The position numbers and the translations under genes were made by a program. Positions 1 to 40,091 of a stretch of DNA of 40,091 nt are shown in pieces. The notes beneath the pieces were generated by a model. The model had not been told where the DNA came from, ran no database searches, and was given only the letters and a program-made list of their open reading frames with translations. The stretch comes from Eubacteriales bacterium (GTDB lineage: Bacteria; Bacillota; Clostridia; Lachnospirales; Lachnospiraceae), in assembly GCA_030533235.1 (NCBI GenBank), contig JAUNJN010000021.1:1-40091 (forward strand), given 5' to 3'. Every line of letters begins with the position of its first letter. The first letter of the stretch is position 1.

Positions 1-736
1 TGATTCCTTCCTTGATTCCTTCTTCTCGTTCCTCTGCACGGAACAACTTTTCTCGCCGTTCAAATGTGTAATCCAATGCAGCCACTTGTTTCACCTCGTT
101 TCCTTTTTCAGATAAAAAGTCTTCCAAAACATGTTCCGCAATACATTCCTTAATTGCTATGTCGATTGCTGTCTCGATGTCATTGTATTCATCCATGAAC
201 TTACGAACCTTATCAACAAATATCATGTACTCGCTTAACACCGGACATTTCTCTAGTAATTTCCGGTTGTTGCCGTTTCCTATGTTGTATGCAGTACATT
301 TTAGTTCAAGATCCGGTTCGTTTACATCGTGTGCATACGAGGAGGAAAGAAGCATGGTTTCTTTCTCCGGGCGTTTCTCGACTCCGTTGTAGAATACTAC
401 AAAATGCGGAACAGGTATGGTTATCTTCTGTCTTTTAAACAAATCATCATTCGTGATATGCTCGCGTACAAGTCCTGTAAAATAGATTAAACTCCGCAGC
501 GGCATGTTAGGATTGTAGGTGGACTGATGTTCAAAAAGATTCAGGTGATTGTCAATCAAAAAGGATGCGTCATTTCGGATGGATAAAAGAATCCCTCCGT
601 CGAGACGTTTGATTTCTACAAGACTTGGATCTTCATGTGATGTGTTGTTCAATGCATTGTACACCTGCAAACAGTTTTTTGGATCCTCCAAAAGCATGGA
701 AAATACACTGCTTTTGTATTCACGCAGTTGTGCCAT
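1..736 (-). CDS. Rpn-family PD-(D/E)XK nuclease / putative transposase, C-terminus cut by window edge
   Basis: The frame is open from an ATG at 736 to the left edge (245 codons), so the C-terminus is missing. The start is well supported: TAAGGAGG lies 5 nt upstream. Family signs are the N-terminal stretch FSMLLEDPKN, then ND (Asp56) followed by FEHQSTYNPNMPLR with Glu69-x-Gln71, which fit the PD-(D/E)XK core, and a C-terminal tail of charged repeats (EEREEGIKEGI). Rpn proteins are DNA endonucleases that promote recA-independent recombination; some E. coli members act as toxins in phage defence. An in-frame GTG at 85-83 (codon 218) has GAGG 8 nt upstream, so a separate short C-terminal product is possible. 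A decayed second copy lies at 27149-27516. The gene is unlinked in function to its neighbours. The family call is fairly sure; its role here is inference. Confidence 0.85.
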   Translation of the reverse strand, partial: MAQLREYKSSVFSMLLEDPKNCLQVYNALNNTSHEDPSLVEIKRLDGGILLSIRNDASFLIDNHLNLFEHQSTYNPNMPLRSLIYFTGLVREHITNDDLFKRQKITIPVPHFVVFYNGVEKRPEKETMLLSSSYAHDVNEPDLELKCTAYNIGNGNNRKLLEKCPVLSEYMIFVDKVRKFMDEYNDIETAIDIAIKECIAEHVLEDFLSEKGNEVKQVAALDYTFERREKLFRAEEREEGIKEGI

Positions 737-750
737 GGTACCTCCTTACT

Positions 751-786
751 GCAGGAGCACTATGGCATATTTTTTCATGCTCCTGC
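751..786 (-). other. Hairpin in the leader of the Rpn gene
   Basis: A perfect 9-bp inverted repeat (GCAGGAGCA / TGCTCCTGC) with an 18-nt loop lies directly upstream of the Rpn ribosome site (AAGGAGG at 743-749). It is not followed by a T tract, so it is not an intrinsic terminator. It could influence translation of the nuclease or block read-through translation, as leader hairpins do for some transposases; this is inference. The rest of 737-1020 holds AT-rich sequence, a weak promoter and the efp terminator, with no gene seen. Confidence 0.55.
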
Positions 787-839
787 GATTAAATTGAAAT
801 GAATTTAAAAGCAAGATTTCATGAAAAAAGAATAATAGA

Positions 840-868
840 GTTATAGAATACAAGAAAACTGCTTTGAA
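840..868 (-). promoter_or_regulatory. Possible promoter for the Rpn gene
   Basis: On the minus strand TTCAAA (868-863) and TATAAC (845-840) are separated by 17 nt, about 105 nt upstream of the Rpn start codon. The match to the sigma-A consensus is moderate only, in AT-rich sequence. Confidence 0.28.
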
Positions 869-954
869 AAAAGTATAGCATGGAATATTCGTACTGGCAA
901 TATCCGAAATACTTGCAGTCGCTTTCACATTTCCATTTTATATGCAGAAAATAT

Positions 955-992
955 AAGAATAAAATAAAAAGAGACTGAATAACAGTCTCTTT
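955..992 (-). terminator. Intrinsic terminator after efp
   Basis: On the minus strand AAAGAGACT / AGTCTCTTT form a 9-bp stem with a 7-nt loop (968-992), followed by a T-rich run (TTTTTATTTTATT). It lies about 30 nt past the efp stop codon and closes the pepP-efp unit. Confidence 0.85.
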
Positions 993-1020
993 CCACTCTA
1001 AAATATATTAAATTATAGAA

Positions 1021-1578
1021 CTATACTCTTGACAAGTACTCACCTGTTCTTGTATCAATCTTGATTGTATCCCCCTGGTTAACAAAAAGCGGTACGTTAA
1101 GTGTTGCACCTGTCTCAACTGTACATGGCTTTGTAGCACCTGTCGCTGTATCACCCTTAACACCAGGTTCGCACTCTGTGATAAGAAGCTCTACAAAAAG
1201 AGGAGGCTCTACTGCAAATACAGAACCATTATGAGAGTTAATCTTACACATCTCGTTCTCTTTAACAAACTTCAAAGAATCGCCGATAACATCCTTGTTT
1301 AATGCGATCTGATCGTAAGTCTCTACATCCATAAAGTTGTAAAGCTCGCCATCTGTATACAAATACTGCATATCCTTACGATCGATATGAGCCTTTGGAC
1401 ACTTCTCTGTTGGACGGAAGGTCTTCTCAACAACGCCGCCACTCTTTATATTCTTAAGCTTTGTTCTGACAAAAGCTGCACCCTTGCCAGGCTTAACATG
1501 CTGAAACTCAATAATCTGATATACGTTACCCTCTAACTCGATTGTAACACCATTTCTAAAATCGCCTGCTGAAATCAT
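1021..1578 (-). CDS. efp: Translation elongation factor P
   Basis: EF-P binds between the P and E sites of stalled ribosomes and speeds peptide-bond formation at polyproline stretches. At 185 residues it has the standard length and three-domain layout: an N-terminal KOW-like domain with the loop PGKGAAF, where Lys32 is in the position modified in other bacteria (as in Bacillus subtilis), then two OB-fold domains ending in [17 protein letters not shown]. The ATG start has AAGGAGG 7 nt upstream. It lies 70 nt downstream of pepP and ends before a strong terminator, matching the common Firmicute pepP-efp pairing. Polyproline-rich or repetitive surface proteins nearby may or may not need it. No modification enzyme for Lys32 is seen in the window. 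Confidence 0.97.
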
Positions 1579-1608
1579 AATAATCCTCCTTAAAATCGCA
1601 TATACGTT

Positions 1609-1637
1609 ATTTTAATATAGATACGAGCAATTTTCAA
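1609..1637 (-). promoter_or_regulatory. Candidate promoter for efp
   Basis: Minus-strand TTGAAA (1637-1632) and TAAAAT (1614-1609) are 17 nt apart in the short pepP-efp gap. It may give efp transcription in addition to read-through from pepP. No experimental support; based on consensus match only. Confidence 0.35.
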
Positions 1638-1648
1638 CCATTTTATTG

Positions 1649-2752
1649 TTAAATGCAAATAAATTCTTTCGGTGATGACGCAAGATTTTGATAACCGTCT
1701 TCCGTAATCAGTATCATATCTTCGATGCGGACACCAAACTCTCCCGGCAAATATATTCCGGGTTCTACCGTAATCACAGTTCCCGGCTTTAAAATATCAT
1801 GGCATTTCGGTGAAAAGCGAGGTTCCTCATGAATAAATAAACCGACTCCATGTCCAAGTCCATGTCCAAAATAATCGCCATAGCCGGCCTTTTCAATTAC
1901 AGTTCTGGCACATGCGTCAACCTCTGAGCATTTTAGCCCCGGACGTACGATGTCAAGTGCTGCAAGCTGTGCTTCCAAAACAATATGATAGATTTCCTTC
2001 TGCTTATCAGACGGTTTCTCTCCAATATAAACCGTACGTGTCATATCCGAGCAATACCCCTCGTAAATACAGCCAAAATCCATCGTCACAAAATCACCTT
2101 CTGTAACCTTCCTTGTTGTCGGGACTGCATGTGGCAGAGAACTATTTGATCCGGATGCAACAATTGTATCAAAGCTTACATTCGTTGCACCATTTTTTCG
2201 CATGACACATTCCAGTTCCAAAGCGATTTCCATTTCCGTCATACCTGCACGTATGAAATCTCTTATATGTGCAAAAGCAAGATCTCCGATTGCTTCCGCT
2301 TTCTTAAGCTTTTTGATTTCATCCGCAGTCTTTACGATACGCAATGCATTGATGTTTTCTTTCAACGCAACCAACTTAACCCTCTCACCAAAAGAATCTG
2401 TAAGAACCTTTGACAGCGACTGATACAAACGATAGGAAATGTGCGCATCCTCAAATCCGATCATTAATACCTTGTCCGAATGAATAAAGAGTGTCATCAA
2501 CTCTTTCGCAATCGCCGTAGCATAACTGTCACGACCAATATCGACACACCGAACATCCGGAGCTTCGATTGTGACCTGTTCCGTATATCTTGAATCCGTA
2601 AAAATATATTTTATATCCTTTGCAAGGAGCATACAGCCGGTATGTCCTTTATATCCCGATATTGCATGCATATTATAACCGTCTGTAATTATCACGGCGT
2701 CTAAATGCTTCTGCTTCATAATATCAAGGATTTCCAAATCATGATTGTTCAT
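1649..2752 (-). CDS. pepP: Xaa-Pro aminopeptidase (M24 family)
   Basis: This cytoplasmic metalloexopeptidase removes an N-terminal residue preceding proline. Its 367 residues comprise a creatinase-like N-terminal domain (about 1-135) and a pita-bread catalytic domain. The dinuclear metal ligands are all visible: Asp225 (TMDFG), Asp236 (CSDMTRT), His301 (GHGLGHGVG), Glu330 (ITVEPG) and Glu344 (VRIEDM), with His308 in LFIHEEP. ATG start with AAAGGAT 8 nt upstream. It lies just after the terminator of the pilus operon and upstream of efp in the same direction, and is likely co-transcribed with it. Exact substrate preference (dipeptidase or aminopeptidase) cannot be read from sequence. Confidence 0.93.
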   Translation of the reverse strand: MNNHDLEILDIMKQKHLDAVIITDGYNMHAISGYKGHTGCMLLAKDIKYIFTDSRYTEQVTIEAPDVRCVDIGRDSYATAIAKELMTLFIHSDKVLMIGFEDAHISYRLYQSLSKVLTDSFGERVKLVALKENINALRIVKTADEIKKLKKAEAIGDLAFAHIRDFIRAGMTEMEIALELECVMRKNGATNVSFDTIVASGSNSSLPHAVPTTRKVTEGDFVTMDFGCIYEGYCSDMTRTVYIGEKPSDKQKEIYHIVLEAQLAALDIVRPGLKCSEVDACARTVIEKAGYGDYFGHGLGHGVGLFIHEEPRFSPKCHDILKPGTVITVEPGIYLPGEFGVRIEDMILITEDGYQNLASSPKEFICI

Positions 2753-2789
2753 AGTCTGATATCCTTTCTATCACATCCCAACCTACAAT

Positions 2790-2820
2790 GAAAAACCGGA
2801 GGATGCCACCACCCTCCGGT
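2790..2820 (-). terminator. Intrinsic terminator at the end of the pilus operon
   Basis: ACCGGAGG / CCTCCGGT form an 8-bp GC-rich stem around a 10-nt loop, followed on the minus strand by TTTTT. It lies 14 nt past the stop codon of the 1566-residue gene and separates the pilus operon from pepP. Confidence 0.88.
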
Positions 2821-2833
2821 CAGTAATTCATCA

Positions 2834-5800
2834 TTAAGTTAAATCAAAGAGATGTACTTTCTTTGTAACCTTAATCTTCTGGTAGGATTCATTTCCTTCT
2901 GTATCAACTACCTCAATTATGATGTACGTGTAATTGCCTCCGTATGCATCAAACATTTCCTTTGTCAGCTTTAAGCCCGGATATTGTGTTGCATCGATAT
3001 CATATAACGTACCGGCCTTTGCATCAAGATTACCTGCAATCATCTTATCCTTTTCATTGTTAAAGGCTAATGCCAGCTTTAACTCTTTCGGATCAGTCTT
3101 ATACAGGAAGCTCTTGTCAAGCTTGTAATAGATATTTACATAATCAATCTGCGTCTTTGCATCTACAGTAGCCTTAAATGAAAACTCAGGAATTTCATCT
3201 TTTTCCTCCAGCTCGTAGATATAACCATTGTCACCATCCGGCACAACGATGTCATTCTTCTCTTCTCCTGTTCCGTCAGAATAATCAAATACATCGATAC
3301 CCGGTTCTTCCGGCATAATGGATGAATTTGCTACGGAATTACAGATAATATTGATATACAAACGACGCTCATCATTGTTGTTCTTATTAAGACCTGTTAC
3401 TTTTGAATGTCCCGCACCACAATAATAGAAGTTTCCGCTACTGTAAATGAAGGCGTTATCAGAACCATCTACCGGAGATGCCGGATAAACTGTCTGATAT
3501 TCATTCTGGTAATTACTTGTCGTCAATGTATAAAGTGGCGTTACGTTCAAATCATCCGTATCAATCGCATATCCGACCGGATGTGTACCCGTAATCTTCA
3601 GCTTATCACTTAATGTGAATGGGAAGATATTTACTGCACATCGGTTATTGATAACCGCCTGATCAGTACCCGGGTTAAAGATGCCATTTGTTTGATCTGC
3701 AGCGTTCGCCCATTTAGCAACATGTGTCCAGTTGATAGAACCATACTTGTAGTAGCTACGCATACTGCCTGCAGCCGGATTTGACTGTCCTGCATCGGAT
3801 GACATTCTCTGTGTATCAGAATATGCATTTACACCTGCTGCATCCATAATTGCCGCTGTAATATTACCGGCTGTCGGATTATCCTTCAAACGACCAAAGC
3901 ACTCATGGAAGGTAATAATCTGTCCTCCCTTTGTTGCATATTCGTTCAATGCACCACATGCGTCCTTTGCAAGGTCATCATTACCAAAGTTCTCACATGC
4001 TCCGATTACAACAGAGCTGTATGAACCGGTAAGCCAATCCTTACCCTCTGTATTTAAGAAGTTGTACTTGTAAAGAGCCTGCATATAAGCATCCGTAAGC
4101 TCAATCTTCTTGTCGTTTGCTCTTGCCCACGTCTCGTATGAGTTCCACATCTCCTTTTCGTTCATTTCAAGTGCTGCATTTACTATATGTACGTTTCCAA
4201 ATGAACTGAAGAAATCATAGTAGCACTTCTCATCGAGCAATCTCTGCATTTCTTCTTTAAAGTAAACTACACTATTATTATAATTAATGCCCTGATCACG
4301 AATATGTGCAATTGCGGTTTCAACATTCGCTATTGCGGTGTTGTAATCGCTGCCCTTTACATAATCATCCAACGCCTTCTTCGCATTTGTTACTGCAAGC
4401 TCTGCTGCTGCAAGCTCTGTCAAATCACCGATTAATGGCGTATAGTCTGACTTAATTTTTGCATCCAGTGCTTCATACTCACGTGTAGTCATCATGTCAA
4501 TATGGAAATTATACATATCACTTAGCTCATCAGCGAAGTTCCAATCCCAATCATCGTACTCGCCCTTTGCCGGATCGCTGTATACCTCAGAACCTCCATA
4601 CTTGACAATACCAAACTTATGCTCATGCTTACCAATGTAAACCGCATCCATATCACTATTACTAATAATACCTTCATCGGTAATCGGCCTGCCATATGGT
4701 CCACCATTACCGAAATTTGATGTTAAGTCAGCACCCATATACATCGAACTATAGGTTCGGTATGTATCTGACCATGGATTTGTAACAATCGGATTCCACT
4801 CAATCGGCATATTGGCTCTCTGACACTCTGTACAGAACATCAGCGTTACACCCTGCTGTGGACCGTAATTGCATGTATAATCGACTTTTTCACATGGTAA
4901 AATCTCTAATACACGGACATCCTGCTTCTCTCCGTTTGGCTTAACATAGGTTGCACCGGTAGAGCTTGCAGTCATCTTTCCGCTTGAAACCTCAAGCTTC
5001 CAGTAAATAAGTCCGCCCTTGTACTCTGATAAACTATATGAAAGCGTACCGGAGCTGCTGGTATCCGTCTTTACTGCCGCTTCCTCAAATGCTCCATTGT
5101 TATTATGGTCGATATAAAGCTTTGCTGTATAGCTATCTGCACTCACATCAAACTTAAAATTAAGTGCTGTACTTGTAAGCTTTGTTGACTTGTCATACAG
5201 ATTATACTGTGCAGGTCTGCTTGTAACTGCCAAAAGCAGTCTCTTTGTATTATTATTATAAATTGTCCGTAAGGAATCTGCTGTGTCTGTATCAAATACC
5301 TCAACATAGCCCATCATGGAATCACCTAATCCACCCTGGCTATCCTTCACCGTCTTTGTCGGATCGAAATCTGATAAAACGTTGCTCTTTGATATATTAT
5401 CCGACAAGAACGAATACATCTTAGATCCTGATTCTACGGTTCCATCATTTACCGTATATGCCTGCGTTAATTCCTTTGAAATAATAACCGGCATACCTGC
5501 CTTTGCAAACTCGTTTAACTGCTTAAGATTGTAGGTTGATAAATCTCTCGGATTAAAGCGATCAACCGAGAAGAAAAACTCACCGCTTAAGCTTGTAAAT
5601 TTAATACCACCATTTCCAAGGAAGGAGAAGTTACGCACCTCTGCAAGCTCACCTTGTGATGTATAAATATAGGTTCCATTTGCAAGTGCACTACGGTTAC
5701 CACCAAGATATACCATATCATAGTTGCCAAGAAGCTCTGTATGATTTGCTGCAAACTCATCGACTGACATATGAACAACCTTTACATCGTCATATTGAAG

Positions 5801-7534
5801 TCCTAAAGCAGCTGCAACCTTTGCCTCGGATAACTCCCAAGCATAGTACTCTTTATCAGTTCCAACCTGTTCCTTTGTCATACCACTTGGAGCCATTGCA
5901 GTACCTTGTGTATAATATGTACCCTTTGATGCGGCAATGCTCTCATCAATCGGATATGCCGGTTGGATTTCAAGTACGGTAAATGAATTTGAGGAGCCAG
6001 TTGGTCCACCGATACCGCGATAAGACGAACTGTTAATCAAATCCGCAATCGGTTTACAGATAGATGAACTCTTGCTCGTCACCATCATGTTTACAGCAGA
6101 AGAGCTCGTTGGCATGATGTTTGGATAGCTTGCAACACCATCCACGGTTGCAACAAGATAATATAGCTGATGATATCTTGAATTTGCTGAGTCATCTACA
6201 TCACCATCACCGGCATCACCGCTACCCGGATTGCCAGGGGTTGTAGTCTGTGGTGCACCTGCCAATGAAGAATCATATACAATATGCATTTTTGCCTTCA
6301 TGGCAGCAACCAAACGATCATAATTGCTCTGACCGATTTCTGTTGTTTTACAATCCGACTCAATGACAATCAAATCATAACCATCAATTGCTGTTGTTGC
6401 AAAATCTGTAACCTTAATTGAATTTACTTCTACAAAATCCGGACGATAAGAATATCTGGTACTATATGCAAACTTCTGGAAATCAGTTGTAGAAGCAGTA
6501 TATACTGTACCGGTCGGAATGTATTCTGTCGTCTTATAAGCACCTGTATCATCAGGTCCATTTACATAATACTGTGTGGAATCAACCGTCGCAGAAGGAC
6601 CCAACAAATTTGCAGTCAGTGTTCCGGTCGTACCATCATTACTTACTACTAAAACTCTTGCCAGCTTACCCGCTTTTTCGAGCTTTCCTGCATTGTTTTT
6701 ATCCGCTTCCGGTAAATCCGCACTTGGGGCATTATAAAGCTGTGTCCATTTTTTCTGAGCAGTCTTACTGTTGATACCGATATATTTTGTGTTACCGAGA
6801 CCACCTGCTAAAAACGTCTGTGCAGGTGTTGTATTGACCCACTCATATGTGCTGTTATACACACCACTCGGTCCAAAATAATCATCAACAACATTTGCAA
6901 CTGTTGCATTTGTCGGTGCAGCAGATCCACCACTGTTTCCGCCGCCACCACCGGAACCACCGCCGGAACCTGCATTCGGACTATCAATGATAAATGGCTT
7001 GTAATCACCGATTGCATATGTATGCAACAGGTTATAAAGCTCTTCACCAAAATCATTATCTTTGTTATATGCATTATTAATATTACTGATATAGATGAAG
7101 TCAGCCTTTGCAATAATCTCAAGCTTATCTGCATCCTTCTCACCAACATCGGCAGCATTGAAATAATGATAATCAATCTTTGCCGGATCCATTACCAAAC
7201 TATTGTCTGCCGATTTGTTACCATCTAATACATAATTTGCAAAATCCCCGGTCTTTCCTGCTTCCGCAAATGTCCGGAACCCAGACTCCGTGCCGGAACC
7301 AATCTCAACAATATGATAATACATATCATCTGCGTTTGTATCATTTGCATTCATGATGATGTAATCAATATTCGTTGCACGAGCATATTCCGTTTCGTCA
7401 GAATCACCCTCTGCTAACGATTGTACCGGATCAGCAGCCCTATTTGCTTGTCTGTACGAAAGTGCTGTGGCGGCAATCGCCATAACGATAAGCACAGCCA
7501 TAGAACTAATTAACAGCTTTGTTTTTCTTTTCAT
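2834..7534 (-). CDS. Giant exported protein, last gene of the pilus operon (DUF5057-like)
   Basis: 1566 residues; exact function unknown. The N-terminus (MKRKTKLLISSMAVLIVMAI) is a signal peptide or membrane anchor, not a prepilin leader. A Gly/Ser linker with GGGSGGGGGNSGG follows at about residue 190. Two internal modules start with similar strands, FTVLEIQPAYP and VRVLEILPCE, typical of what I recall as DUF5057 proteins. Asp809 begins DHNNNGAFEE, a likely calcium-binding loop. A cysteine-rich patch (MFCTECQ) lies near residue 900 and a beta-rich domain ends the protein. No LPXTG or cell-wall repeat is seen. ATG start with GAGGGGGT upstream. It follows four minor-pilin-like genes by 18 nt and is closed by a terminator, so it probably works with the pilus, perhaps as tip adhesin in the place of PilY1. 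That role is inferred from position only. Confidence 0.7.
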   Translation of the reverse strand: MKRKTKLLISSMAVLIVMAIAATALSYRQANRAADPVQSLAEGDSDETEYARATNIDYIIMNANDTNADDMYYHIVEIGSGTESGFRTFAEAGKTGDFANYVLDGNKSADNSLVMDPAKIDYHYFNAADVGEKDADKLEIIAKADFIYISNINNAYNKDNDFGEELYNLLHTYAIGDYKPFIIDSPNAGSGGGSGGGGGNSGGSAAPTNATVANVVDDYFGPSGVYNSTYEWVNTTPAQTFLAGGLGNTKYIGINSKTAQKKWTQLYNAPSADLPEADKNNAGKLEKAGKLARVLVVSNDGTTGTLTANLLGPSATVDSTQYYVNGPDDTGAYKTTEYIPTGTVYTASTTDFQKFAYSTRYSYRPDFVEVNSIKVTDFATTAIDGYDLIVIESDCKTTEIGQSNYDRLVAAMKAKMHIVYDSSLAGAPQTTTPGNPGSGDAGDGDVDDSANSRYHQLYYLVATVDGVASYPNIMPTSSSAVNMMVTSKSSSICKPIADLINSSSYRGIGGPTGSSNSFTVLEIQPAYPIDESIAASKGTYYTQGTAMAPSGMTKEQVGTDKEYYAWELSEAKVAAALGLQYDDVKVVHMSVDEFAANHTELLGNYDMVYLGGNRSALANGTYIYTSQGELAEVRNFSFLGNGGIKFTSLSGEFFFSVDRFNPRDLSTYNLKQLNEFAKAGMPVIISKELTQAYTVNDGTVESGSKMYSFLSDNISKSNVLSDFDPTKTVKDSQGGLGDSMMGYVEVFDTDTADSLRTIYNNNTKRLLLAVTSRPAQYNLYDKSTKLTSTALNFKFDVSADSYTAKLYIDHNNNGAFEEAAVKTDTSSSGTLSYSLSEYKGGLIYWKLEVSSGKMTASSTGATYVKPNGEKQDVRVLEILPCEKVDYTCNYGPQQGVTLMFCTECQRANMPIEWNPIVTNPWSDTYRTYSSMYMGADLTSNFGNGGPYGRPITDEGIISNSDMDAVYIGKHEHKFGIVKYGGSEVYSDPAKGEYDDWDWNFADELSDMYNFHIDMMTTREYEALDAKIKSDYTPLIGDLTELAAAELAVTNAKKALDDYVKGSDYNTAIANVETAIAHIRDQGINYNNSVVYFKEEMQRLLDEKCYYDFFSSFGNVHIVNAALEMNEKEMWNSYETWARANDKKIELTDAYMQALYKYNFLNTEGKDWLTGSYSSVVIGACENFGNDDLAKDACGALNEYATKGGQIITFHECFGRLKDNPTAGNITAAIMDAAGVNAYSDTQRMSSDAGQSNPAAGSMRSYYKYGSINWTHVAKWANAADQTNGIFNPGTDQAVINNRCAVNIFPFTLSDKLKITGTHPVGYAIDTDDLNVTPLYTLTTSNYQNEYQTVYPASPVDGSDNAFIYSSGNFYYCGAGHSKVTGLNKNNNDERRLYINIICNSVANSSIMPEEPGIDVFDYSDGTGEEKNDIVVPDGDNGYIYELEEKDEIPEFSFKATVDAKTQIDYVNIYYKLDKSFLYKTDPKELKLALAFNNEKDKMIAGNLDAKAGTLYDIDATQYPGLKLTKEMFDAYGGNYTYIIIEVVDTEGNESYQKIKVTKKVHLFDLT

Positions 7535-7552
7535 TATGCTCTTACCCCCTCT

Positions 7553-8563
7553 TTACTTTTTTGCGCGCAATACATAAGTGTTACGCGTATTAATCAATCC
7601 ACTTGTTACATATGTCATATTTTTATCTGAGAAGTATAACTCTAAACCAAGTGCGTTTTTGCCTTTATCCACATATAAGACGCAGCCAGGTGCTGTTGCC
7701 TCTTGTGTAGATCCATCCGGCATTGTAAAGCTCATCGTGACATAATTAAATGCTTCCGTATACTTGTATGGTTTCAAGGTTGCAATCCCTCTGGATGAAG
7801 AAAAATCATTTAACTTATCCATGAACGCATATTCACGTTCCAGATACATGTTCTTTTCATCAAAGGTGTACACACATCGCTCGGTATCATTTACATTGTA
7901 AACAGGTATTCCGTCGGAGGTTTCCACCTCTTCTTCGGTTGTGTTACCTTCTCCATCCAATACCTCGCGCGTCTGATAGTCAATTACCACACTCTCACCG
8001 GTCAAAGCATTGACATTCGCTTCACCAAGCTTTAAATCCGAGCAACAGCTTTCGTCAATAGCAATTGCCTTATCCACGATGATTTGTATCGGATATAATC
8101 TTACTCCAGCAGGTAATTCATCGTAGGTTTTATATCCTTTTACATCCAAACAATACTTTTTAAGATAACCATTGATTAAATCATTCTGCTGATCGATGAC
8201 CTCATCTTCGTCCTTATCCTCATTTCGGAGGAAATAATACGGACCATCCAACGTCCTGTCTGCCGCATCTCCGGCTTCCAAAAAGGTTACTTTCGTATCT
8301 GCCGTAGTTGTTCCTTCTAATGTTCCGGATACAACATAGGCACAGATAATAATATTGTTTCCTGACATAATCGAGTCTGCAAGCTGATCATACACATCCT
8401 GTGCCGTGTTGTGTACATTGATGTCTGCCTTCGACTTTTTAAAATTCAAAACTCCGGTTCCCATAAAGGAGCTTACTGCAGTCATCAGAAATGCCAGAAT
8501 TGCTATGGCTATAATCAACTCAATCAGAGTGAAGCCACTATTACTTTTCATTTTTTGTTTCAC
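7553..8563 (-). CDS. Prepilin-like protein, PilW/GspJ type
   Basis: 336 residues with a class III prepilin signal: a 10-residue basic leader ending in Gly, then FTLIELIIAIAILAFLMTAV with Glu at mature position 5. The prepilin peptidase encoded at 16645-17394 should cleave after this Gly and methylate the Phe. After the hydrophobic helix comes an amphipathic segment (NVHNTAQDVYDQLADSIMSG) typical of PilW/GspJ pseudopilins and then a long beta-rich domain. The start is GTG at 8563 with AAAGGAGTG upstream; the ATG at codon 5 (8551) lacks a site of its own. It lies 17 nt after the FimT-like gene. The probable role is initiation or tip of the type IV pilus. The subtype is less sure than the pilin class. 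Confidence 0.85.
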   Translation of the reverse strand: MKQKMKSNSGFTLIELIIAIAILAFLMTAVSSFMGTGVLNFKKSKADINVHNTAQDVYDQLADSIMSGNNIIICAYVVSGTLEGTTTADTKVTFLEAGDAADRTLDGPYYFLRNEDKDEDEVIDQQNDLINGYLKKYCLDVKGYKTYDELPAGVRLYPIQIIVDKAIAIDESCCSDLKLGEANVNALTGESVVIDYQTREVLDGEGNTTEEEVETSDGIPVYNVNDTERCVYTFDEKNMYLEREYAFMDKLNDFSSSRGIATLKPYKYTEAFNYVTMSFTMPDGSTQEATAPGCVLYVDKGKNALGLELYFSDKNMTYVTSGLINTRNTYVLRAKK

Positions 8564-8580
8564 AGTTTTATCACTCCTTT

Positions 8581-9197
8581 TTATTTTGATTGATGGCTAC
8601 CGTTTTTGTTAACCTGAATGTAGGCAATCTGACCATTGCTTGATCTCTTATAGAAATCAAACCTTCCGGAACCACCTATGCATCTTCCGTTTCGGTTGTA
8701 TATGATATACACACCGTCTTCATCTATCTCATTTTCAACACCGTCTTCTCCGGTATAGGTAATCTTAACCTTGGAAGAAAAACCGGTTCCGAGATTTTTG
8801 CTACCGTTCTCACCTTCAAAGAAATAATATCTGTAGGTATTACTAAAGGCATCGCCTGCCTTCATCTCTACTGTGAGATCTGCGGTAGCAGCGGAATTAT
8901 AATAACCCTTTTTTGCATAATACTTGTCTCCGGATTTATAAACCTTCAGGCAAAAGTTTAATTCCGGATGTTTCTCTCCGTCAATGATACAAATCTGATT
9001 TTTTGACCTGGATATAAGATCCGCAAGCTCCGACTCAAAGCTTACGGCAGCCTCTCTGGCACGTGCAGAGCCTATCATCGACAAGGTAACTAACGATACG
9101 CCTGTCATAACAACAATAATAGCAATTGTGATAATAAGTTCAATTAACGAATAGCCTTTGTTGTTTTGTTGTTTCTTACGCTTACTCAGTAACCTCA
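8581..9197 (-). CDS. Prepilin-like protein, FimT/GspH type
   Basis: 205 residues from the ATG at 9197. A GTG seven bases further upstream (9204) keeps the frame but overlaps the ribosome site GGGAGG, which is placed 5 nt before the ATG, so the ATG is preferred. The leader is MRLLSKRKKQQNNKG, cut before YSLIELIITIAIIVVMTGVS, with Glu at position 5. The following helix (ARAREAAVSFESELADLISR) resembles FimT/GspH pseudopilins. The gene overlaps the end of the preceding gene by 16 nt, which suggests translational coupling within the minor-pilin block. It is likely a minor pilin that primes pilus assembly; subtype is inferred from length and helix. Confidence 0.85.
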
Positions 9198-12151
9198 TAG
9201 GCACCTCCCACGTTCTTCGTCCAGTTCTCCATGCTGACTACATCAGAGAATCCGATTGAATTCACGTTAACCATTGGCGTAATCTCACTTACGGTTTCTC
9301 CGCCTTCTCCTTCATCATCCTTTACGACGGAAGCATACTCTCTAAACAGCTTAAGGAAATACTTGCAATCCGTATCGTAAATACGCATGCACTGTCTCAT
9401 AATCTCTCGGCAGGTTGCAGGTGCTGCATTGATTTCACGCATATTCTTGCCTACATAAACCTTACCACCGGAGATAATAATACCTGTAAACCTGGTAACA
9501 TTATCACCAAATGATACGTCACCCTTTGTTACGATAATACCTGTCAGGTCTGCCGCGTCATCAATAACGATATCTTTATCACTTGCCCAAATCCGATATG
9601 TAATATTACCGTCACTTAATTCCTTTCCATCAATCGAATATCCCGTAGACGGAACTTCATCAAAGTTTTGAATCAGTAAATATTTGTTAAGCGGTGTAAT
9701 CGCACCCTCACCATATGCACCGATAACATCCTTGATATACTGCTTTTCCATATCACCGTTCTTGTAATGTGCAAGATTCCACTTTACATAATTGTATTCC
9801 ATCTCAAGATCGTTTGAAAAATTATATGCAGCTGCAATCAGATTTTCCGGTGCATCTGTAGTATCCGTCATATTATTAGTATATGGATAACCTTCGTCAT
9901 CACCACTTAACAGCGCACTGATTGCTTTATCACTATTCGGTGTTGACATCGTGAATGTATTACCCTTATTAACGGTAATCGCACCACTTGAATAAATGTT
10001 CGGATCAATCATTTGCCCATTTTCACTTGTTGTATAGCTAATCATTCCATTCTCAAACTCATCATATTTGGAAATATCAACAAGAGCAGGACTCGCATCC
10101 TCTTTCTGTGCCTCTTCTACATACTTATATGCAAAATATGACTGATATGCGTCCGCTGAATCACAAAGCTTCTTGATATCAACTACCTTCGCCTTTTGCT
10201 CCGTCGTTGCAGTTGTGCTATCTTCAATTGCTTCAAGCACTTCCCATGCCTTCACAAAATCAATAAATACATAATCACGTTCTTTGATTTCTGTTTTAAT
10301 CACCGGTAAATGACCATGGAAGATTTCCTCCGGGAACAAAACACTCATAAAGCAACCCTCACCCTGCAAGGATAACGGAATATCTACCGCGTCATAACCT
10401 CTTGTGCTATCTGACTCGGATTCTTCCCAGGTTGATACCGTATACAGCAACTGACTCGGCTTGTATGCGATACTTTCACCGGTCTTGTAATCTCTGATAA
10501 AATCTGTCTTGTTATCGTCGGTATATGGCAGATACGTATAGGTTGTTGTTTTAATTTTGTCGTCTGAAACCATTTCCGTACCATAACGTGACAGCTCTAC
10601 ATAGGCACGACCTGCAACATAGATGTTATTTGCCAACCCAAAGTCAAGCGTTGCATTCTGACCGTTTACAACAATTGCACTACTGTTAAAGTGTCCGCGA
10701 TTAAAGGTCTGTTCATTTTCGCCATCCTTTACTGTTATCTGGAACTTTGTCGGATCGACTGTGTCAAAGAATACTCTGCTGTCCCTTGATGTACCGTCTC
10801 CATAACCATAATATGAACCGCTTAATGTAAAGCTTGTTCCATCCGCATCTAATTGCATATCATCCTTGACAAAAAGATTCGCACGGATAATAGCCTGTGA
10901 ACCTGTAAAGACCTTCTTGTCCTCGGTTGAATTCTTATCATCATACTTGCTCATGCCACCAAGCACAACATCATCCGCCCAAATCTGCGGTAATGTACTA
11001 CCGGTTCTGCCGTAAACAACAAGATCTGAATTGTTCATAACTGCAAGAGAGCCCGGAACAATCACAGTATCTGTCATAATCGATACGTTGGAACCATCAA
11101 TGTATAATCCTGAATAACGACTATGTAGATTTTCTCCATTGAACGGCGCAAGCTCGATAGTTGTACTGCTCGGATTCGCATAATAATCATTCACATATCC
11201 TAATGAAGCCGAACGAACCGGATTGCCGTCTTTGTCCTCAAGCTGCTTGTTGGATACCTTTGAAAATGCATATTCAAACTTATAAGGATCTTCACCCACC
11301 GTATAGCTTCCCGTGATGACACCATCACTGTAGCTAAGACCGGTTACGGTTGTACCATCCTTGTTCTCGATTTTATCTGCAGTGTTTTCTGCAATACCAC
11401 TGTTATAGCTCTTGTTATAATAATCAGAAGCCGCATAGATATTACCGTTGATAACAAGAGGAACACCCTCTGCCTGCTTGATCTCAACGCCCATATCCGC
11501 AACCATAGCAAAATCGAACAATGCAGAATAATCAGCATCGGTTGTATTAAACTGTACCTCAAAATTCGGCTGACTGATTACGATGTCTGCACAAACAGTC
11601 TGTGTATAGGTTCCTCCTGCCTTCGATTTGTACTCCTGCTCTCTTGATACCGTAACATCCTTTAGAACAATACGGTCTGCCTGGCGTACAATACTAAGCT
11701 TTGATGCGTCGAGGGTAACCGTGGAATTGGAAATATATCCCTGCAGCGTTGTTGCAAGCTCTGCTGCACCACGCTTGAAATACTCACTGTTCATGATTTG
11801 TTCCATGAACTTATCCTTGAACATCTTGTTAGCTTCTGTGTTCGACAATGTTTTATACGTCTGAAGATCAGTATCATAACGTACCATATTCTCTACCGTG
11901 TATGCATACGCAGTTTTCATCTCTTCGATGGTCTGCATACCGACACCGGTGTATATTTCCTGCATGGCCTGCTCTACATAATAGAAATTATCCTTCGCAT
12001 TTAACTCCTGCTTCTTTAAATTATAAGCCGAGCCTGCAGCTGATAATAATGATCCTACTATAATACCGATAAACGATAGTGCAACAATAACCATAATAAT
12101 ACTAGAGCCCTGGTTATTTAGTTTTCTTTTTATCTTATTAATAATTTTCAA
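9182..12151 (-). CDS. Very large minor pilin-like protein, PilX/GspK type
   Basis: 989 residues, far above the usual 150-350 for this class. The leader MKIINKIKRKLNNQG precedes SSIIMVIVALSFIGIIVGSL, a hydrophobic pilin helix without Glu at position 5, as in GspK and some PilX-type proteins. A TTG start at 12151 is supported by GGGGGAG 6 nt upstream, inside the last codons of the preceding gene; its stop TAG abuts the TTG, so coupling is likely. The rest looks beta-rich, with stretches such as GSLAVMNNSDLVVYGRTG and GDVSFGDNVTRFTGIIISGG that suggest a beta-helix or bactofilin-like stack. No enzymatic motif was recognised. It is probably a tip or surface-exposed minor component, possibly adhesive; this part is inference. 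Confidence 0.78.
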   Translation of the reverse strand: MKIINKIKRKLNNQGSSIIMVIVALSFIGIIVGSLLSAAGSAYNLKKQELNAKDNFYYVEQAMQEIYTGVGMQTIEEMKTAYAYTVENMVRYDTDLQTYKTLSNTEANKMFKDKFMEQIMNSEYFKRGAAELATTLQGYISNSTVTLDASKLSIVRQADRIVLKDVTVSREQEYKSKAGGTYTQTVCADIVISQPNFEVQFNTTDADYSALFDFAMVADMGVEIKQAEGVPLVINGNIYAASDYYNKSYNSGIAENTADKIENKDGTTVTGLSYSDGVITGSYTVGEDPYKFEYAFSKVSNKQLEDKDGNPVRSASLGYVNDYYANPSSTTIELAPFNGENLHSRYSGLYIDGSNVSIMTDTVIVPGSLAVMNNSDLVVYGRTGSTLPQIWADDVVLGGMSKYDDKNSTEDKKVFTGSQAIIRANLFVKDDMQLDADGTSFTLSGSYYGYGDGTSRDSRVFFDTVDPTKFQITVKDGENEQTFNRGHFNSSAIVVNGQNATLDFGLANNIYVAGRAYVELSRYGTEMVSDDKIKTTTYTYLPYTDDNKTDFIRDYKTGESIAYKPSQLLYTVSTWEESESDSTRGYDAVDIPLSLQGEGCFMSVLFPEEIFHGHLPVIKTEIKERDYVFIDFVKAWEVLEAIEDSTTATTEQKAKVVDIKKLCDSADAYQSYFAYKYVEEAQKEDASPALVDISKYDEFENGMISYTTSENGQMIDPNIYSSGAITVNKGNTFTMSTPNSDKAISALLSGDDEGYPYTNNMTDTTDAPENLIAAAYNFSNDLEMEYNYVKWNLAHYKNGDMEKQYIKDVIGAYGEGAITPLNKYLLIQNFDEVPSTGYSIDGKELSDGNITYRIWASDKDIVIDDAADLTGIIVTKGDVSFGDNVTRFTGIIISGGKVYVGKNMREINAAPATCREIMRQCMRIYDTDCKYFLKLFREYASVVKDDEGEGGETVSEITPMVNVNSIGFSDVVSMENWTKNVGGAYEVTE

Positions 12152-13882
12152 CTAATACTCCCCCTTCGCTCCGTTTAATACAATTTTGTTGATGGAATCT
12201 TCAGCAGGTGTTAAATGTACAGATATCGTATAAAAACGGTCTGCCTTATTTTCTTCATCTGCCATATCTTTAAATGTACTAATATCATATTCCTTTACAC
12301 TACGTGCCGTACCCTGCTTGAAATAATCTGAATACACCGAGATGTCCGCACACTGGAACTGCGCACCTGCCGTGTTAACATCACTGCTGTCCATATTTGT
12401 ATAGACATCGATCTGACCGGAAGTTGATGTATAATTCATGAAAATTTGTACCTTTTCTGTATTAGTAGCATACGCAAGGTCATCCTTTTCATTGTTTCGA
12501 TAGTAGGTTTTTCTACGTATATCAATTGTATCCCGAACTGCTTTTACTTCGTCCGCACTTCCATTTTTAATCTTATCGATTTCAGATGGAGTTGCATAAG
12601 TCAACAAATAATCCTCATCCGAAAACTTAGCTGTTGAATCTGCACCACTTAAGTACCGATGCGCAGCATCCCATTTTGGCTTAATAAGATACATCTTGAT
12701 ATCCTGTGCCGTCTGATTGTCTAACAAAATATAATCCTGCGCTGCATATTCCACTCCCTGTCCGCTCGTATACTCTGTCGAAAGCGGTTGATACTCAAGG
12801 TATATATATGGAACCTTTGCATCCGGGTCAGCAGGATCATAATAAAATTTCTGACTATACGCATTATACGTAACCTGTTCATGTGCATCTAAATAACCGG
12901 TCTCGTAAATTACATCTACCGTAACATCATAATAATTCGGATACTTTGTACTTGATGTATCTTCTTTTTCGCTAACCGATACAACAAGCAGCTTCTTTAA
13001 TCCATCTAAATATCCGAAGTCATCAATATAGCTCAATGCATCCTCATCCGTCTTGCCCATTTCAATCATCCACTCATCCGGATGTTCGTTTCGAAGCGTT
13101 TCCATCGCTCTCGCATAAAGCTCTGCTGAAGCCTGCTTGTCAAAATCCGTTGCAAATCCTGTAATCAGCGCAACACCCTCGCTGTTAAGACTATGCACAT
13201 TACCTGCGTCTATCTCATTCGGATTATCAATCACATCATTTGAAGACTTTACACAAACAATTCCTCGGATATATTCATTTGCAGAATCATACAATACATA
13301 ACTACCTTCATTTGTACGTGTGAATCCGGCCGCTAAATCATCTGAAACAACATCAGGTGTTGTAAGTCCCTCCGGAAGATCGTATGCAATCCGATAGGTA
13401 TTTGTCTCACTGCCAACCGTAAACTCTGTTGCCTTTAACTGTGCTGTCAAATCATCGAGATATACCGTACGGTTATACTTTGTCCGTTTGCTTCCGATGT
13501 ATTCGTCGTTTAATGTGAATTTCATGACGTTATACGGAACTTTACCAATCGGAGATGAATCAATCGTATACACACCGGAGGCGTCCTTGCTTGCAACATA
13601 AATTTCACAGGCATCCGCATCCTTCATCTCAATCGGTGTGTAGGTTGTCGTATGGATATTTCCCGAGCCTGACGTTGACCGAAGCTCCGTAAGACTCGCA
13701 TTCTTAAAATATTCCAATACATATTGAGCATTCTCGTTTGCTTTTTGCTGTTCCTTGGAACGACGATTTGTACGCATCGTTCCCGCAAACTGATTGATAA
13801 TCGGTATCAACAGTACGGACAGTATGGCGATGGCTATGATGATTTCAATCAAACTGAAACCTTTATTGTTGTTTTTTGCCAT
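12152..13882 (-). CDS. Large prepilin-like protein, PilV/GspI type
   Basis: 576 residues. The 8-residue leader MAKNNNKG is followed by FSLIEIIIAIAILSVLLIPI with Glu at mature position 5, a clear prepilin peptidase site. The next segment (NRRSKEQQKANENAQYVLEY) resembles PilV/GspI proteins. The remaining ~500 residues are a large extracellular region without a motif I recognise, several times longer than typical PilV. ATG start with GAGAGGG 8 nt upstream; 15 nt after the pilO-like gene and directly abutting the 989-residue gene. It is the first of four consecutive minor-pilin genes. Function in initiation or tip complex is inferred. Confidence 0.85.
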   Translation of the reverse strand: MAKNNNKGFSLIEIIIAIAILSVLLIPIINQFAGTMRTNRRSKEQQKANENAQYVLEYFKNASLTELRSTSGSGNIHTTTYTPIEMKDADACEIYVASKDASGVYTIDSSPIGKVPYNVMKFTLNDEYIGSKRTKYNRTVYLDDLTAQLKATEFTVGSETNTYRIAYDLPEGLTTPDVVSDDLAAGFTRTNEGSYVLYDSANEYIRGIVCVKSSNDVIDNPNEIDAGNVHSLNSEGVALITGFATDFDKQASAELYARAMETLRNEHPDEWMIEMGKTDEDALSYIDDFGYLDGLKKLLVVSVSEKEDTSSTKYPNYYDVTVDVIYETGYLDAHEQVTYNAYSQKFYYDPADPDAKVPYIYLEYQPLSTEYTSGQGVEYAAQDYILLDNQTAQDIKMYLIKPKWDAAHRYLSGADSTAKFSDEDYLLTYATPSEIDKIKNGSADEVKAVRDTIDIRRKTYYRNNEKDDLAYATNTEKVQIFMNYTSTSGQIDVYTNMDSSDVNTAGAQFQCADISVYSDYFKQGTARSVKEYDISTFKDMADEENKADRFYTISVHLTPAEDSINKIVLNGAKGEY

Positions 13883-13897
13883 AAAACCAACCCTCTC

Positions 13898-14971
13898 TTA
13901 ATAAACCTTCACTGTTCCTGTCTTGCTACCCATTGAAAATCTCGGCGATACTGCATCATCACCGTCAACCTTTACAAACACAGGAAGCTTGGTTGCATTT
14001 GTAATGTTGAGCTTTACGCTGTTTTTGTCGTCGCCGTCTACACGAGCAGCTGACTTTACATAAATCTTTACATCTTTTCCAACTAATTCAACTGTATAAT
14101 CTTTATCTCCGATCGCATACTTTGCATAATTTTTGCCATCCTCCTCAAAGATCTGTACAGCAACCTTTACAACATCGTTATCATTGCTTGTAACATTTGT
14201 GTTATCTGCCCCTGCAGAAACAACAACACCTGCTGCGGTATCGTTACCGGCCTTGTTTAATGTAATCTTGATATCGTTTGTTGTCTTGATAACTTCACCG
14301 TTATCCGCATCATATGCAAAGTTTGTATTTGCAGCAGCGCCATCACCGCCGATAAACATGTTGTCTACGCCTGTCTGAACATCAAGGTCAAGTGTATCGC
14401 CTTCTCTGCCGCCGCCTGCAATCGCATACGCATTCATGGATACACTACCGGATGCTACATCATTCTCCGCATCATAAGAAATGTTGATGGAAGAAATATT
14501 CATACGATACTGATAATTCATAATATAATCAATGTAATCCTTTACGCCCTCATAATTACCCGTATAGCTGATTGGAAGTGACTGTGTATAGCACACATAA
14601 TCACCATCTGCACCGCCTAAGGTATAGAACTGTTTTGGCTGTCCTAAGCCTACAGACGGAATCTGGAATTCACCATTCTGGGAATCCTCGATGCCCTTCA
14701 TAAACATAACCGTAAGCTCCTGATCAAGTGTTGCAGGGAAATCCTGTACAATCTTGTCAAACTCGGCATAATAGGCCTTTGTCTTCTCGATATACTCGTC
14801 TCTATGCTTGTTTTTTTCCTGTAAATCCGCAAGCTTTTTCTCTAAGCTCTCGGTCTCAGACTTTAAGCTATCGGTTGTATCCTTGTTTGGCTTGTAAACA
14901 TACATGTATACACCGCCGACAATTAATACACATAAAAATACGATAATAATCTTAATATTGTTTCGTGACAT
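13898..14971 (-). CDS. pilO: PilO-like alignment-subcomplex protein with C-terminal extension
   Basis: 357 residues. One membrane helix (about 7-26, IKIIIVFLCVLIVGGVYMYV), a coiled coil (about 33-70, SLKSETESLEKKLADLQEKN), then a segment resembling the PilO periplasmic domain (FMKGIEDSQN...GNYEGVKDYIDYIMNYQYRM). This matches PilO, which dimerises with PilN and aligns the assembly machine. PilO is normally about 200 residues; here roughly residues 190-357 form an additional acidic, beta-rich domain rich in Asp, Asn and Gly. ATG start with GGAGGGG upstream. It follows the pilM-pilN fusion by 15 nt, as pilO follows pilN elsewhere. The PilO assignment rests on topology and order; the extension is unexplained. 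Confidence 0.75.
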   Translation of the reverse strand: MSRNNIKIIIVFLCVLIVGGVYMYVYKPNKDTTDSLKSETESLEKKLADLQEKNKHRDEYIEKTKAYYAEFDKIVQDFPATLDQELTVMFMKGIEDSQNGEFQIPSVGLGQPKQFYTLGGADGDYVCYTQSLPISYTGNYEGVKDYIDYIMNYQYRMNISSINISYDAENDVASGSVSMNAYAIAGGGREGDTLDLDVQTGVDNMFIGGDGAAANTNFAYDADNGEVIKTTNDIKITLNKAGNDTAAGVVVSAGADNTNVTSNDNDVVKVAVQIFEEDGKNYAKYAIGDKDYTVELVGKDVKIYVKSAARVDGDDKNSVKLNITNATKLPVFVKVDGDDAVSPRFSMGSKTGTVKVY

Positions 14972-14986
14972 GTTGCATCCCCTCCT

Positions 14987-16609
14987 TTACTCAGCTGTCT
15001 CTTCTGCTGCTTCTGCATCGCCTGAAACTGTATCAACGTACGGATTTAAGTCCACATACTTTGCAGTCACTGAAAATGTAAATGTTGCTTCGCCTGTTTC
15101 CGCATCAACGGATTTTGAATATCCGGATACATACGCATCGCTGATGCACGGAATTGTCTTAAGCTGCATCATAAACTCTGCCATACCTTCGTAGCTGGAT
15201 GATACAGCCGGGATGTTGATACCGGAGTTCGAGGATGAAAAGCCGGTAATGTATACACAAGTCGGAATCTTGCTCTCTAACTCATCAATACACATACGCA
15301 CATTTTCGTTTAACTGATAGGTGGTTGCATACATTGTGACAATATCTGTATATGTATTTTTTGCCTTATCATGGTCTGCAATTACCTGCTCAATGTCTGC
15401 TATCTTGTCAATCTCATGCTGCACATCGTCTTTCTTTTCCTGTGCGTCATTTTTCTGCTTGATAGACATAAAGCTTACTGCAGCCGCAGCAATTGCAACA
15501 ACAACCAAGCCCGCTACATAAATCGCAAGGCTCACGCCTGTTTTCTCCTTCTTCTTTGCAACGTCTAACGGCAGGAAATTCATCGGTGCAAACGTTGCAC
15601 CAATCGGTGTAACGAGATATACCGGATTGTATACCTTCAAATCAATACCGGAATCAAACTTTACATTCAACAGTGAATCCATAATACGTGTATTGACATT
15701 TAACTGAATCTTGAACAAACCATCGATGCCTCGAATCAACGCGCCATCACCGGTAAGAAGGACTTCCTCAATCGGCTTATCTGCATTCTTGGATGCATAG
15801 AAGTCCATAACACGTCCGATATTGTTAATCAGATAACGGAACGCACCGGTTGCCTCATTGTCATCAAAATCAACGGTAATAATCTGATCATTCTGAAGTA
15901 ATGTCATGGCGGTCGTTGCATCAACGCCCTTGTCGTCCATAACAACATTGACTACGGAATTTGTACCATATGGCACCGTTCTTTGAAGCAGAAGGTTTTC
16001 CCCCTGCACGATATTTAATACAGTTGACTCACTGCCGAGCTGAACAACCATGGTTGTCGTCTGTGGAGTCGTCTGGGTCTTAATCAACTGGAACATTGCA
16101 TTACCGATATAATCAAGTGATACAACGTTAAGTCCTGCCATCGCACCTAAGTCATAGTAAGATTTTACCATATGACCCGGAGCTGCCACAGCAAGTACAC
16201 GATACTGCTTGTTGCCCTCCGCATCTGTTACCGTCTCAAGTACAGAATGCGATACAACATAATCTTCTATGTTTACAGGGAAATATTCCTGTGAGTTCGC
16301 ATTAATAATTCCTCTGATTTTGTTCTCCTTTACAAAAGGAACCATAACCTCTCTGTTTACAATCTTGGTTGAGGATAATACAAATACTGCATTTTTGTTA
16401 TGAATGCCTCTTGCTGTTAACTCCTCACGGATTGCATTTGCAATTTTTTCCGGTTCCTTGATGACACCATCCTCGTAAGAGTCCTCCGGTGTTTCTAAAA
16501 TGATGACATTATGTACGCTGCTCTCCTTTTTCGGAGCGGCTGTCATTTCAACGATTGTAATACTTTCATTTGTGATATCAATGGATAACACTTTACTAAT
16601 CTTTGCCAT
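14987..16609 (-). CDS. PilM-PilN fusion, pilus alignment subcomplex
   Basis: 540 residues. Residues 1-340 are an actin-like ATPase of the PilM type (KVLSIDITNESITIVEM at the N-terminus, VVQLGSESTVLNIVQ as second phosphate-type loop, LLTGDGALIRGIDGLFK near the adenosine site). Residues 343-347 read MNFLP, equivalent to the INLLP motif at the PilN N-terminus that binds PilM. A membrane helix follows at about 358-382, then a coiled coil (QEKKDDVQHEIDKIADIEQV) and a small C-terminal domain, about 197 residues in all, the normal PilN length. The two are normally separate genes. ATG start with GGGAGG. Flanked by pilD and the pilO-like gene. The cytoplasmic PilM part would sit against the membrane and link to the PilB/PilT motors. 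Confidence 0.88.
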   Translation of the reverse strand: MAKISKVLSIDITNESITIVEMTAAPKKESSVHNVIILETPEDSYEDGVIKEPEKIANAIREELTARGIHNKNAVFVLSSTKIVNREVMVPFVKENKIRGIINANSQEYFPVNIEDYVVSHSVLETVTDAEGNKQYRVLAVAAPGHMVKSYYDLGAMAGLNVVSLDYIGNAMFQLIKTQTTPQTTTMVVQLGSESTVLNIVQGENLLLQRTVPYGTNSVVNVVMDDKGVDATTAMTLLQNDQIITVDFDDNEATGAFRYLINNIGRVMDFYASKNADKPIEEVLLTGDGALIRGIDGLFKIQLNVNTRIMDSLLNVKFDSGIDLKVYNPVYLVTPIGATFAPMNFLPLDVAKKKEKTGVSLAIYVAGLVVVAIAAAAVSFMSIKQKNDAQEKKDDVQHEIDKIADIEQVIADHDKAKNTYTDIVTMYATTYQLNENVRMCIDELESKIPTCVYITGFSSSNSGINIPAVSSSYEGMAEFMMQLKTIPCISDAYVSGYSKSVDAETGEATFTFSVTAKYVDLNPYVDTVSGDAEAAEETAE

Positions 16610-16644
16610 TTGTTATAGCCTCCCTCGCTAATCAGTGATTTTCT

Positions 16645-17394
16645 TTAATTCAGGTACCAGCTTACAAGCTGCTCACCCCATATCATTGCTATATATACGC
16701 CCATACTAAGGTACGGACCAAAGGAAAGTACATGACTTACCTTTTTAATAGCCATCCTTGTCAGATGCACTACCGAACCTATGATACAGCCTAACAAGAA
16801 TGCTACAATATTAAGCTGCCAGCCTAACAGTAAGCCGGTTGCTGCCATAAGTTTTATGTCACCGTCTCCTATCCCACGTCCCTTTGTAACAAGCCACAGT
16901 AGTAGTAGAAAACCGCTGACCGCAAACAAACCGATTACATACTGACTCCAGTTACGATAATCTGTAACCAGACGAATCAGTCCTAATATTAGGATGAAAA
17001 TATTAAATCCCAACGGGATTTCCTGTGTGCGCCAGTCTATGACGCTCAGTGCCAATAAGGCGGAAACCGACAGGCAGTAAAGAATTGTCTCTACGGAAAG
17101 ACCATATACGAGGAAAATCCCTACATAGAGTATACCGTTCAAGCCCTCCACAATCGGATACTGAATCGATATATGTGCTTTACAGTGCCTGCACCTTCCC
17201 CTTAAAAATAAATAACTAAACAGCGGAAACAATTCGTACCAAGAAAGCACATGTCCGCACGACATACAATGAGAACGCTTCAAGGTAATACTCTCGCGAA
17301 TCGGAAGCCGTAGAATAAGTACATTCACAAAGCTGCCAATCACTACACCGTACAGTCCGAATAAACTACATAATATTAATCTGATACTATCCAT
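16645..17394 (-). CDS. pilD: Prepilin peptidase / N-methyltransferase
   Basis: This A24 aspartic peptidase cleaves class III leaders after Gly and methylates the new N-terminus. The 249-residue multi-span membrane protein has the methylation-domain zinc cysteines C43xxC46 and C68xxC71 and the catalytic aspartates Asp120 (VIDWRTQEIP) and Asp177 (GIGDGD). It is the only such enzyme in the window and should process PilA and the four minor pilins downstream. The ATG at 17394 has AAAGG only one base away, an unusually tight ribosome site, but no better start is available without losing the first helix. It lies after the pilA terminator and 35 nt before the pilM-pilN fusion. Confidence 0.96.
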   Translation of the reverse strand: MDSIRLILCSLFGLYGVVIGSFVNVLILRLPIRESITLKRSHCMSCGHVLSWYELFPLFSYLFLRGRCRHCKAHISIQYPIVEGLNGILYVGIFLVYGLSVETILYCLSVSALLALSVIDWRTQEIPLGFNIFILILGLIRLVTDYRNWSQYVIGLFAVSGFLLLLWLVTKGRGIGDGDIKLMAATGLLLGWQLNIVAFLLGCIIGSVVHLTRMAIKKVSHVLSFGPYLSMGVYIAMIWGEQLVSWYLN

Positions 17395-17432
17395 ACCTTT
17401 ACGCTAAGTCCTCTCGTTTCTCATGATGTCAA

Positions 17433-17475
17433 AAAACACAACGATAATTCCACCCGGCGAATCGGGCGGAATTAT
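17433..17475 (-). terminator. Intrinsic terminator between pilA and pilD
   Basis: A 12-bp stem with one mismatch (17444-17455 with 17464-17475) and an 8-nt loop, followed on the minus strand by CGTTGTGTTTTTT. It lies within the pilus locus, just past pilA, with no clear promoter before pilD. It probably lets only part of the transcripts continue, so that the major pilin is made in excess. Confidence 0.82.
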
Positions 17476-17493
17476 CTATGTGTTATTGATTAT

Positions 17494-18165
17494 TTATTGG
17501 TAGTAGCTAGATACCTCAGGAACAAGCTGGAAGTCTGTACCGAGATCATTATTACTCTTAAGATCATCGTCCTTACCTAAAACAGGCTTGTAACTAATAT
17601 CTGCTGGCTTTGTTCCATTTGTACATACATAAACTGAGATTTCACCACCTGCAGATACTGTAGCAACGAAGCACTCTGGCTTATTAGCTGCTGCCTTATC
17701 CTTCGGCTTAGAAGCGTTCTTCTTGTACTTGCACTTAGGCATCTTCTCACCAATGTTTGTGGCAACTTCCTTCTGAATAGCAGCTTTTACAGCAAAAGCG
17801 AGACCTGCATCTTCACCGAGTTCACCTGACCAATCTTCTGATGTGTATACTGTTACACAGTTAGCAGAGTTGTCTGTACCTGTTGATGATGTAGTAAGCT
17901 TTACACCCGGCTCAATAACAAGTACGCCTGTGAAATCACCACCAGTACCTGGAGTTGCAGAAGTAAGATATTCATACATCTGCTCGTTACCGAGTGCTGT
18001 CTCAACAGCTGTCTTAATTGCTTTTGCAGAAGTTACGTCGTTTGACTTTCTGGACTTGTCGATATAACGAATCAAAGCAGGAGCGATTGCACCGGCAAGG
18101 ATTGCCATAATCGCAATTACGATGATAAGCTCAACAAGTGAGAAACCTTTGTTTGTTTTTTTCAT
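17494..18165 (-). CDS. pilA: Major type IV pilin
   Basis: The preferred start is ATG at 18165, giving 223 residues with the short leader MKKTNKG; an in-frame start 45 nt upstream would add a 15-residue lead lacking a ribosome site, whereas AAGGAG lies 9 nt before 18165. The mature protein begins FSLVELIIVIAIMAILAGAI with Glu5, the classic pilin helix, followed by DKSRKSNDVTSAKAIKTAVE. The globular part has Cys residues (KMPKCKYKK, PECFVATVS, SVYVCTNG) that could form a disulfide. It stands alone between pilC and a strong terminator, as expected for the most expressed subunit. PilA is polymerised by PilB and depolymerised by PilT. Confidence 0.94.
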   Translation of the reverse strand: MKKTNKGFSLVELIIVIAIMAILAGAIAPALIRYIDKSRKSNDVTSAKAIKTAVETALGNEQMYEYLTSATPGTGGDFTGVLVIEPGVKLTTSSTGTDNSANCVTVYTSEDWSGELGEDAGLAFAVKAAIQKEVATNIGEKMPKCKYKKNASKPKDKAAANKPECFVATVSAGGEISVYVCTNGTKPADISYKPVLGKDDDLKSNNDLGTDFQLVPEVSSYYQ

Positions 18166-18243
18166 AGTTTTTCTCTCCTTTATATTATATTTATTTGATA
18201 AAGCCGGCATCCTCGCCTACCGGCATATATCCACTTATGTAGC

Positions 18244-19446
18244 TTAGTAGTTGTCAACGGCGTCGTACATACTAAGCATCGGTGAGTAAATCGCAATAAC
18301 GATACCACCTACAACGACCGCCATAAGCACGATAATCATCGGCTCCATCATAGCAGTCAAAGCATCTGTTGCAGCATTTACTTCCATCTCGTAGTACTCT
18401 GCAACCTTATCCATCATATCTTCGATATTACCTGTCTCCTCACCAATCTTAGTCATCTGAGGAAGCATCGTCGGGAAGATATCCATATCACGTAGTGGTT
18501 TGGAAAGCGGAACACCCTTTGCAATCTGATTTCTCGCATCCAATAAACCATCCCGGATAATCCGGTTATTCATCATCTTGGCAACCTGTTCTACCGCATC
18601 AATGAGCGGGATACCGGATGCCATCAGGGTAGAAAGTGTACGTGCAAACGTCGCTGCCGCAGACTTAATCGTCAAATTACCGAAGAGCGGCATCTTAAGC
18701 CCTATCTTCGCATATACAAGTGAGCCACTCTCTGTCTTGCCAATCCACCTAAATAAGAACACAAGTGCAACAACGACAAGTATAACAACCCAGCCCTTTG
18801 TCTGTAAGAACTTACTCAAATCGACTAACATCTGCGTCGCCTTCGGAAGCTCCGTACCCATATCCTCAAACATATCTGCGAATGTCGGGATAACCTTAAT
18901 CAAAAGAACGACAACAACCGCGATAACGACACACAGGATAACGATCGGATAAGTCATCGCACCCTTAACCTTTGACTTTAACTTGTTCGCATTTTCAAAG
19001 TGCGTTGTCAAACGTTCAAAACATACCTCCAGGTTACCGGACATCTCTCCGGCCGCCACCATGTTAATCATAATCGGCGGGAACACCTTTGGATTTAACT
19101 TGAACGCATCTGCCAAGGTACCACCCTTTTGTACATGAGCCTGTGCCTCCTGCAGTGCACCCTTCAATGTCTTGTTATCCAACTGCTCGGACAACATCTC
19201 AAGTGCTGTGATAATCGTAACACCGGCATTTAAGATTGCAACAAACTGTTTACAAAAAACTGCCAGATCCTTATCCTTTACTTTCTTGTTAATCTTAAAT
19301 CCGCCTGCGGACTGCTCCTTTAAATCCTGGATAATCAGTCCTTCGCTACGAAGCTTCTCTTTTGCCTTTTCTTCGTTGACGGCCTCGATGGTGCCCTTCT
19401 TGTTTTTACCGGCCTTATCCATCGCTTTGTAGTTATACTGTGCCAT
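18244..19446 (-). CDS. pilC: Type IV pilus inner-membrane platform protein
   Basis: 400 residues, the normal size for PilC/GspF. The N-terminus MAQYNYKAMDKAGKNKKGTI is typical, and two T2SSF domains follow (about 68-190 and 270-395) with membrane helices such as VILCVVIAVVVVLLIKVIP and a final PMIIVLMAVVVGGIVIAIYSP. The repeated motifs FPPIMINMVAAGEMSGNLE and FPTMLPQMTKIGEETGNIED mark the two halves. PilC couples the ATPases to pilin extraction and insertion. ATG start with GGAGGAG 5 nt upstream. It is separated from pilT by 144 nt holding a good promoter, so pilC-pilA and later genes may be transcribed apart from pilB-pilT. Confidence 0.96.
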   Translation of the reverse strand: MAQYNYKAMDKAGKNKKGTIEAVNEEKAKEKLRSEGLIIQDLKEQSAGGFKINKKVKDKDLAVFCKQFVAILNAGVTIITALEMLSEQLDNKTLKGALQEAQAHVQKGGTLADAFKLNPKVFPPIMINMVAAGEMSGNLEVCFERLTTHFENANKLKSKVKGAMTYPIVILCVVIAVVVVLLIKVIPTFADMFEDMGTELPKATQMLVDLSKFLQTKGWVVILVVVALVFLFRWIGKTESGSLVYAKIGLKMPLFGNLTIKSAAATFARTLSTLMASGIPLIDAVEQVAKMMNNRIIRDGLLDARNQIAKGVPLSKPLRDMDIFPTMLPQMTKIGEETGNIEDMMDKVAEYYEMEVNAATDALTAMMEPMIIVLMAVVVGGIVIAIYSPMLSMYDAVDNY

Positions 19447-19508
19447 GTCTACTCCTCCGACCCAATCCTATTTTATGAACAAATTATTAACAATATGTAT
19501 CTAAAATG

Positions 19509-19537
19509 ATAATACATGATTTTTATCGTTTTTGCAA
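19509..19537 (-). promoter_or_regulatory. Promoter upstream of pilC
   Basis: Minus-strand TTGCAA (19537-19532) and TATTAT (19514-19509) are exactly 17 nt apart in the 144-nt pilT-pilC gap, 63 nt before the pilC start codon. It probably drives pilC-pilA and the later pilus genes. The rest of the gap is AT-rich with no gene seen. Confidence 0.5.
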
Positions 19538-19590
19538 CATTATATAACACATTGTATTATTTTTGGTAATATTGCACAAAAACAATAAAT

Positions 19591-20643
19591 TTACATCTGT
19601 TTCTTCATATTTACCTGATCCTGTGCATAGGTCAGTGCGCTTTCACGTGTAATCTTGCCACTGCGATAAAGCTCTATCAGGAAATCATCCAGCGTAATCA
19701 TACCAAGTGCACGGTTCGTCTGAATCGTTGACTGAATCTGATGTGTCTTCGCTTCACGAATCAGGCTTCGAATTGCCGGGTTGGCAAGCATAACCTCAAA
19801 CGCCGCCACTCGTCCGTCACCGTTTGCATTTGGAATGAGCGCCTGTGAGATAACACCTTCCAAAATCATCGAAAGCTGAATACGTGTCTGCTGCTGCTGA
19901 TGTGTCGGAAATACATCAATGATACGGTCAATCGTAGATGCTGCACCAATCGTATGCAATGTTGAAAATACGAGGTGACCGGTCTCGGCTGCTGTAATCG
20001 CAGTTGATATAGTCTCCAGATCACGCATCTCACCTACAAGGATGATATCCGGATCCTCACGGAGTGCTGCACGAAGTGCATTTGCATAACTAAGGGTGTC
20101 CATACCAACCTCTCGCTGATTGACAACCGATTTCTTGTGCTTATGTACGTACTCGATCGGATCCTCCAAGGTAATGATATGGTCTGTCAGATTCTCGTTT
20201 GCCTTATTGATTATAGAAGCAAGTGTCGTAGATTTACCGGAACCTGTCGGTCCTGTGACAAGTACCAGACCTCTTTTCTTCTTATATAACTGTACAACCG
20301 CATCCGGGATACCAAGCATATCCGGTCTCGGAATCTGAGTATCAACCTTACGATAGGCAGCCGCCATATTCCCTCGATCCATGAATACATTGACACGGAA
20401 TCGACCGGTCTCTGCAGAAGCGTACGAGAAATCGACCTCTCCGCGTTCCTTCAAGATTTGTTTGTGACGCTCGTGCATTGTGGAGCCGATTGCCGCTGCT
20501 GCATCGGCAGGCATCAAAGGCGGTATCTCGACCTCCGTTAATTTACCGTGAATTCGAAGCTTTGGCGGAATTCCACAAGCTATGTGCACATCGGATGCAT
20601 TTTGCTCGACTGCAAATGCGAGCAGTTCTTTCATATCTACCAT
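19591..20643 (-). CDS. pilT: Type IV pilus retraction ATPase
   Basis: 350 residues, the normal PilT length. Hexameric cytoplasmic motor that pulls pilin subunits back out of the fibre. Motifs: Walker A GPTGSGKST at 131-139, Asp box around TLEDPIEYVHKHKKS, Walker B with ILVGEMRD, His box FSTLHTIGA. The C-terminal AIRSLIREAKTHQIQS is characteristic of PilT (AIRNLIRE motif) rather than PilB. No zinc tetracysteine is present, also unlike PilB. ATG start with GGGGAG 8 nt upstream. It lies 38 nt after pilB. Its presence implies a retractable pilus, and so possibly twitching motility or DNA uptake, in this Gram-positive host. Confidence 0.96.
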   Translation of the reverse strand: MVDMKELLAFAVEQNASDVHIACGIPPKLRIHGKLTEVEIPPLMPADAAAAIGSTMHERHKQILKERGEVDFSYASAETGRFRVNVFMDRGNMAAAYRKVDTQIPRPDMLGIPDAVVQLYKKKRGLVLVTGPTGSGKSTTLASIINKANENLTDHIITLEDPIEYVHKHKKSVVNQREVGMDTLSYANALRAALREDPDIILVGEMRDLETISTAITAAETGHLVFSTLHTIGAASTIDRIIDVFPTHQQQQTRIQLSMILEGVISQALIPNANGDGRVAAFEVMLANPAIRSLIREAKTHQIQSTIQTNRALGMITLDDFLIELYRSGKITRESALTYAQDQVNMKKQM

Positions 20644-20681
20644 GATTTATTCTCCCCTCTGTTATCGTCTGCCTGAAATGT

Positions 20682-22400
20682 CTAATATTCATCACCGGTT
20701 TCGTAGGTAATCTTTTTCATTTCATACAGCGATGTAATACCATTTAATACATGCTTTGCAGCACCCATCTTCAGGGTGAGCATACCTTCTGACAGTGCCT
20801 GTTTCTCAATCACATCTGCCGTAGAGCCTCTGGCGATAACTGCCTGGAGCTCCTTGGAAACCGGCATCATCTCATACACACCGATACGTCCGGCATATCC
20901 GGTATCTCCGCAAAGCGGACAACCAACCGGCTCGTAAATAACGGTTTCTTCCTCGTTATCTGTAACGCCCAAGATCTTGCGTTCATCCTCATCTGCAAGA
21001 CGCGGTGCCTTGCAGGAATTACAAAGTCTGCGGACCAGTCGCTGTGCGATGACACCAACCAATGCATCACCTGCTACATAAGGCTCAATACCCATATCAA
21101 TAATACGTGTAACCGTAGACGCTGCAGAGTTTGTATGAAGTGTCGATACAACAAGGTGACCTGTGATAGCAGCCTGTACCGCAATCTTTGCCGTCTCGCC
21201 GTCTCGAATCTCACCGATCATGATGATATCCGGGTCCTGACGCAGAATCGAACGAAGTGCTGCCGCAAACGTCATATCTGCTTTTACATTTACCTGCACC
21301 TGATTGATACCGTCGATATTTGCCTCGACCGGATCCTCAACTGTGATGATGTTAACATCTTCTGTATTTAACTCACTGAGTGAAGTATAAAGCGTTGTAG
21401 ATTTACCGGAACCTGTCGGTCCTGTTACAAGGATGATACCATGCGGATTACTCAAGATACCATCAAAAACTTTTAGTTCTTCCGGACCAAATCCAAGAGC
21501 GCTCTTTGGCTTTGTAAGACCGTCCTTGGAGGTAAGTCTCATAACGGTTTTTTCTCCGTATACCGTAGGAAGTACAGATACACGGACATCAAACTCTCTG
21601 TGATCAACAACAATTGTAATACGACCGTCCTGCGGTTTACGTTTCTCGGCGATATCCATACCACCGATAATCTTGATACGTGCTACGATACCTGCAAGCA
21701 AGCTGTAATCATAGGTCATAACCTGCTTTAGGGCACCGTCGATACGATAACGAACCCGCACGCAAGACTCCAATGGCTCAATATGTATATCGGAAGCTCT
21801 CTGTCTTACGCCGCCTTCGATAATCTGCTTTACGAGAAGAACGATCGGAGAATTCTCGATATCTTCATTCATCGCTTCTTCATCCGCAGTCGTAAGTCCT
21901 CCCGCCATCATCTCTTTCCGGTACTGCTCCGCAGCTTCCATCGCCTGCGTGTTGCCGTAGTATTTACCGATGACCTCATTCATGTCATCTTCCATCGAAA
22001 ACATCGGTTCTACCTGTAAGCCGGTTGAAATGCCGATATCATCGATGGCGTTTAAATCCATCGGATCAACCATGGCAACCTTTAATATATTGGGATTGTT
22101 CTCATCATAGCCAACCGGAATCACCCGATATTTCTGAACCATTGCTTCCGGCACCAGATCCAGAATATCATCCTCAATCTTGACTGCTTTAATCTCGCAA
22201 TAATCGATCCCCATCTGGGCTGTTAATACCGTAATCAGAAGCTCCTGACTGATAAATCCCATCTCCATGATGACATTACCGAGTCTGCCACCGGTTTCTT
22301 TTTGTTTTTCAAGCGCCTGATCCAGTTCTTCCTGCGTAATTGCCCCAGCCTCAACGAGCAAATCACCAATACGTATCTTTTTTCTGCCGCCAATTCCCAT
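20682..22400 (-). CDS. pilB: Type IV pilus extension ATPase
   Basis: 572 residues from the ATG at 22400. A TTG two codons upstream is too close to the ribosome site AAGAGG, which sits 8 nt before the ATG, so the ATG is preferred. Residues ~1-150 form an MshEN-type N-terminal domain (RIGDLLVEAGAITQEELDQ, RLGNVIMEMGFISQ), which in homologues can bind cyclic-di-GMP. Walker A GPTGSGKST lies at about 327-335, with Asp box, Walker B (IIMIGEIRD) and His box (VSTLHTNSA). A zinc-binding pair CNSC and CPLC is near residue 470. PilB drives pilin insertion at PilC. It opens the pilus locus behind a clear promoter. Confidence 0.96.
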   Translation of the reverse strand: MGIGGRKKIRIGDLLVEAGAITQEELDQALEKQKETGGRLGNVIMEMGFISQELLITVLTAQMGIDYCEIKAVKIEDDILDLVPEAMVQKYRVIPVGYDENNPNILKVAMVDPMDLNAIDDIGISTGLQVEPMFSMEDDMNEVIGKYYGNTQAMEAAEQYRKEMMAGGLTTADEEAMNEDIENSPIVLLVKQIIEGGVRQRASDIHIEPLESCVRVRYRIDGALKQVMTYDYSLLAGIVARIKIIGGMDIAEKRKPQDGRITIVVDHREFDVRVSVLPTVYGEKTVMRLTSKDGLTKPKSALGFGPEELKVFDGILSNPHGIILVTGPTGSGKSTTLYTSLSELNTEDVNIITVEDPVEANIDGINQVQVNVKADMTFAAALRSILRQDPDIIMIGEIRDGETAKIAVQAAITGHLVVSTLHTNSAASTVTRIIDMGIEPYVAGDALVGVIAQRLVRRLCNSCKAPRLADEDERKILGVTDNEEETVIYEPVGCPLCGDTGYAGRIGVYEMMPVSKELQAVIARGSTADVIEKQALSEGMLTLKMGAAKHVLNGITSLYEMKKITYETGDEY

Positions 22401-22440
22401 ATGCAATACCTCTTTGTTTTTCGAATTTGTGTTGAAGAAA

Positions 22441-22469
22441 ATTATACCATAAAACCACTATTTACGCAA
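22441..22469 (-). promoter_or_regulatory. Promoter for pilB-pilT
   Basis: Minus-strand TTGCGT (22469-22464) and a perfect TATAAT (22446-22441) are 17 nt apart, 41 nt before the pilB start codon. It is the best sigma-A-type site of the pilus locus and lies directly after the stop codon of the CPBP protease gene. Confidence 0.7.
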
Positions 22470-22474
22470 ACTTT

Positions 22475-23146
22475 TTATAGAATAACAATCAAAAAATCAT
22501 ACAATCCGTGTACAATCACAAGTGTCAAATATGTACAGTTTTTTATATATAATTTTGCATAGCCTAAAATGAGCCCAAATACAAACGCACTCCATGCCTG
22601 TGCCACATTTCCCTGCACGGTATGTATATACCCAAAATATGCAGCCGTTATGACAGGTACTAACCATCTGAACCGTCCAAAAATGTCAACCAGCTCATTT
22701 TGAATCAGTACACGAAACATAAATTCCTCCGTCACTGCAACAACACACGCATATTGAAAAAAGCAAAAAAGCAAGGAGGCAACATTGAATCGCTCAAATG
22801 TATCAAACGAAAAGCCGAAGGTCCCGTAATTCATATAGCTCTGTATCAGATAGTTTATAAATACAAGGACAAGCAATCCCATGGCAATCACATATTGTTT
22901 CCAATTTTTAAGGTTCAGTTTTTCCTCGTGTCTTGTCCATTTTCGATATATAAAATAAAACGGCAATGTAATACCAATCATAATTCCAACCAATGCCAGA
23001 TTCGTTAAAAACAGACTATCGATCTTCTCTGTCAAATCATAGCAATACAAGAGCCAATAATATATGTACATAATTAATCCAACGCGTATAATTCCCTTTT
23101 CATTCGGCAATTCAATTTTTTTGTTTAATATTGATTCTTTTTTCAC
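22475..23146 (-). CDS. CPBP-family intramembrane metalloprotease
   Basis: 223 residues from a GTG at 23146, chosen because GGGAGGAG lies 6 nt upstream; a TTG 18 nt earlier overlaps that site. A membrane protein with about seven to eight helices. The three CPBP (Rce1/Abi) motifs are present: TEEFMFR (motif 1, paired Glu and Arg), YFGYIH (motif 2, FxxxH-like) and VIVHGLYD (motif 3). Such proteins cut peptides within the membrane; in Gram-positive bacteria they are often linked to bacteriocin immunity or surface protein processing, but the substrate here is unknown. It follows the LtaS-like gene by 22 nt and may be co-transcribed with it. Confidence 0.85.
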   Translation of the reverse strand: MKKESILNKKIELPNEKGIIRVGLIMYIYYWLLYCYDLTEKIDSLFLTNLALVGIMIGITLPFYFIYRKWTRHEEKLNLKNWKQYVIAMGLLVLVFINYLIQSYMNYGTFGFSFDTFERFNVASLLFCFFQYACVVAVTEEFMFRVLIQNELVDIFGRFRWLVPVITAAYFGYIHTVQGNVAQAWSAFVFGLILGYAKLYIKNCTYLTLVIVHGLYDFLIVIL

Positions 23147-23168
23147 ATGTATCTCCTCCCTCAAAATT

Positions 23169-25352
23169 CTATTTTACGTAAAACACCGCTTCCTCCGGCT
23201 TTTTATTATGTAACAAATCATACATCAGACATTTATATGTTTCTAATTGTTCCTCTATCGAGTCCGAAACATCATCATACGCCTGATATTCCCCGTCTTT
23301 ATCCCGGCATCCCATCAGGTTCATTGCCGGAAGCACCTCATGAAGCTCTGCCAGAAACCGGTTGTATACCGGCATGTCAAGTCCTGCCTCTTCAAGTAAC
23401 TCAGTCCCTAAAAAATTGAGACTTGTGTCCTCATACCGCCCCGCTTCATTGCCATAATTTTTCCATATAAAATATGGCGTCATATATATTTTTTCTTTCT
23501 CGGACATCTGATTACTCTGTGTATATGGTTTGGTATAATCCTTCATTCCGGAATCCCAAAAACGAGGCATATGATCACCAAACATAACAATCATCGTCGG
23601 TTCCTTATCCTCATAATACGAAATCAACTGTTCCAGAGCTCTGTCACTTTCCCGCATCAGAGTCAGATATTGATTCAGTTCGTCCGAATCAGCATCTTCA
23701 CAAACAACGCTGTTTTCAAAATTTTCACTGCTATAATCTCCATGGTTTTGTATTGTCACGGCAAAAATAAAATTATATTGGTCGCCGGATTGTTCCGTCA
23801 CGTTCTCGATATAAGCATACAGACCTTCATCCGACAAATACCCACGCATCAAATACTCAGCCAGATTGTTATTCTCAATGATTTCATCAAACCGAACTGC
23901 ATCAAAACCCAGATTATCATAAACCTTCTCGCGGTTCCAGTTCTGTCCGGTGAGAGGATGAATCGCCGTTGTGTAATACCCATTGCTTTTCATTGTCGAA
24001 ACAAGCGATGGTATATCTTTATTTATAAAGGATTGATACGGAAATGTTCCCGGCGTATACCACATGGAATTTCCGGTTAAAAACTCGTACTCGGAATTGC
24101 AGGTTCCCCCACCCCACACAGACGTAAGCACATTCCCTTTTATTACATTTTTATCCATACTACAATAAAATGTATTGTATTCCAAATTTGTATCAAGCGG
24201 CATCAACAACGATAAATCCGACCATGTTTCGTTCATAATCACAATAATGTTTTTTGGTCTCTGATTAGTATTTTCGCTGATGCTTTCCTGGTATTGTTTT
24301 TCAAGCTCATATAGTTTTTCTTCTGAATATCCGCTCGGTTTATGTAAACGTACGCAATTACTCGTTTCAATAATCGTTTTTATGACACCATCTTCTCCGT
24401 ATCCATATCTCGGTTCCCATGCAATCCGACTTAAATGATAGATGCTGTCCGTATTTTCAAAGTCATAGTGAAACAGTTTTGCAAATGAAACCACACCTAC
24501 AACGACAACTGCTATTCTGACAGAAATTGTCCATGGTTTATTATTTAGTTTTAAATTGTTTTTGCCGGAAAACAACATGCAAAGAAGTAAAACGACAAAA
24601 CCAACAAGAACCATCATGACTTCACCTGTGAATTTGATAGTGTATCCGGACAAAACATTTTGTGCAGTCTTATACGCGGTAAAATCATTATAGATAATCG
24701 GTGTGCCACGAAACTCATATACAAAATGATTCACAGCTGAAAACACCGCTGCTACAAAACTGTATCCGATACACGCAATCAAATAGCGATTTGTCAGCAT
24801 CCATATAACACAGATGACCAGCAGACTTAATACAAAATCCCATAGCACCCCGGAAAACTGTACATATTCAAAATAGTCAACCGTAATGTGTAAGGCAAAC
24901 GCCGCATATAACGCGCATGACACAATTGAAATCACCGGCACCAATGCATTCATAATATGATTATCGTGCTTTTCACTCATGTCTTTTTTCATAACCAGAC
25001 ATATACTAAGTAGCAGCCAGATATTAAGCACGATTTTAATTACATAATACCACGGTGTTTCTTTGGTATACCATATCTCGCACCCCTTCACATTCATAAG
25101 TAAAAACGCAGATGTTCCTGCACACAACATTGCCAAGATTATATTTTTTAATCGTTTTTCCGTTTTGAAGAACTTATATATCAAACATATACCAAACCCA
25201 AGAAATACTGTTGCAAAATAGTACGCTTCTATTCCAAAGAAATTCATCAAAAATACCGCCAGTATTCCGACCTCAACAACAATATACTTTAATAATCTTT
25301 TTCCGTTCATATTTTTTTCAACAACTGCCTTTTCACTCATATAATCATGCAT
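23169..25352 (-). CDS. LtaS-like sulfatase-fold membrane transferase
   Basis: 727 residues. Residues ~20-295 hold many membrane helices, and residues ~365-660 an extracellular alkaline phosphatase/sulfatase-fold domain. Metal and catalytic positions: Glu375 in IVIMNETWSD, probable nucleophile Thr417 in VWGGGTCNSEYEFLTGN, and the metal-binding FGDHMPRFW near the end. This is the layout of lipoteichoic acid synthases and related phosphoglycerol or phosphoethanolamine transferases. ATG at 25352 lies immediately after AAAGG; ATG at 25340 (four codons on) is an alternative with a 12-nt spacer. It stands upstream of the CPBP gene behind its own promoter. The exact donor and acceptor cannot be read; it is longer and more membrane-rich than typical LtaS. 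Confidence 0.85.
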   Translation of the reverse strand: MHDYMSEKAVVEKNMNGKRLLKYIVVEVGILAVFLMNFFGIEAYYFATVFLGFGICLIYKFFKTEKRLKNIILAMLCAGTSAFLLMNVKGCEIWYTKETPWYYVIKIVLNIWLLLSICLVMKKDMSEKHDNHIMNALVPVISIVSCALYAAFALHITVDYFEYVQFSGVLWDFVLSLLVICVIWMLTNRYLIACIGYSFVAAVFSAVNHFVYEFRGTPIIYNDFTAYKTAQNVLSGYTIKFTGEVMMVLVGFVVLLLCMLFSGKNNLKLNNKPWTISVRIAVVVVGVVSFAKLFHYDFENTDSIYHLSRIAWEPRYGYGEDGVIKTIIETSNCVRLHKPSGYSEEKLYELEKQYQESISENTNQRPKNIIVIMNETWSDLSLLMPLDTNLEYNTFYCSMDKNVIKGNVLTSVWGGGTCNSEYEFLTGNSMWYTPGTFPYQSFINKDIPSLVSTMKSNGYYTTAIHPLTGQNWNREKVYDNLGFDAVRFDEIIENNNLAEYLMRGYLSDEGLYAYIENVTEQSGDQYNFIFAVTIQNHGDYSSENFENSVVCEDADSDELNQYLTLMRESDRALEQLISYYEDKEPTMIVMFGDHMPRFWDSGMKDYTKPYTQSNQMSEKEKIYMTPYFIWKNYGNEAGRYEDTSLNFLGTELLEEAGLDMPVYNRFLAELHEVLPAMNLMGCRDKDGEYQAYDDVSDSIEEQLETYKCLMYDLLHNKKPEEAVFYVK

Positions 25353-25400
25353 CCTTTATTGACTATTTCATTTTCGATATGTATTCATTTCCTAACACTA

Positions 25401-25430
25401 TTTATATCAACTTATATTATTTTATGTCAA
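25401..25430 (-). promoter_or_regulatory. Promoter for the LtaS-like gene
   Basis: A perfect minus-strand TTGACA (25430-25425) with TATAAA (25406-25401) after 18 nt, about 50 nt before the start codon. It lies in the 180-nt divergent region with the TraX-like gene; no comparably clear plus-strand promoter was found there. Confidence 0.6.
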
Positions 25431-25532
25431 GTGTAAGGAACTTTTCTCCCTTGTCGCATTACACAATTTATGATACACTGATGAATATTCAAGAATATCT
25501 GTTCACGCATACTATTTTTTGAGGAATAATAT

Positions 25533-26324
25533 ATGAATTCATCCATTGCTTCAGGCAAACAGAACAAAAACTCACATATCTTAAATACACTTACGCTAAA
25601 GCTTATCGCACTATTTACCATGTTAATCGACCATATCGGTATTTTATTATTCGATGCATCGGGCGAACAAGCTATTATTTCCGAGTCTGTGTATGATATA
25701 CTTCGCGCTATCGGTCGCTGTTCCTTTCCGATCTTTTGCTATATGCTTGTGGAAGGATTTCATTATAGTCGAAATGTAAAGAAATATTTTGCACGTTTGG
25801 TTGTATTTGCAATCATTTCACAAATTCCGTACAATCTTTGTTTTCAACATACATTTTTTTATCTACACGCACTAAATATCTTCTTTACCCTGTTACTCGG
25901 ACTACTGACAATTTATGTGCTTGATAACTGTATGAAAGCCATGCAAATCAAACCCAAAAGTCGTACCATATATTTCGGAATCGGATGTATCACGCTTGTC
26001 GTTAGCCAATATCTTGCGGAAGAATTCTATATGTCTTATGGAAGATACGGCATTTTGATGATCGCCATCTTCTACTTGTTCCGAATCCCGGATGATGACT
26101 TTGAAAACGATCGTGTAACGCTCAAATACACATGCATACAGGCCATGCTGATCTTTGTGATTACATATCTGTATCAGCCGGAACTCCAGTTTTACTGTCT
26201 GATATCGTTTGTATTTATTCTTATGTATAATCGAAAAAAGGGACCGGGCATGAAATATCTGTTTTACGGATTTTACCCGGCCCACCTTCTATTACTATAC
26301 GGATTATATCTACTACTGTATTAA
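25533..26324 (+). CDS. TraX-like membrane acyltransferase
   Basis: 263 residues, the only full-length gene on the plus strand. Multi-span membrane protein with the TraX-family opening LTLKLIALFTMLIDHIGILL, the segment RAIGRCSFPIFCYMLVEGF, and the late YLFYGFYPAHLLLLYGLYLL. TraX of the F plasmid acetylates pilin; chromosomal relatives in Firmicutes have no proven substrate. The ATG is preceded by GAGG 10 nt upstream. It sits divergent from the LtaS-like gene and 17 kb from pilA, on the opposite strand, so a role in acetylating the pilus or a surface polymer is only a possibility. The family call is good. Confidence 0.82.
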   Translation: MNSSIASGKQNKNSHILNTLTLKLIALFTMLIDHIGILLFDASGEQAIISESVYDILRAIGRCSFPIFCYMLVEGFHYSRNVKKYFARLVVFAIISQIPYNLCFQHTFFYLHALNIFFTLLLGLLTIYVLDNCMKAMQIKPKSRTIYFGIGCITLVVSQYLAEEFYMSYGRYGILMIAIFYLFRIPDDDFENDRVTLKYTCIQAMLIFVITYLYQPELQFYCLISFVFILMYNRKKGPGMKYLFYGFYPAHLLLLYGLYLLLY

Positions 26325-26332
26325 ATACAGTA
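26314..26332. other. Small hairpin over the TraX-like stop codon
   Basis: TACTGTAT and ATACAGTA pair over 8 bp with a 3-nt loop that is the stop codon TAA itself. It lies between two convergent genes only 16 nt apart. There is no T tract, so terminator function is doubtful. Confidence 0.35.
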
Positions 26333-26340
26333 ACCGAATT

Positions 26341-26691
26341 TCACAGATTAAATGCAATAATTCCCAATACTATTAACAACATCCCTAACAATTTTTTCTT
26401 GTTTATATGTTCTTTCAAAATCATTACTCCAAGCACAGAAACCCATATATACCCTGTTGCTTCAAGAATCGGCCCCATAGAAAGTGGCACCTTGCTATAC
26501 GCCGTAACTATCATCAAAGAAGCCAAAAAGAACATGATATATGACACAATCACAAATACATTCAAATATTCTTTTACAATACTGCCATGTGTTTTCAACG
26601 CACTCTTTTTTAATATGATCTGTGATACAGAAGACACAAATACAGCAATCAAAAACAATATAATACAAACATTATCACTCTTCATCCGCAC
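26341..26691 (-). CDS. Small SMR/EamA-type transporter subunit, second of a pair
   Basis: 116 residues with four membrane helices, the size and topology of small multidrug resistance or ArnE/ArnF-like proteins. The end of helix 3 into helix 4 (YIWVSVLGVMILKEHINKKKLLGMLLIVLGI) is typical of the EamA/SMR superfamily. It starts at GTG 26691 or, two codons later, ATG 26685, overlapping the preceding gene by up to 17 nt. Paired overlapping SMR genes usually give a heterodimer. Nearness to an LtaS-like enzyme suggests a lipid-linked sugar or polymer precursor as cargo, but drug export or another substrate is equally open. Confidence 0.78.
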   Translation of the reverse strand: MRMKSDNVCIILFLIAVFVSSVSQIILKKSALKTHGSIVKEYLNVFVIVSYIMFFLASLMIVTAYSKVPLSMGPILEATGYIWVSVLGVMILKEHINKKKLLGMLLIVLGIIAFNL

Positions 26692-27025
26692 TTACCACCA
26701 TATATACACCACAAATAACAATCATCGACCCTATGATATTCCACACAGTAATTGTTTCTTCAAAAATCAATTTTCCCCACAGCACACCCCAAATAATCGT
26801 AACCGCCTTATTGGCATAGGCCGTAATGAGCGATACTCTTTTTAAAATTTGTTGCCAAAACAAAGCGTACAGAAGCAACCCTACCAATACTATCCCATAA
26901 AAGAAAATGAACTTGGCAGACATAAATTCCTGTTGTCCTGCAAGTTTTGCCGCAATTGCACCTAATGAATATAAAAATAATAATATATGCAACAAAAGCA
27001 TAGTTTTTAATCTTTCTTTGTTCAT
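26675..27025 (-). CDS. Small SMR/EamA-type transporter subunit, first of a pair
   Basis: 116 residues, four membrane helices (about 6-25, 38-58, 65-85, 94-112). The C-terminal half AVTIIWGVLWGKLIFEETIT...IIGSMIVICGVYMVV matches the SMR/EamA pattern with a Glu-Glu after helix 3. ATG start with AGAGGAAG upstream. The stop overlaps the start of the partner gene, which points to a heterodimer with one subunit in each orientation. Substrate unknown; an ArnE/ArnF-like flippase for undecaprenyl-linked sugars is one reading that fits the neighbouring envelope genes. Confidence 0.78.
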   Translation of the reverse strand: MNKERLKTMLLLHILLFLYSLGAIAAKLAGQQEFMSAKFIFFYGIVLVGLLLYALFWQQILKRVSLITAYANKAVTIIWGVLWGKLIFEETITVWNIIGSMIVICGVYMVVSADEE

Positions 27026-27055
27026 CGAATTCTCTTCCTCTGTTAATATTCATTT

Positions 27056-27083
27056 ATTATAACTTATATATTGAAATATGAAA
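27056..27083 (-). promoter_or_regulatory. Possible promoter for the SMR pair
   Basis: A perfect minus-strand TATAAT (27061-27056) lies 30 nt before the start codon of the first SMR gene. The -35 region 17 nt upstream is poor (TTTTCA), so the site is tentative. Confidence 0.4.
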
Positions 27084-27148
27084 ACAAGTAAATCTTTCTT
27101 CACCTTCTTGACGGTTTTCTTATATATTTTTTTCTCTTGTCCAAGCCT

Positions 27149-27516
27149 ATTTTCCATGCTTTTGGAGGATTCAAAAACTGTTTGCAGGTGTACAATGCAC
27201 TGAACAACACATCGCATGAAGGTAATAATCGGATACTTTGGGATAAATGTCCGGTATTAAATGAATATATGATGAATGCATTGCAGGACATGTATTAGAA
27301 GACTTTTTATCTGAAAAGGGAAATGAGGTGAAACAAGTGGCTGCACTGGATTACACATTTGAACGGAGAGAAAAGTTATTCCGTGCAGAAGAACGTGAAC
27401 AAGGACGCCAGGAAGGTCGTGCTGAGGGACTTGCCGAAGGAATAGTTACAATCGCAAATGAATATGCTCCAAACTATGATGTCGAAGCAATCACAAAACG
27501 TTATATGAAGCTATAG
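27149..27516 (+). pseudogene. Decayed Rpn-family nuclease gene; only the C-terminal ORF is intact
   Basis: The sequence follows the Rpn gene at 1-736 piecewise. 27149-27222 matches its N-terminal part (FSMLLEDPKN region) but has lost a base in the A-run, shifting the frame. About 350 nt carrying the catalytic Asp and ExQ motifs are missing. 27223-27265 matches the KCPVLSEYM region, another gap of roughly 75-100 nt follows, and 27275-27516 matches the C-terminal part to a natural stop. The last piece is an open frame of 62 codons from GTG 27328, or 59 from GTG 27337, which has GAGG 8 nt upstream: the same internal start seen at 85-83 in the left copy. The protein would read VAALDYTFERREKLFRAEER and on to KRYMKL. 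No upstream promoter is obvious. Confidence 0.85.
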
Positions 27517-27522
27517 CCAATC

Positions 27523-27553
27523 AAAAAGAGGTTGTCCAAAGACAACCTCTTTT
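27523..27553 (-). terminator. Strong terminator of the butyrate operon, probably bidirectional
   Basis: AAAAAGAGGTTGTC and GACAACCTCTTTT pair in a stem of about 13 bp with a 4-nt loop, flanked by A and T runs on both sides. It lies 19 nt past the etfA stop codon and could also stop transcription from the plus-strand Rpn remnant. Confidence 0.9.
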
Positions 27554-27571
27554 CTTATACTATTCTATGAA

Positions 27572-28645
27572 TTACTTGCTTGCCATCTGAGCCTTGATTG
27601 CCTCTGTAAGCTGAGGAACAATCTTGTTCAAATCACCAACAACACCGTAATCAGCTACATCGAAGATTGGAGCATCCTCGTCCTTGTTGATTGCAACGAT
27701 GATGTCTGACTCTTCCATACCGGCTACGTGCTGAATGGCACCTGAAATACCGATCGCAAAATAAACGTTTGGACGTACAGTCTTACCTGTCTGACCTACC
27801 TGCATATCTCTTGGCATCCAGCCTGAATCTACAACGGCACGTGAGCAAGATACCTGTCCACCAAGTGCCTCTGCGAGGTCCTCAAGAATCTTGAAGTTCT
27901 CAGCAGAACCTACACCACGACCACCAGATACAAGAATCTTTGCATCCATGATGTCCTTGATGTCTGAAACAGCCTTAGAAATCTCAAGAATCTCTACATA
28001 TTTGTTGTCCGGTGTGAAACCAGGATTGAACTCAATCACTTCTGCCTTAGCACCCGGCTTCTTCTCAAGCTTCTGCATAACGCCCGGACGAACTGTAGCC
28101 ATCTGTGGACGATTGTCAGGACAAGCGATTGTAGCAATTGTGTTACCACCAAATGCAGGACGTGTCATAAGAAGCTGATTGTGCTTCTGCTCCTGTCCCG
28201 GAATTGGATTAATTGGGAAATCAGCGATCTCAAGTAATGTACAGTCAGCTGTAAGACCGGTCTTTACTCTTGCTGAAACTGTAGGACCAAGATCTCTACC
28301 AATTGCTGTAGCACCTACCAAAACGATTTCCGGCTTGTACTCATTGATAACAGATGCTAATGCATGTGCATATGGCTCTGTTCTGTAATTCTTAAGTTCA
28401 GGATCGTCAACAACGATAACCTTATCAGCACCGTACTCAGCTAACTCATCAACTAAGCCCTTAACATCGGAACCGATTAATACTGCAGTTACATCTACAC
28501 CTAACTGCTCAGCAAGTCTCTTACCTTCGCCGATAAGCTCGAAAGAGATGCCGCTAATTACATTATCTACCTGCTGTGCAAAGACATATACGCCCTTGTA
28601 CTTTGCATATTCTTCTGCGTTCATTGCGCCCATTTTATTCACCAC
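27572..28645 (-). CDS. etfA: Electron-transfer flavoprotein alpha subunit
   Basis: 357 residues, cytoplasmic partner of EtfB and the acyl-CoA dehydrogenase. The C-terminal FAD domain is clear: GGRGVGSAENFKILEDLAEA, then SRAVVDSGWMPRDMQVGQTG, and GISGAIQHVAGMEESDIIVA. In clostridia the Bcd-EtfAB complex couples crotonyl-CoA reduction by NADH to reduction of ferredoxin (electron bifurcation). The start is uncertain: GTG 28645, GTG 28642 (AAAGGA 5 nt upstream) or ATG 28633. It follows etfB by 9 nt and is the last gene of the operon, just before a strong terminator. Confidence 0.97.
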   Translation of the reverse strand: MVNKMGAMNAEEYAKYKGVYVFAQQVDNVISGISFELIGEGKRLAEQLGVDVTAVLIGSDVKGLVDELAEYGADKVIVVDDPELKNYRTEPYAHALASVINEYKPEIVLVGATAIGRDLGPTVSARVKTGLTADCTLLEIADFPINPIPGQEQKHNQLLMTRPAFGGNTIATIACPDNRPQMATVRPGVMQKLEKKPGAKAEVIEFNPGFTPDNKYVEILEISKAVSDIKDIMDAKILVSGGRGVGSAENFKILEDLAEALGGQVSCSRAVVDSGWMPRDMQVGQTGKTVRPNVYFAIGISGAIQHVAGMEESDIIVAINKDEDAPIFDVADYGVVGDLNKIVPQLTEAIKAQMASK

Positions 28646-28654
28646 TTTCCTTTA

Positions 28655-29440
28655 TTAGATTACATGCTTATCAAGTAACTTACCTACAATGTAGTTTACT
28701 CCATCTTCCGGAGACTCTGCTACGATCTTCTCACCAGCGCCCTTACGAACCTTATCTGAAGCTCTGGCAATCTTTGTAGGGGAACCCTTAAGACCAAGGT
28801 CTGAATCATCAACATCAACAAGATCCGCTCTGCCAAATGTTGTAATATCTGCATTCACTGCATCAAAGATTCCACCCGGTGTCATGTATCTAGGCTCATT
28901 TAACTCTGAAAGTGCTGTAATAAGACATGGCATCTTAGCCTTAACCATATGATAACCATCATCATATACACGCTTAACTACTACGCTGTCACCATCAACC
29001 TTGATTTCCTGTGCATAAGAGATAACAGGAAGACCAAGATGCTCAGCGATCTGAGGACCAACCTGAGCGGTATCACCATCGATAGCCTGGCGACCTGTAA
29101 TAATTAAATCATAATCAAGCTTACGAAGTGCACCTGCAAGTGTTGTAGATGTAGCCCAAGTATCAGCACCACCAAGAACACGGTCTGTTACAAGAACACC
29201 CTTGTCAGCACCCATAGCGATTGCTTCCTGAAGTACGTCTGCAGCCTTTGGAAGACCCATTGTAATAACTGTAACTTCTGCACCTGTTGCATCCTTAATT
29301 CTAAGAGCAGCCTCAAGACCAGCCTTATCATCAGGATTCATGATTGTGAGCATTGCTCCTCTATCCAATGTACCATCCGGGTTAAACTTAACGCCACCCT
29401 TTGTATCAGGTACCTGCTTAATACATACGATAATTTTCAC
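28655..29440 (-). CDS. etfB: Electron-transfer flavoprotein beta subunit
   Basis: 261 residues, the normal length. N-terminus MKIIVCIKQVPDTKGGVKFN with the following GTLDRGAMLTIMNPDDKAGL and the signature region YDLIITGRQAIDGDTAQVGP are typical of clostridial EtfB; in bifurcating enzymes this subunit carries the NADH-binding flavin. GTG start at 29440 with AAGGAGGT 7 nt upstream. It lies 13 nt after bcd and 9 nt before etfA, fitting a complex made at equal ratio. Confidence 0.97.
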   Translation of the reverse strand: MKIIVCIKQVPDTKGGVKFNPDGTLDRGAMLTIMNPDDKAGLEAALRIKDATGAEVTVITMGLPKAADVLQEAIAMGADKGVLVTDRVLGGADTWATSTTLAGALRKLDYDLIITGRQAIDGDTAQVGPQIAEHLGLPVISYAQEIKVDGDSVVVKRVYDDGYHMVKAKMPCLITALSELNEPRYMTPGGIFDAVNADITTFGRADLVDVDDSDLGLKGSPTKIARASDKVRKGAGEKIVAESPEDGVNYIVGKLLDKHVI

Positions 29441-29453
29441 GATCAGTACCTCC

Positions 29454-30626
29454 TTAATTCAAGATGTTAGCAGAGATTACCATACGCTGTACTTCTGAAG
29501 TACCCTCGTAAATCTCTGTAATCTTAGCATCACGCATCATACGTTCTACATCGTACTCCTTGATGTAACCGTATCCACCATGTAACTGTACGCACTTTGT
29601 TGTTACTTCCATAGCAACCTCAGCAGCATAAAGCTTAGCCATAGCAGCTTCTACAGAGTAAGAAACCTTTGCGCCTGCCTGATATTCGTCTTTCTTTCTT
29701 GCAGCCTTGTAAACGAGAAGCTTTGCAGCCTCAACCTTTGTAGCAAGATCAGCAAGTACGAACTGTGTATTCTGGAACTGAGCAATTGTACGACCGAACT
29801 GCTTTCTTTCTTTTACATAGTTGATTGTTGTCTCAAGAGCACCCTCTGCAATACCAAGAGCCTGAGCAGCAATACCGATACGTCCGCCATCAAGTGTATG
29901 CATAGCGATTGAAAATCCCTTGCCCTTCTGTCCAAGAAGGTTCTCCTTTGGAATACGGCAATCTGTGAAGATAAGCTCATATGTTGAAGATGCGCAGATA
30001 CCCATCTTGTTCTCCTTTGTACCAAATGAGAATCCCGGCGTACCCTTCTCAACGATGAAAGCTGAAATCTCTTTCATCTTTCTGCCACGCTTTTCAACAA
30101 TACCTGTAACAGCGATAACGATGTAAACATCTGCTTCCTTACCATTTGTGATGAAGCACTTTGAACCATTAAGAATCCACTCGCCTGTAGCCTCGTCAAG
30201 AACAGCCTTTGTCTGCTGACCCTGAGCATCTGTACCGGCACCCGGCTCTGTAAGACCAAATGCACCAAGCTTCTTTCCGGAAGCAAGATCCGGAACATAC
30301 TTAGCCTTCTGCTCCGGTGTACCATAAGTTACAATCGGATCAACACAAAGTGATGTATGTGCTGATACGATAACACCTGTAGTACCGCAAACCTTTGAAA
30401 GCTCTTCTACACACATAACGTATGTAAGAACGTCACATCCCTGTCCGCCTAACTCCTTTGGTACAGGAATACCTAAGAAACCATACTTTGCCATCTTGTC
30501 AACTGTCTCTCTTGGAAATCTGTGTTCTTCGTCGATTTCCTGAGCAAGAGGCTTTACTTCGTTCTGCGCAAAATCTTTGAAAAGATTCTGAGCCATTTCA
30601 TACTTCTTGTCTAAAGTGAAATCCAT
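29454..30626 (-). CDS. bcd: Butyryl-CoA dehydrogenase
   Basis: 390 residues, short-chain acyl-CoA dehydrogenase that reduces crotonyl-CoA to butyryl-CoA with EtfAB. Visible: N-terminal helical domain ([14 protein letters not shown]), FAD-binding [14 protein letters not shown] and [13 protein letters not shown], and the catalytic base Glu374 in [31 protein letters not shown] is conserved. ATG start with GGAGG upstream. It opens the tight bcd-etfB-etfA group, and is preceded by an 80-nt gap with a perfect hairpin. In the butyrate operon context the butyryl-CoA assignment is strong, though other short acyl-CoAs cannot be excluded. Confidence 0.95.
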
Positions 30627-30655
30627 TATTACTTTCCTCCATTATTATTCTATAA

Positions 30656-30685
30656 TTGCAACTGCGCAAATTCACGCAGTTGCAA
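30656..30685 (-). other. Perfect intergenic hairpin between hbd and bcd
   Basis: TTGCAACTGCG and CGCAGTTGCAA pair over 11 bp with an 8-nt loop. The T run on the minus strand precedes the stem rather than following it, so it is not a normal terminator of the operon. A role in mRNA processing or stability of the downstream bcd-etf message is likely but inferred. Confidence 0.7.
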
Positions 30686-30706
30686 AAAAGCTCAAATTAA
30701 TTGATT

Positions 30707-31579
30707 CTACTTTGCGTCGTAAGCTGTCTTTGTACGATCTGCATTGTAGATGTAGAATCCCTTACCGCTCTTTACGCCAAGGTTTCCGCCACGTACCATC
30801 TTACGAAGAAGCGGACATGCACGATACTTGCTATCACCTGTCTCAGCATAAAGTACATCCATAATTGCAAGGCAAATATCCAAACCTATGAAATCACCTA
30901 ACTCAAGTGGTCCCATTGGATGGTTCGCACCAAGCTTCATAGCGGAATCAATACCGGCTACATCAGAAACACCTTCCATCTTGATGAAAGCAGCTTCGTT
31001 AATCATAGGGATGAGAATTCTGTTTACTACAAAACCGGCAGCCTCATTTACCTGTACAGGTGTCTTACCGATTTCCTCAGAAATCTTAATAATCTTCTCA
31101 ACTGTCTCTGCAGGTGTGTTTACACCGGCAATAACCTCAACAAGCTTCATTCTGTCAGCAGGATTGAAGAAGTGCATACCAATCATCGGACGTGTAAGAC
31201 CATTACCAATCTCTGTAATAGAAAGTGAAGATGTGTTTGAAGCGAAGATACACTCCGGCTTACAAATCTTATCAAGCTCACCAAATGTTGTCTTCTTAAC
31301 TTCCATATTCTCAAATGCAGCTTCTACGATCAAATCGCAATCTGCACAAAGATCTTCCTTAAGACCCGGAGTAATGCTGGCAAGAATACCATCAACCTGC
31401 TCCTGTGTCATTTTACCTTTTTCTACAAGCTTTGCATAACCTTTTGCAATCTTGTCCTTGCCGCCTTCAGCCCACTCCTGCTTAATATCGCAAAGAGCTA
31501 CTGTGTAGCCGTCAACCATAGCAAATGCCTTAGCAATGCCCTGACCCATGGTACCTGCACCAATAACGCCAACTTTCAT
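30707..31579 (-). CDS. hbd: 3-hydroxybutyryl-CoA dehydrogenase
   Basis: 290 residues, reduces acetoacetyl-CoA to 3-hydroxybutyryl-CoA with NAD(P)H. N-terminal Rossmann fold GVIGAGTMGQGIA (residues 4-16), the FASNTSSLSITEI segment with Ser117, catalytic His136 in GMHFFNPADRMKLVEVI, and the helical C-terminal domain with AAGFVVNRILIPMINEA and NHPMGPLELGDFIGLD. ATG start with AGGAGG upstream. It is the third gene of the operon, and unlike the others has long gaps (87 and 80 nt) with hairpins on both sides, which hints at separate control of its amount. Confidence 0.97.
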   Translation of the reverse strand: MKVGVIGAGTMGQGIAKAFAMVDGYTVALCDIKQEWAEGGKDKIAKGYAKLVEKGKMTQEQVDGILASITPGLKEDLCADCDLIVEAAFENMEVKKTTFGELDKICKPECIFASNTSSLSITEIGNGLTRPMIGMHFFNPADRMKLVEVIAGVNTPAETVEKIIKISEEIGKTPVQVNEAAGFVVNRILIPMINEAAFIKMEGVSDVAGIDSAMKLGANHPMGPLELGDFIGLDICLAIMDVLYAETGDSKYRACPLLRKMVRGGNLGVKSGKGFYIYNADRTKTAYDAK

Positions 31580-31621
31580 GTTAAAAAACCTCCTAAAATT
31601 AAATCATATTTGTACACACGA

Positions 31622-31653
31622 AGGATAGGACACCAATTTTGATCCCCTATCCT
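31622..31653 (-). other. Intergenic hairpin between crt and hbd
   Basis: AGGATAGG and CCTATCCT pair over 8 bp with a 16-nt loop in the 87-nt crt-hbd gap. No T tract follows on the minus strand, so processing or mRNA stability is more likely than termination. Confidence 0.55.
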
Positions 31654-31666
31654 ATGTATGTTATGT

Positions 31667-32494
31667 TTATTTGTTCTGGAAAGGAACTACCTTAAGCTTC
31701 TTCTCTTTGTCTTTCTCTAAGAAGTTGCCCATACCGGCCTGCTGGTCAGCAGTTTCAAAACAATCGCCAAATAATTTTTCTTCGATTACGATGGCCTTGT
31801 CCATATCAACCTGCATACCTTCGTTGATTGCCTTCTTGCAGTTACGAACCGCAATCGGAGCATTCATAGCAATGCCTGCTGCCATCTTCTTCGCTGCTGC
31901 AAGAAGATTTGCCTGTGCACTGACTTCGTTACCTGCCTCATCTGTAGATGCAGAGTAAACTGCATTTACAAGACCTATACGATAAGCCTCATCAGCCTTA
32001 ATATTACGAGCTGTATAAATCATCTGCTTTGCCATACCTTCGCCTACAAGACGGGCAAGTCTCTGTGTTCCACCAAAACCAGGTGTAATACCAAGACCAA
32101 CCTCAGGCTGACCAAAAACTGCATTATCAGAGCAAAGTCTGATATCACAGCTCATAGAAATCTCACATCCTCCACCAAGTGCAAATCCGTTAATTGCTGC
32201 AATGACAGGGATTGGGAAAGTCTCAATCATACGAAATACATCGTTACCCTTTTTACCGAATGCTTCACCCTCTGCCTTTGTAAGTGTAGACATCTCTCCG
32301 ATATCAGCACCTGCAACAAATGACTTCTCGCCCGCACCTGTTAAAACAAGTGCTCTTGTTGTATCAAGATCTACTGCCTTAAAAGTTGCTTCAAGCTCTT
32401 CAAGAACCTGACTGTTCAGCGCATTTAATGCCTTTGGTCTGTTGATTGTAATTACACCAACAAAACCTTCCTGCTCATAAGTAATAAACTCCAT
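31667..32494 (-). CDS. crt: Crotonase (3-hydroxybutyryl-CoA dehydratase)
   Basis: 275 residues of the enoyl-CoA hydratase superfamily; dehydrates 3-hydroxybutyryl-CoA to crotonyl-CoA. Oxyanion-hole segments SFVAGADIGEM and FALGGGCEISMSCDIR; catalytic glutamates Glu111 and Glu131 (FGQPEVGLGITPGFGGTQ). ATG start with AAGGAG upstream. The protein is about 15 residues longer than usual because of an insert near residues 199-209 (SASTDEAGNEVSAQ). It follows thl by 23 nt in the acetyl-CoA to butyryl-CoA pathway. Confidence 0.96.
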   Translation of the reverse strand: MEFITYEQEGFVGVITINRPKALNALNSQVLEELEATFKAVDLDTTRALVLTGAGEKSFVAGADIGEMSTLTKAEGEAFGKKGNDVFRMIETFPIPVIAAINGFALGGGCEISMSCDIRLCSDNAVFGQPEVGLGITPGFGGTQRLARLVGEGMAKQMIYTARNIKADEAYRIGLVNAVYSASTDEAGNEVSAQANLLAAAKKMAAGIAMNAPIAVRNCKKAINEGMQVDMDKAIVIEEKLFGDCFETADQQAGMGNFLEKDKEKKLKVVPFQNK

Positions 32495-32517
32495 GTCTAT
32501 CTCCTTGTTAATAAATA

Positions 32518-33699
32518 TTAGTCTCTCTCAACGATAGTTGCACAGCCCATACCGCCACCGATACAGAGTGTAGCAAGACCCTTCTTAGCATCCTTTGCTT
32601 CCATCTCATGAAGAAGTGTAACAAGGATACGGCAACCGGATGCTCCAACCGGATGTCCGAGTGCAATCGCACCACCATTTGGATTGAGCTGCTTGTCAAC
32701 ATCAATACCAAGATCACGACCTACAGCGATTGACTGAGCAGCAAATGCCTCATTTGCCTCGATGATATCGAAATCTTCAATCTTCATGCCAGCCTTAGCC
32801 ATAACCTTCTGTGTAGCAGGAACAGGACCGATACCCATAACCTCCGGACGGCAACCTGCAAGACCACCGGCTACCCATGTAGCCATAGGCTTAACACCAA
32901 GCTCCTTCGCCTTCTCTTCTGACATTACAACGATTGCAGCTGCACCATCGTTGATACCTGATGCATTACCGGCTGTAACGAAACCATCCTTATTGATTGG
33001 ACGAAGCTTAGCAAGACCTTCCATTGTAGAACCTGCTCTTGGTCCCTCATCCTTAGCAAACTCAACATCCTGCTTCTTAACCTTAACTGTTACAGGAACA
33101 ATTTCCTTATCAAAAGCGCCTGCTGCCTGAGCTGCCTCAGCCTTCTGCTGTGACTTAAGTGCGAACTCATCAAGCTCTTCTCTTGTGATTCCCCACTCAC
33201 GGCAGATATTGTCAGCAGTTGTAATCATATGATAATCATTGAATGCATCCCAAAGAGCATCATTTACCATACAGTCCTTAATTACACCGTTGTTCATACG
33301 GTAACCAAAACGAGCCTTGTCAAGTGCGTAAGGAGCCATTGACATATTCTCCATACCACCGGCAACAACGATATCAGCCTCTCCTGCCATAATCATCTGT
33401 GCTGCCTGGTTAACACAGTTAAGACCTGAACCACAAACTACGTTCATAGTAACTGCAGGAACTTCATTTGGAAGACCAGCCTTAATAGATGCCTGACGAG
33501 CAACATTCTGACCTAAACCAGCCTGGATTACACAACCCATATATACCTGATCAACAGCCTCTGGTGCAACACCAGCTCTGTTTAATGCTTCCTTGATAAC
33601 AATCGCACCGAGCTCTGCTGCAGGTGTATTGCTTAATGAACCACCCATAGTACCGATCGCTGTACGACATGCGCCTGCTAAAACTACTTTTCTTGACAT
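32518..33699 (-). CDS. thl: Acetyl-CoA acetyltransferase (thiolase)
   Basis: 393 residues, condenses two acetyl-CoA to acetoacetyl-CoA, first step of butyrate synthesis. Catalytic Cys89 in [11 protein letters not shown], His349 in [12 protein letters not shown], and Cys379 in LCIGGGMGC are all in place. ATG start with GGAGG upstream. It opens the operon thl-crt-hbd-bcd-etfB-etfA behind its own promoter. This gene order is the one known from butyrate-forming Lachnospiraceae and differs from the crt-bcd-etfB-etfA-hbd order of Clostridium acetobutylicum. The last step (butyryl-CoA:acetate CoA-transferase, or ptb-buk) is not in the window. Confidence 0.97.
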
Positions 33700-33761
33700 A
33701 ATTATTTAATCCTCCATTCTTTTTTTGCCGAGAATACTTAAGCCTCGACATGCTTATCACA

Positions 33762-33790
33762 ATATTATCATATATCGAAATGTTTCGCAA
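33762..33790 (-). promoter_or_regulatory. Promoter of the butyrate operon, with a small inverted repeat
   Basis: Minus-strand TTGCGA (33790-33785) and TAATAT (33767-33762) are 17 nt apart, 62 nt before the thl start codon. CGAAA-N2-TTTCG (33776-33787) overlaps the -35 box and could be an operator, but its arms are only 5 bp. It does not match the Rex operator pattern. No terminator for the upstream ygiQ-type gene is seen before it. Confidence 0.5.
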
Positions 33791-33802
33791 CATAGTATCC
33801 AA

Positions 33803-35743
33803 TCACTTTTTTTTCTTTTTGTGAACATTTCGTATTGTTTTTTTGTGATTTATATTACTTTTCTTGCTATTTGTTAGATTTTGGGATATTTTACCGCCGG
33901 TTCCGTATCGATTTTTCTCAGCATCCTGTCTTGGTCGAATCAAACATTTTTTATCAAATCCGATGAGATCCGTTCGTTTTGTAATCGTAAGTGCCTCATA
34001 AACCAAATCATAGTTTTTGGGATTTCGATACTGAATCAAAGCTCGCTGCATCGCTTTCTCATGCGGAGAAGTCGGTACATAAACTTTTTCCATCGTCCTT
34101 GGATCCACACCTGTATAATACATACACGTGGACATCGTTGACGGTGTCGGATAAAAATCCTGCACCTGCTCCGGCATATAGCCAAGATCGCGCAAATACT
34201 CTGCCAGCTTTACAGCATCCTTCATCGTTGAACCCGGATGTGAAGACATGAGATACGGAACCATATATTGCTTCATCCCAAGCTGTTCATTGATATGCTT
34301 GTATTTCTCACAAAAGCTTTTGAATACGGAATTCTCCGGTTTTCCCATACGTTTAAGAACATTATCCGATACATGCTCCGGAGCAACCTTGAGCTGTCCG
34401 CTTATGTGATATTTACACAATTCATAGAAAAAAGAATCATCCGAATCGGCCATGAGATAATCAAAACGGATCCCCGAACGAATAAATACTTTTTTTACAT
34501 TTGGGAGCTCTCGTAATTTTCGTAATAGTTCCATATAATCCGAATGATCCACTTTAAGATTCGGACATGGTTTCGGGAACAAGCATTGTCTGTTTGCGCA
34601 TACGCCGTGTGTAAGTTGTTTATCACATGCCTTAATACGGAAGTTTGCCGTCGGACCTCCGACATCATGAATATATCCTTTGAATTCAGGATCCCAAACC
34701 ATTTTTTCTGCTTCCTGTATGATAGATTTGTGACTACGCGTTTGTAACATGCGTCCCTGATGAAAAGTGAGTGCACAAAAGCTGCAGCCACCAAAACAGC
34801 CGCGATTGCTCACAAGCGAAAACTTAACTTCTGAAATAGCCGGAACTCCTCCCATGGATTCATAGCTCGGATGGTAGGTTCTTGTATAATCAAGTGAATA
34901 AACACGATCCATCTCTGCTTCCGTAAGCGGTGCAGCCGGTCTGTTTTGAACGATAAATAAATGATCATTGTATTTCTCGACCAAGGTCTTCGCCGTAAAA
35001 TGGTCAGTATTGTCATATTGAATTTTGAAGCTTCTTGCGTAATTTAATTTATCCTCACATAACGCCTCATAATCCGGTAACACGAGTGCATACTTTGCAT
35101 CCGGCATTGTCTTCGAGCGATATACAGTTCCGTCCACATATGTAATATCATGAACATCTATTCCGCTATCCAACGCTTCTGCAATCTCAATAATTGCATG
35201 CTCTCCCATTCCATATATTAGAATATCCGCCTGCGAATCCACAAGTACAGAATGCTTTAGCTTGTTTGACCAATAATCATAATGTGCAAGCCTACGCAGG
35301 CTCGCTTCGATACCACCGATAATAATCGGCACATTCTTGTACTTTCTTCGAATTAAATTGCAATAAACAATCGTCGCATAATCCGGCCGTTTTCCCATCT
35401 CTCCACCCGGAGTATAAGCATCCGTCGCTCGACGTTTTTTTGACACCGAATAGTGATTGACCATCGAATCCATATTTCCGCCGCTCACTAAAAAACCAAG
35501 TCGAGGTTTACCGTAAATATCAATGCTCGACACATCTTTCCAGTCCGGCTGCGAAATGATTGCGACCTTATATCCGTATAATTCCAGCATTCGACTAATA
35601 ATTGCATGACCAAAAGAAGGATGGTCCACATAAGCATCTCCGATAATATATACGAAATCTGCCTGTTCCCATCCTTTTTGTTGCATTTCGGCCCGATTTA
35701 ACGGTAAAAAACGATCGTCATATGTGTAGTCTGAAATCTGCAT
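33803..35743 (-). CDS. YgiQ-type radical SAM protein
   Basis: 646 residues. The N-terminal part (about 30-290) contains VYIIGDAYVDHPSFGHAIIS and PIIIGGIEASLRRLAHYDYW, typical of YgiQ proteins. The radical SAM cluster motif is C316-x3-C320-x2-C323 (RGCFGGCSFCAL). Later conserved parts include KVAPEHVSDNVLKRMGKPEN and QVQDFYPTPSTMSTCMYYTG. The family is widespread in anaerobes with no established reaction. The C-terminus is a Lys-rich tail (HKKKKK), as in many relatives. ATG start with GGAAAGAG upstream. It follows the mreB-family gene by only 10 nt, so both are co-transcribed; no functional tie is known. The next gene, thl, has its own promoter. Confidence 0.93.
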   Translation of the reverse strand: MQISDYTYDDRFLPLNRAEMQQKGWEQADFVYIIGDAYVDHPSFGHAIISRMLELYGYKVAIISQPDWKDVSSIDIYGKPRLGFLVSGGNMDSMVNHYSVSKKRRATDAYTPGGEMGKRPDYATIVYCNLIRRKYKNVPIIIGGIEASLRRLAHYDYWSNKLKHSVLVDSQADILIYGMGEHAIIEIAEALDSGIDVHDITYVDGTVYRSKTMPDAKYALVLPDYEALCEDKLNYARSFKIQYDNTDHFTAKTLVEKYNDHLFIVQNRPAAPLTEAEMDRVYSLDYTRTYHPSYESMGGVPAISEVKFSLVSNRGCFGGCSFCALTFHQGRMLQTRSHKSIIQEAEKMVWDPEFKGYIHDVGGPTANFRIKACDKQLTHGVCANRQCLFPKPCPNLKVDHSDYMELLRKLRELPNVKKVFIRSGIRFDYLMADSDDSFFYELCKYHISGQLKVAPEHVSDNVLKRMGKPENSVFKSFCEKYKHINEQLGMKQYMVPYLMSSHPGSTMKDAVKLAEYLRDLGYMPEQVQDFYPTPSTMSTCMYYTGVDPRTMEKVYVPTSPHEKAMQRALIQYRNPKNYDLVYEALTITKRTDLIGFDKKCLIRPRQDAEKNRYGTGGKISQNLTNSKKSNINHKKTIRNVHKKKKK

Positions 35744-35753
35744 ACTCTCTTTC

Positions 35754-36755
35754 CTACCTCTTGTCGGGATTTTCCTTTACATACTGTCTTGCCGTTCCTG
35801 CACCCTTTGCCACCGCAAGCTCCGGATTTTCCAACAAGACTGCCTTAACGCCTACTTGTTCTTCGATAAGTTTTGCAAGACCAAATATCTTACTTCCGCC
35901 ACCGGTTAATATAATACCGTGTTCCGCAATATCGGAAGCAAGCTCCGGTGGGGTATTTTGCAGTGTATTACGAATGGCATCTATTATCAGATCCATAACC
36001 TCCTTGGTTGCTTCTATCATCTCTGAAGATTTTACTGCAATCTTGGTCGGCAACCCCCTTACAAGTTCTTTCCCCTTTGCATATCCAATTGCATCCTTTT
36101 CGCGCGGATATACAGAACCGACATCACACTTTAATTCCTCACATGAAGCAGCACCAATGAGCACATTGTGACGTTTCCGTAAATATCTTATGATTGCTTC
36201 ATCAAAATCGTCTCCTGCAACCTTAATGGAATAGCTCTCATCGATGCCTCCCTTTGATACAACTGCTATATCCGTTGTACCCCCTCCGATGTCTACAATC
36301 ATATTTCCACGTGAAGAATCAATATTTACACCCGCTCCGACGGCAGCCGCAAATGGTTCTTCCAAAATATAGACTCTCTTTGCGCCTGTACGATAAACTG
36401 CATCCTCAACCGCGCGTTTTTCAACTTCGGTTACACCACTCGGAACACACACGCATATGTTTGGTCTTCCCCAAATTTTGCGTTTTTCCATCGCATTCTT
36501 TACGTATGCCTTCAACATACGTTCTGTTAGTGTGTAATCCGATATAACGCCTTGTATAATCGGACGAACAACTTTGATTTCCTCCGGTGTTTTTCCAATC
36601 ATTTTTTTAGCTTTATTTCCGACAGCAATAATTTTCTTACCACGGACCTCATATGCAACAACTGATGGCTGATTTACAACTATGCCCTTATCCTTTATGT
36701 AAATTACTGTGTTTGATGTACCGAGATCGATACCAATATCTATATTTGTTACCAC
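35754..36755 (-). CDS. MreB/Mbl-family rod-shape protein
   Basis: 333 residues, actin-like cytoskeletal ATPase that organises lateral cell-wall synthesis under the membrane. Phosphate 1 motif IDIGIDLGTSNTVIYIKDKG, then PSVVAYEVRGKKIIAVGNKA, RPIIQGVISDY, VPSGVTEVEKRAVEDAVYR, EEPFAAAVGAGVNI, phosphate 2 MIVDIGGGTTDIAVVSKGG and adenosine motif GIILTGGGSKIFGL. GTG start at 36755 with AGGGG 8 nt upstream. It is not next to mreC-mreD, so it may be an Mbl- or MreBH-like paralogue rather than the main MreB. Upstream, past a terminator, lies the coiled-coil/AAA-like gene. Confidence 0.93.
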   Translation of the reverse strand: MVTNIDIGIDLGTSNTVIYIKDKGIVVNQPSVVAYEVRGKKIIAVGNKAKKMIGKTPEEIKVVRPIIQGVISDYTLTERMLKAYVKNAMEKRKIWGRPNICVCVPSGVTEVEKRAVEDAVYRTGAKRVYILEEPFAAAVGAGVNIDSSRGNMIVDIGGGTTDIAVVSKGGIDESYSIKVAGDDFDEAIIRYLRKRHNVLIGAASCEELKCDVGSVYPREKDAIGYAKGKELVRGLPTKIAVKSSEMIEATKEVMDLIIDAIRNTLQNTPPELASDIAEHGIILTGGGSKIFGLAKLIEEQVGVKAVLLENPELAVAKGAGTARQYVKENPDKR

Positions 36756-36789
36756 GTTTTTATCCCCTTATTATTTTATCCTTCCGCAC

Positions 36790-36818
36790 AATATCATTTT
36801 GTTACACAGAATACACAA
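36790..36818 (-). promoter_or_regulatory. Candidate promoter for the mreB-family gene
   Basis: Minus-strand TTGTGT (36818-36813) and GATATT (36795-36790) are 17 nt apart, 34 nt before the start codon and just after the upstream terminator. Consensus match is moderate. Confidence 0.38.
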
Positions 36819-36832
36819 AGCAATTTCGTACA

Positions 36833-36880
36833 ACAAAAATAATGCGTATGCCTTCATCAAATTGATTATACGCATACGCA
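36833..36880 (-). terminator. Intrinsic terminator after the coiled-coil/AAA-like gene
   Basis: TGCGTATGC and GCATACGCA (36843-36851 and 36872-36880) form a perfect 9-bp stem with a 20-nt loop, followed on the minus strand by TTATTTTTG. It lies 17 nt past the stop codon at 36897 and separates that gene from the mreB-family gene. Confidence 0.75.
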
Positions 36881-36896
36881 CTATTTTTTTCAATGC

Positions 36897-39569
36897 CTAT
36901 TTAAAATCTGCACCTAGCAAAATTTTCTTTTCTGTGCCGGCAACCTTTTCACGTTCCTCACACTTTACTAAAGCATCATCAACAACCTTGAGCATACGAT
37001 CGATATTACCGGTCTCTATCGCCATAATTGTCGTATTCAAAATTCCGTTCACAGACTCATCCGCTGTGTAACCTTTCTGAATAATATAACCTTTTGCAAT
37101 GATAACCATATCTTCATTTTCCATGCCTCTCATGTCAACACGCTTCTGGAAGGCAATATCTGCCTCCTTTGATGCATCAAACAAACGACAGATTGAACCA
37201 TATTCACCTGTAAGCATAATAACGATATCATTTTTCTCCGGAGATGTAAGGTCTAAAATTTCCTTCATCTTATCAGGAGTAATGAGTCCTGCATTTTCAA
37301 CAACCAAGCAACCGCCACGGAGTTTTTCCATAGCATCTGTAAGCTTAACCTTGTTTAACGCCTGGGCCTTAATCTTCGCAATCGTCTTTGCATTACAAAC
37401 CTTCAAATCATAGAAACTTCTTGCGAAATCTTCACCGATTCCGGTCATGCCGAAACCGTGATCTCCCATGATTACAACATTACGTCCGGTTCCTGATGAC
37501 TTTGATGCCATATTAAATGCGAAAATCATCTCATCGGCAAGTAAATCCGAACCTGTGTATTTCTGGAGATAATATGCCTCCATCGGAAGTTCTGTATCAT
37601 CACCCACATCCGCAATATCAAGCTTAATCTTGTCTGCTTCAGCAAGTGCCTTTTCTGCAGCAAGTACAGCCTTCTTTGCATCATCTAATACAGTTGCGGC
37701 AGCCTCTGTCTTCTTCTTCAAATCATGAAGTACCTTATCTGCTTCATCTGCTTTCTTAACAGCTTCTGTTTCTGCTGCTTTCTGCTTTGCACTAGCCTCG
37801 TCTGCTTTCTTTTTTTCGTCAGCCAAAGCCTTGGCCTTTGACTCTTCATCAGCCTTCTTCTTAGCATCTTCAGCCGCTTTTTTCTTTGAAGCTTCCTCTG
37901 CAGCCTTCTTTGCATCATCAGCTTTCTTCTTTGTTTCACTTTCAAGCTTCTGTTTTGCTTCTTCTGCTTTCTTTACAGCCTCAGCCTCCGCTTTCTTGGT
38001 ATCATCTAATGCCTTCTTTGCCTCTTCAACCTTTTTCTCAGCCTCAGCAACCTTCTTCTTGGCATCATCAATTCCCTTCTTAGCATCTGCCTCTGCCTTT
38101 TTCAAAGCTTCTTCTGTTGCTTTCCAAAGTGCTTCTTCTTCCGCTTTCTTACGTGCTTCATCTTCAGCAATTTTCTTAGCTGCTTCCGCTTCTTTCTTCG
38201 CAGCCGCCTCTTCCGCAGACTTTCTGCTTGCCTCCTGTGCAGCACGCTTTTGCGCATCATCTTTTGTTTTCTTAATCTCAGCATCAGCATTTTTTCTTGC
38301 TTCTGATGCTTTCTTTAATGCATCTGCCTCAAGCTTTTTAACATCTTCCAATGCCTTTGTAGCTTCGGAAACCTTGTTCTTTGCTGCTTCAAGCTGCTTG
38401 TTCGCTTCTGCCTTTGCCTTTGCACGAGCTGCTTCTTCTGCCTTTGCAAGTGCCTCTGCTTTTGCCTTTATACGAGCTGCTTCCTTTTCTTTCTTGCGTT
38501 TTTCTTCTTCTAATCTGCGAGCCTCTTCCTCTTCTGCCTTCTTGCGTGCAGCTTCTGCAGCTCTGCGCTTTGCTTCAGCTTCCGCAATACGGCGCTCTTG
38601 CTCGTTTGCTTTACGTTCTGCCTCCTCAAGTCTCTTTCTGCGAGCCTCTTCCTTCTGACGTGCTTCCTCACGTATACGAGCCTCTTCTTTTCTACGAGCC
38701 TCAAGTGTAGCAGCCCTCTTCGCAGCAGCATCCTCTTCATCCTGTTTCTTTGAAGTTTCTGCTTTTTCGGAAGTCTTGTTCTCCTCTTCCTTTGCTGTAT
38801 CCTTCTTGGTTTCATCACTAAATGTTGCAAGCTTTGAAATTTCTGCGCCTAAAGCATCATCATCGTCATCAATTTCATACATGCTCTTAACATCATTCGT
38901 AGGTGTTGTTCTGTTTGGAACGATTTTAATTACATCATCTGAATTCTCAGTAGAAGCTTTTGATGCCTCTGACTGTTGCCAAGTACCTCCTTCAGAAATT
39001 ACTCTCGTTTTGCCGTCCTCAGCAACCCCCTTGTTGTCATCGCTAAGTACCTTGACAGTAGAATTCTTAGATTTGTCCTTTGTCATGCCATCGATGTCAA
39101 GATTTAATCCAATACCACCGGAAGATTTTGCACCGGTCACACCGGTAAAACCGGTATCCTTGCCAGAATCTGTTTTGTCAGATACCTTTTCATCATTCTT
39201 TTTATCAGCAACCTTCTCCTTATCGTCTGCTTTCTCTGATGTTTTTTTCGCATCCTGTACTTTCTCTGGCTCATTGGTTTCCTGTGCCTGTTCTTCCAAT
39301 GCTTCTTCGATCTCTTCATCGAGTGCATCAAGATCAATACCCAGTTCAGCAGCTTTTTTACGCCGTTTTTTCTCTTCAATTTTAGCCAGCTCTTCTGCTG
39401 AAAGCGTTTTGTATTTCGGTTTATCATCTGCTTTTTCTTCTGCAACCTTTTTGCCGGCAAGTCTCAATGCTTCCTGCTCACGTTTTTGTTTTGCAGCTTT
39501 AGCAGCTTTTTCCTTTTCTACTTGCGCTCTAACGGCAGCTATCAATGCTTCTCTTTGATCTATCGCCAC
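36897..39569 (-). CDS. Long charged coiled-coil protein with degenerate AAA+-like C-terminal domain
   Basis: 890 residues from GTG 39569, which has AAAGGAGG 9 nt upstream; a TTG 36 nt earlier lies upstream of that site and is not favoured. Function unknown. About 1-260: acidic, Ser/Thr-rich and likely disordered. About 260-640: continuous Ala/Lys/Glu helix repeats (patterns like AEEARRKAEEE, KKADDAKKAAEE), a very long coiled coil or single helix. About 647-890: a folded domain in AAA+ order. Its Walker A position reads GDHGFGMTGIGE (702-713) without the Lys, and its Walker B position CLVVENAG (754-761) has no Asp-Glu pair; then DIVIMLTGEYGSICRLFDAS resembles sensor 1 of CbbX/SpoVK proteins. 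It lies directly behind an acidic-repeat gene and before mreB. A structural or scaffolding role is inferred. Confidence 0.8.
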   Translation of the reverse strand: MAIDQREALIAAVRAQVEKEKAAKAAKQKREQEALRLAGKKVAEEKADDKPKYKTLSAEELAKIEEKKRRKKAAELGIDLDALDEEIEEALEEQAQETNEPEKVQDAKKTSEKADDKEKVADKKNDEKVSDKTDSGKDTGFTGVTGAKSSGGIGLNLDIDGMTKDKSKNSTVKVLSDDNKGVAEDGKTRVISEGGTWQQSEASKASTENSDDVIKIVPNRTTPTNDVKSMYEIDDDDDALGAEISKLATFSDETKKDTAKEEENKTSEKAETSKKQDEEDAAAKRAATLEARRKEEARIREEARQKEEARRKRLEEAERKANEQERRIAEAEAKRRAAEAARKKAEEEEARRLEEEKRKKEKEAARIKAKAEALAKAEEAARAKAKAEANKQLEAAKNKVSEATKALEDVKKLEADALKKASEARKNADAEIKKTKDDAQKRAAQEASRKSAEEAAAKKEAEAAKKIAEDEARKKAEEEALWKATEEALKKAEADAKKGIDDAKKKVAEAEKKVEEAKKALDDTKKAEAEAVKKAEEAKQKLESETKKKADDAKKAAEEASKKKAAEDAKKKADEESKAKALADEKKKADEASAKQKAAETEAVKKADEADKVLHDLKKKTEAAATVLDDAKKAVLAAEKALAEADKIKLDIADVGDDTELPMEAYYLQKYTGSDLLADEMIFAFNMASKSSGTGRNVVIMGDHGFGMTGIGEDFARSFYDLKVCNAKTIAKIKAQALNKVKLTDAMEKLRGGCLVVENAGLITPDKMKEILDLTSPEKNDIVIMLTGEYGSICRLFDASKEADIAFQKRVDMRGMENEDMVIIAKGYIIQKGYTADESVNGILNTTIMAIETGNIDRMLKVVDDALVKCEEREKVAGTEKKILLGADFK

Positions 39570-39608
39570 TCGCTTATACCTCCTTTCAGTAACATATTCT
39601 TCCAAGCA

Positions 39609-40091
39609 TTATCTGTACTCTTTTAATTTACGTAAGATTTCTCTCTTGGTAGAATCTATCTTCAAAGATGATTTTAACTCATCTCGTGAAGGTCCCTTAT
39701 TCAAAATTGTCGGCCTCACTATCTCGGAAGCCTCATCCTTTGTCCCCATCACTTTACCTGTTTGATTTTTGGTGCTACCAACTGAAGACAAATCGATTCC
39801 GAGTGATGCAAGCAACGCCTCAGCTTCTTTTTGCATCTGCTCTTCTTTTTGAAGGTTTTCCTGTAATTTGGAATGTTCCTTTTCCATAATCTCTTCAAAA
39901 TGATTTTCGATTACATGTTCCTCATTATTATGATACTCCGGGAACAAAGAAGAACGGAACACCGGAAACTCAAGTGAATTTTTCTTGATATTATTCCATG
40001 GATTATCATCCACGACTTCCGATTCTTCTGCCTCGGTTTCTGTCTCTTCCGAAACTTCTTCCGGTTCCTCTGCCTCGGTTTCTGTCTCTTC
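39609..40091 (-). CDS. Acidic-repeat protein of unknown function, N-terminus beyond the window
   Basis: The frame is open from the right edge to a stop at 39609 (160 residues seen). A GTG at 40013 is possible but has no good ribosome site, and the same frame continues upstream with a tandem acidic repeat (EETETEAEEPEEVS, then EETETEAEESEVV), so the gene very likely starts outside the window. After the repeat come DDNPWNNIKKNSLEFPVFRS, a Glu/Lys/Gln coiled-coil stretch (ENHFEEIMEKEHSKLQENLQ) and a basic C-terminus (STKREILRKLKEYR). It lies 39 nt upstream of the coiled-coil/AAA-like gene in the same direction and may act with it. No family recognised. Confidence 0.75.
   Translation of the reverse strand, partial: EETETEAEEPEEVSEETETEAEESEVVDDNPWNNIKKNSLEFPVFRSSLFPEYHNNEEHVIENHFEEIMEKEHSKLQENLQKEEQMQKEAEALLASLGIDLSSVGSTKNQTGKVMGTKDEASEIVRPTILNKGPSRDELKSSLKIDSTKREILRKLKEYR
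40027..40091 (-). repeat. 42-bp tandem repeat, cut by the window edge
   Basis: The 23 bases 40027-40049 recur exactly at 40069-40091, a period of 42 bp or 14 codons, and code for the acidic repeat EETETEAEE. Only about one and a half units are visible; the copy number beyond the edge is unknown. In-frame repeats of this kind often vary in number between strains. Confidence 0.75.

Follow-up and report, generated by a model that had tools for sequence, protein, structure and literature searches.

Results

Organization of the pilus locus

The window, a 40,091-nucleotide stretch of DNA from a member of the Lachnospiraceae, carries on its minus strand a pilus locus with the following features, given from the highest coordinates downwards.

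20682-22406, minus strand: PilB extension ATPase, named by eye; same slot in relatives (BLAST)
19591-20643, minus strand: PilT retraction ATPase (NCBIfam TIGR01420, 8e-143, over its cut-off)
18244-19446, minus strand: PilC platform protein (T2SSF, 1.6e-60)
17494-18210, minus strand: PilA-type pilin (N_methyl, 1.4e-8)
16645-17394, minus strand: PilD prepilin peptidase (PF06750, 2e-33; PF01478, 1.5e-18)
14987-16609, minus strand: fused PilM-PilN (PF11104, 1.5e-26; PF05137, 6e-8)
13898-14971, minus strand: PilO-like protein, by position and N-terminal helix; same slot in relatives (BLAST)
12152-13882, minus strand: PilV/GspI-type minor prepilin, 576 aa, Glu5 present (N_methyl, PF07963, 3.8e-8)
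9182-12151, minus strand: PilX/GspK-type large minor prepilin, 989 aa, no Glu5 (mature N-terminus SSIIM)
8581-9204, minus strand: FimT/GspH-type minor prepilin, 207 aa, Glu5 present (N_methyl, 1.6e-5)
7553-8563, minus strand: PilW/GspJ-type minor prepilin, 336 aa, Glu5 present (N_methyl, 6.6e-9)
2834-7534, minus strand: exported DUF5057 protein, 1566 aa, proposed tip cap (PF16480 and conserved slot)
2794-2821, minus strand: terminator-like hairpin after the large gene (12 pairs, 7 GC, then a T-run)

On this strand pilMN and pilO are followed by the V-, X-, FimT- and W-type genes, the gene for the 1566-residue protein and the hairpin. An earlier note on this DNA had read the last five open reading frames as PilV-, PilX/GspK-, FimT- and PilW-type genes behind pilO and, after them, an exported giant; all five are present at the coordinates listed here, and the assignment was confirmed in the window. 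The PilO-like protein has no match to a curated family.

The 1566-residue DUF5057 protein

The following features were located within the large protein.

7430-7534, minus strand: N-terminal hydrophobic export signal, residues ~1-35 (simple hydropathy scan)
5075-5110, minus strand: EF-hand-like loop DHNNNGAF, residues ~809-820 (sequence pattern)
4889-5545, minus strand: DUF5057 match, residues 664-882 (Pfam)
3326-3667, minus strand: most conserved module, residues 1290-1403 (family consensus THxQ...GNVTYxGAGHS...DE, alignment A5)
2837-2854, minus strand: C-terminal tail HLFDLT, residues 1561-1566, proposed docking strand (conserved in relatives)

The match to DUF5057 (PF16480) in the window protein has an E-value of 6.5e-17 and scores 62.4 bits against a curated cut-off of 27.9. 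The domain was also matched in 26/28 and 24/26 of the relatives (E up to 0.01) and in all 22 members of alignment A1 (E up to 0.5); no mention of DUF5057 by name was found in the literature searched. The window protein has no match to T4P_PilY1 (PF05567) up to E=1, in line with its earlier description as a giant with no visible PilY1 propeller; genome searches with PF05567 were empty (0/1 and 0/199), but control genomes gave no match either, and these counts are no evidence that PilY1 is absent from the phylum.

A hydrophobic N-terminal segment was detected by a simple hydropathy scan in 74 of the 76 aligned family members, the window protein included. It is followed by an AxA motif in only 27/76, a lipobox-like motif occurs in 2/76, and the segment could be an uncleaved anchor instead of a cleaved signal. 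A simple scan for a C-terminal transmembrane segment or an LPXTG sortase motif was negative for all 76 members, and the window protein has no match to N_methyl, the N-terminus of a class III prepilin.

The EF-hand-like site conforms to the pattern D.[DN].[DN][GS] in 53/76 family members. The most conserved module (mean pairwise identity 0.45) bears what we take to be a ThuA motif, and a weak Pfam match to ThuA was obtained for 1 of 22 members (E 0.042); the module is perhaps ThuA-like, a likeness that we do not extend to membership. It retains His, Asp and Glu positions, which could form a site. Alignment A4 matched no PDB sequence up to E=1. Alignment A5 had six matches, to nanobodies and lysozymes, which were treated as chance; the best, at 2.9e-5, has no stretch that passes by itself. 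Comparison by hhalign (77-82% for D1-D2, D1-D3 and D3-D4b only) is suggestive of internal alpha/beta repeats. Pfam recognised no binding module in the window's own head. In relatives the heads are modular, with a ricin-type lectin domain in one (L130, 4.1e-15) and CBM26 in another (L128, 5e-9); the family appears to have a modular head that is unrelated to PilY1 and that has received lectin, CBM or Ig-like inserts in some relatives.

The minor pilins

With the prepilin cleavage site set by a simple heuristic, residue 5 is predicted to be Glu in 21/21 V, 72/73 FimT-slot and 73/73 W proteins of relatives, and in 0/67 X proteins. The four form an H-I-J-K-type set in which the K/X prepilin alone lacks Glu5, and the pattern suggests a tip complex with PilX as its cap. 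The window PilX-type prepilin has no match to N_methyl (PF07963), none of 35 PilX members matches PilX_N (E up to 0.05), and the N-terminus of the X profile aligns with a Geobacter pilin at only 0.013. GspH/I/J matches for the window minor pilins all lie below the curated cut-off.

The earlier note had singled out PilV and PilX as giant minor pilins. This holds against Gram-negative minor pilins but not against relatives, where large X and V proteins recur: among ORFs complete in 80 named loci, X measures 730-1209 aa (67 ORFs) and V 339-507 aa (21 ORFs), and the longest V in the first set reaches 627 aa (L045). Monoderms with very large minor pilins are already known (PMC6916266). Six long PilW proteins were scanned for grafted modules, and only N_methyl exceeded its cut-off. 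A conserved C-terminal NWxKN in PilX was considered as a partner of the cap and rejected; it is not cap-specific, because five operons without a cap retain NW or DW there.

Recurrence and pilus linkage in relatives

A survey of gene order, as proposed in the earlier note, showed that the arrangement recurs. The full V-X-FimT-W-large order is present in 20/28 stretches of the first set. Among 80 named-contig loci, of which four begin inside the large gene and leave 76 informative, a prepilin gene lies directly upstream of the large gene in 75, at a median distance of 19 nt (72 measured). The informative loci are mostly titled Lachnospiraceae, and cultured, non-pathogenic carriers in the survey include Anaerosporobacter faecicola and Eubacterium sp. 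MSJ-21; parts of the block recur in three other families, where pilus linkage is kept (L060, L062-L064). This recurring order argues that the arrangement in the window is not due to chance. In a sample of the window's family the large gene is carried by 47/200 genomes, and PilT exceeds its cut-off in 46/47 carriers versus 80/153 non-carriers, although carriers are related and such counts are not independent. PilT alone is no proof of linkage, because one genome can hold several pilus loci.

Frequent occurrence of the giant without pilus genes had been named beforehand as evidence against a tip complex, and separation was seen only rarely. In L134, whose genome holds pilB/pilT-type ATPases, the large gene lies apart from the pil genes, flanked by yifB- and dprA-like ones; in G545 the conserved module sits in a non-pilus surface protein. 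Of eight related operons that lack the conserved module, five stop at W and encode no large protein; the pilus can therefore evolve without a cap, which is optional.

A conserved C-terminal tail

The last five residues of the large protein follow the consensus L-F-x-L-T/N/D in 56/79 cases versus 1/744 control ORFs, and a strict form of the pattern in 48/79 versus 0/744. Identity is 0.47 in the last six columns and 0.22 in the preceding C-terminal domain; that this domain diverges while the last five residues stay conserved is a new observation. An extension lies behind the tail in 11/79, and two distant relatives with pilus linkage (G490 and G357) show no recognisable tail. Short proteins that occupy the same slot retain it in L171 and L172 and in part in L179. 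None of them has a Pfam match, and hhalign gives 93% for homology of L171 to the giants and 0.1% for L172 and L179, weakly suggesting homology for L171 only.

A search of seven genomes for LF[DN]LT* gave nine matches, three of which end a long in-frame ORF, all three in DUF5057 genes; the pattern is narrow and misses the tails of other carriers, such as G180. A role of the tail as a genome-wide sorting code was not supported for this pattern in these seven genomes. For Myxococcus, a model has the extreme C-terminus of PilY1 join PilX as an additional strand (PMC11046646), and only one of two published PilY1 C-termini that we compared resembles the tail in register.

Discussion

A non-pilin tip protein, PilC/PilY1, is presented as a feature of diderm pili in the available part of a 2023 review (PMC10191384). 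Like PilY1/PilC of diderm type IVa pili, the DUF5057 giant is a large exported non-pilin with a variable N-terminal head and a calcium-loop-like motif, encoded with four minor pilins that include a Glu5-less PilX; it combines an export signal with linkage to V/W/X/FimT-type minor pilins. Attachment of PilY1/PilC has been modelled at the C-terminus, and the docking proposed for the giant is likewise C-terminal. The differences are DUF5057 in place of PF05567, a monoderm host and the order V-X-FimT-W-cap. The parallel with minor-pilin/PilY1 clusters that the earlier note had drawn finds good support in the same pilin types, the Glu5-less X, the exported giant last in the operon and the conserved linkage. 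Its suggestion that the complex was built independently agrees with the different head, but docking through a C-terminal strand may be shared. Judged from sequence, the giant most likely plays, on the pilus of a monoderm, the part that PilY1 plays in diderms.

The CofJ and TcpF effectors of type IVb pili are much smaller than the DUF5057 giant. In the available part of PMC9565799 they dock on a tip minor pilin (CofB and TcpB, respectively) via a short terminal peptide; this peptide is N-terminal, whereas the conserved peptide of the giant is C-terminal. The PilA/PilB/PilC pilins of Streptococcus sanguinis belong to a monoderm type IVa pilus with an adhesive tip, as is predicted here, but their adhesive modules are grafted on pilins, and the available parts of PMC10191384 and PMC8179133 describe no non-pilin cap. 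Clostridioides difficile PilU, PilV and PilK, minor pilins of another clostridial pilus, have been put forward as a tip complex; the available part of PMC9556784 describes no DUF5057 cap for them.

We favour, with appreciable room for doubt, a giant cap docked on the tip of a type IVa-like pilus in a monoderm. Four pilins (of types V=I, X=K, FimT=H and W=J) would form the complex that primes this tip, with the Glu5-less PilX-type pilin outermost. The giant would be exported by Sec, with no recognised anchor beyond its export signal, and its C-terminal domain and tail would fasten it to the tip, with strand addition to PilX, as in the PilY1 model, the most likely mode. Probably built of alpha/beta repeats, the N-terminal part would be a modular head of variable make-up that attaches to a surface or glycan as PilT retracts the pilus.

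The giant might instead be a pilus-dependent secreted effector or enzyme, comparable to TcpF/CofJ or type II substrates, with the tip recognising the tail and the pilus pushing the protein through the wall and releasing it. TcpF and CofJ set a precedent for docking on tip minor pilins by a short terminal peptide (PMC9565799, available part), and the His, Asp and Glu positions of the most conserved module could form a site. Release is nevertheless unlikely, given that there is a single such gene per operon, that in seven genomes the narrow pattern LF[DN]LT* ends long ORFs in DUF5057 genes only, and that the size of the protein and its lectin and CBM inserts suit a displayed adhesin.

The hydrophobic N-terminus (74/76), with AxA behind it in only 27/76, would also suit a membrane protein whose N-terminal helix stays uncleaved and which acts at the base of the pilus, such as a collar through the peptidoglycan. 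We consider this quite improbable for a protein whose head varies in length and modules, lectin and CBM inserts among them, whose C-terminal tail is conserved and which is absent from 5/8 related operons. An ordinary surface protein, placed in the operon by chance or co-regulation only, would accord with the L134 gene away from pil genes and with the module in the G545 surface protein; the prepilin directly upstream in 75/76 informative loci, the distribution of PilT (46/47 carriers versus 80/153 non-carriers) and the pilus linkage held in other families (L060, L062-L064) leave this explanation very little credence.

Beyond the tip-docked cap itself, we offer tentatively, and with more doubt than conviction, the idea that the hydrophobic strand at the extreme C-terminus serves generally to plug into a Glu5-less PilX and is shared by two unrelated heads, PilY1 in diderms and the DUF5057 giants in Clostridia. 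The tip would then be an exchangeable socket, and head swaps on a conserved tail would give monoderm pili glycan-binding tips.

A well-studied monoderm pilus carries its adhesive domains on pilins (PMC10191384). Many gut and rumen Lachnospiraceae encode a giant behind four minor-pilin genes and probably show it on the pilus tip by its C-terminal tail. If this is true, roughly one in four genomes sampled from the family (47/200) would have a pilus whose giant tip protein is distinct from the pilins, and some of these proteins would bear lectin or starch-binding modules. The short tail would offer a test of how non-pilin caps are held, and adhesion by gut and rumen Lachnospiraceae would become testable.

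The window's pilus operon and its last gene

The pilus operon lies on the minus strand and runs in the order pilB, pilT, pilC, pilA, pilD, a fused pilMN, a pilO-like gene, four minor prepilin genes (V, X, FimT and W) and a gene for a large exported protein, with pilB and the pilO-like gene named by eye and position. The products of the last five genes are as follows.

V, minus strand, PilV-type minor prepilin, 576 aa
X, minus strand, PilX/GspK-type minor prepilin, 989 aa
FimT-like, minus strand, FimT/GspH-type minor prepilin, 207 aa
W, minus strand, PilW/GspJ-type minor prepilin, 336 aa
Large protein, 2834-7534, minus strand, 1566 aa, with DUF5057 as its sole match above cut-off

No PilY1 match to the large protein was found up to E=1, a search of its own genome with it led to a single place, and a terminator-like hairpin (2821-2794) lies 3' of its gene. 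The genome G180 belongs to the same genus as the window's genome (G000). Another terminator-like hairpin, of 14 pairs, lies directly 3' of pilA (17476-17443) and might allow a higher expression of pilA than of the genes that come after it. Three further PilT-family genes of this genome exceed the cut-off (L190-L192; G000:C5:37315-38337, C38:25997-27016 and C63:24977-26011); a pilB-like and a pilin gene are also present on C5, and the pilT on C38 is apparently alone.

Gene order in relatives

The earlier note had placed the large gene in one block with the minor prepilins, and a gene-order survey on named contigs, which kept the 80 best among 140 confirmed matches, agrees with this. Four loci (L101, L133, L135 and L144) start within the large gene; in 75 of the 76 informative loci a PilW-type prepilin gene lies immediately 5' of it (73 by script, L136 by eye, and L142, in which the large gene is interrupted). 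The spacing between W and the large gene has a median of 19 nt and a maximum of 76 (72 loci). The sole exception is L134, where the large gene is flanked by a yifB-like and a dprA-like gene, both identified by eye, and pilB/pilT-type ATPases are encoded on a different contig. Record labels are mostly Lachnospiraceae, with some Clostridium, Eubacterium, Clostridiales and even Bacteroides.

An initial set of 28 fetched stretches, which shares some genomes with this survey, has the full V-X-FimT-W-large order in 20. V, X and one prepilin gene precede the large gene in L060 and L063, the latter with an additional 1234-aa ORF; a 425-aa ORF and pilD separate X from the large gene in L062, and V and X immediately precede it in L064. 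These four stretches belong to three further families in the class. L066 begins within the block and L067 is a cut locus. In L057/L071 (G025) PilC is truncated, and no more of the large protein than its C-terminal 652 aa comes directly after it; this is a decayed cluster or remnant, or an assembly error. No pilus genes were seen in the stretch of L065, whose match is below the family cut-off.

Genes like yifB/comM, dprA and topA, named by eye and BLAST-matched to L134, occur within a few ORFs 3' of the large gene in 14 of 80 loci (L119, L123-L127, L130, L132, L133, L135, L139, L140, L141 and L145). This competence-type neighbourhood may mean that the pilus also serves DNA uptake.

Distribution of the conserved module

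Residues 1290-1403 are the best-conserved module of the large protein. Its profile (A5) has matches in 47 of 200 family genomes and in 9 of 391 from the class. As read from the match table, PilT is matched at E 2e-134 or better in 46 of the 47 family carriers; the other, G040, has a weaker match, and its pilus contig begins in pilC. PilT exceeds its curated cut-off in 126 of the same 200 genomes, of which one can hold several PilT genes, and is common anyway, since 80 of 153 non-carriers have it. At class level, pilus loci hold 8 of the 9 matches; in G545 (L169, G545:C11) the module lies inside a 2159-aa non-pilus surface protein in which a vWA-like stretch and, at the C-terminus, a hydrophobic segment were recognised by eye, and no pilus locus is visible on the 12-kb contig. 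The link to pili is thus strong, yet the module is not confined to them.

PilT reaches 2e-134 or better in 28 non-carriers. Of these, 20 were fetched, and the V-X-FimT-W block was present in eight (L171, L172, L174, L178, L179, L182, L184 and L187); for the remaining 12, the stretch either came to an end or lacked the block after pilT. No cap gene, the counterpart of the large gene, was found in five of the eight module-less operons; the cap is optional. In L171, L172 and L179 its slot is occupied by an exported-looking protein of 918-1024 aa for which no Pfam match was found. The family profile did not recover these three in a default search; with all filters off they ranked first to third among 357 proteins (E = 1.1e-6, 3.9e-6 and 1.2e-5), the next best being a pilin-like ORF at 0.0012. 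Comparison by hhalign supported L171 (93%) but not L172 and L179 (0.1%). The three are thus distant relatives at best.

In L180 (G107), a 3632-aa ORF adjoining pilT (1051-11949 of the reverse complement) combines an N-terminus like that of class III prepilins with GGIAG-type repeats, and is a candidate giant modular pilin of another pilus locus.

Minor pilins, head and export features

Scores to the curated GspH/I/J models were below their cut-offs, so V, X, FimT and W were assigned by order, size and the glutamate at mature residue 5 (Glu5). With cleavage sites set by a simple heuristic, Glu5 is present in 21/21 V, 72/73 FimT and 73/73 W proteins, and in 0/67 X; in the lone FimT exception (L149) the slot fell on a PilX. 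In the window, the N-terminal methylation motif is matched by V, FimT and W but not by X, which also has no Glu5 at its mature N-terminus. According to PMC10191384, tip complexes are capped by a Glu5-less subunit, and PMC7541494 gives PilX of Pseudomonas, Neisseria and Myxococcus as lacking Glu5.

Mean pairwise identity is 0.45 in the module, and 0.22 and 0.18 in the two segments of the variable N-terminal head, whose lengths range over 22-536 and 168-903 residues. Inserted domains comprise a ricin-type lectin in L130 (4.1e-15; likewise L119, below cut-off), CBM26 in L128 (5e-9), Big_1 in L113 and a Listeria-Bacteroides repeat in 1 of 26 members scanned, so few scanned members carry one. An EF-hand-like loop at one conserved site (53/76 family members) is reminiscent of PilY1 calcium motif 1, as outlined in PMC13190605. 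Simple scans of 76 large proteins found an N-terminal hydrophobic segment in 74 and no C-terminal transmembrane segment or LPXTG; AxA follows the hydrophobic segment in 27, and 2 have a lipobox-like motif.

A conserved C-terminal tail

The large protein ends in a short conserved tail, HLFDLT in the window. Position -2 was Leu in 22/22 sequences of the first alignment, in which L047 had been cut before its extension. The named-contig survey gave 79 C-termini with a stop, and 744 other ORFs from its loci served as controls. By patterns composed after the tails had been seen, terminal [LIVMF][FLWYHM]x[LM][TNDESYK] occurs in 56 of the 79 versus 1 control, the stricter L[FLWYHM]xL[TNDE] in 48 versus none, and a broader pattern in 65, yet also in 21 controls. 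In 11 more (L083, L088, L094, L097, L099, L100, L104, L105, L106, L109 and L111) an extension comes after LF[ED][LM]T, and 3 have other variants at the end. Several of the short extensions have DRxxFNI-like ends, which may be a second strand. Over the last six columns the mean pairwise identity is 0.47, versus 0.22 in the preceding C-terminal domain.

The slot proteins have FFMLD (L171), LFNLE (L172) and IKDLD (L179, a partial match) as their last residues. Outside the family, G581 ends in LPELF and G239 in LPSLD, and the tail was not seen in G490 or G357. No minor-pilin C-terminus has the pattern (56 V and 73 each of X, FimT and W).

Discussion

The tail's conservation was found before models of Myxococcus PilY1 strands came to our notice. 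In the models of PMC11046646 the last residues of PilY1.3 (LQNVYELP) and of PilY1.1 (SKVLIYAP) join PilX as an additional strand, and PMC13190605 includes Neisseria among such models. In register PilY1.3 resembles the DUF5057 tail, whereas PilY1.1 does not. Among the open-licence papers listed in literature searches, judged by titles and abstract openings, none describes such a protein, and no paper searched contains the name DUF5057.

Taken together, the findings are consistent with a non-pilin tip protein, comparable to PilY1, on a monoderm pilus. We infer its tip location, its contact with PilX and its ligand: the C-terminal strand would hold the large protein on PilX, and the modular head would be presented at the pilus tip.
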